Shown one piece after another: positions 1-64,000 of a stretch of DNA of 64,000 nt. Origin of the DNA: Eutreptiella sp. 'Long Island Sound 2002' (taxonomy: Eukaryota > Euglenozoa > Euglenophyceae > Eutreptiales > Eutreptiaceae); contig OZ038402.1 in NCBI GenBank assembly GCA_964036045.1, positions 11,029,513-11,093,512 of the forward strand. The letters are read 5' to 3'. The notes under the pieces are model-generated. The model was not told the origin of the DNA. It ran no database searches and saw only the letters and a list, made by a program, of their open reading frames with translations. Made by a program: the position numbers and the translations under genes. The first letter of the stretch is position 1. Every line of letters begins with the position of its first letter.

Positions 1-740
1 CCCCCCTCCCCCCGGGGGCAGAGCCCCGTTCGGATGAGTTCACTGGGATCCGGGAGAGGTGTAAAACAAGAGAGCACAGGAAAATCGTGGCACCAGTCAG
101 CACAGATGGCGCTGCATGGTCCTGGGTGTGGCATATGCCAAGAGGCGTACGCTGCAGGAGTCCATACTGCATGTGCCTGGAGCCAGCGGCGAAGGCGGAA
201 GAAAACTGTGTCCAGTGTAGCTGGCAAAAAGTATACGATGTGGCAGCACCAACTGAGGGTGCTGTCGACGTCCCAGGGTGTCCTGCTGATTATACGCGGA
301 ACCGCCGAGTGCAGCGCGCGCAAAACTGTTGACCGCGGGTACCCGGACAAGCAGGCCAATTGCACCCAGGATGCAACACTCAAGAGGCAGCCCGCCCAGG
401 TGTGCAGAAACGGGTGGATGTTGAGGACTGCACTAACGATGATGTTTGATATGTGTTTGTGTGCGTGGGTCGGCGGTGACTGTAGGGTGACAGTGTATTT
501 GAGGTGCCATGTGCTGGTGAGGCCCGCGGGCTGAGAATAAACCAGTGGGGGGCTGTCATCGTGGATGTGCACTGTGAACCCCATCGTTGTGATCGTGGGC
601 TGCATGCATGTCCCTTTGCATACGCGATCATCTTCGGTCATGCAATCACAGAGGACGGGGAGGGACCAGGTTTCCGACAGTACGTCACAGACATGTTGCA
701 TTTCTGTAGAAGCTGTCGGTCCACGGGCGCCCCCCCCCCC
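1..740. other. No recognised gene
   Basis: I see no convincing gene here. The open frames are short, overlap each other in several frames and show no domain. The stretch ends in a poly-C run (about 731-745) that abuts the repeat arm described next. Confidence 0.4.
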
Positions 741-1085
741 CCCCCGCAGAGCAATGTTCGAGTCACCCAGTGTAGGGACAGTGCAGAAATTGTGCAAAGC
801 GCATAGTGAAAGGTGGCAGACCATGGTCATAAAAAGTGGCTGTATATCTGGGACACCCGTTTCTTCAAAAGGCTTCAAAATTGTGCACATTTGCTGACAT
901 GTCCGCGATGGAGGGCAAGGGTGGGAGGAACAGTGGCTCAAAATGATCCCCACGTCGCTGATCATTTTGACTACACATATGTGGGGGGGGCGGGGATTTT
1001 TTGGTGGAAGAAGGAGTTCGGTCCAAAATTTGTGTTCCAGCACCGTTGGCGGCAACATCCATCCTTACACAAAACAAAGGGCCCG
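741..1085 (+). repeat. Arm 1 of a long-distance inverted repeat
   Basis: This roughly 345-bp sequence recurs in reverse complement at about 12,003-12,437. Matching landmarks include the segments at 790-870 and 1,010-1,075. Inside it an 11-bp inverted pair, TCAAAATGATC and GATCATTTTGA (near 940-970), flanks a 10-base spacer and is kept in both copies. It is probably a dispersed mobile or MITE-like element; I see no coding capacity. Confidence 0.7.
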
Positions 1086-1710
1086 GCACGGAAGCCCAAA
1101 TCTGGAACCGCCCGTGTGACATTCAGTCGCGTTGTTGCTCCTTTACGGGGCCCTGGACAGTCACCCGTTCTTCCCTCCGCATGTTGCGTCTGGTCGCTGC
1201 GTTCTGTCGGCCGCTGGGGCCGGTTCTCCTGCTGGTGTTGTTTCCGCGTTCGCGGAGCCCAGTGGTTGGTGCGTTGGGGCTGTGCTGGATGTGGCAGGAT
1301 GTGCCGTTTGTCTCCCCTGCCGGCACGGTGACCAAGGAGGGGGGTGTTGGGCACATGGGCTTCCGTGCCATCCCACCCTCCGCAAAGCAATGTTCTTCCC
1401 GCCCTGTCCCTAAGGTTTTTTGCACCGTTCCTGCACCGTTCGGAACGGTGTTATTTTGCCTCCTGCTATGGAGGTCCTGGGTCGGGTCGGCAAAAGGTTC
1501 GGGGGCTCGGAGCTTCGTCCGAGTCCCCGGAAGGAGGGGAGGGGAGGGCGGGGTCTGGGGAAGGAAGCGGCCCCGAGGGCTCCTGGTGCCGTCCCCAAAA
1601 CGCATGCGGTGGTCTGGAGACCGATCCGACGTTGGGCAGCACCCCTTGTCGCCGGGCAGCGCACCGTCTCAGGGGCGTCCCTTCTTTTTGCGCGGACGCA
1701 CAAAGACCAT
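1086..1710. other. Unassigned, GC-rich
   Basis: No gene is recognised. Several overlapping open frames exist on both strands, as expected for GC-rich DNA. The stretch lies downstream of the 3' end of the minus-strand kinase gene. Confidence 0.4.
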
Positions 1711-1760
1711 AACCGTTACGTAACCGTAACCGTAACCGTAACCGTAACCGTAACCGTACC
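1711..1760. repeat. (CCGTAA)n hexanucleotide array
   Basis: About seven head-to-tail copies of CCGTAA (TTACGG on the other strand). It resembles a telomere-type hexamer but does not match the common TTAGGG, TTTAGGG or TTTTAGGG units. It lies about 150 bp beyond the kinase stop codon. Confidence 0.85.
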
Positions 1761-1912
1761 CCGACGCCAAATGGACTACCCCAGACAAACGCCAATTAGC
1801 ACAGGAATGGTGCAAAATGTTTAGGGAACGGTGTAGCAACAGCGCAAGGCGACCGGAGGAACGATGCTATTTTGCATGCTGCTCCACCAGCCGCACCCCA
1901 ACTCCGTCCCGA

Positions 1913-4900
1913 TCACCACTGATCCGGCGGGCTCCACGCGCCCGGGAGGGCAAAGGAGGCGCAGAGGGAGCTGTGGCTGGAAGTCGACGCCATCATCGAG
2001 CCGCGGCTCAGGCGCCGGGGCACCACCGGCAGCATCGCCGACGGGGACCGGACCAGAGATCGCGCGCACAGGTCCTGCGCCAGGGAGCTCAGGCGTATGG
2101 GATTGGGCCGGGTCCGGGAGTTGTTGGAGACGTTCGAGGGGGACGCCGCCACGTGGCCGTCCGTGGCTCCAGACGGCCCGGCCCCGGGGCTGTCGCGAAC
2201 GACCTCCCACATCGAGGGGAGGGAGCCATGCAGCCCCGTCATGGAGCCGGCGGAGGACGCCGGGGTGGCTCTGCCGGACGCGTCGTGCGCCGCGTGCGCG
2301 CGCTCGATGCGCTGCGCCATGTCCCGCGGGTGCAGGGCCTTGTCGAGCACCAGGTGCGCGCCGCACGCCCGGTACAGCGCCTGGTCGGCGGCGCTGACGT
2401 TGGCGGACCGCACGCAGAGCAGCCCCCGGAACCCCCGCGCCCGGAGCTCCCGCAGGAGGTCGGTGCCGTAGACGATGCCGGCCTCGTAGTCCATGTTCTG
2501 GTCGAGGATCACCACGTGGGCCCCGGCCAGGGCGGCGGGGACGAGCCCCTCCAGGTCGGCCTTGGTGACGCTGAACATCTGGACGCGGCTCCCGGGGAAC
2601 GCCCGCTGGAGGTTGGCGTCCAGCAGTTTGCGGGCCACGGGGCTGTTGTCGGCGCAGCAGAAGTGGAGGCTGCCGGGCGGCTGGGGCCCGGGGCCCGGCG
2701 AACGGGGGATGTGGCCGTCGAGGCAGTCGCGGACGGACACCAGCATCGCGGCCTCAAACACCACTGTGTCGCCGCCCTCGGCCTGCGTCAGCGAGGCCGC
2801 GGCGTCAAGCCGGTCCGCGACCCGGAGGATGTGGTGCAGCCGGAGGCCGTCGGTCAGCTCGGACCACCACGACGGCTGCGGGGGGCTTTGGCAGGCGCGT
2901 TCGCAGGCCTCGGGCGTGATTCGGAGTTTCGATGGATCGGCGCGGTTTGTCACGCGGAACGTGAGGGTGCATTGGGCTTGGTGGGCTCCAGGCTGCTCTG
3001 GGGCATCAGACTGCTCCGGGGCATTGTCGAGGAGAAAAAGCTTCGGTGGGTGCCGAGGCTGCCCCTCAGCGTGAGACTGCTCTTGGGCCTGCGACTGCTC
3101 TTGGGCCTGAGACTGCACTGCGACATGATCTAAGAGATGAGGCTGCGGTGGATTGTGAGACTGCTCTTGGGCCTGAGACTGCTCTTGGGCCTGAGACTGC
3201 TCTTGGGCCTGAGACTGCACTGCGACATGATCTAAGAGATGAGGCTGCGGTGGATTGTGAGACTGCTCTTGGGCCTGAGACTGCTCTTGGGCCTGAGACT
3301 GCTCTTGGGCCCGAGACTGCTCTTGGGCCTGAGACTGCACTGCGACATGATCTAAGAGATGAGGATGCGGTGGATTGTGAGACTGCTCTTGGGCCTCAGA
3401 CTGCTCTTGGGCATGAGACTGCTCTTGGGCCTGAGACTGCTCTGGGGCCTGAGACTGCACTGCGACATGATCTAAGAGATGAGGCTGCGGTGGATTGTGA
3501 GACTGCTCTTGGGCCTGTGACTGCTCTTGGGCCTGCGATTGCTCTTGGGCCTGCGACTGCTCTTGGGCCTGAGACTGCACTGCGACATGATCTAAGAGAT
3601 GAGGCTGCGGTGGATTGTGATACTGCTCTTGGGCCTGCGACTGCTCTTGGGCCTGAGACTGCTCTTGGGCCTGAGACTGCTCTTGGGCCTGAGACTGCTC
3701 TTGGGTCTGAGACTGCTCTTGGGTCTCAGACTGCTCTTGGGCCTGAGACTGCTCTTGGGCCTGAGACTGCACTGCGACATGATCTAAGAGATGAGGCTGC
3801 GGTGGATTGTGAGACTGCTCTTGGGCCTCAGACTGCTCTTGGGCATGAGACTGCTCTTGGGCCTGAGACTGCTCTTGGGCCTGAGACTGCTCTTGGGCCT
3901 GAGACTGCTCTTGGGCATGAGACTGCTCTTGGGCCTGAGACTGCTCTTGGGCCTGAGACTGCTCTTGGGCCCGAGACTGCTCTTGGGCCTGAGACTGCTC
4001 TTGGGTCTGAGACTGCTCTTGGGCCTGCGACTGCTCTTGGGCCTGAGACTGCACTGCGACATGTTCTAAGAGATGAGGCTGCGGTGGATTGTGAGACTGC
4101 TCTTGGGCCTCAGACTGCTCTTGGGCCTGCGACTGCTCTTGGGCCTGCGACTGCTCTTGGGCCTGAGACTGCTCTTGGGCCTGAGACTGCACTGCGACAT
4201 GATCTAAGAGATGAGGCTGCGGTGGATTGTGAGACTGCTCTTGGGCCTGCGACTGCTCTTGGGCCTGAGACTGCTCTTGGGCCTGAGACTGCTTTTGGGC
4301 CTCAGACTGCTCTTTGGCCTGAGACTGCTCTTGGGTCTGAGACTGCTCTTGGGTCTCAGACTGCTCTTGGGCCTGAGACTGCTCTTGGGCCTGAGACTAC
4401 ACTGCGACATGATCTAAGAGATGAGGCTGCGGTGGATTGTGAGACTGCTCTTGGGCCTCAGACTGCTCTTGGGCATGAGACTGCTCTTGGGCCTGAGACT
4501 GCTCTTGGGCATGAGACTGCTCTTGGGCCTGAGACTGCTCTTGGGCCTGCGACTGCTCTTGGGCCTGAGACTGCTCTTGGGCCTGAGACTGCTCTTGGGT
4601 CTGAGACTGCTCTTGGGCCTGCGACTCCTCTTGGGCCTGAGACTGCACTGCGACATGTTCTAAGAGATGAGGCTGCGGTGGATTGTGAGACTGCTCTTGG
4701 GCCTCAGACTGCTCTTGGGCCTGAGACTGCTCTTGGGCCTGAGACTGCTCTGGGGCCTGAGACTGCTCTGGGGCCTGAGACTGCTCTGGGGCCTGAGACT
4801 GCTCTGGGGCCTGAGACTGCACTTCGACATGTTCTGAGAGCAGTGCGACATGATCTAAGAGATGAGGCGGCTGTGGATTGTGAGACTGCTCTTGGGCCTG

Positions 4901-5884
4901 AGACTGCTCTTGGGCCTCAGACTGCTCTTGGGCCTCAGACTGCTCTTGGGCCTGAGACTGCTCTGGGGCCTGAGACTGCACTGCGACATGATCTAAGAGA
5001 TGAGGCTGCGGTGGATTGTGAGACTGCTCTTGGGCTTGTGACTGCTCTTGGGCCTGAGACTGCTCTTGGGCCCGCGACTGCTCTTGGGCCTGAGACTGCA
5101 CTGCGACATGATCTAAGAGATGAGGCTGCGGTGGATTGTGAGACTGCTCTTGGGCCTGAGACTGCTCTTGGGCATGAGACTGCTCTTGGGCCTGAGACTG
5201 CTCTTGGGCCTGAGACTGCTCTTGGGCCTGCGACTGCTCTTGGGCCTGAGACTGCACTGCGACATGATCTAAGAGATGAGGCTGCGGTGGATTGTGAGAC
5301 TGCTCTTGGGCCTCAGACTGCTCTTGGGCATGAGACTGCTCTTGGGCCTGAGACTGCTCTGGGGCCTGAGACTGCTCTTGGGCCTGAGACTGCTCTTGGG
5401 CATGAGACTGCTCTTGGGCCTGAGGCGGCGCTTGAATCGGCACTGTGGCACGCTCTGGGGACTGAGGCTGCTTTGGATTGTGAGGCCGCTCTTGGGGCAT
5501 GGCAGCATGAGGCTGCCCAGGGGCAGGCAGCAGCCCCAGGCCACCAGGCGCCGCCAGGGCCGGAGGCGGTGCAGAGACACTGAGGACGGGGGCGGGGAGC
5601 AGCTCCTGAGTCACGGGCTGCAGGTCGATGTGCAGCTCTACCTCGGGCCCGGCAGGATGCCCGTGCTGGAACGCATTGATGAGCACGCTGTCCAACATGA
5701 TGGCGCACATGCCCTCGTCGATCGCAACCCACCGCCGGGGGATTATGACGCGCTGCATGTGCCGGCCACGGGTCAGGCCACCGGCAAACGCCTCAAGGTC
5801 CACAGGCGCCAGCTCCGGGGGGTCTTGGGTAAAGACCATCCGCATCAGCACGGGCCGATACCTGCACCAGGAAGGAGGGGGCAA
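1913..5884 (-). CDS. Hybrid histidine kinase/response regulator with a repeat-split ATPase domain and one in-frame TAG
   Basis: Two minus-strand open stretches, 5,884-4,400 and 4,396-1,913, share one frame and are separated only by a TAG at 4,397-4,399, where every other repeat copy reads CAG (Gln). The N-terminal part has a HATPase N-box-like motif (LDSVLINAFQHG). About 800 residues of QSQAQE-type repeats follow; then the ATPase fold seems to resume (TLTFRVTN, then a G-box-like AEGGDTVVF). The C terminus is a receiver domain with acidic pocket CCADN, phospho-acceptor Asp in VVILDQNMD, and the conserved Lys in LVLDKA. It should act in His-Asp phosphorelay signalling. No His-box or sensor domain is seen; these may lie in upstream exons, because a strong acceptor (pyrimidine tract ending TGGTGCAG) sits near 5,863. 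The 5' boundary is therefore uncertain. Local GC is far above most of the window. It may be a pseudogene or may tolerate readthrough. Confidence 0.7.
3075..5430 (-). repeat. 18-bp coding minisatellite (QSQAQE) with higher-order units
   Basis: The basic unit is 18 bp, coding for QSQAQE with single-residue variants (H, E, T, P, R). Runs of 3-12 units are punctuated about 14 times by a 42-bp block encoding HNPPQPHLLDHVAV. Because the unit is a multiple of three and lacks stops in several frames, long artefactual frames occur on both strands. Confidence 0.95.
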
Positions 5885-5902
5885 CAGGACTGCGGTCGGT
5901 GA

Positions 5903-6128
5903 TCTGGCAGATCTAGCTTTGACGGGAGTCGATCTGCGGCAGAGATGGGCTCATATCACGAAAAATGGGCGTCCCATGGCGTTGGAACGAAATTTAGACT
6001 TTTGGGGGCGGCTGAGATGTGATCATCCGTGATTATCCATGATGACCATGGGGGGATCATGATGACCCATGATGGTCACCATGGGGGAGGCGACTCCTCG
6101 TTTCTGGACGCCAACTACCCACCCCAAC
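5903..6128. other. Short palindromic GATCAT/CCATGATG cluster
   Basis: There is no gene here. Several short inverted repeats built from CCATGATGACCATGG and GATCATGATGAC lie at about 6,020-6,090. Their role is unknown. The upstream exon of the kinase, if present, is not recognisable here. Confidence 0.4.
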
Positions 6129-6888
6129 TACCGTGTGAATCCTAATTATTTGCGGAATCCTAAGTTTTGTGTTGGGTGTTTTGAATTTTATTTAAGCAAA
6201 ATTTTGCGGCAACACTCAAAACAGGGGAAGAAATATTTTTTTTGCGATTTTTTTTCTGCGGAACCCATTTTTGCGGAGCGTATTGAGACAAAAGTTTTTT
6301 TTATTTTTGCGTTTTTTTTGCGGAACCCATTTTTGTGAAGGGCCCGGGGTACCTTGGACTCTGGGATTGCAGTCCAATCCTACACAGGCATACAAATGTT
6401 GATCCAAATTCAAATAACGATGGACCCCAGCTGCAGAGAACTAGCCCCATTATCTGCTTTGGGGCACAGCAACATCAAAATGCAAGCATCCGGGTCTGCG
6501 AGAACTAGCCCCTTTATCTGCTTTGGGGCACACCAATATCCAAATTCAAATATGTCCAATGTGCTCACACAATATCTGACGCTCGTGGGTACCCTGCTTC
6601 ATAATACATTCTCTGACAGCACAGCAAGGAGCAGAATGGGGTCTGAGAAACAGAAGGGTGGGGGGTGGGGCAACAAGCAGTGGGGCAAACACAGCATCCG
6701 TCCCGCAATTGTGGTATTTCTGCAAAGGGGGGCAGGGGCAAAAAAAAATTTGCGCTTTTTTTTGCGGAATCCATTTTTGCGAAGGGCACAAAGCCAAAAA
6801 AAAATTTTTTTTGCGTTTTTTTTGCGGCAAAACAACACCTTGGACCGGGAATTAATTATTTCCGCAAATAATTAGGATTCGCACGGTA
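6129..6888. mobile_element. AT-rich TIR element, non-autonomous
   Basis: Inverted termini of about 28 bp, at 6,129-6,157 and 6,859-6,888, differ at only one or two positions (core AATCCTAATTATTTGCGG). The interior has repeated TTTTTTGCGGAA(C/T)CCATTTTTGCG motifs and poly-T tracts, and no transposase. This fits a MITE of about 760 bp. Confidence 0.7.
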
Positions 6889-7450
6889 ATCATTGGCCGG
6901 AGGCCCCCTTGGGGGGGGGGGCAAATCATTGACGCAAATCTCAGTGCGTGGAGTATGTTTGACAGTTCATGATGGAGGACTCCACCCTGCACCATGTCTA
7001 CCATACACCGTGGGCACTGCCATGCATCGTGCTCGCATGTTCAAGCTGGGTGTTCACTTCAGGGGTCACTCCTACGATACGTTCCAGCGGCGGAATCTGA
7101 ACTGAGGTCAGCATCCGATGACTCCAGGCTGGATCGTGACCACAACTCACTTACTCGGTCAGGGGGTGCGCTGCACCAACAACTTCTTGGCCCCTCGGAC
7201 AATCGCCCCCACTCGAACCCCTGCTATCGCTAACCTTTGAATCTAACTCCTGCAGCCTCAGCGCCTGCCATTCCGATGACTGTCACCGTTGTACCTCCTG
7301 TACCCACTCACCAGAGTAGGCCCAGTGCTTGACCCTACCCTCCTCTGCCAACTGGTCCGCCCTCTCTTTCCCCATGATGTCAATGTGTGAGGGGACCCAT
7401 TGGATCGAGAAAAGCTACCCCTTCTCCTACACTAAATCCAGAAATGGTTC
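6889..7450. other. No recognised feature
   Basis: I see no domain, RNA gene or clear repeat in this stretch. It borders the 3' side of the decayed minus-strand LINE. Confidence 0.35.
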
Positions 7451-8900
7451 CTACAGGTCCCTGTGTGCCACGTCACCTGTGGCCGTTCGCCACTGGTGCC
7501 GTCGCCAAAGCGCCCCCCACTTTGTCACCCCCTTGTAAACCGATTCAGAATCCACAACCATGTGGAGCGGTTTTCCTGCCGGTTGCCGCGACAGCGCATA
7601 AAACGCTGCCCTCAACTCGCCCCTGTTATTGGTCTGATCTTCATCTCGGGCCAGCACAAACGACCGGTTGCATTCATCACCCTCCCCATACCATACACCA
7701 TAACCCCCGTCAGCTATTGGTACGCTATTTAGACGAGCCATCGGTAAAAACTACGTACCAGCTCCCCTTCTGTTTTCGCATAAAAACTTCCTCGAAAATC
7801 TCCCTGTCTTCCGCGAGCCACTGCTTCTTAATCACCCGCTGCTGCTGCTTCGAGGGCGGTGCACTAACCAGCCGCGGGACCTTGTGTTCCATATGCACCC
7901 CTGGTTGGAACCAGCACTCCAACACGGATGCAAAATGCCACGAATCACGGCGGGACACCGATATCTTAGGCTGTTGTTGCCACGATCTGCAGACTGACAA
8001 CCACTTAGCGATAAAGGCCTCGTTTGAATATACATCCCCCTGAAATTGCTTAGTTGTGCCATTGTGCCATTGTGCCCTCACACCTGCCTAGACCAGCAAC
8101 CCTAGCGTTGTACCCAAGGATAGGAGCGGCTCATCCACTACCAACCGGCTTGGCTCTACTACATCACCATCCTTTTTCTGCACCACCCCAAAAGACTGGC
8201 AGACAAGGTCAAACATGACCGACGACGTTAGGCAACCCCTGAAAAAATGAAGATGTGTCTCCTTTTTCAAATTGATGGGACACAACTTTTCCCTTGGGTA
8301 AAAGTGGCACATCCGCCCCCCAGCTGAAGCTTGCGCTAGGGTACCTTCTGTACAAAACCGAGGTCTGCCGGCGGCAGCTTGAGGCGCCGCCATTGCTCCC
8401 ATACGGACTTTTCTTGGCGCGCCGCATGAGGCCGCTTCAACCTTTAATCCATGTCTACTCTAAATCCCACCTCTCCTCCCCCCGAGGTACTGGCCGGGGT
8501 GGATTCTTAATGGAGGTACCCAATAGATCATATCTGCCCATGCATGTCGGCGCGATTTTCTTCCACGGATTGGAATGCACTCCCCACTCCCCAAAGAGAT
8601 GATAGTATAAAAGTTTGCCGGCCCGAATCCGTTTCGGACAGTGGTAGGTGCGACTTGCCGTAGACACGACGAGTACATGATGCCATACAAGCATGTCCTC
8701 GTATGATAAAGGTGGGGGTAGGTCCTAATACTCCGACCTGGTTTTTGAGAAAGATCTTACGGACGTACCAGGCCAAAAGCCCCATCGCATTGTGGCGCAT
8801 AGGCACCAATTGCAAAAATTGCAGAAAATGCGTGTCCGGGACTAGTCCCACTCAGGCTGCCCATTGTTTAAAAACCGCCATTACCTGATCATCAAACCAA
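7451..8900 (-). pseudogene. Decayed LINE: zinc-finger linker and RNase H
   Basis: Read on the minus strand, three frames line up in order. First come poorly preserved segments (8,851-8,455). Next is a segment at 8,402-8,088 with the Cys/His pattern of the zf-RVT linker that follows LINE reverse transcriptases (CPINLKKETHLHFFRGC). Last is an RNase H domain split at about 7,730: VVFTDGSS in one frame, then GELRAAFYAL and VVDSESVYKG in another, supplying D, E and D of the catalytic set. The polymerase itself is not recognisable. Several frameshifts show that it is dead. The domain order matches the two plus-strand LINE pieces near 24 and 49 kb. Confidence 0.7.
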
Positions 8901-8909
8901 TGCGGTGGT

Positions 8910-8946
8910 GGTGGAGGTGGACTTGCCGAAGGGAATAGAATTTCGT
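8910..8946 (+). repeat. Isolated 3' terminus of the Helitron-like family
   Basis: GGTGGACTTGCCGAAGGGAA followed by TAGAAT matches the 3' hairpin terminus seen at 32,120-32,153 and 33,447-33,480. No matching left end is visible nearby. Confidence 0.45.
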
Positions 8947-8995
8947 TCATGGCTACTTTTGCCACATTATTGCTCTCCATTTTGGACCCCAACAC

Positions 8996-9048
8996 TCACT
9001 CTAACCCTAGCCTAGGGTGAGAGCTAGGGCTAGGGTTAGGGCTAGGGT
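8996..9048. repeat. Interstitial telomere-like repeat
   Basis: Degenerate TAACCCTAG / CTAGGGTTAGGG units on both strands form a small inverted arrangement. This could be a remnant of telomeric repair or a chance G-rich repeat. Confidence 0.5.
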
Positions 9049-9115
9049 CACCGAGCTGGTGGGACCAGTCTTGGTTTTATAACCCTTTTTAGTGTCTCGG
9101 GTGGACCAACCAGGT

Positions 9116-9172
9116 TTAGCAGCAGCAGCACGCAAGCAGCAAGCAGCAAGCAGCAAGCAAGCAGCACGCGTG
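9116..9172. repeat. (AGCAGCA/AGCAAGC)n microsatellite
   Basis: A short array of AGCAGC and AGCAAGC units, non-coding. Confidence 0.85.
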
Positions 9173-9224
9173 AAATGGGGAAAAATCAGAACTCCGCCGT
9201 GGTGCTTTGGATTTGGTTGAAATT

Positions 9225-9310
9225 TTGGTGTAGGTGGGTGGTTTTCAGGGGTGTTCCCGGGATAAACAACATATTAATTGGTGCTGTGCGAAAACCGGCC
9301 GTGCACATGC
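9225..9310 (+). repeat. Dispersed GTAGGTGGGTGG..CAG repeat, copy 1
   Basis: This unit starts GTAGGTGGGTGGTTTTCAG, continues through GGATAAACAACATATTAATT, and ends in a GTGCGAAAAC-type sequence. It recurs at 16,828-16,915 and 29,089-29,170. The first 19 bases resemble an intron 5' site and 3' site placed side by side. Confidence 0.6.
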
Positions 9311-10050
9311 GGTGCCCACGCAGTGCACACAAGTTGCCTCGTATGCTGTGGACTGTTATCAGAAGTGGTTACAGAGATTACACACAGATGTTCTGCTGAT
9401 TGCTCTCAAGGCAGAAATCATTGAATTTGAATACGGTTGTGGGTATGGCTTACTGCAATTTGTATCCAGGTTCGCATGGTCATTTTCGCAACTGTCGGAA
9501 GCATGAAATTTGGCGGTACATTTCTCTGGTTGTTCATCTTTCTCAGTTTTTTTTTGTATCCCGCCCCCCCCCTCCCCTTTTTGCTGTGACTCCGCCAGCA
9601 CCATGCATGTGGTTACTGCGTATCTCTGCGCAGTCTGAATGCCTTCACCTGCCCTTTCTCCGGGCATCTTCCTGACGTGCAGTTCATCATCTGCCCCCAA
9701 CCCCTTGACTCTCAATGGTCATCTTTGTCTTGCCTGAGCAGCATTGCTTCCATTTAAGAGATGTTTTACAAAAAGTTTGGAACAATATTGGAAGAAATCC
9801 ATTTTACCCCCCCACCCCCAGGGATTCGCTTGAAGGGGGGGGGTACCCCCCCCCCTCCCCACTGCCCTGACTCTACCCGAAAGGCATTCCCATACCCCAA
9901 CACCAGCCCCAACCGCATTTCCAACCGCCAGAAACCCCCCCACCCCAACCGCCGTCGCACCCCCCGTGACCGCTCTGCAACCGCTGTGGAACTGCCCCGA
10001 TGGCCCCGTCCCCTTCAAGCAAAGCCCTGCCCACCCCCCCTTCCGGCGAG
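9311..10050. other. No recognised gene
   Basis: Mixed sequence with C-rich and G-rich tracts near 9,560-9,580 and 9,805-9,860. I find no domain or RNA gene. Confidence 0.35.
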
Positions 10051-10084
10051 AACATCAACCTGGTCGCCCGGGCTCTACCTGCCA

Positions 10085-10170
10085 GTCGCCGGCCTTGTCC
10101 AAGCCATAGTAGGCATAGGGACGGTATTAATTTGGGACTTTTGCGTAGCTTTTACAATGGGGGGGGGGGG
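10085..10170 (+). repeat. Short hairpin element family 1, diverged copy
   Basis: It contains GGCCTTGTCCAAGCC, then AGGGACGGTATTAATT, then TGCGTAGCTTTTACAA followed by poly-G. This is the same layout as the copies at 16.1, 18.75, 21.16 and 22.12 kb, but the internal stem is not preserved here. Confidence 0.55.
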
Positions 10171-10870
10171 ATAACGCGCTCGGCTACAGGCCTATTGTGG
10201 CGGGTTGGTTCCCTTTTGGCCTTCGTTGAGGTGGCCCAGGACAGAGGGGCAGCCGTTAGCGATCTTCCCTGACCAGGCGGATTGGGAGGGGGGATTGTGT
10301 GTGCAGCGCTGACTGGGTCATTGAGCCCTGCCACATATGATACATCGGTGTGTTGCAGCCACGCTTTTGTATAACTGGGGTGTGGAGAGTCGCTGGCTTC
10401 CTTTTGGGTTCTATGACACCACACATTTGTTGCACTGGTGGTCCAAATCAGGTCAAGCAGATGAATATCCCCAGGGGCAGAAAACGCAGCAGACCCAATG
10501 ACCAGAGCGCACAATGGGCAATCAAACGCCCACGCACATGAAGGACATACCCCCACCAAGGACGCCAGGAAAGTTTTTCCCTGTTTTCTCATAACAGAAA
10601 TCACCTCGAAGAGAGGTTGTTAGATCAAGCGCAGGCGCGGGCGTCGTATACCCCCCTTTTTTGGGGTCATTCGCGTAGCAAACCCCAAGGCATGATATTG
10701 GATGTCCAACCCAAATCATTATTTTGCCCAATAAGACCATCCCCCAATGGATTTTTTGATTCTGAGGCTTCTATCCCCTAAAACTGGATAACACTTTTTT
10801 GAGGGGGGGGGGGGTCAAAAGTTTTTGCTGAGAAGGCTGCAAGCAGTGGGGAAGGCCATTGCTAACGCAT

Positions 10871-10943
10871 AACTGCTGGTCGAATGGTAATACAGCCGAC
10901 AAAAGGTTTTTGGTCGGCGGTTCGAACCCTGGTCGGCTGACTC
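10871..10943 (+). other. tRNA-like module (RNA polymerase III promoter boxes)
   Basis: An A-box-like GGTCGAATGGTAATAC (from 10,879) is followed about 27 bases later by the B box GGTTCGAACCC (10,919-10,929). The T-stem pairs only partly, so this is not a functional tRNA. It faces a second module at 10,979-11,052 across a (GGC)n run. Confidence 0.5.
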
Positions 10944-10978
10944 TTGGCGGCGGCGGCGGCGGCGGCAGCGGCGCCAAA

Positions 10979-11052
10979 ACTCACCCTGCCGGGGTTCGAA
11001 CCACCGCCCCTAAACACATCGAACGGCTGCCGTACCGCTCAGCCACTGCCTG
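10979..11052 (-). other. tRNA-like module facing the previous one
   Basis: On the minus strand, the A-box-like TGGCTGAGCGGTA (11,046-11,032) is followed by the B box GGTTCGAACCC. The sequence downstream on its own strand (GTGAGTTTTGGCG) resembles that after the forward module (CTGACTCTTGGCG), so the two modules are diverged inverted copies. Confidence 0.5.
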
Positions 11053-11564
11053 ATCTGCAGTGATATCTTTCCCCACTGCTTGGGGACGCATCTGCCACTG
11101 ACAAAAAACCCAAACTGTGTGTTTCTGTCTGACTGACTGCTGGCCTGGCTCAGGGACTGATTGGCTGACTGTCAACCTCTCTTGCTGTACAGCATGCAGG
11201 GGGGAACTCTGTCTTCCAACAGCGCGGATGGGCTCATGAAGCATGGACGGGCCTCACGTGAGGTGACTTAAAGGACGGAGGGAGGAGCCTCTTGTCATAC
11301 AGGGCGGCAGCTCTCCAGAAACCCGCGCGACTTGCCCCTTGGGTGAGTCTGGGAGCTGGAATGGGTAGAAGTCCCATGGACTATTGCTCCTTAATATGAT
11401 TTCCTCCTGTCAACCTCTCTTCGAGGTGCACTGCTGAAGGCAATAGAATTTTTGACATCAACAGATTTCATTCCTCGTTGCCCCAGTGGCGTGGCAGTTT
11501 CTGATACTGCATGAGCAGATGACAGATTACAGGTGAGCTTCAAGTATACGTCCCGCCACCACGG

Positions 11565-11700
11565 GTGCTATGCGGCCCAGGTACCGCACAGGACAACATA
11601 TGTTGTACTTACACTGTCATTACTGATCCGGCCCGTCTGGCCGAGCACTTACGAAGAACTTGTGAGTCTGAGCCAAAAAAAAAACCCAGGTTTCCCCCAG
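11565..11700 (+). pseudogene. Possible DNA-transposase N-terminal fragment
   Basis: One frame reads DPARLAEHLRRTC, reminiscent of the His/Cys end of BED-type fingers in hAT transposases. A related phrase, AEPVRLTEHLEC, occurs at 14.55 kb. The flanking GGCGTGGCAG motif recurs at 14.43 and 29.22 kb. The family assignment is tentative. Confidence 0.25.
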
Positions 11701-11844
11701 AAACCCCAGTTTGGCATCACTGCCTCTCTTATCCACAGTGTGCCCTCCCGCCCGTCAGATTTGTTGTTCGAATTACACTGTGCCCGTGTCTTGAGGGCAG
11801 GGAGGATCCAGAGAACCAGCCAAACATTTGTTGCACTGGTGGTC

Positions 11845-12002
11845 CAAAGTCTCACATCGTGCGCTGCATGTACTTTTACTGGCTGGGTCTCAAAGGGATC
11901 TGTCCGTTGGCAGTGCCGCATGTCTCAAGTGACAGCTTGTGTATCTTGCCCACTGCACGATGTGCATCCTACGTTTTTTTTACCCCCCTCCCCCCATTGT
12001 CT
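11845..12002 (+). repeat. Direct repeat, copy 1 (with 16,292-16,445)
   Basis: About 155 bp starting CAAAGTCTCACA and ending CCCCCATTGTCTTGC is shared with 16,292-16,445 with few mismatches, plus a 12-bp indel near 11,890. It is non-coding. Confidence 0.8.
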
Positions 12003-12437
12003 TGCCCCACGCCTTGTCCTTCCCTTTGTTTTGTGTAAGGATGGATGTTGCCGCCAACGGTGCTGGAACACAAATTTTGGACCGAACTCCTTCTTCCACC
12101 AAACCCCCACCCCCCACATTTGTGTAGTCAAAATGATCAGCGACGTGGGGATCATTTTGAGCCACATATATATACATGTTAGGGTCGACCCCCCCCCCCC
12201 TTCAGCGGGCGTCCGTTCCACCCCCCCCCCCCCCTACATTGTTCCTCCCACCCTTGCCCTCCATCGCAGACATGTCAGAAAATATGCACAATTTTCAAGC
12301 CTTTTGAAGAAACGGGTGTCTCAGATATACAACCACTTTTTATGACCATGGTCTGCCACCTTTCACTATGCGCTTTGCACAATTTCTGCACTGTCCCTAC
12401 ACTGGGTGACTTGAACATTGCTCTGCGGGGGGGGGGG
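12003..12437 (-). repeat. Arm 2 of the long-distance inverted repeat
   Basis: Reverse-complement copy of 741-1,085. It carries an extra C-rich insertion at about 12,180-12,232. Confidence 0.7.
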
Positions 12438-12591
12438 GGGGGGCTGGTCGCAAGCAACGCTGCTCACACCCCTCAGCCTTGACGGACCTCCTGCTCCAGC
12501 CTTCCACATGCCGCATGCAGTGAGCGTTCGGCTGCATCTTGAGCTGCAGGTGCACGCCGACCCACTGATGCCGCCGCCCTCGGGCCTGCGT

Positions 12592-13578
12592 TCCGCAGCA
12601 TGGCATATCTCTCGCGGTCGGTACCGAATGCGCCAACTCGGTGGGTTTTCGGTGGTCGTGGTCATTGTTGCCTGATCTGTGCCCACTGTGTGTCCCGTAG
12701 GGGGGGGGTATATGGGGTATATTCGGAAAGCCCTTGAAAAGGGCTATTTGGAACACCCTGGGTCTGCATGCTGTACTGACAACATGTTTGAGCTTTTCGT
12801 CCTTTTTTGACGGTGCCTGTGTTCCTTGCTGCCTCTTTTTGTCAACAGGCAGCTACCATGTCTGCATACAAATTTACACCATGGGTTGTTGCTTCCCCCG
12901 ATGCACCACAACAGCCTTCGGTGCGCAAAAGAGCGCGCTCAGGGGGTGTGAGGTGGGTGCAGGTGCATGAGCCTGGCAGCCAGGCAAAGAAGCCCCGTAC
13001 GGCCGCTTCACAGCAACCTGTGTGCACACACCAGCAGCACCAGATTCTGACCACCGCAGAGGCCGCTTCTTTTGCAAGTCAACTTTGGGATCGTAAAGTA
13101 CACCCCACGAAGGCTTCACAGCAGGAGTTTCTGGCCACATGCCTTGACGTTGATTTGGAGAAAAAAGTCAAGCATGCACACTGGCACAAGTACACTAGAA
13201 AGAGGGGTCATCAGACAACACCACCCATTTACGAATGGCCACCGAAGGATATGATCGCAACAAGTACCATGGACAATACAGCAGATTCGGATTCAGAATA
13301 ATCAGTGGTCCCTCGGGCATTGCCCTGTCTTGTGCATCGTCCACTTTGCAGCTCCATTTGCTCAAAAAATGTGATCATCTACCACCCCCCTCCCCAACCC
13401 ATACATTTCTGAAACGGCCTTTTCTCACAGATTTCAAAAAGTATACACATACCCCCCCCCCCCCAAAGGGACGAATTTTTGGCGCATTGGACCCAAAGTT
13501 CATAAAACCTCAGCAACAGTGCCAAAAACCACCGCGTTGGCGCACAACGAATGTCCCTGAGAGATATGCCTCTCTGCT
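12592..13578 (+). mobile_element. TIR element carrying a small gene, copy 1
   Basis: Left end 12,592-12,650 and right end 13,521-13,578 are imperfect inverted repeats. They share CCGCAGCA, GCATATCTCTC and TGCGCCAAC(T/G)CGGTGG in order. A second copy at 22,651-23,560 has the same termini and interior organisation: a GTGTCCCGTAG segment, a conserved leader, a CAACAG acceptor, a small ORF, a conserved 3' region and a poly-C tract. No transposase is seen. Confidence 0.65.
12858..13301 (+). CDS. Small acidic-tailed protein of the TIR element
   Basis: An ATG directly downstream of a good 3' splice-type sequence (CTTTTTGTCAACAG, then GCAGCTACC) opens a 147-residue frame. The N terminus is MSAYKFTPW. 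A basic stretch follows (RKRARSGG), then a helical-looking middle with W-x-R-K-V and HWHK motifs, and an acidic end DSDSE. I do not recognise the family. The paralogue at 22,900-23,298 keeps the N terminus, W-x-K-V, HW-x-K and DSDSE although the rest has diverged, which argues for a real, selected protein rather than a chance frame. It may be a DNA-binding accessory protein of the element; that is inference. Confidence 0.6.
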   Translation: MSAYKFTPWVVASPDAPQQPSVRKRARSGGVRWVQVHEPGSQAKKPRTAASQQPVCTHQQHQILTTAEAASFASQLWDRKVHPTKASQQEFLATCLDVDLEKKVKHAHWHKYTRKRGHQTTPPIYEWPPKDMIATSTMDNTADSDSE

Positions 13579-13970
13579 GCGGCCCATGTGGAAGTGCGCA
13601 GAAGCGGGGCCAAGGAATTTCAGGCACAGCACAATGAGGGGATGCCTTGGGGTGGCTGAGCCGGTAACACACCGCATTGATAAAGCAGCTGCAAAGCAGC
13701 GATGTGCTGTGGCTTGGGACCGCTTCGCCTTGCAGCTGTGCGCAGGTGCACTTGCTTTGCATCCTCCATCCCTCCTCCGCCTTGACGAGCCAACCACACA
13801 ACATGCAGTACCACAGTGTAAACCTCCCCCCCCCCCTTTATAGAACGCCTCTGTCGTGCCGGACGCGCGCCAGGCATCTTTTAGTTTTTTTCCTACCATT
13901 CCCTACCCCTGCCTGTTTTTGCCCTCCCCTCACCAAACAATCTGCCCCCAGGAAGCCAGGGGTGATGTAG

Positions 13971-14037
13971 CCACTTCTGATTTGGTCCCCTTCTATTGGT
14001 GACCCCCGAGAAGGCAGGGGTGATGTAACCATTCTGC
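13971..14037 (+). repeat. Fragment of the 17-22 kb repeat family
   Basis: TGATTTGGTCCCCTTCTATT, GACCCCCGAGAA and GGTGATGTA match the internal segment of the repeats at 17.25-17.31 and 17.97-18.03 kb. Confidence 0.5.
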
Positions 14038-14347
14038 CCACACGTGCCTTGCAGGGAAGGTTTGCGGTCCGGTGCGGCTTCCCGAGGTGAGGATAAACTT
14101 GGGGCTAGAGCCAAGATACTCATCCCAGCTCTAGCCACAGCTGTTCAGGCGGAGGTGTACGCCGTACGCTGCCTCTGCCACCAAGCCAGCTGTGCCTCCC
14201 ACTGGAGTGTCTCCTGTCCCACCTGTCTCTGCATATCTTGCTCTCACATTGTTCACACATGCTGATTTGTCCTCCACTGTGAGAGCATGGCTGAATACCA
14301 GGCTGCTTACTCTCTAGTATCACCTGAAGAAGATAGTATACCCTCTC

Positions 14348-14776
14348 TTGGACGCAGTGTTACATCCATCCATGGAATTGACCGACCTGAGTGCAGCACA
14401 GAATCACCTTTTCTGGGAAGCCTTCATGGCGTGGCAGTTGCATCCCACTGCATCTGCTGGTTACAGAATTCAAGGTTCAAATAAACTCCCCACCGTCATT
14501 GACGGCTTGTGGAGTCACCACAGGGGTCAATATATTTTGTACTTTGCCTGGCACGCAGAACCGGTCCGTCTGACCGAGCACCTGGAATGCACACGGACGT
14601 CGGAGCAAAAAAAAAAAGAAAAGGAATTAAGCAAGGTCAGTGCCATTGCGGGACATGTTGCCAAACAGCCTCTCCATCATTCCGTGCACATGTTCCCTCA
14701 ACATGCAAGTGTTTCTGCGTCTGCTAGAGCCATTTTGCCCATTTTGCTCCCTGAACACCGTTGTTTTCTCAGTTGA
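14348..14776 (+). pseudogene. Possible transposon exon fragment
   Basis: The frame contains FMAWQLHPTASAGYR, which is nearly repeated as VMAWQSHPTASAGDR at about 29,216-29,262, and AEPVRLTEHLEC, related to 11.62 kb. The shared wording between copies shows a dispersed coding element. No catalytic domain is visible, so I leave the function open. Confidence 0.3.
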
Positions 14777-15054
14777 ACCGCTGCATTGCCTTCGGTGCTG
14801 ATTTATGGCAACACGCGTGAAATTGTATTGTATTGTATTGCAGAGGACCTGTTCCGGGTCGCTGCAGCCACTGTGCATCACCTCAAAAAGCGCTCACAGC
14901 CCTGTGCCCCTGAAAACCCCAACCCAAAAAGGACCTGCATGCGCCGCACTCCCCCAAAACCCCTAAACCAGAACACTCGGCCCTTGCGCTTGTCGGTGGT
15001 GTCAGCTGGACGCCAGTTACCCCCCCCCCCCCCCATCCACCGTGTCCAAGAACC

Positions 15055-15440
15055 ACCTTGCGCAAGAACCGCCCCCTGGTTCCGCGGTCGAATTTTCCAC
15101 ATCACCTTTTTTCATGGTTCTGGTGGATGTGGGACAGCTATTCAGGTGTGCAGGACAACATTTCAGTCAGTTAAACACAGTTGAACATTAGATCCTTCCA
15201 TGCACGGTGGAAGGCACACTACAGCCCAGTCAGCTGAGGTTCAGTTCTTTGGTGTTCATTTGTCAATGTGGTTAAGTGTGGGAAAGGAGAGGGCGCGCAT
15301 GCCGCGGCGCAACGCGCCGGAAAAATTTTTTCCCGCGGTACGGGGCTGCCCACGGTCATGCGCAAGAACCAACCCCTGGTTCCGCGGTCGAAATTTGGTG
15401 CGCAAGAACCAACCCCTGGTTCCCCGGTCGAACATTGCCG
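15055..15440 (+). repeat. Three copies of a GCGCAAGAACC hairpin unit
   Basis: Units at about 15,059-15,095, 15,360-15,395 and 15,401-15,436 read GCGCAAGAACC, then CCCCTGGTTCC, then CGGTCGAA. Each contains an AACC/GGTT inverted pair. The last two are tandem. Confidence 0.65.
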
Positions 15441-15867
15441 GTTCCTGGACACGGGGGGGTACTATTTTTTCACCAACCTATGGCAGGTTGGCCCTCCTGT
15501 CGCCCCCCCCCCCCCTTCTATTTTCCCCCCACAGGTGTGGAATGCCACTCCCCAGTGCCCTCCTTGTGGTCCTGCTCCCTCCTTGGTCTCCCCCGGTGCG
15601 TCGCCGACCACTCCCCCTAAACTAGAATAGGGACAGCAGTGTTCTCTGCCCCTATGCGAATAGCGAATTGCGAATAGCAACCAACTGTGCCTGAGTGTCG
15701 TCCCCCTCTCCCTCCCTGTTGCTGATAGTGTATGAAATGCAACCCGCTGATTCGCCTTCAATCTTCACGCCGCTGTCTTTTTCAGCCTACAGTCATTGTG
15801 CCTCATGCACACTGGGAAGCCTACGGGCGTGGCAGTCTCCCACTGCATAACCTGGTTTCAGACTCAG

Positions 15868-16005
15868 CTAATCCTCACTGCGTGTCAGATCCGCTACCAC
15901 AGCCCATGTGGGATCATCGTAGCACTGGACAGCTGTGAACGTTGATTCCGAGAGGTCATCTCGAGTACTGTGGAGTGAGCGGGCTACGCCAGCTCATCTT
16001 GGGCA
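15868..16005 (+). repeat. Dispersed repeat, copy 1 (with 19,583-19,715)
   Basis: CTAATC(C/G)TCACTGCGTGTCAG through CCAGCTCATCTTGG is shared with 19,583-19,715. A shorter version is at 21,073-21,120 (CTCGAGTAC..GCTCATCTTGG). It is non-coding. Confidence 0.75.
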
Positions 16006-16084
16006 GCAACAAAGAAAAATGACAACATTTGTGAAATGAATCTGCTTATGGTGTTTGCCTCATTTTGTGTGTTCAGTGCCCCCT

Positions 16085-16160
16085 CCCCCCCTTGTGTAAG
16101 CTACGCCCTTGTCCAAGCTACAGTAGGCGTAGGGACCGTAATAATTGTGTACGTAATTTC
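16085..16160 (+). repeat. Short hairpin element family 1, copy
   Basis: Poly-C and TTGTGTAAGCTACGCC are followed by a stem, CTACGCC (16,101-16,107) pairing with GGCGTAG (16,126-16,132). The loop contains TTGTCCAAGC and the segment ends GACCGTAATAATT. Confidence 0.7.
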
Positions 16161-16291
16161 CGTTCCCACACACACCCACCGTTGTTGCTTTGGTGCGCTC
16201 ACCACAGGTAGTTTAATTTTTGTCTTTACTGTTTTTTGGTGTTCATCGGTCATTCACACGGGTTTGGCCCCTGTTGTGGGGACTCGGCTGA

Positions 16292-16445
16292 ACACCAAAG
16301 TCTCACAACGTGCACTGCATGTGCTTTTACTGGCTGGGTCTCTGTCCGTTGGCAGTGCCGCATGTCTGAAGTGACAGCTTGTGTATCTTGCCCACTGCAC
16401 GATGTGCATCCTACAGTTTTTTACCTTCCTCCCCCCATTGTCTTG
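16292..16445 (+). repeat. Direct repeat, copy 2 (with 11,845-12,002)
   Basis: Second copy of the non-coding repeat described at 11,845. It lacks the short AAAGGGAT-type insertion seen in copy 1. Confidence 0.8.
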
Positions 16446-16628
16446 CGTGGGGGACCGTCACTTAGTCAACACAAAATTTTGTTACGGCTCACTGTGTTGT
16501 TGTTTGCCTGACCGTGTTGTGAGCTGCTGCCACTTGTATCCCTTGTACTCTTGGCAGGACATTTTGCTCATATTTTCTGAAATGGAACTTGACAGAAGAA
16601 CCATGTTTACCTCCGGGAAGAATGTAAG

Positions 16629-16720
16629 GGGGTGCACCGTGCGCTGTGTGCGCGCTGTGCGAAAAGTCGGCTGTTTTCCACCCCCGGTAGCCATGGGTCC
16701 TAGGGTCCTGAATTCTGCAC
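16629..16720 (+). repeat. GTGCGCTGTG..CCCCCGGTAGCC repeat, copy 1 (with 28,345-28,455)
   Basis: GTGCACCGTGCGCTGTG, GTGCGAAAAGTCGGCTGTTT and CACCCCCGGTAGCCA, then GGGTCCTGA, recur at 28,345-28,455. Both are non-coding. Confidence 0.75.
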
Positions 16721-16827
16721 CCTACAGCCCCTGCTGGTGCACCAGGGATTTTTTTGTTTAGTCTGATGCTTGCCACGTGTCCCAGTGTCGTGAATTCTGC
16801 TTTTGAATTGACCATGCATGCTTCTGT

Positions 16828-16915
16828 AGGTGGGTGATTTTCAGGGGTGTTCCCAGGATAAACAACGTAATAATTGGCGTTGTGCACGTGCTGTGCGAAA
16901 ACGCCCCCTGATGTT
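16828..16915 (+). repeat. Dispersed GTAGGTGGGTG..CAG repeat, copy 2
   Basis: Same unit as 9,225-9,310 and 29,089-29,170, ending in GTGCGAAAACGCCCC. Confidence 0.65.
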
Positions 16916-17134
16916 CATCCGCTCCACAGAGGAACCTGTTTTGGCGCAGGTCGTTGGATATTCAGAGCATGGGAGGTGGAAAATTGGCTTGCGCCCGGCG
17001 CGGGGGGGAGGGGGGGGTCATGGCTGTCACCTGAAGGTAAGGGGTGGGGGGTTGGGAAATTGACACCTGTGACAGGACCCATGTTTGGTCCAAACTGACT
17101 ACTTTTTTGTTTTGACCGCAGACCCTTTAAGGGG

Positions 17135-17854
17135 GCGCGCAGTGCGCGCGCAGTGCAACTATTTGGGCGTCTGGCCGTACTAGAGACCCATACTTTGAGA
17201 TACTAAGGGCCCCTAGGGGCATCATGGTGACCCCTAGCGGAGGTTTTGACTTCTGATTTTGTCCCCCTTTGTTTGGGGACCCCCGAGAATGCAAGGGTGA
17301 CGTAGCATTTCCGCCCTCTTTTGGGCCCCAACCTTCCGGTGCTATTGAGGAAAGTGAAGAGACATTGTATGGATTATGAGATTGGCTCCATGGATGGTGC
17401 ATACAAGGGGTGCCTCCATGTGGCATGGCCATTTATCGGTTGAAAGACGTTGACCGAGCGGCAAAAGGAGTACAATGATGTTCATGGTTTCTATAGGGCA
17501 CGCATTGAGCACTTGTTTGCACGCATGTGGCACTGGGGCATCGTAAGGAACATATGGAGGGGATCCGGTACGGAGTTGCATGAGTACGTGCGTGTACTCT
17601 TGCATTTGCAGCAATTTTTGATTTGAAGACAGGTGGAACAGAAAGACAGTTCTGTGTTCTTGAGGGTGGCGACCAATGCGCTGTTCATGGCGTTTCCAGT
17701 TGTGCATGATGTGTGTTATGTGAAGGGAAGGTAGTTTGCAGCTTTCTTGAGCTAGGGCAGTTTGGGTCACCTAATTCTACGGGCGTTTCCAAGGGGTTTG
17801 CTTGGGAGCTCTTCGGGGGGAACATAGTCTAAAATAAAAGTAGCGCGCAGTGCA
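17135..17854 (+). mobile_element. GCGCGCAGTGC-bounded element, unit 1
   Basis: It starts GCGCGCAGTGCGCGCGCAGT, then GCAACTATTTGGGCGTCTGG. It ends with a segment containing GGGTCACCTAATTCT, GGGGGAACATAGTCT and GTAGCGCGCAGTGCA. Units 2 (17,855-18,629), 3 (19,011-19,362) and 4 (21,531-22,026) share both ends but differ inside, as expected for non-autonomous elements that carry different cargo. Confidence 0.65.
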
Positions 17855-18190
17855 GCGCGCAGTGCGCGCGCAGTGCAACTATTTGGGCGTCTGGCCGTAC
17901 TAGAGACCCATACTTTGTGATACTAGGGGCCCCTAGTGGCATCATGGTGAGCCCTAGCGTAGGTTTTGACTTCTGATTTTGTTCCCCTTCTTTTGGGGAC
18001 CCCCGAGAATGCAAGGGTGACGTAGCATTTCCGCCCTCTTTTGGGCCCCAACCTTCCGGTGCTATTGAGGAAACCGGGACAATCTTTGAATCCACGCTTT
18101 GTTGCGTGGTGCATCATGGTGACCCTTGGCCTAGGTTTTGACTTCTGATTTTGTTCCCCTTCTTTTGGGGACCCCCGAGAATGCAGTGTG

Positions 18191-18328
18191 GGTGATGATG
18201 GGGATGTTTGTGCTCTTTGTTGCACCAAGTTTGACCCTGAAAAGATGTCCATGTGTGACAAGTGTGAATTGCAATATTGTACGGATTGCATTGACACGCA
18301 CACATGTGACAGTGTGACATTTCTTTGA
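18191..18328 (+). pseudogene. Cys-rich zinc-finger exon fragment
   Basis: One frame reads VCALCCTKF, then MCDKCELQYCTDCIDTHTC and a stop at 18,326. The spacing of CxxC pairs and a late His/Cys resembles cross-brace fingers (RING, PHD or B-box type). It has no obvious start and looks like a piece of a gene carried inside the repeat. Unit 1 lacks it. Confidence 0.4.
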
Positions 18329-18384
18329 TTCTGCAACTGTGTCATGTTGTGCACACAAGTTGCGTATTCTCAATGTGTACTTAG

Positions 18385-18585
18385 TTGACAATGGACCAGA
18401 AAGACAGTTGTGTGTTCTTGAGGGTGGCGACCAATGCGCTGTTCATGGCCTTTCCAGATGTGCATGATGTGTGTTATGTTCAGAGAAGGTGGTTTGCAAC
18501 TTTCTTGAGCTGGGGCAGTTTGGGTCACCTAATTCTAAGGGCGTTTCCAAGGGGTGTGCTTGGGGGCTCTTCCGGGGGAACATAG
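18385..18585 (+). pseudogene. Short conserved frame inside unit 2
   Basis: A 66-codon frame with FLRVATNALFMAFPDVHDVC, also present in unit 1 (about 17,650-17,740) with a stop after the equivalent of CYV. No family is recognised. Conservation between two units is the only support. Confidence 0.3.
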
Positions 18586-18744
18586 TCTAAAAGTAGCGCG
18601 CAGTGCGCGCGCAGTGCAAAGATTCCCCCATTGGTGGGGGGATTACAAGGGGGAGGGGGGTAGCTCTAATTTCGGGGATTTTTGTGCATGAAATCCCCCT
18701 TTCTTGCACCAGCTCACCATGCAATCTTCTCTTTTTGAACCCGG

Positions 18745-18820
18745 GCGTCTGCGGCCTTATCCAAGCTACAGTAGGGGCAGGGGCCGCATTAATTTGGGAT
18801 TTTTGGGTAGCTTATAACAC
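18745..18820 (+). repeat. Short hairpin element family 1, copy with altered stem
   Basis: GCGGCC (18,751-18,756) can pair with GGCCGC (18,782-18,787) around the conserved TTATCCAAGCTACAGTAGG. It ends in GGGTAGCTTATAACACG. Confidence 0.55.
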
Positions 18821-19010
18821 GTGGTACAAGCTCCCCGTGGTCCTAGGCTGGTGGAGCATCTCTTGTCATACAGGCAAGGCACTCACACTCATCACAGCGA
18901 CTTCTGACAGCGAGGGGTCTCGATGAGGGACAGGTACCCAGCCCACGGGCAATCGCTCCTAAATATGGTCCTAGGCAAAAGGCGGTGGGCAACACCTGGG
19001 GGAGCCTTAA

Positions 19011-19362
19011 GCGCAGTGCGCGCGCAGTGCAACTATTTGGGCGTCTGGCCGTACTAGAGACCCATACTTTGAGATACTAGGGGCACCGAGGGGTATCATG
19101 GTGACCCCTAGCGGAGGTTTTGACTTCTGATTTTTCCACAACATGCTTGCGTGGAGGTTGGCTCTTTTATGTCCAGATTTATAATGCCTGCTGGATGTAT
19201 TTTGGATATCACCGAGGTTATGTCGCTAGTTTTGGACTACTGGATTGGTGAGTTTGGGTCACCTAATTCTAAGGGCGTTTCCAAGGGGTGTGCCTGGGGG
19301 CTCTTCGGGGGGAACATAGTCTAAAAGTAGCGCGCAGTGCACGCGCAGTGCAAGGATTCCCC
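19011..19362 (+). mobile_element. GCGCGCAGTGC-bounded element, unit 3
   Basis: A short member of the family described at 17,135. It keeps the 5' and 3' segments and has a different, unrecognised interior (19,135-19,250). It is preceded by TTAA, as is unit 4. Confidence 0.6.
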
Positions 19363-19582
19363 CTAGAAGCTGTGGCGAGACGTTGCTGTGCAATGGTGGA
19401 GATGCAACTCACATGGTGCTGCTCCAACCAGGATTAGGAAATGTACAGTGGTGCACGTTCAACATTCACATCCGTCTGTAGGCATGGTGGTCACCTCTCG
19501 CACTCAAGAGCATAGCTTAGGAATGTGCACGTGAGCTCAGGGTCTTTGCCTTCGGGCCCTGGGCCTCCCAGGGACCTGGCCA

Positions 19583-19715
19583 GCTAATCGTCACTGCGTG
19601 TCAGATCCGCTACCACAGTCATTTGTGGGGTCATCGTAGAACTGGACTGCTCTGAGCCTTGATCCCCAGGGGTTACCTCGAGTACTGTGAAGTGAGCAGG
19701 CTATGCCAGCTCATC
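19583..19715 (+). repeat. Dispersed repeat, copy 2 (with 15,868-16,005)
   Basis: Second copy of the repeat noted at 15,868. Confidence 0.75.
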
Positions 19716-19719
19716 TTGG

Positions 19720-21060
19720 TCTGAGCCAAAAACAAAAAAAGATCCCCAGAGGTGGTAAGTTTGCCATTGTGGCATGCTTGACAGTCATCTGCGGCAGAAG
19801 CAAGAAAAGGATGAGATACCATGACTCCAGGAGGGAAAGGCGGCTGTCCCAGTGCGGCCTGCTTTTTTCTTATCTCTTAAGTGGGGTGCTTTAAGTCTTG
19901 CATCATGGGTGGGAGCACTTCACCTACACCAATTCAGTTGTTGTTACAACCATAAAAACCACCACCCTTTGTCGGATTCATATCAAACAAAGCTGGCTAA
20001 ATCGGTACTCCTTTTCGGAAGTATGACCGGTGGTGGACAATTCACCGCTGAAGGACTGCTTAGATAGATGCAAACTGATCTGTGCGATTTAGTCTGTGGT
20101 TGGTGCCAAAGGACACAGATTGCTTAGTGTGCACCAATAGTGATAGATTATTGTATCCCTATACTCTTGAGATGCAGTTGGTTGCAGAAAATGTAGAAAG
20201 CCGCACTGCATGTTCCACATCCGTGGATGTGTTCGCGGCCCAGCAGCAGGGTATTGGTACAATGAACAAGGGTTTGCTTGAATTCACTATGAACCTGGCA
20301 GTTTGAGCAGAGCTTGGACTGGTATCCCCCTCCCCCGAAAAAAAGAGGGGAGAGCTTACCAGACGGTCCATGAAACATTCGATAGCCGTTTTGTGCAGCG
20401 ACCTCAAGGCAACATTCAGCACTGGTCTGGTTTGCGTTGTAGTGCAGCAAGGCAAAGCAAGGTGCTGTGAGTTGTGGCTATGACCATATGCCCGTGTCAC
20501 GGGGGCATGTGTGAGCCCAGTATCCGTTGCTCATGCACCCCCCCCCCCAAAAAAAGCACAAACCCTCAATATAATCTTTTTTTCAGTACCCAAGTTGGAG
20601 GCTCCCGGCAAGTGCTTGCATGTGTGTCATATACCCCACACCCCCTGCCCATACCTTGAAGGTATGGGGGTGAGGTATAGGGGGGAGAGACTGGACACCC
20701 TAAAGTTAAGGCAATCCGGTTAGGATTGCAGTGCACACCGCCAAAAATTAGTAACAGACAATACAACGTCTTCCCTTGTGAGGGATGGGGGTTGCATTTG
20801 ACACAAGAGTCGCCGTTCACATCTCTTGCGAGACTAGCATAGTGGTGCAACCGATGGTTGCCACATGGTATGCACATGACTCACACTACACCTCGGGATA
20901 TCTTCCCGGGTGTACAGCATAAAGGTGGTATGCACCTTGCTTGTGTGCATTGGTAGTCGTCCAACTTCCTTCTTCGATACAGCTTTCTTTGTGCATGGCA
21001 CGCCCCTGTTTTCACGCCATATGTATGTTCACTACGCCCCAACTCTTCGTACTTAATGCT
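19720..21060. other. No recognised gene
   Basis: There is no domain-bearing frame here. A poly-C/poly-A spot lies near 20,540 and CCCCACACCCC-type sequence near 20,635. Confidence 0.35.
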
Positions 21061-21149
21061 CACTCAACTAGTTGTCTCGAGTACCATATGGTGAGCAGGA
21101 TACACAAGCTCATCTTGGTCTCTAACAAACAAAAAACAAGCGTTGGTAC

Positions 21150-21232
21150 CCCCCCCCCTGTATAAGCTATGCCCTTGTCCAAGCTACAGTAGGCGTAGGG
21201 ACCGTAATAATTGTGCACGTAATTTTAATTGC
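21150..21232 (+). repeat. Short hairpin element family 1, copy with a wobble pair
   Basis: Poly-C and TGTATAAGC precede stem CTATGCC (21,167-21,173) pairing with GGCGTAG (21,192-21,198), where the changed base gives a T-G wobble. The loop TTGTCCAAGC is unchanged. Confidence 0.7.
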
Positions 21233-21530
21233 GTACGAAATGTAGTGCGGCCACATGAGACATGGGTTTGTCGTCATTACATGGAGCCATGGACACATGC
21301 AACATGCCACATGCAAGGAAATTTGATTTCCAAGAATTTGAAGTTGCCTGAGCCCAAACCAGCCCCTAAGCCTCAGCCAAAGGCATCTTCAAGTGGTGAG
21401 CATGTGCAATTGTTCCGCATGGTGTATGATTGCAAGAAGGGTTTCCAAGCCGAACATTTGTAGGCTTCGCGTCCTTCATTGCTTGTGCCAACATGGGTGT
21501 GAACCTGAAATTTTCATGTTCCCAAGTTAA

Positions 21531-22026
21531 GCGCACTGCGCGCGCGCGCGGTGCAACTATTTGGGCGTCTAGCCATACTGGAGACCCATACTTTGTGATA
21601 CTAGGGGGCATCATTGTTGCCACTAGCGTAGGTTTTGATGCTTCTTCCACATTGGGGATATGGCATTTTTGGATTTCCGCCCCTTTTCACACTTTTTTGC
21701 TCATCCCCACCATGGACTCCCACACTTTGGTGTGGGCCCTTGAGTTGGGGTGACGGACTGCCCGGTTTTTGCCTGACCACGGTCGAATGCCCTATGCGAG
21801 GCCGCATAACTGCTGATAAGGATGCGTGGTTGTACCACAAGTGGAAACCGGAGTTTGAGTTTCCGCATTTTGAATGATGTCTTATGTGAGGGGAAGGTAG
21901 CTTGCATTTGTCTTTAGCTAGGGCAGTTTGGGTGACCTAAATTGGGGGGCATTTGGAAGGGGTGTGCCTTGGGGTTCTTTAGGGAGGACCTACTCTAAAA
22001 GTAGCGCGCAGTGCAAGGATTCCCCC
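21531..22026 (+). mobile_element. GCGCGCAGTGC-bounded element, unit 4
   Basis: Diverged member of the 17 kb family. The left end GCGCACTGCGCGCGC follows TTAA, and the right end is GTAGCGCGCAGTGCAAGG. The interior is unrelated to units 1-3. Confidence 0.6.
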
Positions 22027-22114
22027 TTTGCATACACTTGGAATGTGGGCAGAGGTCAAGGTGCACTCATACCATGCGCGCGCGCACGTGTGTGTCGGTA
22101 GTTGTATGTGTTGT

Positions 22115-22204
22115 GCGCAAGCTACGCCCTTGTCCAAGCTACAGTGGGCGTAGGGACCGTAATAATTCCGTACAGTGGCGTAGCTTATACAAGGGGGGGG
22201 GGGC
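22115..22204 (+). repeat. Short hairpin element family 1, complete copy
   Basis: The clearest copy. AAGCTACGCC at the left is inverted as GGCGTAGCTT at the right. The internal 8-bp stem CTACGCCC (22,122-22,129) pairs with GGGCGTAG (22,146-22,153) around TTGTCCAAGC. The right end runs into poly-G. Total size is about 90 bp. Confidence 0.75.
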
Positions 22205-22650
22205 TAGTCGTCCAAACATGAGGACGAATTTGTTCCCATGGCCTATAAATGAGGTCAAAATTGTGGAAAATGCCACAAAAACACAGAGTGACTAGTGCAA
22301 TTCATTTGGACCGCCACGCCAGATGTTCCTAACAAAAGCCCTATGCCACAAAGTGGAGAGGAATTGAATGGCTACACAACCCCTACCTTCTAGGGTGCCG
22401 ACTAGTTCCTTTTGCCTATCATGCCCTTGATGAGGTTCGGAAACACTCAAGTGACGTTTTTGGTTCAGGCATATGTGATAATGTGTTCAATGAATGGGTC
22501 GTTGTCCCCAGTGTAACACACCGCTTTGGCAAACTCTTGAAGCCAATATGTTGCCGTTCTCCGAGGCCACACAGGCTCTTCACCACCCTACCGAACTCTG
22601 GGTAGGTTCCTTTCAAAAATGCATCAAAATCATGCCGTGTTTCACAGGGT

Positions 22651-23560
22651 TACAATATCTCTCAGGGACGATAACATTTGCGCCAACGCGGTGGGTTTTC
22701 AAGGGTTGGTGCCATTGTTGCCTCATTTGAGTCCACTGGGTGTCCCGTAGGTAGGGGTATGTGGGGTATATTCAGAAAGCCCTTGAAAAGGGCTATTTGG
22801 AACACTCTGCATGTTCTACTGACAATATGTTTGAGAATTTTGTCCGTTTCGGACGGTGCCTGTGTTGCTTGCTGCCTCCTTTGTCAACAGGCAGCCACCA
22901 TGTCCGCATATACATTCACTCCACGGGCTCTTGCCTCCCTAGATGCACCCCAAAAACCTTTGGACAAGGCACATGCGGCAGTTGCCACCCCCCTCAGCCC
23001 TATGAAAAGTCCACAGGAATAGGCCGCGGGCAACTCATGACGTGCCTCGATCATCAGTGAGACCATTGCCTGGCGCAAGGTCCGGCTGACCAAACAGCGC
23101 AACATGGACCTGACAACTGACGGTCTGTGGGCCATGTCTCTCAACACGGGGTCGGTGCCAGTCAAGGCACGCAGGCTGCAGCATTGGGAAAAACTGAAAC
23201 AATATGTTCCAATTCACAAGCAGGAGGATGTGTGCCCCAATGGGGTCCCTGCCCTTGTGGAAGGGGGCAACAATGAGGACGATTCGGATTCAGAATAATT
23301 CAGTGGTCCCTTGAGCATTGCTCTGTCTTGTGCATTGTCCAATTTGCAGCTCTGTTTACTCAAAAATGTGACCACCTCCCCCCCCCCAACCCATACATTT
23401 AAATGGCCTTTTCTCACAGGTTACGGAAAGTTTACACATACCCCCCCCCCCCCAAAGGGACGAAATTTTGGCGCATTGGACCAAAAGTTTACAAACCTCA
23501 GGAAAAGTGCCAAAACCCACCGTGTTGGCGCACTATGAATGTCCCCAAGAGATATTTCCA
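22651..23560 (+). mobile_element. TIR element carrying a small gene, copy 2
   Basis: The ends at 22,651-22,700 and 23,509-23,560 form an imperfect inverted repeat: AATATCTCT, GGGAC, TGCGCCAACGCGGTGGGTTTT-type core. The interior follows the same order as 12,592-13,578. Confidence 0.7.
22900..23298 (+). pseudogene. Paralogue of the TIR-element small gene, interrupted
   Basis: An ATG after TTTGTCAACAG opens MSAYTFTPRALASLDAP in the same frame as the C-terminal part, which ends DDSDSE at 23,298. A TAG at 23,020-23,022 and a TGA at 23,038-23,040 interrupt it, or lie in an unspliced intron. Conserved W-x-K-V and HW-x-K motifs match the intact copy at 12,858. Confidence 0.5.
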
Positions 23561-23678
23561 ATGCGCCTCCCAGGGTTTTTTTGGGGGGGTGAGGTAGGCT
23601 GGCGAACCCTGCTCACTAGAAGGTGGGAGATAGCTCTTAGAACCGAAGATCAAAGCTGTTCAATTATCTGATTGTCCC

Positions 23679-25264
23679 ATGGAACGCCAGATGGCTGAAA
23701 TAGCACGTAGCGAGGACACGCTAACATACCAAGGTTTTGCTTGTGCCCCCCCCCCCCCCCCCCAACTATCTTGGCTATGTAAGCTCCTGGGCTATGTATC
23801 CTACCCCTATGATTTTGAGCCTAGGCAGGAACAGAAAGTATGGAAAGCATGGTGGCGCTGCAATCTTCCATCAGATTTGAAAGACTTTGTCCATGCCGCC
23901 CTGTGGCAACGCCTGCCAGTCGGGCACAGACAGGCAAACTGGAAGCCACTCGAAACCTGTTGTCCCCTAGACGGCTCCCTAGAGACAGTACGGCACTCCC
24001 TACTACACTGTCGATACCTACCAGTGGCCTATGACACCATAGCCAAATGCTTCCTAGACTGGGATTCGGGAGTCCTAGGCATTCAACGACTGATTGACAG
24101 TGAGTGATCCAGCCAGTTCACTTCAAACCCCCGTTGGCATCCTTGCCTGGACTGCTATTTATGCCTCATGGCTGGTCCGTTGCACTGTAAAATACCATCC
24201 GGAGGCACGTCATACCTTCCAATTCTTTTTAAAACGCTGGTTGGTGGTGCTGCGCTCGCTTGCACAAGCGCGGTGCTATACACACATTTCTGTGGATCAA
24301 ATAAAACTTTTCATTGCGGGCATTGAATCTTTGCAACATGGAGCCCTCGCACACCCATCCCTCATCATCACCCCCCCCCCCTCCCCCGCCCCCACCGGCG
24401 GCGGCCAAGGCTCAACGCCGACTGGAACGCAAACAAGAACGAGCATCAGAGCTGGAGCAGTTGCTTCCCACACTTTCAAATGAAGGCTACACGCTAGTCT
24501 TCACCGATGGCTCGTCCGAGTTAGTCCCTGGCATTGGTAGAGTAGCAGGCTATGGAATTTTCTCCTCTGATTTATTGTCCATCTCCGCTTACGTTCCAGT
24601 TCACCTACGTCAAACCAATAACACAGCAGAGCTCTTTGCAGTGCTCCGCGCTATTCAATTATTGCCGCCTGGGCGGTATGCCTTTTGTTCTGATTCTTCC
24701 TACGTAATTCTAGGTGCGAGCGGTGCGGCCAGGCGCTGGAAACTGCGCGGTCGGACAGGCTCCTCCGGCCCAGTGTCCAATGTCGAAATCTGGGAGCAAC
24801 TCCTCCGCGAACTAAGCCAGCCAGGCAAAACCATTAAATGGGTCAAAGTCCCGTCCCATGTCACAGTGGAGGGCAACAACGAAGGAGACCGGCTGGCGGA
24901 CCTAGGCCGCCTCTCCAGCCCACTACACCCCATACTGCACACACCAAGCACCTTTTCTGATTTTTAAGCACCACTGTTCACTCCTCTCAAGAAGGCACGT
25001 TTTGCAGCTACATCAACTCATGAACTGTCTGAAGTCTCACGACAAATTATCTTTCAATCCCCAGCAGCAGTACGTTTTTCCTCCGTCACCGCAAATGACA
25101 TCCTCAGATCACTAGACCTGGAGCCTTTATCTGACTCTGACGAGTCGGGTACCATATCAGATTATAGCGACTCTGACACCGTCACCGCCGACGACGACAG
25201 TGACACTGACAGTGCCTACAGCACTGACGTTAGCGATACGAGAAAACGACGTCTCAGCCTATAG
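23679..25264 (+). pseudogene. LINE 3' half: zf-RVT linker, RNase H, acidic tail
   Basis: The 5' part (23,830-24,090) reads as the post-polymerase linker with W-x-R-x-P-V-G-x-R, CCPL and ETVRHSLLHC, the zf-RVT Cys/His signature. The frame changes near 24,100 and again at the poly-C run 24,371-24,389. An RNase H domain follows (24,480-24,930): FTDGSS, NNTAELFA, CSDSSY and VPSHV..GD..AD supply the catalytic acids. A TAA at 24,965 is followed in the same frame by about 99 more codons to 25,264, rich in SD/DSD and ending RKRRLSL. The reverse transcriptase is absent, so this is 5'-truncated. It is the same family as 48,937-51,327. Confidence 0.8.
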
Positions 25265-25308
25265 ACTTCTCACTAAGTTCTGAATTCTTCCCCCCACAAA
25301 GACAGTAT

Positions 25309-25393
25309 GGGAGGCAGTGTGGTATAGTGGTTATCATCGTCAGCTGTCGTCACGTAGATCGCCGGTTCGAACCCGGCCTGTAGCAGTGCTCCC
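25309..25393 (+). other. tRNA-like module with a perfect T-arm
   Basis: A box TGGTATAGTGG (25,320-25,330) and B box GGTTCGAACCC (25,364-25,374) are 33 bases apart. GCCGG-TTCGAAC-CCGGC is a perfect T-arm. The acceptor stem does not pair properly and the anticodon arm is unclear. It is closest in feel to tRNA-Asp/Glu-like genes or a tRNA-derived SINE head. It follows the LINE 3' end by 45 bp. Confidence 0.55.
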
Positions 25394-25610
25394 CCCCACC
25401 GGCCTCGCCCGACCGGGGACTGGGGCCCCTCCCGCTTCTATCTATTTTTTCACATTGGCCTGATCTATTTTCTTACTGAGCTGCTTTAGTTTCGTACACC
25501 ATCATCCTCAAGCAAAAATGTGCCCGGGCACCTGTGCGCCCCGCCACCGCCCACGCCCGATGGGAGGCTGCCACCCCACCCGTTGCTTGCCTTTGCCCGA
25601 GCCGCCGGCT

Positions 25611-25685
25611 CGGGCAGCGGGGTTCGAACCTGGGACCAGCGAAGCTGGAGTCCAGGGTGCTTCCACTGAAGCACGGGGCACCTCA
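25611..25685 (-). other. tRNA-like module facing 25,309-25,393
   Basis: Minus-strand A-box-like GTGCTTCAGTGGAAGC (25,674-25,659) is followed by B box GGTTCGAACCC. The sequence between the two modules contains a strong palindrome, GCCCGAGCC / GGCTCGGGC (25,595-25,615). The T-stem is incomplete. Confidence 0.5.
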
Positions 25686-25699
25686 CCCGACATATGGTC

Positions 25700-27200
25700 C
25701 CACAAACACACAGCCAGTCAGCTCGCACGTAACACAGTGAATGCATACCTCCCCCCTTTTTTTCTCTTTTTCTCCAGCAGGAAAACAGAAAGTCGTATAG
25801 TTAGGCCAAAGGAGTGCATCAGGCTATCGGCCCTGTGAATCACTGCGGCACATCAACATCAACACAAACGCATCTTGAGGGCGTGGCCGTTTTTCATGCA
25901 CCATCTAGCTCAGCAACACACAGGTATTGATCTTTAGTGGTTCGCCGTCCACAGGTTATATAACAAATGCAGCTGCCACTGGCACCGCTGATTGAAATCT
26001 TGTACCTACTTGTTGTACATAGAGTAGTGGAGCACCCCAACCAAGAAGGGGACACAAGCATTTGTGAGAGAACCTCTGGACTAATGGCTGAAAGTGTCTA
26101 TGGCGGGGACATTCAGTCGATCAGCACCGACCATTGATCCCCCAACTATCTTGAACTGCTGAAAGCAGGCCCGGCATGCAAGTTGAACATTGCTTTGCAT
26201 GTTGTTTCCGGGTACTCCAGCGCATGGTGAATTGGTTGGTCCCCATAGACTATCGTGTCCCTTGTTGCCAGACACATATTGGCCCGAATTGACACACTGG
26301 TCTGAAGCTCTATGGACGACTGAAACAATGAATGAAACACTGGGTTAGGGAGTTCATTGGTTCATTTGGCTCAATACGAGCGTGATGTCGCCATCAATAT
26401 GGTGCGAAATAGTGACAGTGACAGTAGCCCGGCGCGCGCTCAGCGCTCTTCTTTTGTGCCAACTATTCCGATTTTAGCCCCAATTTTGCCCTCTAGAGAA
26501 ACCCTGGTTTCGAAGAAACCACAGTTTGGCACCACTGACCTAACACACAGTGTGTTCTCTTTTCTGTACTGTTTATTGGGTGGAACACATGTCACATTTG
26601 TCCTGCAAGGCGAATTCATGGATTTGGTCCTACGTTGCGCACTCTGTAGGGAAGGGTTCGTGGTTGATTCTGGTCTGCTTGGGGGGTTCGGCTGAATTCC
26701 GCTTCCTGATCTGAGCACCCAGCGGCATACAGACGCAAATTCAATTGACGGGCGGGAGTGCGTTGCATTGTTTGTCCCCAGTCTGTGGGTCCATACACTC
26801 TGCACAATAATTTCCGTTGCATTGTGGGAGTGTGCTTATGTGCATACCTTGACCTCATCCCCTCCATTATCTTTCATGGCACCCGCGTTGCTTGTGGTGG
26901 CGGTCCCGTAACTGCAGGAGCTCAGCAACACAGCAACAGTACAGTGTAGTGGGGTGGACAGCTGTCCAGGGGGAGGGGGGGGTGAGGGGCAGCTGTCCAA
27001 GGGGGGCAACCATTGAGCGGCATCCACCAAAAGTTAGGCTGCACCTGCAAAGCTGAGTACCATCCACCGAAAATTAGGCCGCACCCGCAAACAGTTGCAC
27101 ACCAGTGACCCAACAGTCCAGGTAACCTGTTTATGGTTGCGGTGGGCACGCCAACAATTGGGTCACATGCACCATCGCTGATTCCCCTGGGACAGGGAGG
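25700..27200. other. Unassigned; one short repeat
   Basis: I find no gene here. A segment at 26,480-26,560 (GAAACC, CAGTTTGGCA, CACTG, CACAGTGTG) resembles 11,690-11,745, indicating another dispersed repeat. Confidence 0.35.
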
Positions 27201-27214
27201 GGGGGATTTGAGGT

Positions 27215-27430
27215 CCGCTTTTTTCGCAATTTCCCGCAATTTCCCGCAATTTATAGCAATTTTCCACAAATTTCCCGAAATTTTTCTGACTTCCTCATCT
27301 TCCGTGCCTGTTGGTGCCCCTTGCTGTCAATGGTGAACCATACTGGTGTGCACAGGTGTGCACAAAGGGTTGCTTACAGTATCGCAATTTCCCCGCAATT
27401 TCCCCCTAATTTTCCTGCAATTTCCTGCAA
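27215..27430. repeat. GCAATTTCCC minisatellite
   Basis: Two clusters (27,225-27,290 and 27,383-27,432) of 10-11 bp units (GCAATTTCCC, GCAATTTCCCC, CTAATTTTCC) are separated by unrelated sequence. Confidence 0.75.
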
Positions 27431-27639
27431 TTGGATTCGACCCCCCCCCCCCCCCGACCGCAATCCCCCCCCACCCCCCTGCCTGTGACTTGCATGGCAC
27501 TGTTTGTGGGACCTCCAAGCAGGGTTACCAAGCAAAGCGCTGAGCATCGCACGTTGCTGGGCGCTCGGTCGGGTCCCCCATGGCAACCCGATTTGGAGGA
27601 CCCACGACCAATGCCCATGCAGGTCATAAGTTATCACGC

Positions 27640-27725
27640 CACGCAGGGCAGGGGAGGGGGGGGGGGGGTATGGGGGGGGGTATGGGGTGGTATGGGGGGG
27701 GTATGGGCTGGTATAGGGGTGAGCG
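27640..27725. repeat. GGGGTAT(GGG)n minisatellite
   Basis: G-rich units GGTATGGGGGG and GGTATGGGGTGG are tandemly repeated. Confidence 0.85.
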
Positions 27726-28344
27726 GGGGTCCGTGCGGACTATCATGCGTGTCATCTGTGCACTGCGTTGGCCCTCCCCCGGCCCGGGGACCGCAGTTCC
27801 CCCGCATATGCATGTCCACAGTCCCCGCCTTTTCACCCGCTGCCAATGGCATGTACCCCCCGTCAAAATTTGGTGCCGGTGGATGTCTTGCGATATGATC
27901 CCGACCTCGTGCCCCTGGAGGCCTCTGCGACTCAGACACAGGTACGCCCCCCTGCCCTGACGACTGCCCTTGGGCCGTTTTGTTGGTGACGTCCCAGAGG
28001 TCATGCGCGTGCTCACCCAGGGCCAGGGGGTTCTGGATCCCCAGGGGTGCCCTGCAGCTGCAGACGTGTGCATTCCATGCCCTACTCACAGAGGACACAC
28101 ACACACATCGTGAGGGAAACCGGAAGCGAAAAATGTGGATAGACACGCATGCATGCGCGCCCAAAACACACCGCCATAGAAAGTCGGGCAGTAAATGCAC
28201 GCAATACGGCCAAACAGACAAATACATATGAGGTATCGCAAATACCGATCAACTGGAACATTAACTGGGCCCTGTTCCAATCAATTTTGCCGTGGCACGT
28301 GAGAAATCGGCGGTACACCCCAGATCCCGCATGAGTCTTCTTTC

Positions 28345-28455
28345 CAAACGGTGGGGGCGCACCGTGCGCTGTGCCCGCGCTGTGCGCGCGCTGTGCGAAA
28401 AGTCGGCTGTTTCTCACCCCCGGTAGCCACGGGGTCCCGGGGTCCTGATTTCTGC
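28345..28455 (+). repeat. GTGCGCTGTG..CCCCCGGTAGCC repeat, copy 2
   Basis: Second copy of the repeat at 16,629-16,720, with an extra CGCGCTGTGC unit. Confidence 0.75.
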
Positions 28456-28496
28456 ACCCCCGATGCGGTTTGGAATGGATCATGCATGCCTCTGTA

Positions 28497-29089
28497 CCCC
28501 CCCCCCCCCTTGCGCAAGCACTGCCTTGTCTAAGCACATGAGCCCGTGTTACCGTCGTTTTGGTGGAGTTTTCTGACCACGGTTTTTATGGCTAGAAATG
28601 GAACATTGCGCAATTGTGCTTCGCTTGTAGAGGGAAAGGGGGGCTGCATCATGCTTCTGGTAGTTCCTCCTGCTCATACCAACATTCTGCTTCCAATTGC
28701 AACCCAATGCTGTCTGTTTTGATGCTATTTTCAGCCATGGCTCAGTTTGCTACACGTGGCATGGTTGTTAGGTACATCCGGTCCACCAGTGAACATGTCT
28801 CCGCAACAATCGTTGGTCCTTCTACTCGTGGGGATGATTTCTTTCATGTGAAGTACATGCGGAATGGGCATGAGCTTCAGCATCATGCTCCTATGGACCG
28901 TGTCCTTTTCCCAATCTGCAGCCCTTCCCCAGAACCTTCAGAGCCCTCTCCAAAACGGGGGCGATCAGCAACGGTGACACATGTTTTTTTGGTACCGCCC
29001 GTCGCGCGCAAGCACGGGCTTGTCTAAGCACGGGAGCCCGTGTTACCGTCGTTTTGTTGACTTTCAGGGTGCTTGCGCAAGGGGGGGGG
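28497..29089 (+). mobile_element. Poly-C/poly-G bounded TIR element with a small gene
   Basis: The left end is poly-C then CTTGCGCAAGCAC (28,509-28,521). The right end is its exact inverse, GTGCTTGCGCAAG, followed by poly-G (29,069-29,089). The left segment is repeated directly at 29,004-29,062, where CACGGGCT and AGCCCGTG form an 8-bp stem around TGTCTAAGC. The element contains the frame at 28,737-29,027. Confidence 0.6.
28737..29027 (+). CDS. Small protein with a Tudor/chromo-like beta-rich segment
   Basis: The ATG follows an acceptor-like GATGCTATTTTCAG. The 96-residue frame starts MAQFATRGMVVRYIRS and continues through ATIVGPSTRGDDFFHVKY and MDRVLFPI, a pattern of alternating strands that resembles small barrel domains (Tudor, chromo or SH3-like). 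A Ser/Pro/Glu-rich stretch with PKRGR follows. The last codons read into the element's terminal repeat. The fold is a guess from pattern only; no catalytic residues are seen. It is probably cargo or an accessory protein of the surrounding TIR element. Confidence 0.4.
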   Translation: MAQFATRGMVVRYIRSTSEHVSATIVGPSTRGDDFFHVKYMRNGHELQHHAPMDRVLFPICSPSPEPSEPSPKRGRSATVTHVFLVPPVARKHGLV

Positions 29090-29170
29090 TAGGTGGGTGG
29101 TTTGCAGGGGTGCTCCCGGGATAAGCAGCGTAATAATTGGCGCTGTGCGCGCACTGTGCGAACACGCCCC
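29089..29170 (+). repeat. Dispersed GTAGGTGGGTGG..CAG repeat, copy 3
   Basis: It abuts the poly-G end of the preceding element and matches 9,225 and 16,828. Confidence 0.65.
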
Positions 29171-29691
29171 CGTTGTTTGATTTTCAGCGCAGCATCACAT
29201 TTTATGGGATGCTGTCATGGCGTGGCAGTCGCATCCCACTGCGTCCGCTGGTGACAGGGCTGTGCATCAGCAACAGGAGCTGGTCTTCGCCCCAGACACG
29301 CATTAGAACAAAAAAACTGTCACCCCCCCGGCCCTCCCCGGGTCCAACCCTCCCCCCCTCTCCTCTCCTTCCACGTCACCTGAAAAAAATCACCTCGAAG
29401 AGAGGTTGTTAGATCAAGCGCAGGCGCGGGCGTCATATACCCCCCTTTTTTGGGGTCATTCGCGTAGCATACCCCAAGGCATGATATTGGATGTCCAACC
29501 CCTTGTAAAATCATTATTTTGCCCAATAAGACCATCCCCAATGGGATTTTTGATTCTGAGGCTTCTACCCCCTAAAACTGGATATCACTTTTTTGAGGGG
29601 GGGGTGGGGGGGGTGGGTGGGGGGGGGGTCAAAAGTTTTTGCTTAATAGGCTACAAGCAGTGGGGACGCACGGTGCTGGTAACACCGCCAG

Positions 29692-29757
29692 CGGTCCAAT
29701 GGTAACGCAGCCGATACCAGATGTGCAGGCGTCGGTCCGAATCCTGGTCTGCTGACT
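29692..29757 (+). other. tRNA-like module in element B
   Basis: A-box-like GGTCCAATGGTAACGC (29,693-29,708) and B-box-like GGTCCGAATCC (29,733-29,743), with only 2 bp of T-stem preserved. Confidence 0.5.
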
Positions 29758-29782
29758 TTAGCGCCGCCGCCGGCGGCGGCGC

Positions 29783-29865
29783 AAAAGTGGGCAGATTGGG
29801 GTTCGAACCGCAGACCACACGGATGCCGGTCGGCTGCGTTTCCACTCGGCCGCTACTTGAATTGC
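29783..29865 (-). other. tRNA-like module facing 29,692-29,757
   Basis: On the minus strand, GCGGCCGAGTGGAAACGC is followed by the B box GGTTCGAACCC. The two modules share AACGCAGCCGA and flank a perfect (GCC)n/(GGC)n palindrome (29,761-29,781), so they are diverged inverted copies of one sequence. Confidence 0.55.
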
Positions 29866-30017
29866 GACTGACGGCCTCCCTGCTGCTTGGTGCCGCATCT
29901 GCCACTGACAAAAAACCCAAACTGTGTGTATCTGTCTGACTGCCTGCTTGCTGGCTCGGGGACTGATTGGCTGACTGTCAACCTCTCTTCGAGGTGCACT
30001 GCCGAAGGCAATAGAAT

Positions 30018-33000
30018 CACCTCGCAGAGGTTGTTAGATCAAAGCCAGGCAGGCGTATATAGGGGAAAACGCCACATACCCCCCCATTTTGGCTTTTTTG
30101 GGCCTATTCGCGTACCCTACCCCAAGGGGTTGAATTGTTAGTTTAACCCCTTGTAAAATCATTATTTTGTCCAATAAATGCATCCCCCAATGAGTTTTTG
30201 GTCCGGACCCCCCCAGACCCCCCCCCACCTGAAACCCACTTTTTTTGAGGTTTTGAGGGAGGGGGGGTGGGGGTGGGGGTGGGGGGGTGGGGGGGGGGTC
30301 AAAAAATGACCCCCCCTTTTTTTTGGGTCGAAAATCACAAATCACCTCGCAGAGGTTGTTAGATCAAAGCCAGGCAGGCGTATTATATGGGGAAAACGCC
30401 ACATACCCCCCCATTTTGGCTTTTTTGGGCCTGTTCGCGTACCCTACCCCAAGGGGTTGAATTGTTAGTTTAACCCCTTGTAAAATCATTATTTTGTCCA
30501 ATACACGCATCCCCCAATGAGTTTTTGGTCCGGACCCCCCTAGACCCCCCCCACTTGAAACCCACTTTTTTGAGGTTTTCAAGGAGGGGGTGGGGGGGGG
30601 GGTCGAAAATGACCCCCCTTTTTTTGGGTCGAAAATCATGAATCTTTTGGTTTTTTTCGATTTTGAGCCGAAAAAGTGTTTCCGGGTCCCGACTCTATGG
30701 GGTTTGTATGGGGCGGAGTGGGACGAGCGCTTATGCAGTTTATGCACTTTTCAGCCATTTTTGGTATGTTGGCGGTTTTGGCGACCTTGGTGACCCCGTG
30801 GTACCCACTCTGAGGGGTCTGAGTGGGGATGTTGTGACAGTATATGCCTACTAGGATACGGAAGGACGTTTTTTGCAGTCTCTAGCCTTGCCTAGGGCCG
30901 TTCACAACCCGTGCCGAAGACGCGAAATGACTGTTTCCGACAATAATGGCCTAGTGAATGGGCCAGTACACAACCTGCTTATGCAATTTTTCACCCTGGG
31001 CAACTCAAAAATCGAAGTTTTCGAAACTTATTTTTATGATATTGTGACCACCTAAAATGGCCATCCAAGGTATGTAAAGCATGTTTTCCGCTGTATTTAC
31101 ATGATTTTCACCCTATTGGGGTATTAGGTCCAGGGGGGGGGGGTCTCCCAAGGGATTGGTACACAACCTGCTGGTGCAGTTTTTCACCCCGGGCAGCTCG
31201 AAAATCGAAGGTTTCGAAATCTGTTTTTTTGATATTGTGACCACCTAAAATGACCATCCAAAGTATGCAAAGCATGTTTTAGGCCGTATTTACCCATTTT
31301 TCACCCCATTTGGGTATTGGGCGCACGTGGGGGGGTCTCCCAAAGGATTGGTACACAACCTGCTGGTGCAGTTTTTCACCCTGGGCAGCTCAAAAATCGA
31401 AGTTTCGAAACTTGTTTTTTTGATATTGTGATCACCTAAAATGACCATCAAAGTTCTGTAAAGCATGTTTTAGGCCGTATTTACATGTTTTTCACCCTAT
31501 TTGGGTATTTGGGTATTACCTCCGGGGGGGGGGGGGGGTTCCCCAAGGGATTGGTACACAACCTGCTAATGCAGTTTTTCAACCTGGACAGCTCAAAACT
31601 CGAAGTTTTCGAAACTTGTTTTTTTTGATGTTGTCATCACCTAAAATGATCATCCAAGCTATGTAAAGCATGTTTTAGGCCGTAATTACGTGTTTTTCAC
31701 CCTATTTGGGTATTGGGTTGGGGGGGGGGGGGGGGGCTCCCAAGGGATTGGTACACAACCTGCTTATGCAGTTTGTCACCCTGGGCAGCTCAAAAATCGA
31801 AGTTTCGAAACTTGTTTTTTTTGATGTTGTCATCACCCGAAATGACCATCCAAGCTATGTAAAGCATGTTTTAGGCCGTAATTACGTGTTTTTCACCCTA
31901 TCTTGGTATTGGGTGGGGTGGGGGGGTCTCCTAGGGGATTGGTACACAACCTGCTTATGCAGTTTTTCACCCTGGGCAGCTCAAAAATCGAAGTTTTCGA
32001 ACTTGTTTTTTTGATACCGTACTCACCTAAAATGACCATCCAAGGTATGTAAAGCATGTTTTAGGCCGTATTTATGTAGTTTCCACCCTATTTTGGGTGT
32101 GTGTTGCTCGGTGTAGATTCTCTGCGAGGTGGACTTGCCGAAGGCAATAGAATTTTTTGGTTTTTCTGATTTTGAGCCGAAAAAGTGTTTCCGGGTTCCG
32201 ACTCTATGGGGTTTGTATGGGGCGGAGTGGGACGAGCGCTTATGCAGTTTATGCACTTTTCAGCCATTTTTGCTATGTTGGCGGTTTTGGCGACCTTGGT
32301 GACCCCGTGGTACCCACTCTGAGGGGTATGAGTGGGGATGTTGTGACAGTATATGCCTACTAGGATACGGAAGGACGTTTTGTGCAGTCTGTAGCTTTGC
32401 CGAGGGCCGGTCAAATGCCCGTGCCAAAGACGCGAAATGGCTATTTCCACCAATAAAGGCCTAGTGAATGGGCCGGTACACAACCTGCTTATGCAGCTTT
32501 TCACCCCGGGCAGCTCAAAAATCGAAGTTTTCGAACTTTGTTTTTTTGACATTGTGACCACTCAAAATGATCATCCAAGGTATGTAAAGCATGTTTTAGG
32601 CCGTGTTTACATGTTCTTCACCCTATTTGGGTATTGGCCGCCTGGGGGGGGGGTCTCCCAAGAGATTGGTACACAACCTGCTTATGTAGTTTTCCACCCT
32701 AGGCAGCTCAAAAATCGAAGTTTTCGAAATCTGTTTTAATGATATTGTGGCCACCCAAAATGACCATCCAAGGTATGTAAAGCATGTTTTAGGCCGTATG
32801 TACATTTTTTTCACCATATTTGGGTATTAGGTCCGGGGGTGGGGGGGTCCCAAGGGATGGGTACACAACGTGCTTATGCAGTTTTTCACCATGGCCAGCT
32901 CAAAAATCGAAGTTTTCGAAAGTTGTTTTTATGATATTGTGGCCACCTAAAATGACCATCCAAGGTATGTAAAGCATGTTTCAGACCGTATTTACGTGTT

Positions 33001-35526
33001 TTTCACCCTATTTGGGTATTGGGCGCACGGGGGGGGTCCTCCCAAGGGATTGGTACACAACGTCTCTCTGCAGTTTTCACCCCGGACAGCTCAAAAATCG
33101 AAGGTTTCGAAATCTGTTTTTTTGATATTGTGGCCACCTAAAATGACCATCCAAGGTATGTAAAGCATGTTTTAGGCCGTATTTACATGTTTTTCACACT
33201 TTTTGGGTATTAGGTTCGGGGGGGGGGGGGGGGTCCTCCCAACACAAAGTTGGTGTTCTACGTAACAAAATTGGGCGTTGACAATGGTGAGACTCTTCAG
33301 TTGGGCTTACAACAACAAGCACGGCGGAGCATGCATAAGAATGTTGTGATCACCTAAAATGATCATCCAAGCTATGTAAAGCATATTTTAGCTTGTATTT
33401 ATATAGTTTTTACCCTATTTAGGGTGTGTGTTGCTCGCGGTAGATTCTCTGCGAGGTGGACTTGCCGAAGGCAATAGAATCACCTCGCAGAGGTTGTTAG
33501 ATCAAAGCCAGGCAGGCGTATATAGGGGAAACCGCCACATACCCCCCATTTTGGCCATTTTGGGGCTATTCGCGTACCCTACCCCAAGGGGTTGAATTGT
33601 TAGTTTAACCCCTTGTAAAATCATTATTTTGTCCAATAATCGCATCCCCCAATGAGTTTTTGGTCCGGACCCCCCCAGACCCCCCCCACTTGAAACCCAC
33701 TTTTTTGAGGTTTTGAGGGAGGGGGGGGGGGTGGGGGTGGGGGGGGGGGGGTGGGGGGGGGTCAAAAAATGACCCCCCCTTTTTTTGGGTCGAAAATCAC
33801 GAATCTTTTGGTTTTTTTCGATTTTGAGCCGAAAAACTTTTTCCGGGTCCCGACTCTATGGGGTTTGTATGGGGCGGAGTGGGACGAGCGCTTATGCAGT
33901 TTATGCACTTTTCAGCCATTTTTGCTATGTTCATCGACCTCGGTGACCCCGTGGTACCTACTCTGAGGGGTGCAAGTGGGGATGTTGTGACAGTATATGC
34001 CTACTAGGATACGGAAGGACGTTTTTTGCAGTCTCTAGCCTTGCCTGGGGCCGTCCACAACCCGTGCCAAAGACGCGAAATGACTGTTTCCACCAATAAT
34101 GGCCTAGTGAATGGGCCAGTACACAACCTGCTTATGCACCTCGCAGAGGTTGTTAGATCAAAGCCAGGCGTATATAGGGGAAAACGCCACATACCCCCCC
34201 ATTTTGGCCATTTTGGGGCTATTCGCGTACCCTACCCCAAGGGGTTGAATTGTTAGTTTAACCCCTTGTAAAATCATTATTTTGTCCAATAAACGCATCC
34301 CCCAATGAGTTTTTGGTCCGGACCCCCCTAGACCCCCCCCACTTGAAACTCACTTTTTTAGGGTTTTCAGGGAGGGGTGGGGGTGGGGGTGGGGGGGGGG
34401 TCAAAAAATGAACCCCCCATTTTTTGGGTCGAAAATCACGAATCTTTTGGTTTTTTTCGATTTTGAGCCGAAAAAGTTTTTCCGGGTCCCGACTCTATGG
34501 GGTTTGTATGGGGCGGAGTGGGACGAGCGCTTATGCAGTTTATGCACTTTTTCAGCCATTTTTGCTATGTTCGTCGACCTCGGTGACCCCGTGGTACCTA
34601 CTCTGAGGGGTGCAAGTGGGGATGTTGTGACGGTATATGCCTACTAGGATACGGAAGGACGTTTTTTGCAGTCTCTAGCCTTGCCTGGGGCCGTCCACAA
34701 CCCGTGCCAAAGACGCGAAATGACTGTTTCCGCCAATAATGGCCTAGTGAATGGGCCAGTACACAACCTGCTTATGCACCTCGCAGAGGTTGTTAGATCA
34801 AAGCCAGGCGTATATAGGGGAAAATGCCACATACCCCCCCATTTTGGCCATTTTGGGGCTATTCGCGTACCCTACCCCAAGGGGTTGAATTGTTAGTTTA
34901 ACCCCTTGTAAAATCATTATTTTGTCCAAAAAACGCATCCCCCAATGAGTTTTTGGTCCGGACCCCCCTAGACCCCCCCCACTTGAAACCCACTTTTTTA
35001 GGGTTTTCAGGGAGGGGTGGGGGTGGGGGTGGGGGGGTGGGGGGGGGTCGAAAAATGACCCCCCCTTTTTTTGGGTCGAGAATCACGAATCTTTTGGTTT
35101 TTTTCGATTTTGAGCCGAAAAAGTTTTTCCGGGTTCCGACTCTATGGGGTTTGTATGGGGCGGAGTGGGACGAGCGCTTATGCAGTTTATGCACTTTTCA
35201 GCCATTTTTGCTATGTTGGCGGTTTTGGCGACCTTGGTGACCCCGTGGTACCCACTCTGAGGGGTGTGAGTGGGGATGTTGTGACAGTATATGCCTACTA
35301 GGATACGGAAGGACGTTTTTTGCAGTCTGTAGCTTTGCCGAGGGCCGGTCAAATGCCCGTGCCAAAGACGCGAAATGGCTATTTCCACCAATAAAGGCCT
35401 AGTGAATGGGCCGGTACACAACCTGCTTATGCAGTTTTTCACCCCGGGCAACTCAAAAATCGAAGGTTTCGAAATCTGTTTTTTTGATATTGTGGCCACC
35501 TAAAATGACCATCCAAGGTATGTAAA
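30018..35526 (+). repeat. Tandem array of Helitron-like units, cut by the scaffold gap
   Basis: Left ends (CACCTCGCAGAGG) occur at 30,018, 30,343, 33,481, 34,137 and 34,777. Right ends (CTCTGCGAGGTG, then TTGCCGAAGGCAA and TAGAAT) occur at 32,120-32,153 and 33,447-33,480. The last units repeat every 640-656 bp. A 300-bp block (TTTTGAGCCGAAAAA to GGCCTAGTGAATGGGCC) appears five times (30,657; 32,168; 33,820; 34,457; 35,102). No protein is encoded that I can support. Confidence 0.8.
30960..33240 (+). repeat. 190-200 bp tandem satellite inside the array
   Basis: About ten copies, recognised by TCAAAAATCGAAG at 31,004, 31,200, 31,391, 31,590, 31,790, 31,981, 32,515, 32,707, 32,897 and 33,090. 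Each has GGTACACAACCTGCT and ACCATCCAAGGTATG-type segments and a variable poly-G run. Confidence 0.9.
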
Positions 35527-35726
35527 NNNNNNNNNNNNNNNNNNNNNNNNNNNNNNNNNNNNNNNNNNNNNNNNNNNNNNNNNNNNNNNNNNNNNNNNNN
35601 NNNNNNNNNNNNNNNNNNNNNNNNNNNNNNNNNNNNNNNNNNNNNNNNNNNNNNNNNNNNNNNNNNNNNNNNNNNNNNNNNNNNNNNNNNNNNNNNNNNN
35701 NNNNNNNNNNNNNNNNNNNNNNNNNN
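35527..35726. other. Assembly gap (200 N)
   Basis: Exactly 200 unknown bases. It falls within a copy of the 190-bp satellite, so the gap most likely hides more of the array. Confidence 0.99.
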
Positions 35727-35905
35727 CCACTGCCAACAACCACCAATCACGAACCGTCAACCGCCAGCGGCGACCAACCGCCAACGCCAACCACTGCCAA
35801 CCGCCACCAACCACCAATCACCAACCACCAACCGCTGCCAACCACCACCAACCGCCACCAACCGCCAGTCGCCATCCGCCGACCGCCCATCGCCACCAAC
35901 CATGG
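35727..35905. repeat. CCAACCGCCA minisatellite
   Basis: Degenerate units of CCAACCACCA / CCAACCGCCA fill the stretch after the gap. Confidence 0.85.
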
Positions 35906-37110
35906 TTGAACGTTTGAGCTACACGCGGTCTTTTTGCAAAACTGCCGTTCAGGAGCACTTTTTTTTTCTCTTAAGGACCCCCCTGCAGCCCCCGCTGCGT
36001 GAGGCCGTGCCTTTCTATCGCCGCCGCATTAGATTGCTCATCAATGCATGCGTCTCGACGTGCCCCTGCGTGCCCGCGCCGGACTTTGCAGCTGCCTGAA
36101 GGGGGGAGGGAGTTCCACATGGGGACACTGGGGGGGTTGCAGGCGCGGTGCGCGTGCGGTGCACACACGGTGTGTACAGTGGGGGTGTGCCCAGCGTCAC
36201 CACCATTCGGGGTTCCTTAGGGCCCTCCGAATTCACGCCGGACAAGTATACCATCTCCGGAGGACCTCAAAGGGACACTATTTTGAGGGCTTCTGATGGG
36301 GCACTATTTGTGATAGATTCCATCCAATAGCGGTGCAAGCACGATGTGCAGCCAGCCCACTGTTGGGCGATTCCTGTGCTTTGTTTGTGGTGTTTTACCC
36401 GCCCCCCCCTCTCCCTCCGGCTCTCTGGATGCCCTGTGCGCGAAGAAAATGAATCCATTTGGGCCGTTCGGACGCCCGGCCGCCAACAACACGGATGCAG
36501 GTGGGTTCCGTGCACACCCCGTACGCCAATGAGATGAAGGGTGTTTGGCGCTCCGCATGGGCAGTAGGGCTTTCAACTGGATGGGGGGGGGGGGGCTCAA
36601 GAAATCCCCCCAAACCTGGGGGGTGGGGCGGTCTGTTGTTATGGATCAGTTATTATGAACTTGGGCGCCAAAGGCGCCGAAAATTTTTTTGAGCATTAGC
36701 CATGGTCAAATTTGTTTTCACCAAATGCATGGCAAATGATGACTTTTCTGAACCTCTCGACGCGCTGATTCCAAAAATGCCATTTTCATTTTTTTGCCGA
36801 TTTTTGGGTGTGGGTCACCTCCGAGGACCCGGGGCTCAGTCTCGGTAGGATTTTGGGGGTCCCGTCAATTGAGCCCCTGTTGGGGTGGATTGAGGTCTAG
36901 CCAGGGGGCTCTATGGACGCCCCCCCCCCTCCAATTGAAAGCCCACCTGCCCCATGCCCCACATGCAAACAAGGCCCTTGGATCAGCACACCCCCTAGAA
37001 CCCCCCCCCATCCGGACAACAGTGACCATTGTGGGAAAGAACGAAATTTGCCATTGGGAACATATGCTTGGGCCATTTTTGGTACAAGCACTTTTACGGC
37101 CCAGACCCCC
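35906..37110. other. No recognised gene
   Basis: Open frames here are short and overlapping. A GGCGCCAAAGGCGCCGAAAA motif at about 36,664 also occurs near 55,355. Confidence 0.35.
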
Positions 37111-37116
37111 CCCTCC

Positions 37117-37345
37117 TCTAATACATCCCTTCCCCCCCCCCCCCCTCCCTCTCCTCCAATCCCCCCCCCCTCCCCCTCCTCCAATACATCCCCCCCTCCC
37201 CCTCCTCTAATACACCCCCCCCTCCTCTAATACCCCCCCCCCTCCCCCTCCTCCAATACACCCGCCCCCTCCCCCTCCTCCAATACATCCCCCCCCCCTC
37301 CCCTTCCTCCCATACATCCCCCCGCTCCCCCTCCTCTAATACATC
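37117..37345. repeat. CCCCCTCCTCTAATACATC minisatellite, cluster 1
   Basis: Units of about 25-30 bp made of C/T-rich sequence plus TCCTC(C/T)AATACATC. Related clusters are at 48,667-48,760, 51,328-51,424, 52,749-52,790 and 54,174-54,373. Two element insertions sit exactly at such clusters. Confidence 0.85.
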
Positions 37346-37497
37346 GTGATGTCTTTATTGTAAAAACCAGAGGTTTTGAGCGGCTAACGGAAGATGACTG
37401 CATTGTTTGCACTGCCTGTCAAAGATGTGCTGTTGCCTGTGTACATTAGTGCAATGCATGTTTTAGTGCATTTTTGATTTGCTTCCATGGGTGATGG
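37346..37497 (+). repeat. Outer element repeat A1
   Basis: 152 bp beginning GTGATGTCTTTATTGTA and ending CCATGGGTGATGG, matching 48,347-48,497. Confidence 0.9.
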
Positions 37498-37548
37498 TAC
37501 TCTTGCGCTGGAAGTCCTGCTTGATTTTGCTAAGCAGGGATTTGATTT

Positions 37549-38642
37549 GTGGTCGGAGTACCTGGGTCCAACATCTTGGAGCGGGCAGCCAACACCACGT
37601 GGAAACGTATGACCAACATGGAGGGTGGTGCTGGCAGAGTGACTCAAGCCCTGACTCGAATATCCCCGGAACAAATCGGAGACCACCAAAAATTGTGGAA
37701 CCCGTTGACAGCGTATGAGCTCTGGTCTGGTCACATCTTGACGTCGCCGGCTTTGGTGTTTGTCCAGGATGGTTTAAGCTCTGTGCTGGAGCCGGGATGG
37801 GAAGTACAGCCGCAGCAGTACAGGAATGGCTTCGTTGAGAAGGTGCGAGCTGGGAGGGACCATCACCCTGGTGGTCAGACGGCGACTCAGTGTGGAAAGA
37901 GTGGTACTAAGCCGCCAGTGGACAGCTTTGCGACCGAGCCATCCCAGACGGATGACGATCAGCATATGGCAGACCTGGAGAGAGGCCAGCTGAACTTGGA
38001 GGGGGCAGCAGAGGTGGTGAATCAAGCAAAGGGGGTCTTCGAAGAAGAACATGAAGATGTTGCGCAAGAGGCCCGGGGCTCCCAAGTATGTGCGCCACTT
38101 TGTGAAATTAATAAGTGAATTTGCGGAGGAGCATGATGGGGCAGTGGAATTTGGCCCGGGTGCGGTGAAAATTTGGGAGGTGCTGCCGGAATGCGATGAA
38201 AAGGGGCAAAAGCACTTGAAAGATGAAGAAAAGATCCGGAGGTCAAAGGAAAAAAGAACGCAAAACGAACGAGAAGTGGCGGGCAAGGAAGAAGAGCGAG
38301 AGGGCGCGCAAGAGCAAGAAAAAGAAGTCGTCTAGGTCTGGGAAGTGGAGTGATTCGAGCTCTGATAGCTCTTCGACGTCGGATTCGTCGTCGGGGTCCA
38401 GGTCTGAGGATCGTTCTGAGCTGGAAAGCTCCAGCAGTGGAGATCGAAAAGACAGGAGAAATGGGGGTGCTGAGCGCCGATCCAGGCCTAGCCAATTTGA
38501 GTTTCGCTGGATCAACGGCAAGAAACACTTCCGAATGCGGAATAGCCAGTGGCAAGACTGCTCTGGACCACCGAGTAAGGAGTGCAGGTACTGTGGGAAG
38601 AGGCACTGGGCGTTCCAAGCCCAGGAGTTCGGTTGCAGATGA
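37549..38642 (+). pseudogene. Outer element Gag-like region, frame-shifted
   Basis: Three overlapping frames read in succession: 37,549-38,118, 38,051-38,335 and 38,223-38,642. The first is mixed alpha-type sequence with no named domain. The second and third are Lys/Arg/Glu-rich, then Ser/Asp-rich (SSSDSSSTSDSSSGS). The end has a single zinc-knuckle-like motif, CRYCGKRHWAFQAQEFGC. Position at the 5' end of the element, charged composition and the terminal Cys/His cluster support a Gag role in RNA binding and particle formation. The inner element's Gag also ends in a Cys/His cluster. The frame changes indicate decay. Confidence 0.55.
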
Positions 38643-38649
38643 CATGCAG

Positions 38650-39552
38650 GCTCGGGGGGGGGGGGGGGGCGAGATCCGCGATGAGGAGGCGACGAGATTA
38701 CGAAATGGCCTTGAAGAATTCGTGGCGGCGGAAGGAGAACAATTCGGGTCATCCTACGCATCAGTACTCCGGGGGAGGTTGGAGCCAGGCACCAGACTGG
38801 GGTATGTGGCGGCACTGCGGCAATTCCTCAGGTACCCGCGCGTCCATGGGTGGTTATCCCCGAGGGAGGCCCTGGAGGGGCGATTGTTGGAGATTGCAAG
38901 GGATGGGTACTTCGAAGGGCCGGTCAAGAAGGTGTTATCTGGATTCAGGATGGCGGAGAAAGCAGGGGTCATATAGCCCCTGGTACGAGGATCGGATTGG
39001 ATTTTCGCAAAATCCCTGGAGAAACTTCGAAAGAAAAAGAACAGCAGGTGGATACAGTGGTCACCGTCAGGAATTCTGTATGAGGTGGCAGCCGGCAAGG
39101 GAACGCTCACGTGGCCGGAAATGGAGTGCATTGCACTGGCAGCATTGTCGCCATGCAACCTGTTACGCATTGGAGAGGCATGGACAGCCCACCGCAGCGG
39201 GTTGGGTCAACTGGTACTCCAAGGAGAAAAGAGTGACCCGGGCATCCAGGTGCAGGATGTGGGGCCGTGGGCCGACAGATGGCCACGCTTCCTCGACGAG
39301 GAGAGACGCAGGAGGGGGGGGGATGGTGCAGTGGCATACAATTTCTCATCCCCGAGCGAGTTGGAAGCCAAGTGGGTCGAGTTGGTCGCTGGGACGGGCC
39401 ACAGATCATTTCGCTGGCATGGCCACCAACATGGAGGCGCAGCACAGGCATGGGCAGCTGGGGCTCGGGGTCCCCTCCTGCAGCTCATGGGGGGGTGGTG
39501 TACGCCATCAGTGGCGCTCTCGTATGCAACGCCGACTCACGCGTGGGATTTC
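38650..39552 (+). pseudogene. Outer tyrosine recombinase, main part
   Basis: One frame runs from about 38,650 to 39,552 with a single TAG at 38,974-38,976. The N-terminal SAM-like core-binding part (GTRLGYVAALRQFLRYPRV) is followed by the catalytic part: Arg I in LLRIGEAW (codon 39,166), then WHGHQHGGAAQAW, where the usual H-x-x-R reads H-x-x-Q (39,418-39,429), and WCTPSVALSYATP with the candidate Tyr nucleophile. The frame is cut at 39,552 by the inner element and resumes without phase change at 46,206. The recombinase would integrate circular cDNA. The premature stop and lost Arg II suggest it is inactive. Confidence 0.75.
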
Positions 39553-39617
39553 ACTAGTTGTGCCTCGTCTCAACTTTTGTTTGCGTCTCCAATGTTTAGG
39601 CAGTTTTCCTGTCTTTG
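39553..39617 (+). repeat. Inner element repeat A1 (left terminus)
   Basis: 65 bp starting ACTAGTTGTGCCTCGTCTCA, identical to 45,861-45,925. Confidence 0.93.
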
Positions 39618-39630
39618 TTTTTGTTAACCC

Positions 39631-40263
39631 ATGGACGGGGTTGAGCAGCCTAATCAGAACCAACAAGAGTCAGCCGAGGAGCGGCTGGCGGCACAAGCCA
39701 AAGAAATTCAAGAACTCAGAGAGCAACTCGCCCGAGTGGCAGTGAAGGAGGGGCCCCGCCTGCCCCCACTGAGCGTGCCAGAAGTAAACCGAGCCCTCGA
39801 GAAGCCCCAGTTGGCACAGTGGATGAGACTCATGCTGTCCAACATCAAGGCGTACGTACGCCTTAGAGCTGGTGAGGTGGGGGAGATCCCCCGACCAAGT
39901 GAGTTTGGCGGCCAGGCAACGGAGGCCGCAGTCACCCCAGGAGAGCAGCTGGCGTGGAGGGTCTGGGACTGCGTGTCCCAGTCCCAGGCGGCGTACGCCC
40001 GCAGGTATGCAGGGACGCACGGGAAATCCAGCTCCGAGTCCAACCAGTACACCACGCTGCAGGAGGCATGGAAGGAGCAAGGGTCGGCGTTCACGTGGCG
40101 GAGCGTGAAATTCAGGGAGGTGGGAGGAGTACTGCAATGGCAGTCGAGGCAGGGCGAGTGGATCCCTGTGGACTCGCCGCCGGGCGGAGGGTGCCAGAGG
40201 TGCGCGCAGCGGGGCTCCCCCGACGAACGCCACTTGCACTTTAGATGCCCACACTGGTCCTGA
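39631..40263 (+). CDS. Inner element Gag-like protein
   Basis: An ATG 14 bp after repeat A1 opens a 210-codon frame ending in TGA (40,261-40,263). The N terminus is a charged coiled coil (EERLAAQAKEIQELREQLAR). The middle is alpha-rich without a named domain. The end has a Cys/His cluster, CQRC..DERHLHFRC, likely a zinc-binding nucleic-acid contact. The recombinase continues in the same frame after the TGA with no further stop until 40,903, so Gag-recombinase expression by readthrough is possible. It would package the element RNA. The family is not otherwise recognised. Confidence 0.65.
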   Translation: MDGVEQPNQNQQESAEERLAAQAKEIQELREQLARVAVKEGPRLPPLSVPEVNRALEKPQLAQWMRLMLSNIKAYVRLRAGEVGEIPRPSEFGGQATEAAVTPGEQLAWRVWDCVSQSQAAYARRYAGTHGKSSSESNQYTTLQEAWKEQGSAFTWRSVKFREVGGVLQWQSRQGEWIPVDSPPGGGCQRCAQRGSPDERHLHFRCPHWS

Positions 40264-41570
40264 CAGGACCGGCTGGAGCCCGGACCGGCCGCCCCGGGCT
40301 CCGGTGTTGCGGACACGGCGGCAGAGCTGCGGGCGCTCGCCCGCCGGTGGGAGACAGCAGCCTGGTCAGACGACCCCTGCTCACCGGAGGAAAGCGCCAT
40401 GCAGTCCTGGAGACCGAGAACCCGCTCGCAGTACGCGTCCCGACTCCGGGCCTTGGCGGCTTACGCGGGCCGCAAGGGCCCGCCTGATACAGCCGCGGCA
40501 CTGGCAGGCCTCCTGGCAGAGCGGGCCCAAGCCGGCGCTACAGCGTCAGCCCTGCGGGGTATTACCTCCGCGGTCCGGGCCGTGGAGGACCTCCAGTGGC
40601 TGCCCCCAACAGTCACCACCTTGCACAAGCGGATTGCGGCGGGAGCCGCATCCTCGGGCTCTCAGCCCTATCTGTCCCCAGCAGGCTTGGTCCAGCTGGT
40701 CGAAAAGGCCAGAGACTCCAGACACGGAGCGGTGTTCAGCGCATTGGCCATCATCAGCTGGGTGTGCTACCTGCGGGTGGGCGAAGAAGCTGGCATCCGG
40801 GTTACTGACCTGGCTATGCCAGGCTTTGTCCAGTTTTGGAACTCCAAGACAGGGGAGGAGGGGTATACCACCCGCCCCCTGTACAGGTATGCGGACGGCG
40901 TCTAGGCGTGGCTTCATGGCCACATGGTTTCGCTGGGCCGATCCTCAGACATGCTCGTCTGGCAGTCAGGGGAAGCGGGGTTGGAGGCAGGCATGGCCGA
41001 AACCCTGGCGAGCACCGCCCACTCCCGAGCCAGGTGGCACGCCCTGCGCAGGGGAGGCGCCGCAGCGACTTGGGCCCGTAAACCAGACCTCGCCTACTAC
41101 AAATGGTGGGGCAGATGGCAGAGCACGGCCGTGGCGATGCAATACGGCACCAAATGGTCAGACCCGGGAGTCGTTGCCCCTACGGTGCTGCCCGCATGGT
41201 CCCGTGACCCGGGGCCTTTGCCGACTCCGGAACGCGTGGGCCTCCTGGCCCTGTGGGGATCCCCGATGTTCCCCAGTATCGCGAGCGCCCTCAACACCCC
41301 GACCAAGCGCAAGCCCAGACTTCCGCGAGGTCAGGAGCTGGAGTCCACTGCGAGAGGCATGCTTGGGGGAGGAGGCGACGGAGACCAAACCGCGACCGAG
41401 CTGGAGGAATCCCCAGGGGACGGCTCTGCTGAGATGGGCCCGGGGCCTGACACAGCTCCTACCCTCCCTCCACTTCCTCCTTTGGCCTCTGCCATTGAGC
41501 GCGGCGCCGTGTCTCGGGAAGATGCGGGTCAGCTGTGCACGGTGGCGGGGCCTTTGGTTGCCGTGGGGGG
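40264..41570 (+). CDS. Inner tyrosine recombinase, one in-frame TAG
   Basis: In frame with the Gag-like gene and open from 40,264 except for a TAG at 40,903-40,905. The SAM-like N-terminal domain (RSQYASRLRALAAYAG) is at about 40,425-40,470. Arg I is in CYLRVGEEAG (about 40,775). WHALRRGGAAATWA (41,035-41,075) supplies H-x-x-R, and WWGRWQSTAVAMQY ends in the Tyr nucleophile (41,143-41,145). All catalytic residues are present, unlike the outer copy. A Ser/Pro-rich tail leads to a poly-G run (41,566-41,577), after which an acidic, then basic segment with PKRIKLGQ continues in another frame (41,580-42,074). A possible MATG restart lies after the TAG at 40,924. Confidence 0.72.
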
Positions 41571-41577
41571 GGGGGGG
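41448..41577 (+). repeat. Internal repeat of the inner element (3 copies)
   Basis: About 130 bp from GACACAGCTCCT through GCCATTGAGC, GGAAGATGCGGGTCAGC and GCACGGTGGCGGG to a poly-G run. Copies are at 45,135-45,262 and 45,573-45,704. The first is coding, the others are in the 3' region, so the sequence was duplicated within the element. Confidence 0.8.
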
Positions 41578-42089
41578 CGTGCGGGCCGGGGACGGCAGCC
41601 GGGCCCATCAATGTCGATTCCGACGTGGACACCGACGACAACAGCGAGGATTCCGGAAGCGAGCCCTCTGGCGAATTCGCAGTCGGCAGCGCCAGGGGCT
41701 CCCCCGGGCGTCGACAGGCCGGAGTTGCCAGGTTCGTTGGGCGGGAGCGTAAGCCGTGGTCCTCCAGGGCAGCCGTTGGCCCTGTCAGAGGAGGACCCGC
41801 AGCGGGCTCGAAAGCTGGAGTGGTGGGCCGTGTCCACCGCACAGACACGGGGCCGCGTCGCGCTAAGGTGGTCCTGGGTGGTACGCAGGCCGTGCGATCC
41901 CGAGCCCCCGCACGCCGTCAAGTTGGAAGACCTCGTTTGGTCCAGCAGATCGGAACGCCGCAGCCCAAGCGCATCAAGCTCGGGCAAGGCGGGCATGTCC
42001 CGACGCCGGAGGCGCAAGGCCCGGTGGAGGGTGCCTTCGTGGCTGCAGCTGAGCGTCTCAAGGCCAAGGCTTGAGGGAGGGCGGGCCCA

Positions 42090-44066
42090 GTGGCATCGCC
42101 CCCCCCCCCCCTCTGTAAGGGTCCCGACAGGGGTGGGAGGGTGCAGGAACAACCCCCCCTCTTCCTGGAGTTCATGCAGGCACTCACCCCCCATTTTCAC
42201 TGGATAGCCGAGCGGGAACGTTGTGGCTTGTGGATGGTTGCGAAGAGGGTGGATTTGTGGTTGAATAGAGTATTCGATACAGCCGAGGATTTCCGCTTGC
42301 AAGGGGCTTTACCCGCTCTCCGGGGCGCCTTGCGCAAGCTCCACCCGGACGCCTGGGAGGCATGCCTCCATATCAACACCTCCCCCATTCCGCGGTTCAT
42401 GGGGGGGGGTCGAGGATGCCATTTTGGACCGGGGACTGGGGCCGATAGGCTCCCACCAGCTCCCTAACGATCTGTGGGACGCTGTCGTACCGCCCTTCTA
42501 CCGCGGAGGGCTCCAGGATTTCGACGTCGAGCGGGAGTGGCAGGACGGGGATAGGGTGGTCCGAGGGGCAACCAGTTGGTTGTCTGCAGGTCCAGAGGAT
42601 AGTGCAGGCGTTGAGGGGGGCGGGGGTCTACGAGGAGACGGCTGACCCCCCCCCCCCCCACGTGTTACCCCTTCGTCATCCCCAAATCCTCCGAGAAGGT
42701 ATCCTTGATCTTGAGTTGCGTCAAGATCAACAAGAGTGACGGGGGCAAGCCCCCCACTTTTAGATTGGATTCCTGGGAGCATTTGGCTAGGTCCTTGTCG
42801 GCATTCCCGCCTGATGTGGACCTCTACGGCCTCCACATTGACCTCAAAAATGCGTTCTGGAGCTTTTGCTTGCCCCAGGGTGCGCGCCAGGTTTTTCGCT
42901 TCCGGCCCACCCCCGGGGCTCCGCCTGTGGCGCTGTCGCGCCTTCCATTTGGCTGGAAATACAGCCCCTATCTGTGCCAAACGAGTTTGGCTCGCATTCT
43001 CCAGGGGGTACTGCCCCCCGAGATACTCCTTGTGCACTACCTCGATGACTTTTTGCTCGTCTTCACTGATAGGGAGGTGCTCAGGGAGGCGGGGAGAGTG
43101 GCAGTGCGTGCCCTGATCGAGGCTGGGTTCCTCATAAGTCCTAAGAGTGTCCTGGACCCGGTGCCTGTGGCATCATTCCTGGGGAAGGAGCTCGACTTGC
43201 AGGCTAGGCAGATCAGGAGCCATGAACAAGCACTGCTCCAGCTGTGGGCGGGATGGCTGAGGCTGGCGGTTGGCGCAGGCAACGACCGGCACCTCCAAAG
43301 CTTCGTGGGTTTGCTGAATTGGCATGTGCGTCCGAGGGGATTGGGTTGCCCTTTCGCGGCGGGCGCCTACTGCTGGTTGCGCTGGGGTAGGATGGTGGGG
43401 GGGGTCGAACAGCCGGCCCAGGGCTTCCCCCTGAAAGTGCTGGGCAGCCTCGCCACATTGGTGGCGGTGGCGGCCGAGCCCTGGCAGGCGCCGGGCGGGG
43501 AGGCCTGGCGGCAATTGAGGGCCCTCCGGTTTGGGACTGAGGATAGGCTTTCGCGATCCTCTCTGTGGTGCGGGGGCGTCGTCATCTGTGTCGATGGAGC
43601 GCGCGATGCGGGGTGCTGGAGGGTGGGGGCGCTCGTGCCGGGAGTGGGTGTGCGTACGCATGTGACACCTCCTGCCCGCTTCGCCAGCCAGCAAACCACG
43701 GAACTGAGGGGAGTGGCGTGGGCTGTCAGGTTTGCAGTCAGGACAGGACACCGATCTGTTACGGTCTGTAGCGACAGTGAGGCGGCCATTGCTCAGGTCC
43801 TCAGACTGCGCGCGACTAGCCACCTGACCCACCACCAAACGGTCCTTCGGTCGTTGGCTAGGGTCCTGTGGGTATCAGGGATCGTGCTCCGCCTCGTGTG
43901 GGTGCCCTCGGCGCTTCAGCCGGGAGACCCTATGTCCAGGGTGACGTCCGTGTTCGGAGGCTCACAGGCCAGAGCGGAAGTCGAGGCTTGGTGCACGTGG
44001 GATGCATTGCTGGAAAATCTGGGCGAGGCTCGGGTGAGGGGGGTGGTGTGTCTCCGGGGATGCTAG
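42090..44066 (+). CDS. Inner reverse transcriptase/RNase H
   Basis: The frame from 42,090 shifts at the poly-G run 42,402-42,410 and shifts back at the poly-C run 42,647-42,659; otherwise it is open to a TAG at 44,066. Motifs in order: fingers PFVIPKSSEKVSLILSCVKI (42,664-42,730), motif A LHIDLKNAFWSF, motif B PFGWKYSPYLCQ, motif C HYLDDFLLVF, then ISPKSVLDP and FLGKELD. RNase H follows: VICVDGARDAGC, TTELRGVAWAV, TVCSDSEAAI and VWVPSALQPGDPMSR. The polymerase core with aspartates intact suggests recent activity. The two phase changes lie only at homopolymers and could be sequencing errors. It copies the element RNA into cDNA in the Gag particle. Confidence 0.8.
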
Positions 44067-44160
44067 CCCCCTCCCCCCCCCCCCCCCCCCCCAGCAGACC
44101 AGCGGCGGCAGTGTATGCGCCCTCCATGTAGCAACCTTTTTTTTTTTGCTATCCGCACCG

Positions 44161-44670
44161 ATGACCAAGCGTCGGGGCTCGCGTGGGGCCCACAAGCGAC
44201 GGGGTTCCCGTGGAGCCCGCCGAAAGGGTCGCCATGGCGGACAGCGGCACCAGCGTTCCGCAGACGCACAGCAGCACCGGGCGGCGAAGTGGAGCAGCGT
44301 GCTCCGCACCCGCCTTCGCGGCAGGTTGGCGCGCCTGCCCATCCGCCGGGTGCTGCTCGGCAACGGGGTGCGCCTGTGCCCCCAGTGCCCCCTCCCTGAC
44401 GACAGGGAGGGGTTTTTGGAACGGGCGGTCCGGGACGTGGCCGCACGCGTGGGAGGCACGCCGCACCGCCGCACGACCCCCGACGGCCGCAGCGTCAAAC
44501 CCCCAGGGCGGCATGCCTGCTGCCAGGTCTGGGAGGTAAGGCTGCCAGAGGGGGTCGCAGTGGTCTCCCTAACGGACTGGAACCAGGGACGCAGGGTTGC
44601 TGTACCCTATATATGGATCCAACCCCGTTTTGGGCTGGTGTTGCAATTTGCCCGCCTCTTCAACCCGTGA
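44161..44670 (+). CDS. Extra ORF of the inner element, unknown
   Basis: A 169-codon frame from ATG 44,161. The N terminus is very basic, with three GSRGAHKRRGSRGARR-like repeats. The middle has LCPQCPLPDDREG with a CxxC pair. The C-terminal half is strand-rich (CCQVWEVRLPEGVAVVSL, VPYIWIQPRF). It is not the methyltransferase-like domain of some DIRS elements, as far as motifs show. Its position after RNase H and before the terminal repeats suggests an accessory or nucleic-acid-binding protein. Confidence in coding rests on length and composition only. Confidence 0.4.
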   Translation: MTKRRGSRGAHKRRGSRGARRKGRHGGQRHQRSADAQQHRAAKWSSVLRTRLRGRLARLPIRRVLLGNGVRLCPQCPLPDDREGFLERAVRDVAARVGGTPHRRTTPDGRSVKPPGRHACCQVWEVRLPEGVAVVSLTDWNQGRRVAVPYIWIQPRFGLVLQFARLFNP

Positions 44671-45818
44671 GATCTGACGACTGTCGTCGTCGTCTGTGCC
44701 TACCCACTGCAGTGGGTGTCCCTGACGGCTTGGCCGCTGGGTGCTGATTTGGTTTTGTATTTTTGGGTTGCTGGAGCTGACGGCCGGGTGCTGGGAATGA
44801 CCGCCTTTTACCGTCAGTGCGACTCAACGACAGTCGTGTTCGCCTGTATCTGCCCTCTGCAGAGGTTGACTCCGACGGCGTGGCCGCTGGGTGCGCCTGC
44901 TTTGTTGTCTTTTTACTTGGTTGGCGGCACGGCCGCTGGGTGCTTTATTTATTCACCTTTTTGGCCAGCCTCACTCCGCATCTGACTGACGGCCGGTTGG
45001 TGCGATTTGCCCGCCTCTTTGTCCGCAGGGCACGGCGACCGTCGTGATCGCCTGTATCTGCCCGCTGTGGTGGCTGTCCAGGGCGACATGGAGGAGTCCG
45101 CCGGACGTGGCGCTGCGGATATAAGCTTGGTGCACGACACAGCTCCTGCCTTCCCTCCACCTCGGCCTGGGGACTGCCATTGAGCACGGCGGCGTGTCTC
45201 AGGAAGATGCGGGTCAGCAGTGCACGGTGGCGGGTCCTCTGGTTGTCGTGGGGGGGGGGGGGGGCGGGGGGGTGCTGCTGTTTGTTCTGCCCTTTTGCTG
45301 GATTGCTACCTCGGTGCACATCCCTCTGGGGCTGGGGTTAGGTAGTGGACCCTGTGGTGGATACCTGGATACGGCGGAGACCTTTTTGGGCCTGCCTCAC
45401 GCCGAATCCGGCTGGGGCTGACGGCCGGTTGGCGCGATTTACCCGCCTTATTTGTAGGGGCACGGCGACCGTCGTGACCACATGTGTCTGTCCACTGTGG
45501 TGACTGTCCGTGGCGGCGTGGCCGCTGGAGGAGTCCGCCGGGGGTGGCGCTGCTGACTTGGGCCCGGTGCCCAACACGATTCCTGCCCTCCCTCCACCTC
45601 AGCCTCTGGCCTCTGCCATTGAGCGCGGCGCCGTGTCTCGGGAAGATGCGGGTCAGCACTGCACGGTGGCGGGTCCCCTGGTTGCCGTGGGGGGGGGGGG
45701 GGGTTGCTTCTGTTGCTTTGCCTTTTGCTTGATTACTTCCTCAGTTCACATTCCTCAGGAGCTGGGATCCGGATGTGGGACCTGTGGTGTGGGAACTGGG
45801 TACAGCGGAGAATGAATA
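44671..45818 (+). repeat. Degenerate 3' repeats of the inner element
   Basis: Several diverged units of about 200 bp with GGCCGCTGGGTGC, GACGGCCGG(T/G)TGG, CGCCTGTATCTGCCC and CGGCGACCGTCGTGA, plus the two extra copies of the 41,448 repeat. I see no gene. Confidence 0.65.
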
Positions 45819-45860
45819 CCCAAGTCCTGTGCAGTTTTCTTGTGCTCTGCTTGTGCAAAC
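45819..45860 (+). repeat. Inner element repeat B1
   Basis: 42 bp, CCCAAGTCCTGTGCAG to TGTGCAAAC, identical to 46,164-46,205 and directly followed by A2. Confidence 0.93.
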
Positions 45861-45925
45861 ACTAGTTGTGCCTCGTCTCAACTTTTGTTTGCGTCTCCAA
45901 TGTTTAGGCAGTTTTCCTGTCTTTG
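45861..45925 (+). repeat. Inner element repeat A2
   Basis: Identical internal copy of 39,553-39,617. Confidence 0.93.
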
Positions 45926-46163
45926 CCCACCCACCCACCCACTGACCGGCTGACCCCCTGAGAGCACCTGCCCTTTCCTTTCCCTTTTGAAACCGATTCC
46001 CTCGGGTAGAGTGGGGGATCTAACCGTGCTGCAGCGTGTGGACCAGGGTATAGGGTCAGGGTCCGTTTCAGAGCGGGGTCCCGCATCCAGCGGAGTGGTC
46101 CGCAGCGCACCCGTCCATACAACCGCCGGTATTCCGGCCTTGGTGATACTTCAGTACTGCCAT

Positions 46164-46205
46164 CCCAAGTCCTGTGCAGTTTTCTTGTGCTCTGCTTGTG
46201 CAAAC
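46164..46205 (+). repeat. Inner element repeat B2 (right terminus)
   Basis: Identical to B1. The next base, 46,206, resumes the outer recombinase frame. Confidence 0.93.
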
Positions 46206-46487
46206 GAGAGTAGACGCCGACAGCCAGTCCCAGTGCGTGAAGGAGGGGAACTCAAAGTTGCGTTTGGAGAGTGGTCAGTCCTTCAGTGGTGGGGTACGTG
46301 GGTCCGAAGAGAAATCCGTGAACTCGACCGTGGTGCGGCCGAGAATGGCGCGATAGTGGGAAGCGTTGACGTAGCCAGAAAGCGGAGAAGGGCAAATTCA
46401 ACAGGAGCTGGAGCGTTCAGGTTTGACCCGGAGGCAGTGGAAGATTCGACTGATGAGGGAGAAGGTATTGCAGATGCAGGAGACTAG
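46206..46487 (+). pseudogene. Outer tyrosine recombinase, displaced C-terminus
   Basis: Starting at the first base after inner repeat B2, 94 codons stay open in the phase expected from 39,552 and end in an acidic tail (DSTDEGEGIADAGD) and TAG. Before insertion this was continuous with 38,650-39,552. The frame of the next gene overlaps its last 65 bases. Confidence 0.75.
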
Positions 46488-47980
46488 TGATGTGGAAATT
46501 GGAGGGGTACTGCAAAAATTGATTGATTCGAGCCCAAAGGCGTTGGAGAGCGACTTGGAAGAGGGTTTGTTGGTCCTATTATCGGGTGTAATGGAGGTTG
46601 CAGGCTCCCAGGCTTTGGGAGCATTGACCTCTGTGCTGCAGGCTCTGGACACAATGCCGGAGGATGATTGGGAAGATGAAGATGAGGAGAGTTATTACTC
46701 TGATGAGGACGGAGAGGAAGACGTCAGCCCCGACCTGGCGGGCACGGGCATTAGAGAGTGTGGGAGGGTACAGCTCAGTGAGTCGCTGTGGAGAAGAGCT
46801 GTGCCTGACGACTTGTTGGAGAAATATCGAGAATGGTTGAAGGATACGGGGGGGGTTGGTGGCAGTAAAGGAGTGGGAGTGAAAGAGATGCTTGAGAGCC
46901 TGGTGGAGGGGGGTTCTTTGCGTTGGGTGCCACAATCGATGGGTGCTTGATGGGGGCCCTGGCAGAAAATTCTGTTTTTGATCTGCAGGTGCTCCCGTTG
47001 ACTTATCTTGATGATATTTTAGCGGCAGGGGCGCGCAGAGATCTGAAAAGGGCAGTGCGTAGGTTGAGCGGCAAGCTGCAGAGGGCTCGTTTTGTGGTTA
47101 GCCCGAAGTCCAGCTTGGAACCAACTAGAGTGCTCGATTTTGTGGGGGAAATTTTTGATACCCAGAGGAGGCGTATGGAGAACAGGAAAGGAACGGTGAC
47201 TGCATTGCTGCGGAGTTGGCTCAGGCTGAGGTTGGGTCTTATGCGCAGAAAGGGGTTTGAGAGATTTTTGGGGAGGTTGGAGTGGGCTCTGCGACCGCAG
47301 GGAGGAACAGCCCCGTTTTTGGCGGGAGCGTACAAGTGGAAGTTGTCATGTGAACAAAAAGTTCCGCTCAGTCTGGTGAGGCCGTTGCTTACGGCAGTGG
47401 TATTTTCTGTTTTACCCCAGTGTTATGTTGGCCAGCCATACGTGTGACGGGGGCCTCCTTGTTCCGTGTAGGATTTTATTATTTTCGTTGACGCTGCTCC
47501 TAGATCCAAACGCGGTTTCCGTTATGGGTTTTTCGTGCCTGGGAGTGGAATCAGGTGCTATAAGTGCCCTGCGTGGATTGCCTGCTGATTGAGTCGCTTC
47601 AGCAGGCTGAGTTGTTGGCTTTGGTGCAAGCGTTCAAGATAGCAAGATATGAAGGTTGGCGTAGGGTGGCTGTAGGTTCAGAAAGTTTGGTTGCCAGGAG
47701 TTAGGTGTTGGGCTTGCGTTGTGGGACGGCTTTACCCGTCCAGAACCGTATTTTGCGCCAGCTATTTTGGTGGAGGCGCTAGAGCAGAGTGCAGTTAGCT
47801 GTATTTTATGTCCCTTCGGATAGAAATCCGGCGGATCCGCCGAGCCGCAGACCTCGATTCGTTGATAGAGAGGCATGCAGGACAGCGGCAGAAGACAGGT
47901 ACGTGATGTGGAAGGAGATGCCTAGACCGTTTCATTATTTTGGATCGGTGGCTCCTTTTCCGTGGCCTGCAGGCCAGTGA
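46423..47980 (+). pseudogene. Outer reverse transcriptase/RNase H remnant
   Basis: The first frame (46,423-46,950) is acidic and helical with LWRRAVPDDLLEKYREWLK, the region before the polymerase. A second frame (46,923-47,447) has LTYLDDILAAG (motif C, YxDD), VSPKSSLEP and a thumb-like segment, but motif A and most of the fingers/palm are missing between about 46,935 and 46,988, so there is an internal deletion. RNase H pieces follow in shifting frames: IFVDAAPRSKRGF, QAELLALVQAF and VFYVPSDRNPADPPSR. It is non-functional. Confidence 0.7.
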
Positions 47981-48251
47981 TCAGGGGGGGGTGGAGGGTG
48001 CGGGTGCAGGGCAGGACGCCGGTTTCCAGTTGGCTGCCCAGATGGTCCCTCTGGCCTTCGTGGCTGTTGATGGGGCTTGAAGGGCGCAACAGAGGATGGC
48101 GTACAATGCTGGTTTCGTTTTTGATTGATCTTGAGGACGTTCGTCCTATTTTACCGGTATGTGCTTTCCGGTTTGGTTGCTCGGGTGGACAGCTGGTGCG
48201 TCTGTGACGACGACAGTGACCGTCCTTAGAAATATCCATTTCTCTGGGGTA
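47981..48251 (+). other. 3' untranslated part of the outer element
   Basis: No frame of interest between the RNase H remnant and repeat B1. Confidence 0.4.
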
Positions 48252-48346
48252 GGAGTATGCCTCAGTGGCATTGGCTGTCGTCTGGTTTCAGAAAGCACTG
48301 GATTCTGTCGTGCATGTATGCAGCTCGTTTTGGAGTTAGTCTAAAA
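48252..48346 (+). repeat. Outer element repeat B1
   Basis: 95 bp from GGAGTATGCCTCAGTGGCAT to TTAGTCTAAA, matching B2 at 48,573-48,666. It directly abuts A2. Confidence 0.9.
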
Positions 48347-48497
48347 GTGATGTTTTTATTGTAGAAACAGAGGTTTTGAGCGACTAACGGAATATGACTG
48401 CATTGTTTGCACTGCCTGTCAAAGATGTGCTGTTGCCTGTGTACATTAGTACAATGCATGTTTTAGTGCATTTTTGATTTGCTTCCATGGGTGATGG
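48347..48497 (+). repeat. Outer element repeat A2
   Basis: Internal copy of A1. The B1-A2 junction is what a circle made by joining the two element ends would contain. Confidence 0.9.
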
Positions 48498-48572
48498 GCC
48501 CACTTGCCCACCCTTCTGTATCTTTACCCATCTCAGAATGGGTCTTCAGGACTCTGCATTGCTTGTAATGCT

Positions 48573-48666
48573 GGAGTATGCCTGAGTGGCATTGACTGTC
48601 GTCTGGTTTCAGAAAGCACTGGATTCTGTTGTGCATGTATGCAGCTCGTTTTGGAGTTAGTGTAAA
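48573..48666 (+). repeat. Outer element repeat B2 (right terminus)
   Basis: Terminal copy of B1. It is followed at once by the C-rich minisatellite that also borders the left end. Confidence 0.85.
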
Positions 48667-48679
48667 CCCCCCCCCTCCT

Positions 48680-48936
48680 CTAACACATCCCTGCCCCTCC
48701 CCTCCCCCTCCTCCAATACATCCTCCCCCCCCCCCTCCCCCTCCTCCAATACATCGCCCCCCCCCCCCCCCTCCCATGCAAGATGCGGCCACTGCAGCGG
48801 CGTATGGGCTGCAGCTCGGCCTAGACATCCCGCCCATCCCGAGCGCGGCGCACGCCACAGAGATCGCATCCCTCACGGGTATGTGGCACACTTCGGGCCT
48901 GGGCAACCATCAAGGCGGCCTCCAGCCATGCCACCG
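48680..48936 (+). repeat. 257-bp duplication flanking the second LINE, left copy
   Basis: From CTAACACATCC through the C-rich minisatellite, ATGCAAGATGCGGCCACTGC and GGCACACTTCGGGCC, to CATGCCACCG. The right copy is 51,328-51,587. The two are nearly identical, with differences mainly in poly-C length. Confidence 0.9.
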
Positions 48937-51327
48937 TTACTGTCACGCCGGCCCAACTGGGTTGGTTTCAAATGGACATCAATTTGCCTTGGATCTCCCT
49001 CCCCTATTTAGCCTTTAGTGCAAAGTCTTTCTCGCTCCTACGACAAGGTTTGAATGTTAACCCTCCAGACGCTCTGAGCTACGATATGCCCCTGTGGCAC
49101 AATGTTTTGTTCAAAAACGCCCATTTCCATACGTATTTGTCACCATCGCTCATCAGGGAGGGCATACTTACAGTGGGACAGCTACTGGAAGACGACTCCT
49201 ACCTGAATCAAATCGCCCCCACGTGGCGCCCGATATACAGAGAAACCATTGGCCAGCTTGCCAATCAGACTTTCGTATTTTCTGAACACTCACGACAGAC
49301 GCCCTGTGATCTGTCATCACTAATCTCTGATTGGCAGAGAGGCCCAGCCCTCGCCGTGATGTCCTACCCTAGGAACAGGGAACGGCGCCAGCCGGATGAG
49401 GTCTGGCAAGCTCTGATGTCTTGCAGACTGCCGACATCTGACATAGATTTTATTCGAAAAACGCTGTGGCGTAAACAACCGGTAGGAGACAGGCTTAAGT
49501 CTTGGAAGCCTGACCGCCTGCTTTGCCCCTTGTGCCACGTGCCTGAAACTATGGCCCATATGATGCTGCACTGCAAATTTCTACCTTTCGTTTTTCCCAT
49601 CATCGACCAATGCTTCCCCCCTTATGTCGTTGGTGGGAAGCACATATCATCGGTGGCGGAACTGATTGAACACCACCCTGCAGAGTCTCTGCATCTCCTT
49701 CCTGGACAATTGGGCTGGGCAGCGATAGAGGCCAACTGGGCCATCCGCTGTAAAGCCGCAAAAGAGCACAATTCTTTTCGCTCGACATCCTACTTCTTAA
49801 AAGTCTACGGACAGTTGCTGCACAGGTGGCAGCAATCCAAAGCACATGGAATCCGCCCAGAACAATTGTCCGCCTTCCTGGATCTGCTCATGTCTCTCCG
49901 GCGGGGGGATTCAGCGGACAGACCGCAGCTTGAGCCCACCCCCCCCACACCGCCCCCCACCAAAGCACAGCTGCGTGCCAAACGCAGACTCGAACGCAAG
50001 ATGCGCTCACTACACAAACTGATTGCTCACCTTGACAGCCTTGAAGACCAGGGATATATGTTGGTCTTTACAGATGGCTCATCAGAGCGCTTCGAGGGGC
50101 TTGGTTATGTGGGGGGCTATGGGGTCTTTTCAACCCTCCCAGTTTCGCTGTCTGCCCCAGTGCCGCTGCACATGAAACAAACTATTAACGCGGCAGAACT
50201 CCTGGCGGCACTGCAGGCCCTACGGCTGCATGCCGATGAGCCTAAGATTGCCATCTGCACGGATTCTGAGTATGTCCTTAAAGGGGCGCAGGGAGCGGCG
50301 CGCCGGTGGCAGGCGAGAGGTTGGGTGGGATCGGCGGGACCTGTGTCAAATATCCCTCTCTGGATGAGCTACTGCAGCTTTTGGATTCCACTTTTCAAGA
50401 TATTCTGTGGGTGAAAGTTCCCTCCCACGTGAATGTGGAAGGTAACGAGCAGGCCGACACCCTGGCTAACAATGGTAGACTCAGCAACCCCCTGTACCCA
50501 GCTCGGAAGACCCCCAGGGTCCAAGCGGCAGGGCAACGCGCCAAACGGGCACGCCAGGTAGCGGCTCGGAGTCCCCCCCCCCCCCGGGGTGTGTCCCCCC
50601 CGCGCCCAATCGTACTGAATTTTGAGCAGTGTATTGCTTCACCAGGACCAAGAGAGGAAACCCCGGATGTCCCTTCGGATCAGGGGCATGAGAGTGATGT
50701 GTGGCTGCAATTGGGTTTAGTTGAGATGCCAGACAGCCCGAGGAGCGAGGAGTCTACGCACAGCCACCTGTCGAGTGTTCCCACAGTCACCAATCACTCG
50801 GAAGGGCCGGGGACCCCCACAACCCCATTTTGTGTCAGGATCCCGCATACAAGGGGGGGGAGGCGCAGCCCTTCAACGTCCTGCAGCGAGCACGGATCCA
50901 CAGAGACCCAAACCCCCCCACCGGCGCCTGACACCGCATACAACGGGGACGGGAATCGGAGCCCCTCGACCTCATGCAGTGAACGGGGTTTTTCCTAGGG
51001 CACTTTGCTTTTGGGTTGTTGTGACGCTGGGCACCATACTTGGTTTTGTTCATTGTGATGCCCTATTTGTTCTGACACGACAGGTGCCCTATGTGTTTGG
51101 CGCTGGCACACGAAGGTTATATGTTATGCTATCAGGCTTGGCAGCTGCCGCCTGCTCCCAGTGTGCGCCCGCTTCCAGGAAGCGGCATGTCGGATGCTCG
51201 TGTACATATCAGGCTGTGTCTTAACGACTGGATGTAGCATAGCAGTTGATTGTGGACAACACCTGGAACATTGGCTGGAATTGCCTGGGCGGGGGCATCC
51301 AGTATCTGTGACCGACCATGATTGAGC
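48937..51327 (+). mobile_element. 5'-truncated LINE (zf-RVT + RNase H part)
   Basis: A 2.4-kb insertion lies exactly between the two copies of the 257-bp duplication. It contains only the post-polymerase half of a LINE and about 330 bp of 3' untranslated sequence without a poly-A tail. The same family occurs at 23,679-25,264. Confidence 0.8.
48972..50998 (+). pseudogene. LINE post-polymerase region: zf-RVT linker, RNase H, Pro-rich tail
   Basis: The frame runs from 48,972 (the true start is lost by truncation) to about 50,355, where a one-base shift moves it into the frame ending at 50,998. Early residues have LFKNAHFHTYLSPSLIR and similar thumb/connector sequence. Then come WRKQPVGDRLKSWKPDRLLC, CPLCHVPETMAHMMLHC (zf-RVT), and RNase H with FTDGSS, NAAELLAAL, CTDSEYVLKG and, after the shift, VPSHVNVEGNEQADTLAN. 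The tail is Pro/Ser-rich with KRARQVAARSPPPP. RNase H would remove template RNA during target-primed reverse transcription. With no polymerase and a frameshift this copy is dead. Confidence 0.8.
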
Positions 51328-51587
51328 CTAACACATCCCTGCCCCTCCCCTCCCCCTCCTCCAATACATCCCCCCCCCCCCCCCTCCCCCTCCTCCAATA
51401 CATCGCCCCCCCCCCCCCCCCCTCCCATGCAAGATGCGGCCACTGCAGCGGCGTATGGGGTGCAGCTCGGCCTAGACATCCCGCCCATCCCGAGCGCGGC
51501 GCACGCCACAGAGATCGCATCCCTCACGGGTATATGGCACACTTCGGGCCTGGGCAACCATCAAGGCGGCCTCCAGCCATGCCACCG
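51328..51587 (+). repeat. 257-bp duplication flanking the second LINE, right copy
   Basis: Second copy of 48,680-48,936 (260 bp because of a longer poly-C). After 51,587 the sequence continues into unique DNA (GGAGTACGTGATGCGGGCC). Confidence 0.9.
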
Positions 51588-52740
51588 GGAGTACGTGATG
51601 CGGGCCCTCATCAGCACCCACACCACACAACCACCCAAACAGCACCCGCACGGCATCCTGCAGCGACTACCAAGCATCCTGGCGCGACGCCCTCTCGTAT
51701 GGCAAGCCCCCCACGGGGTGCTGCTCCAGGGAGACGCGATGATGTCCGTGGAGCGGGGACACCATGTGTGATGGCGACTTGGGCAAAGACATTGCGGTGG
51801 ACCACGTGGTTTCGCGTGGTGTCAATTATAGAGACCTCTACGTCCGCGTGTGCAGGGATAATATACACCTTGGGACCGGATTGGGCTGCCCATGTGCAGT
51901 GCGTCACGTGCTAGGTGCAGACTGCATATTACATAGAGGCGCTACAGACCAGGCAAGGGTCTCGGTGCCGGCAGAGGCAAAACCGAGGCCGCTGAGAGCC
52001 AATAATGACTCCACAGCACTGATTGCAGGACCAGGCTGAGAATTAAACCGGACCAGAACGCATTTGTCGACCCATACATGTGACGCCAGACCCGACCAGT
52101 GCATGTCTTGTGCTACCAGGGGGGCAGGAGAGGAGCAGGGGAGAGGGACACCAAGGTGGTGGCCCCTCGATCCCTGTTGCACGGGCGGGTCCTGGGCGTG
52201 GCGGTGTGTCGCTCCTAGCGTCCACGTTGCTGGTCTGCGGCTTGCTCGGTGTGGTGTGTTCTGTACCGTGCGTTGGGGAGGCTGTAGTTTGCCCTGCTGT
52301 GCTTGCTTGGTTCGGTCCGCGGTGTGTCCCCCCTCCCTGGTGTTGGTGTTGCCGTAGGTGTGTGCAGCTTTCCTTTCGTCACATGCCCCCCAAAGGCAAC
52401 CAACCCGCCCCACAGAAGACACTAGCCCCGGCCGGCTGCGAAGGCCCTTAACACCGGCACGCCCAAGCCCACGGAGTCCAGCTGGACGCCAGCACAGCGA
52501 TGGGGACAAGGCGCTGCCTGCCGGCGGTGGGTCCGGGCGTGCCTGGCGACCATGCCCCAACACGACGGAGCACACGGTGCGCCGCGGAGCATGCGAGCGG
52601 CTGCCCCCAGCACACCGCGCGTGGAGACTGCCCAGGGTGTGGGTGCACCTCCAGTGCTTCACGGTGGCCGCTCTCCAACCGTCTAGGCGTGCGGCGCACC
52701 GACAGGTATGCCTATATCGTACGGCCTCTCAAATCCCAAA
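51588..52740. other. No recognised gene
   Basis: GC-rich sequence with overlapping frames on both strands. A frame near 52,500-52,690 is Cys/Trp-containing but matches nothing I know. Confidence 0.35.
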
Positions 52741-52789
52741 TCCCAAATCCCCCCCCCCCTCCTCTAATACACCCCCCCCCCCTCTCCGG

Positions 52790-54075
52790 GGGAGCGATTA
52801 GGAGCGCAGAGCGAAGGGCAACAAAGCGCCCACGAGCCGTCGCACACAGGGCGTAGCGACTCAAGGCGTAAGAGCCAACAGGCCCCCACGCGCAACAAAG
52901 CAGGAGGCAGCACAACAACATCGAAAGACAACTCACGAGGCAGGGGGTCCATCGAGAGCGGCAAAGCGATAGGCGGCGGGGCGCCCACGTGCGGTCGCAC
53001 AAGCAACTGAGGGGCGCCCACGAGCCAAGGCGTGCGAGGCGAAGGAGCTCTGCGGGCAGTAGAGCAGGAGACAACACAACAACTAGGGGAGACAACGCAC
53101 GGAGTAGGGAGCAATAGGCAGCCCAGGAGCCGTCGCACAAAGGGCGGGGGGGCGTTCACGAGCTCATGCATCGCCGACAACAGGGCCCCACAAGCGGCGG
53201 AGCACAAGGCAGCACAGTAGCCAAGAGAGACAGCGCACGGAGTAGGGGCGCGGCCGAGATAGGCAACCTGATACGCAGCATAGCGCTCGCGAGCAATCGC
53301 ACAAAGAGCGGAGGAGCACCTACGAATCCAGGCAAGAGCGGCAGCGGAGCCCCAAGAGCGGCAGAGTAGGAGGCAGCACGGCAACCTCGAAAGACAGCAC
53401 ACGGAGTAGGTGAGCGACCAGGAGCGGCAGAGCGGTAGGCGGCGAAGCACCCACGAGTTGTCGCACAAGGGGCGGAAGATACCCACAAACCCAGGCGTAA
53501 GTGACCAAGGAGCCCCACGAGCAGCAAAGTAGCAGGCAGCACAGCAACAAAGAAGAACATCGCACGAAGCAGAGGAGCGGCCGAGAGAGGCAGAGCCATA
53601 GGCCGCGACGCGCCCACTGGCAGTCACACAAGGGGCGGAGGAGCGCCTCCGAGTCCAGGCACAGGCGACATCGGAGCCCCACGAGCAGCACGGCAAGAGG
53701 CAACACAGCAGCCAAGCCAGACGGAGCACGGAGGAGGGGAGCGATCGGTAGCGGCAGAGCAACAGACAGCGAAGCGCCCACAAGCAGTCACACAAGAGGC
53801 AGAGGAGCGCCCAAGAGTCCGGGCATAGGCGACAGCGGAGCCGCGAGAGCAGCAAAGCAGGAGAGCGCATGGCGACCTTGAAAGGCGGCGCTCAAAGCAG
53901 GGGAGCGACCGAGAGTGGAAGAGCGATGGGCAGCGAAGACGACGCACTTCCAGGTCAGCGGCGGAGGGAGGGCGTAAGGCGCTCAGCGAAGGAGGTCCAG
54001 AGGACGGCGCTCAGCACTGGCGATCAGCGAAGCGCACAGGGCAGCCCGCGAGTAGGTACGAGAGAGTAACGGCGT
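52790..54075. repeat. 161-bp GC-rich satellite
   Basis: Seven or eight diverged units, marked by GGCAGAGC..AGGCGGCGAAGC, CACACAAGGGGCGGAGGAGC and CCCACGAGCAGC. For example 53,426, 53,586 and 53,749 are spaced 160-163 bp. The minus strand has a 368-codon frame of Cys/Leu/Arg-rich repeats that I regard as incidental. Confidence 0.8.
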
Positions 54076-54173
54076 TACGCTCCGCATTCCCATGCCTTAG
54101 GTCGGGCGTGCACCGTCAGACTGGCGCCAGAGACCACGGGCCGGGTGCTCGCCAACACCAAAACGAAAACCAA

Positions 54174-54373
54174 CCCCCCCCCTCCCCCTCCTCTAATATA
54201 TCCCCCCCCCTCCCCCTCCTCCAATACATGCCCCCCCCCTCCCCCTCCTCTAATACATCTCCCCCCCTCTAATACATCCGCCCCCCCCCTCCCCCTCCTC
54301 CTCCTCCTCCCCCCCCCTCCCCCTCCTCCAATACATCCCTCCCCCCCCCCTCATCCTCCTCTAATACATCCCC
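54174..54373. repeat. CCCCCTCCTCTAATACATC minisatellite, cluster at 54 kb
   Basis: Eight or so units of the same minisatellite found at 37.1, 48.7, 51.3 and 52.75 kb. Confidence 0.85.
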
Positions 54374-57010
54374 CCCCTGCTCTTGGATCAGCACCACCCC
54401 CCACCACCGGTAGCGCGCAGACAACCCCCTTTCGCAAACATCACTCGGCGTCGTGGCTGTCCCGTTCCGGGGCCCAGCTGTGTTACGCACACGCGGTGCG
54501 TCAGGCCCCGTGCGCTGTGCACTGAGTCCCGTGCCCCGCGCCTTGAGCCCCCGCCGGTGCCTCGGTGTCACATCGCCCGCGTTGCCCTGCGGGGGCGGTG
54601 GCGGTCTGCCCCAGGGTCCCAGGGATCCACAGGGGGCCCCTCTGGTGCCCTTGTTCTCCCTCAGGTCCATGCTTCACTGCCCCGGCCGCCCAACTTCAGG
54701 TGTGCCCATCATCCAGTGCCCCCCCCCCCCCCGCAGGTTGTGTACACGGAGTACCAGGGCTGTGTATCAGCAACAGGAGTTAGCCTTCGCCCCGGGCACG
54801 CATTCCAACAAAAAACTTTAAGGAGGAGGTATCCCCCCCCCCCCCCGGGGGGGGTCCAGCCCCCCCCTCCCCCCCCTCCTCCCCTTCCAAGTCATCTGAA
54901 AAGCATTTTCTTCGGCGCCTTCGGCCCCGATGTACTGTGCGTCCCTCAGGGTCATGTTGAGGGGGTGAGTGAGCCGTTCGCGTTGAATAGTGCGTCTCTG
55001 TGAAAATGGACCGTCATGAACTGATACCGTCTTCTTGTGGACACGGACGTCGCCACACAAATTTATTGCTTTGAGTTGACCTTTGCACAATGCCACATCC
55101 TTGTGGTCCCAAGAGGGGGAAGCGGACCCGCATTGGAACGGAGGAGGGGGGGAGGGCTTGGCCCTCCTCCTGGGCAACAGGACTAAACAAAGATGACGCC
55201 GAGGGCGTCGGAAAATTGTTTTTGCATCACAAAAGCCCACACTCGGTTGCCCCTCCTCCTGGTCAACAAAGGGCCGACAACAGGCCACGTGTGCCACCTG
55301 AGGGGGGCAGATTCAGCATCTTGCCCCCCCACCCCCCCCCCCCTCCCCGAGGCGCCAAAGGCGCCGAACAAACTTTTTGGCCAAAACCGACTTGCGCCGA
55401 AGGCACCAGAAAAAAAATTTGATAAGCCGGAGCCCCGGAGAAAAATTTGCCCAATCACTTAAGAGGGGGGGGGGGGTCCGAGGGGGGGTGGGGGGTTGGG
55501 GGCTGTCAGACCCCCCCCCCCCCCGCCCCGGGAGATGCTGAGTTGTTGAGCAAAACTCTGGTCTGAAGGGGAGCATGTCAGAACGTCTGTCTGCAACATT
55601 AAGGAGTCTCACAGGCCCTGCGGGGTTTGTACTGGGGAAGAGCTCCTCCTGCGACAATTCATCATTCGGGCCCGGGCGGGACACCTGTGCATCGCGGTAA
55701 GGCAACGCAGCAGGGGTTTTGGTGGTGGGTGCCCCCCCCCCCCCCTCTTCAGACCCCTCCACTCCCCCTACTCCCCCCGTCCTTAAGGAAAACGCTGCCG
55801 CAGCCTCAGCCTCAGCCTCACTCACATATCCTCAGGCCCTCACCACTTCGTAGACAGTCCGTAGACCCCGAGTCGGCCGCCCCTGCCTCGCCGCTGCACC
55901 AGGTCCTGGACCTCCCCACATGGCGCGACGTCGTGGCCTGGCACACCGTCAGCCTCATCCGCGCCGCCGCTGCACTCCCCGGCACCTGCCGATCCCGCCT
56001 GCACTCCTGGCGTGAGTGGCTGGTACGTCTGCGCCCGTTGCACGCCTTGACCACAGCGGCAGTCTATTTTGTCGTGCAGTACAGCAACTACTTGTGTGTG
56101 GCCATCGCTCGCTCCTTCCCACCCCCACAACTTGTGTTGGTTGGTTGTGGCGTGCAGTTGAATCCGTGCTCACGGGAGTCCACGAAGAGCAAAGTTGAGA
56201 ACCAGGCCTCAGCAAAATTCCTTGCAAGGCAAAGGGATCTAACTTGGAGCCTGTGTTCCTTGCCAACATTATTGGATGCAACCACCCAATCGCACACTCA
56301 GCCCCTTGCAGCTCCTTGTGGGCCACAGAGGGTTGTACAAAATCAGGGCACCACCAGGGCTTGAAGCAGGTGGGGTGATGCACACAGAGCATGCCATGCT
56401 GCATGACAATGTGGAGCGAGTCACCACAGAAAGTGGGTGGGGGGTGAAATGGAAATTGCGTGGGGGAACTTTGAAGATGGCAGAATGGTGCTGAAGGTAC
56501 AAACACTTCAGTTTGGCGGGTGTCCGAAAATTGGAAATCGCCGCATGACAAAGCGCCAGCAGGAGCTGGCACACCGACCGACGTTTACGGTTCTCCTCCG
56601 CCCCCCAGCCACGTCTCTTTCTTCGCCCTCCGTTGGACGGCTGACACAGCCGTTCGGTGCGTGGCCACCGCACCATTGCAACTGCATGTGATGGCGGTGG
56701 CCAGTTGTGGTGACAGGGGCCACACGTGACGACGGTGGCAACGTGTGATGGCTGTGGCCATATGTGATGGCGGTGCGGTACGTTGTGTCTGTTGCAGGTC
56801 ACGCAGACGGCGCCTTTTCGGAGCGCCATACGTGGACCGAGTGTTTAGGGTTTTGACGACTGCCGAGGCCAATCGAGTCCAGACCAGCTGAGCGGTATGG
56901 CCTGCCTTTCTTCCCGTCCATACAGATCCCGGGGTTGTGGTTGGGGGCCGTCTGATGGGTCGAGCACCAAGTCTGTATGGGCACGCCCTTGTGTGTGTGC
57001 ATCTCTCTCC

Positions 57011-57045
<35 letters not shown>

Positions 57046-57160
57046 TGCGGTGTTGGGAGCTTATTACATAGTGTGGGTGTGTTTGATTGGGGAGCAGGTC
57101 AGGGAGCAAGGGACGAACTGCCGCCGATGTCCAGCGGTGCACATTGCCGCATGGCTCGTG
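54374..57160. other. No recognised gene; several poly-C/poly-G tracts
   Basis: A frame at 55,840-56,364 (LDLPTWRDVVAWHTVSLIR and so on) is open but has no family I recognise. GGGCTGTGTATCAGCAACAG at 54,758 matches 29,260-29,280, another dispersed repeat. (CT)n/(GT)n lies at 57,001-57,048. Confidence 0.35.
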
Positions 57161-57283
57161 GAAAATTGAAAAGGCACGGGCGGGGGGCCCTTGCAGCCCC
57201 CCAGAATTTAAGGAGGGGGGTTGGGAAAAGGGGCTCCAAGCCCCCCCCCCCCCCGCCTTTTCAATTTTCCCCGAGCCCATTTA
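57157..57283. repeat. Long hairpin / miniature TIR element
   Basis: GGAAAATTGAAAAGGC (57,160-57,175) is perfectly inverted as GCCTTTTCAATTTTCC (57,255-57,270), and the pairing extends outward to CTCG/CGAG. The 80-bp interior is G-rich then C-rich and can fold further. About 127 bp in all. Confidence 0.65.
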
Positions 57284-57381
57284 TCAACAGACCGAAAGAC
57301 GTCTGGAGCTGCCCTGCGGCTCCGGAGGAGTTTTCTTTCACTGGTTTTCTTGCTCTGTTCATTTTTTCGTGGTTCTCATCG

Positions 57382-57386
<5 letters not shown>

Positions 57387-57414
<28 letters not shown>

Positions 57415-58942
57415 CTGCAGAGCTCGACGCCAGAGGCTGGGTCCGCAACACAGCCGGTCAGCTTCCCCTCCTCTATCTCCTGGGCAAATTCAAATCACTG
57501 GCTAAGGGTAAGTGGCTCTGGCGCGGCATTACCTCCCTCCCCCAACCCCTGCTGCCCAACAGATTGCTGCGCATCGCCGCACGCGCCAACACAGCCTTCC
57601 TCCGACTCCTGTGTCAAGAAGTCCCCTGCTGTTTTCTAGCTCAGAGCATCTCAGAAGTAAGCCAATGGTTCCACTGGTTAGACACCATAAACGCCCGGTT
57701 CATCAGTGAGGTGGATTGCAAGGACCAATTCAATAATATAGCCCCACGGACATCGAATCCCACCTGACGGCAGCCAGCAAGTGGCTCGCCAAACGCCGCA
57801 AGTGGCGCATGACAGATATTGAGTGGTCCATTCACAAAGACTCCAAAATGCTCGACAGAGCGGGACGTGCAAAGGCAACGAAATTCTGGTACATCACCCA
57901 CGCCCAAATGTCAGACACAATCATGTTTGAGATGCACTGCAATAACTTCATCAGAGCAGTGGGAGGGTTATGGTGCCGCCACGGTTGCATTCCAATGGGC
58001 GGTTCTTTTTCAGCCCAGGCAGCAGATCTGCACAGCCTATGGCAGGTTTATTCAAATCGCCACCTCCTGCGCCGCCTGGGCTCCCTCACTGTTTCCGAGG
58101 CAGGGTTCCCCTACTGGGAGTCCCCGCAGGGGATAACCGCCCTATGTCAATTTAGAGACAACATCCTGATTGCCACCACCAACCCAGACACCACCTCCCA
58201 CCCCATCGTCTCTACAGTGTGTAACCTACTGGGCGAGGCATGGAACCTGGATGTGCTCTGTGAGTGTATGTCGGGGCCAGGGGACCCCTGCAAACATCAC
58301 TGCCACTCAGCGTCCACCACAGCCCTCGGCTTTGACATGATTCGGGGGAAAACGGGTAAAGGACTAGCTTACCTACACCCCAGCGCGCTCTCATCAACTT
58401 GGAGTCTGAAGAGTGCACCCCCCCTCCTGTCCCCTGCAAGCGCCTATCCTGCTTACCTGCCGGGTATCATGACGGGCGCTTTGAGCAATGCACGCCCTTG
58501 GGCCACGACATGGGCGGGGGAGCTGCTGTCCCTCTCTGCTTGGTTACAGATAGCGCTTCTCAGCGGGTATGCACTGCCACAGGTCACCAGGGCGGCACAC
58601 TCGGCGGTCACGCGGGGCCTGTCTACCAGCCCCAACGACCATACAGCCACAACCCGCTACCTGTACACGGTTCGCCACCTCCTCCCCATGCCACACTGCT
58701 GCCACCTCACTTTGTGCGCCGCGTGGCTGCGGCGTCATGCACACTGGGCGGGGGACAGCTACAGCAGTTGGCACCTGGACCCATCCCTGTCACCAGACGG
58801 AACCACAGGCTTCTGGTGCGGAGACTGGGAAATCCTCCACCTCCACGCCGCCAAAGTTAAACCCAGCAACCATGACTGCCCCCCTTGGGAGACTATGTGT
58901 GTGTATCCCATGCATGTGCATGTTCGTGCCACAGACATGTAA
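57387..58942 (+). pseudogene. Reverse transcriptase remnant (Penelope-like?)
   Basis: Two frames, 57,417-57,737 and 57,737-58,942, join with a one-base shift near 57,738. Motif A is EVDCKDQFNNI just before the shift. Then follow SKWLAKRRKW, motif B CIPMGGSFSAQAADLHSLW (57,985-58,040), and motif C FRDNILIA (58,154-58,178), with Asp-Asn in place of Asp-Asp. The C-terminal part has no named domain. It is preceded by a (TG)n tract ending CTGCAG that resembles an intron end. The segment before it (57,288-57,416) is related to 59,988-60,080, upstream of the element at 60.4 kb, suggesting the same family. No endonuclease is present in this piece. Confidence 0.65.
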
Positions 58943-58950
58943 GAGGCTTG

Positions 58951-59012
58951 GAGTGGACCAGTGGTCAGCGACATAGACTCGTCTGCCTATAGCGGAGGTT
59001 CGAACCCTCCTA
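58951..59012 (+). other. tRNA-like module with a perfect T-arm
   Basis: A box TGGACCAGTGGTCAGCG (58,954-58,970), B box GGTTCGAACCC (58,997-59,007), T-arm GGAGG-TTCGAAC-CCTCC. The acceptor stem does not pair. It starts within 10 bp of the reverse transcriptase stop codon. Confidence 0.55.
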
Positions 59013-59274
59013 TCGTCGTAAACGCACCACCGCCCCCTACAACAGCACACGCGGCCAGCGAGTCCACGGGCACCGGCAGCGGGCGGTGCGCCTCGCTTTT
59101 TCAGGCAACCCCCCCAAACCCCCGACCCCCTACACGCGCCCCCACAAAACGCACCACCGCCCCCTCCGGCAGCGCGCGCCGCTTGCGCGTCTTGAACCCC
59201 GGCAGCGTGGCGAGGGGGGCGCATTCGCTGCAGCCGGGCTCCTGCAGCGAGTCTTCTCTTTGGCAGTGCAGCCA

Positions 59275-59345
59275 CGCGCACAGCGGGAATCGAACCGGCG
59301 CCTTCACGGCACGAGCCCAGCGATTCAACCGCTGGGGTAGCACAC
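59275..59345 (-). other. tRNA-like module facing 58,951-59,012
   Basis: Minus strand: TACCCCAGCGGTTGAATCGC (A box) and GGTTCGATTCC (B box, 59,296-59,286). The DNA between the two modules is GC-rich with CGCGCGC palindromes. Confidence 0.5.
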
Positions 59346-59474
59346 ACCACAGCAAAAAAAGCACCATGCACGCATACCAACACAGCGACACGCCACGGTG
59401 TGCGCCACAAAGCGACAGCGAAATGCGTCGGATTCACTGACCATGACGGGCCCCCTTGGAGTCTGTGTGTGTGT

Positions 59475-59783
59475 GAGCGGGTGGTTACACCCGTCTCCAG
59501 CTAAGTACCTCCAGAGTAGGCATGTAAGTAGCGCTGCGGTTTTCAACAGATCATACAATCATTGGCTAGACAGGGCCGGGCAGTGGGCAGGGTCTGTAGT
59601 GATCAGCGCAACTTGCACTGTGAGAACAAACACCTGTACACCGTCACTCCTGTCTCAGAAAGGACCTTGCCTACCTTTTTGTTAATGGCCTGATGAAATT
59701 GTCTCGGTGACCAGTGCCTTCGCCTGCTTTCGTCTTCACTGACGTTGTGCCCCGCGTTTGGTCCCCACTGGTTTTCCCGCACG

Positions 59784-59791
<8 letters not shown>
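59475..59791 (+). repeat. Direct repeat DR1 upstream of the Gag/GIY-YIG element
   Basis: About 317 bp, GAGCGGGTGGTTACACCCGT to GGCACGAAGTGTGTG-type end, nearly identical to DR2 (60,433-60,756). Each copy is preceded and followed by TG repeats. Confidence 0.92.

Positions 59792-59828
<37 letters not shown>
59786..59828. repeat. (TG)n microsatellite
   Basis: About 20 uninterrupted TG units. Confidence 0.98.
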
Positions 59829-59830
<2 letters not shown>

Positions 59831-60074
59831 GGTGGTGGCACCAACAATGAAAGACTTAGCAGACGACTGGGAAGGTTGTGAACTCGGGCCCCTCCAAGAA
59901 CCATTTGGGTCTGGGGAGGGCCGGAGGGAGCTGCACTGCATTGCGCACAACAGCACCATCTATGCATCCCGCCGCCGTTCATTCGACCGAACGCCGTGTA
60001 GGGCTGCGCTGCAGCTCCCGAGGATTTTGCTCCAACTGCTTTTCTTGTGCCTTTGCTCTTGTTTTTGCGGTTCC

Positions 60075-60756
<682 letters not shown>

Positions 60757-60883
60757 GTCTGCTGTTGGCACGCCCCCCAGTGTCAGTTCGGCAGTTTGCG
60801 TTTTGTTGAAGACATCTCCACGCTTGGCGCTGCTTCGTCTACTCTACTCTACTAATCTCGTGTCTGTATCCTCAGACCCTCTC

Positions 60884-62290
60884 ATGGCCGACCCCCCTAT
60901 TATCTGCCGCCGATGTCACAAAGGCGGGCACCATGCCTCTGCCTGTCCAGAAGCTACCACCGGCAATCGCTCGGAGCGAGGAGGCCGCGGCCCTCCACCG
61001 TCAAAGTGCTGGACCTGTGAGCTGATCGATGGCGCCGATGCAAACCACTGGGGAGATGAGTGTCCGGTAGCCGCGCAGCGACTGAAGGATCGCCAGTGCA
61101 CCCTGTGTGGTTCGCCAGACCACTGGAAAAAAGGATGCCCCAGATACGAATCAGACAAACATACGGCCCGCAACCCCACAACCACCTACTGGCCCACCGG
61201 TCCCAAGCGATCAGCAATCTCGTGGTGCCTGCGCTGCGGAGTCAAAGGGGAACACCCCACAATGGATTGCACAGCCGCCGGTCCCCCAATCATCCTGCCT
61301 GACCCCTCCGATGCCGACGATCTGCAGGATGTCTGCCTCTGGTGCTCCATTAAAGGCCACTCCCATCAATCCTGCATGCGCCGAGCTCCAATCCAGGCAA
61401 AAGAAAATGCTACAGCTATTGCGGGTCTGACGGATCGCGTGGATGCCCTACAAAAATCCGTCACAGACTGCAATGCCTTGTCAGGAAAAGTGTCCACATT
61501 GGAGGGACAGATGTCCAGTTTAATGACCTGGAAGTCAGCTACAAAGGGCCGCTTGACAGTTTTGGAGTCCTGGCAGTCCTCGGCCAACAATAAATTCGTC
61601 GCCCGGTCCAGCTTTGATGTATTCGTGGAAGAAAAATTCACCCCAACGCAACGACAGGCAGCTACAGCGGTAGCAACATCGACCTTCGATGAATTCGTCA
61701 ACACGCGTTTCCTCCCAACTGAGCAACAGGCCTCGGCATCTCTTCCAGCGGATTCGTTCAACGACTATGTCATGAGAATGGAACATGCGGGTTTCAAACC
61801 AGCTGACGACGACACACCAATGTCAACGGCTCGGCTCACGGGCGCACCACGCATGGCTTCAGAGTCACAGGAGATTGGTAGCCCAGGGCAAACGGCGAAG
61901 GAAAGAGCGGCAAAGCGTGCCCACACTCCGTCTGGCGCCGGCGGTGCAAGCTCCTCGTCTTCAGTGTTCGCCACGCCAGCCTCCCGTATGCAAGCAGGGG
62001 CAGCTGCGTTTGGTGGGGTCTCACCTCCGAGTGCGCCGTGGCTGGCGCTGAAACCTACAGAAAGCTCTCAGTGGTCAGACGACGCCCTTGACCTGCTGTT
62101 CAGCGAATGGACAGCCCATATGGACTCCAGGTTGCAGCAGTGGTCGTCGAAGCATCTCCAGGGTGAAATGAAGAGCACGGTGGAGACCCTAGCCCGTGAT
62201 GCGTGGTCCCCAGAGAAGAAGCGTGGCATCTCTGCAGTGCTGACAACATCCCGAGTTCCAGTGCGCCTATTCACCAATTTAAATCGGTAG
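60884..62290 (+). CDS. Gag-like protein with five zinc knuckles
   Basis: The ATG at 60,884 follows an acceptor-like TGTATCCTCAG; the 468-residue frame ends in TAG at 62,288-62,290. The N-terminal third holds Cys/His knuckles: CRRCHKGGHHASAC, CWTCELIDGADANHWGDEC (longer spacing), CTLCGSPDHWKKGC, CLRCGVKGEHPTMDC and CLWCSIKGHSHQSC. A coiled coil (ITDRVDALQKS-type heptads through VSTLEGQMSSLMTW) and a Ser/Ala-rich stretch follow. The knuckles would bind element RNA and the coiled coil would multimerise. The last codons contain T-TTA-AAT, a -1 frameshift site, and the next ORF overlaps by about 90 bases. No defects are seen. Confidence 0.85.
   Translation: MADPPIICRRCHKGGHHASACPEATTGNRSERGGRGPPPSKCWTCELIDGADANHWGDECPVAAQRLKDRQCTLCGSPDHWKKGCPRYESDKHTARNPTTTYWPTGPKRSAISWCLRCGVKGEHPTMDCTAAGPPIILPDPSDADDLQDVCLWCSIKGHSHQSCMRRAPIQAKENATAIAGLTDRVDALQKSVTDCNALSGKVSTLEGQMSSLMTWKSATKGRLTVLESWQSSANNKFVARSSFDVFVEEKFTPTQRQAATAVATSTFDEFVNTRFLPTEQQASASLPADSFNDYVMRMEHAGFKPADDDTPMSTARLTGAPRMASESQEIGSPGQTAKERAAKRAHTPSGAGGASSSSSVFATPASRMQAGAAAFGGVSPPSAPWLALKPTESSQWSDDALDLLFSEWTAHMDSRLQQWSSKHLQGEMKSTVETLARDAWSPEKKRGISAVLTTSRVPVRLFTNLNR
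62278..62284 (+). promoter_or_regulatory. Candidate -1 ribosomal frameshift site TTTAAAT
   Basis: The heptamer fits X-XXY-YYZ in the Gag frame (AAT TTA AAT CGG TAG), one codon before the stop. The -1 frame is open from 62,200 to the window end. G-rich sequence just downstream (GGTAGGGGAGGGGGGAG) and a C-rich stretch (CCTCACCCCCGC, about 30 bases on) could pair to form the stimulatory stem. Confidence 0.75.
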
Positions 62291-64000
62291 GGGAGGGGGG
62301 AGATCATATTCTGTTTCGGGCGTCCTCACCCCCGCAGACATGCAGCGAGGGCCCCCCCGTAGACAGTCTGGTCAGCACCATTCTCTCCCTCCAGTGGATA
62401 CGGCAAAAAATGGGTCTTGCCACTTACATAGTCCAGCAAGCATCAGAGTTCGTCTCCCATCTGGACACCCACACATATTATCCGATGGATATGACACACA
62501 CCGGTGATCCGATCCGCAACACACGTAACCGTATCAACGCCCTATCCCATTGTGACTCCCAAAGCAGTGAGCGTGCCTTATGTGACAAACGACACACCGA
62601 CAACGTAGCCGGACAGTGGGCACATGCTTCGCCTCCGCCCCCCCTGCAGGCACAACCATTCAGAGATATACAGTGTTCCAAGGTGCCTGGGTGGGTTTTC
62701 CGCAGAGTATGCCGCACCCTGTCCGCGGTCAGTGGATGGTCCACACCACACGGGTGGCTTACAGCATGTCACATGCAATGGGACAATCCAGCGACACGCC
62801 TGATACACTCCTCCTCCTCCCCCCACGTCCTAACATCTTGGGACGAATGCAGCTCCGTACTCCCTTTGCCCTCCCCCCTCCCTGACCCCCTGCAACACCT
62901 GTGGATTTGGGCCCCAGCATCTGAGGTCCCAGCAGTGCAATACCACTTCCCCCAAATGTCCACTGTGGGTTGGTTCAGCACTTCACAGCCTATTCACCTC
63001 ATGACCTCGTCCAGTGCCCTGGATGCGTGTGACAGCATCCAAATACACCGTCTGCACCTGTTGTTGTCGCATGAAGGATCGAGCCTCTTGGTCCACCAAC
63101 CCCCACCTCAGAGCGCCAATGTCCTCAGAGCTTTATGTATCCAGATGTCACGAGCCCTGTCGGATAAAAATCTAGGTAGATGGGCAGCACTCCACCAACT
63201 AAGGATATCCTACCTTCCGTACAACACGCATGCAGCGCTCAGGATGGCTCGCAGGTTGAGCCACGTCCACGTCTGGTACACTCATGTAACACCCCCCCAG
63301 TACGCAGTATACTTAGTATTCCATATATGTCTCCACCTTGTGTATGTGGGCGTCACAAGCAAAGCACGGATCGTTCGCCTCCGGAAACACCAAACAGACG
63401 CGTCGAGTTTCCAAGATTGCTCTACACTCCACCGACTAATGTTGCAAACGGACAGTGCCCACTGGGGGATCATCCCCCTGCAATTCATGAGTGACGAGTG
63501 GTACGCCAGCGTCAGGGAGCGACACTGGTGGTTTGTGTTCAAAAAATGGGCCTGCAACGATGTTGCGCCAGGCATTAGCACCGAGGGGCAAGGGTCGGGA
63601 CCACGAGGATGGCTGAACCAACGAGTCCTGCAAGTGCTGCACAGCATGAAAGAGGCCCGACAGATAAAGGATTTCCCACGACTTAAATTTCTGCAGCAGG
63701 ACCTTCACAGTCTGGCCTCGCAGATGAGTGTACCACTGTACTCGGTAGGCAGTATCATCGTCCCGAATATGCAGCCATCTCAGAAAAGTGCTATTCACAG
63801 AGTCACCCGAAAAATGATTGCTTCTGTTGCCAGCCCCGCATGGGAAAAACAAGCCCTGGCTAAGGCCATACGAGTCGTCCGCAGTAGCCCTGTAAACGTC
63901 CGCCGCGTTTTTGAGCAACACGCTCGGCGATTCGATAAGTTAGGCGACCAGCCCCCATGCAAGTGTCTCACAGCACCAAAATTCCCGGGGGTCTCCACAG
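62281..64000 (+). CDS. GIY-YIG endonuclease-containing ORF2, runs off the window
   Basis: This frame has no stop from 62,200 to 64,000 (600 codons). The first ATG is 62,410, but -1 frameshifting from the Gag gene is the likelier route. The first 340 residues are unrecognised and Ser/Pro/His-rich. At about 63,295-63,570 lies a GIY-YIG nuclease: AVYLVFH (GIY position), LVYVGVTS (YIG position, Tyr 63,343), RLRKH with the catalytic Arg and His, and the metal-binding Glu in SVRERHWW (63,517). A basic helical linker and a CKC motif near the end follow. Reverse transcriptase motifs are not yet reached, so the order is endonuclease first, as in Naiad/Chlamys-type Penelope-like elements. The nuclease would nick target DNA to prime cDNA synthesis. 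Confidence 0.8.

Follow-up and report, generated by a model that had tools for sequence, protein, structure and literature searches.

The window (the whole 64,000-nt stretch of the Eutreptiella contig that was analysed) contained two tyrosine recombinase (YR) retrotransposons, an older outer element and an inner element lying within the YR gene of the outer one (Table 1). Both carried split direct repeats. In the inner element, A1 was identical to A2 over 65 nt and B1 to B2 over 42 nt. The inner ORFs were all on one strand, in the order gag-like, YR, reverse transcriptase (RT), and an extra ORF. Residues H, R, W, and Y of the inner YR were near-invariant in an alignment of 29 rows. The putative identity of this protein as a recombinase rests on these motifs, as Pfam gave no match above cut-off, and its predicted structure was set aside, with a mean pLDDT of only 38.5. 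In the outer family, the YR relative P0122 matched Phage_integrase at 28.6 bits, above the cut-off of 27.1. The outer YR of the window had HGHQ at a position where 11 of the 12 aligned relatives had HxxR. Both elements were damaged, the outer by a stop in its YR frame and the inner by a stop together with frameshifts. No Pfam match to a methyltransferase was found among the ORFs scanned, which covered part of the frames of this decayed copy, and searches of the window against Rfam and for tRNA genes gave no matches.

Table 1. Positions of the inner and outer retrotransposon features in the window
Feature	Position	Strand	Remarks
Inner YR retrotransposon	39553..46205	+	6,653 bp; empty site in 20/20 outer copies read
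Inner A1 repeat, left end	39553..39617	+	65 nt; start common to 278 genome places matching the left-end pattern
Inner ORF1, gag-like by position only	39631..40263	+	no Pfam match above curated cut-off
Inner YR gene	40264..42207	+	frame broken, stop at 40,903; 56 homologs; no Pfam match above cut-off
Inner reverse transcriptase	42615..44066	+	RVT_1 E 4e-13, 50 bits, cut-off 29.6
Inner RNase H-like match, within RT ORF	42615..44066	+	RVT_3 17.1 bits, below cut-off 21.6
Inner extra ORF	44146..44670	+	no Pfam match
Inner B1 repeat	45819..45860	+	42 nt
Inner A2 repeat	45861..45925	+	65 nt
Inner B2 repeat, right end	46164..46205	+	42 nt; 410 exact 42-nt places in genome
Target, left side, TGGGATTTC	39544..39552	+	adjoins left end of inner element
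Outer YR retrotransposon, split by inner one	37346..48666	+	split direct repeats
Outer A1	37346..37497	+	split direct repeats
Outer YR gene, upstream part	38653..39552	+	stop at 38,974
Outer YR gene, downstream part	46206..46484	+	open frame
Outer reverse transcriptase remnant	46953..47447	+	read by eye (YLDD); no RVT_1 match in Pfam
Outer B1	48252..48345	+	split direct repeats
Outer A2	48347..48497	+	split direct repeats
Outer B2	48573..48666	+	split direct repeats

Insertion junction and target sequence

The initial annotation had proposed that removal of the inner element restores the outer gene. With the inner element taken out, codons GAT-TTC (ending at 39,552) and GAG-AGT (from 46,206) were indeed joined, and the frame stayed open from 46,206 to 46,484, up to the stop at 46,485, a length of 93 codons and not the 94 given earlier. 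The ends of the inner element coincided with its repeats, A1 starting at 39,553 and B2 ending at 46,205, as had been described. The boundary was ambiguous by one base, a C at both 39,552 and 46,205; in each empty site examined, the C left of the cut was the target's own.

Uninterrupted outer elements, suggested earlier as a check, were sought in the genome (2.28 Gb, 2,205 contigs), the query being the half of that gene located downstream of the junction. This gave 97 candidates; 40 were scored, with identities of 90–100%, and 20 were read. In all 20, the sequence continued through the junction without gain or loss of a base, and the two halves were joined as GGGAATTC/GAGAGT and variants, in gapless alignment (the slash marks the junction). 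Intact relatives of the recombinase were also checked for a sequence that failed to continue across the junction, and the outcome favoured continuity: nine of 31 proteins related to the outer YR (P0102, P0104–P0109, P0121, and P0129) aligned without a gap across the join. Two further empty sites, of L059, located in a tandem repeat, and of an element nested inside copy L023, agreed. The window insertion had no target duplication, as first noted, and the same was true of all 22 B-ended copies with both flanks, in which the flanks matched over at most 1 nt (20 copies with 0 nt, two with 1 nt). Among four copies without B, target duplications were found in two, of 22 nt in L025 and 7 nt in L048. 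The insertion of 6,653 bp in the YR gene of another element without target duplication is therefore settled.

This site in the outer gene was a target on two occasions. A B running directly into the outer gene at precisely the same junction was found at two genome places, the window and L142, a separate outer element that had 36 nt of B in place of about 17 nt of its gene. The protein relative P0103 had the same arrangement of B and outer gene as the window; the two may share an insertion by descent, a point on which the poorly resolved tree of outer YR fragments gave no answer.

The target sequence was examined with a left-end pattern that was blind to positions −7 to −1, its sole restriction being that −8 was not G. 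The pattern had 278 matches in the genome, and the 100 listed gave 91 distinct 8-mers. Among these listed matches, −1 was C in 91/91 flanks, −2 was T in 47%, C in 32%, A in 21%, and never G, and −3 was A in 76%, T in 23%, and C in 1%, being A or T in 90/91. The trinucleotides were ATC (26), ACC (24), AAC (19), TTC (17), TCC (4), and CCC (1). The target rule to the left of the cut is W-H-C. An earlier form of the rule, with T-C preceding the cut, was discarded as a selection effect, as the ranking query had contained the flank of the window itself. On the right side, 305 places were matched and 100 listed, 93 of them distinct once one A2-like row was removed; among these, A was at +1 in 53%, with little other preference.

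The element's own B/A junction was GCAAAC/ACTAG, with which the targets shared the fixed C, mostly the −3 A, and often the +1 A. An identity of a few bases between the target and the B2-A1 circle junction, expected in the initial annotation, was thus present in part: C at −1 was fixed and A at −3 frequent, but the complete AAC occurred in only 19 of the 91 distinct flanks listed. Elements of this class are usually modelled as integrating in the form of a circle by means of the recombinase, and the window insertion fits this model. From the anatomy, we infer that the recombinase very probably joined the B/A junction of the circle to such partly similar targets.

Right ends of the inner family

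Twenty-six copies were picked by their left end and then read rightward. The canonical B1-A2-B2 end was found in 14. Six copies were cut off internally, lacked B1-A2, and carried B directly at the cut, at position 3143 (L021), 3752 (L019), 4133 (L017), 5174 (L013), 5244 (L020), or 6184 (L014) of the inner element (E coordinates). In L015, B2[1-13] was followed by a full B. Four copies, L012, L025, L048, and L050, ended without B, although two of them (L012 and L050) are perhaps interrupted and not bare, and one further copy, L052, was left unclassified. In the seven unusual joins (the six cut-off copies and L015), B started at position 1 in four, at position 2 in two, and at position 8 in one (L017), and L021 had about six extra nucleotides. 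In these copies, selected by their left ends, the B boundary is thus not a search artefact. A common left flank was observed in L009, L010, and L012.

The joins from searches with exact B or B[1-16] were selected for the start of B. The first 100 of the 410 exact B places comprised 34 pairs and 32 singles; 31 pairs were called canonical by their spacing of 342–353 nt, and all singles and odd pairs were read. Ten were native B2, and 11 were native B1 and kept out of the total of resolved right ends. Non-canonical right ends made up 14 of the 55 resolved among these first 100 places. Eight lay on shortened element sequence (L014, L059, L060, L065, L069, L076, L082, and L087), three were B2[1-13] plus B (L015, L057, and L062), and three lay on foreign sequence (L078, L081, and L085). 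The pattern of B[1-16] after non-native sequence occurred at 17 genome places. Reading of ten gave eight real joins (L133 and L135–L141) and two chance 16-mers (L132 and L134), and three more of the 17 resembled mutated native joins. In L139/L143, a B1 still carrying A2 downstream was joined to E6070 at B[1]. B2[1-13] plus B was found at 16 genome places, six with the window spelling and ten with one subfamily spelling; four of the 16 were read. Few copies had a bare end in the region of B2[13-14], which was known only in L048 and one other place, and a further pattern search of the genome for them gave a point mutant only.

Short elements consisting of A and B were also found. Of the 100 left ends and 100 right ends listed, 90 and 99, respectively, were used for pairing, and 57 element lengths were obtained. 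The shortest were 90, 95, 104, 105, and 122 nt, followed by a gap up to 2,518 nt and a maximum of 7,628 nt. Two of the five mini-elements were read. L059 (104 nt) had A[1-62] joined directly to B, and L060 (122 nt) had A joined to B with 10 extra nucleotides. L136 contained A1[1-6], 4 nt, and then B. The A end of the mini-elements is not fixed, as the exact A[62]-B join pattern matched one exact place in the genome and one with two mismatches.

In the outer family, the B start was found at 32 places, of which eight were judged to follow non-native sequence. Four of these eight upstream sequences matched outer sequence with two substitutions or fewer, compared with 15 of 300 random 13-mers. This weaker evidence suggests that B-start joins of the outer family resemble those of the inner family.

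Comparison with known elements

The features of the element point to the DIRS order. The inner RT matched RVT_1 (50 bits; cut-off, 29.6). A tyrosine recombinase was represented in the outer element through the Phage_integrase match of P0122 and in the inner element through H, R, W, and Y only. Target duplication was absent from the 22 B-ended copies and present in two of the four B-less ones. The A1-B1-A2-B2 repeats of Ngaro, PAT, and VIPER elements were found in both the inner and outer elements.

The Ngaro-like elements of Cafeteria burkhardae (PMC8547959) have in common with the present element the A1-[ORFs]-B1A2B2 repeats, the RT and YR, the nesting in mobile DNA, and the short AB pieces in the genome; no methyltransferase match was found among the ORFs scanned here. 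However, their order is gag, RT-RH, YR, whereas in the inner element the YR gene was located upstream of RT. Truncated B-ended copies, present here, do not appear in the part of the description consulted. VIPER/TATE elements (PMC6681497) have the same A1...B1 A2 B2 repeats and the same succession of gag-like, YR, and RT/RH ORFs but occur in a different host group. The PAT-like elements Toc and Kangaroo, both found in algae, are described (PMC4157794) as having split direct repeats like those here; however, PAT-like elements are defined by a methyltransferase, for which no match was found among the ORFs scanned here, and the YR of Kangaroo is inverted while that of the inner element is on the same strand. 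For DIRS1-like elements, the published account (PMC3266345) gives the order gag, YR, pol, as here, and circle insertion without target duplication, which was likewise absent here. A methyltransferase domain is a criterion for DIRS1 as well as PAT elements, and the ORFs scanned here gave no match to one. DIRS1-like elements differ in having inverted repeats instead of split direct repeats, and the DIRS1 model requires a target identical to the 3-bp circle junction, in contrast to the minority of AAC flanks found here. The YR-before-RT order fits the descriptions of VIPER and DIRS1 (PMC6681497, PMC3266345). A literature search, with most subscription papers outside its reach, gave no description of B added to truncated copies.

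Formation of the right end

The best explanation as a whole, to which we give a probability of about 0.6 from the sequence comparisons, is the insertion of a circle combined with an end formation that begins with B. A circle of the inner retrotransposon, cut at its B/A junction, would have been inserted into the YR gene of the older element. Copying would start with B, on a template whose 5′ terminus is B[1], and the copied B would then jump to any available 3′ end. If the jump involved 13 nt of overlap with an RNA that terminates at B2[13], a perfect B2 would result; in the absence of overlap, B2[1-13] would be left with B after it, and a shortened RNA would give a truncated copy ending in B. 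Copies that missed B would enter by another route and leave target duplications. We infer the RNA ends, 5′ at B[1] and 3′ at B2[13], from the joins in the DNA.

This B-first copying would explain the fixed B start, the form with 13 additional nucleotides, the B1 join of L139/L143, and the A-B mini-elements. The form with 13 additional nucleotides may also have been inherited from a parent copy, ten of its 16 places having one subfamily spelling. Six places with B but without an A end (L078, L081, L085, L133, L135, and L142) are not well explained. More tentatively, and in our estimate slightly less probable than its contrary, B may be a strong-stop piece that moves onto the 3′ end of any RNA of the element, B[1-13] serving as the short transfer repeat; in that case, the split direct repeats would be a trace of reverse transcription on two templates.

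In the usual bridging model, one strand provides its B1-A2 junction as a splint; both ends of a linear cDNA anneal to this splint and are completed by fill-in, and truncated ends would be ligated later. B1-A2 does carry the junction sequence, and the model accounts for the split direct repeats and the canonical copies. However, fill-in on an embedded B1 would be expected to run beyond B[1], while six of the seven left-end-selected joins stopped at B position 1 or 2, and the joined parts had little or no sequence in common. We consider bridging an unlikely source of these ends.

The B-ended truncated copies might alternatively be ordinary copies with later loss of DNA, or members of spreading families with internal deletions. 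Internal deletions with B1-A2-B2 kept were present in L011, L016, L018, and L026–L028. Yet the six truncated copies had six left break points and nearly one right break point, and this reading, already disfavoured, is improbable.

Recombination between 5′ and 3′ repeats, to which the solo AB pieces of Cafeteria Ngaro are attributed (PMC8547959), could likewise be proposed for the elements of 90–122 nt, whose A and B content is identical to that of solo AB repeats. However, recombination of A1 with A2 would leave A2 to B2, 345 nt (E6309–6653), whereas five of the 57 lengths among the listed matches were 90–122 nt and none lay between 122 and 2,518 nt; L059, moreover, joined A[62] directly to B. 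Such an origin is very improbable. The probability that the nested arrangement is an assembly artefact is negligible, as no point in its support was found and many independent copies had identical ends and obeyed one target rule.

To our knowledge, the completion of the ends of YR retrotransposons has been described mostly in the form of a drawn model. The nested insertion is itself ordinary, and its value lies in the clean empty site. The hundreds of copies in this genome (410 exact B places and 278 A1 starts) supply natural failures of end formation, and the truncated B-ended, 13-nt-repeat, A-B mini, and B-less copies make the order of steps testable. If the transfer of B as a strong-stop piece is true, the truncated copies, those with 13 additional nucleotides, and the A-B mini-elements would be natural failures of two-template reverse transcription. 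The apparent addition of B to the right end of finished and unfinished copies alike is a clue to the copying of a poorly understood class of retrotransposons.

Related element nested within a family copy

A related element of ~1.87 kb was nested at element positions 239–2112 of L023 (G000:C10), a copy of the inner YR retrotransposon family. The empty site of this nested element was clean, and its right end was composed of the first 13 nt of B2, the right end of the inner element, plus the split direct repeat B.

Insertions within repeat DNA

The flank TTTGATCC was common to four left ends (L110, L111, G000:C2:13436224, and C3:10439684), two of which were read, and ATTTTTGA was common to the right ends listed near them. 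Therefore, this insertion seems to have been copied together with the surrounding repeat DNA. The left flank of another locus, L026, was (CCCTAA)n-like, resembling telomeric repeats.

In L135, a tandem repeat held B alone. The right side of this B lay at an ATC site, cut after the C, and the left side showed a 5-nt repeat. It looks as though the recombinase had made the join at one end and repair had closed the other. In L085, the B-alone stretch was present in two copies, 541 nt apart with identical flanks, which is a local tandem duplication.

Surroundings of the outer element

Repeat and ORF features in the window and at L085
Feature	Position
~640 bp copies in tandem (mutual likeness 86–99%)	33480–35430
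C-rich tandem repeat around AATACATC, left	37100–37340
C-rich tandem repeat around AATACATC, right	48660–48770
ORF with zf-RVT (zinc-binding RT) and RNase H matches above cut-off	48972–50414
L085 locus with the doubled stretch	G000:C5:56588000–56588850

The ORF is probably a non-LTR retrotransposon. The C-rich repeat flanked the outer YR retrotransposon on both sides, and the left end of this element was preceded by ATC, following the same target rule (W-H-C left of the cut).
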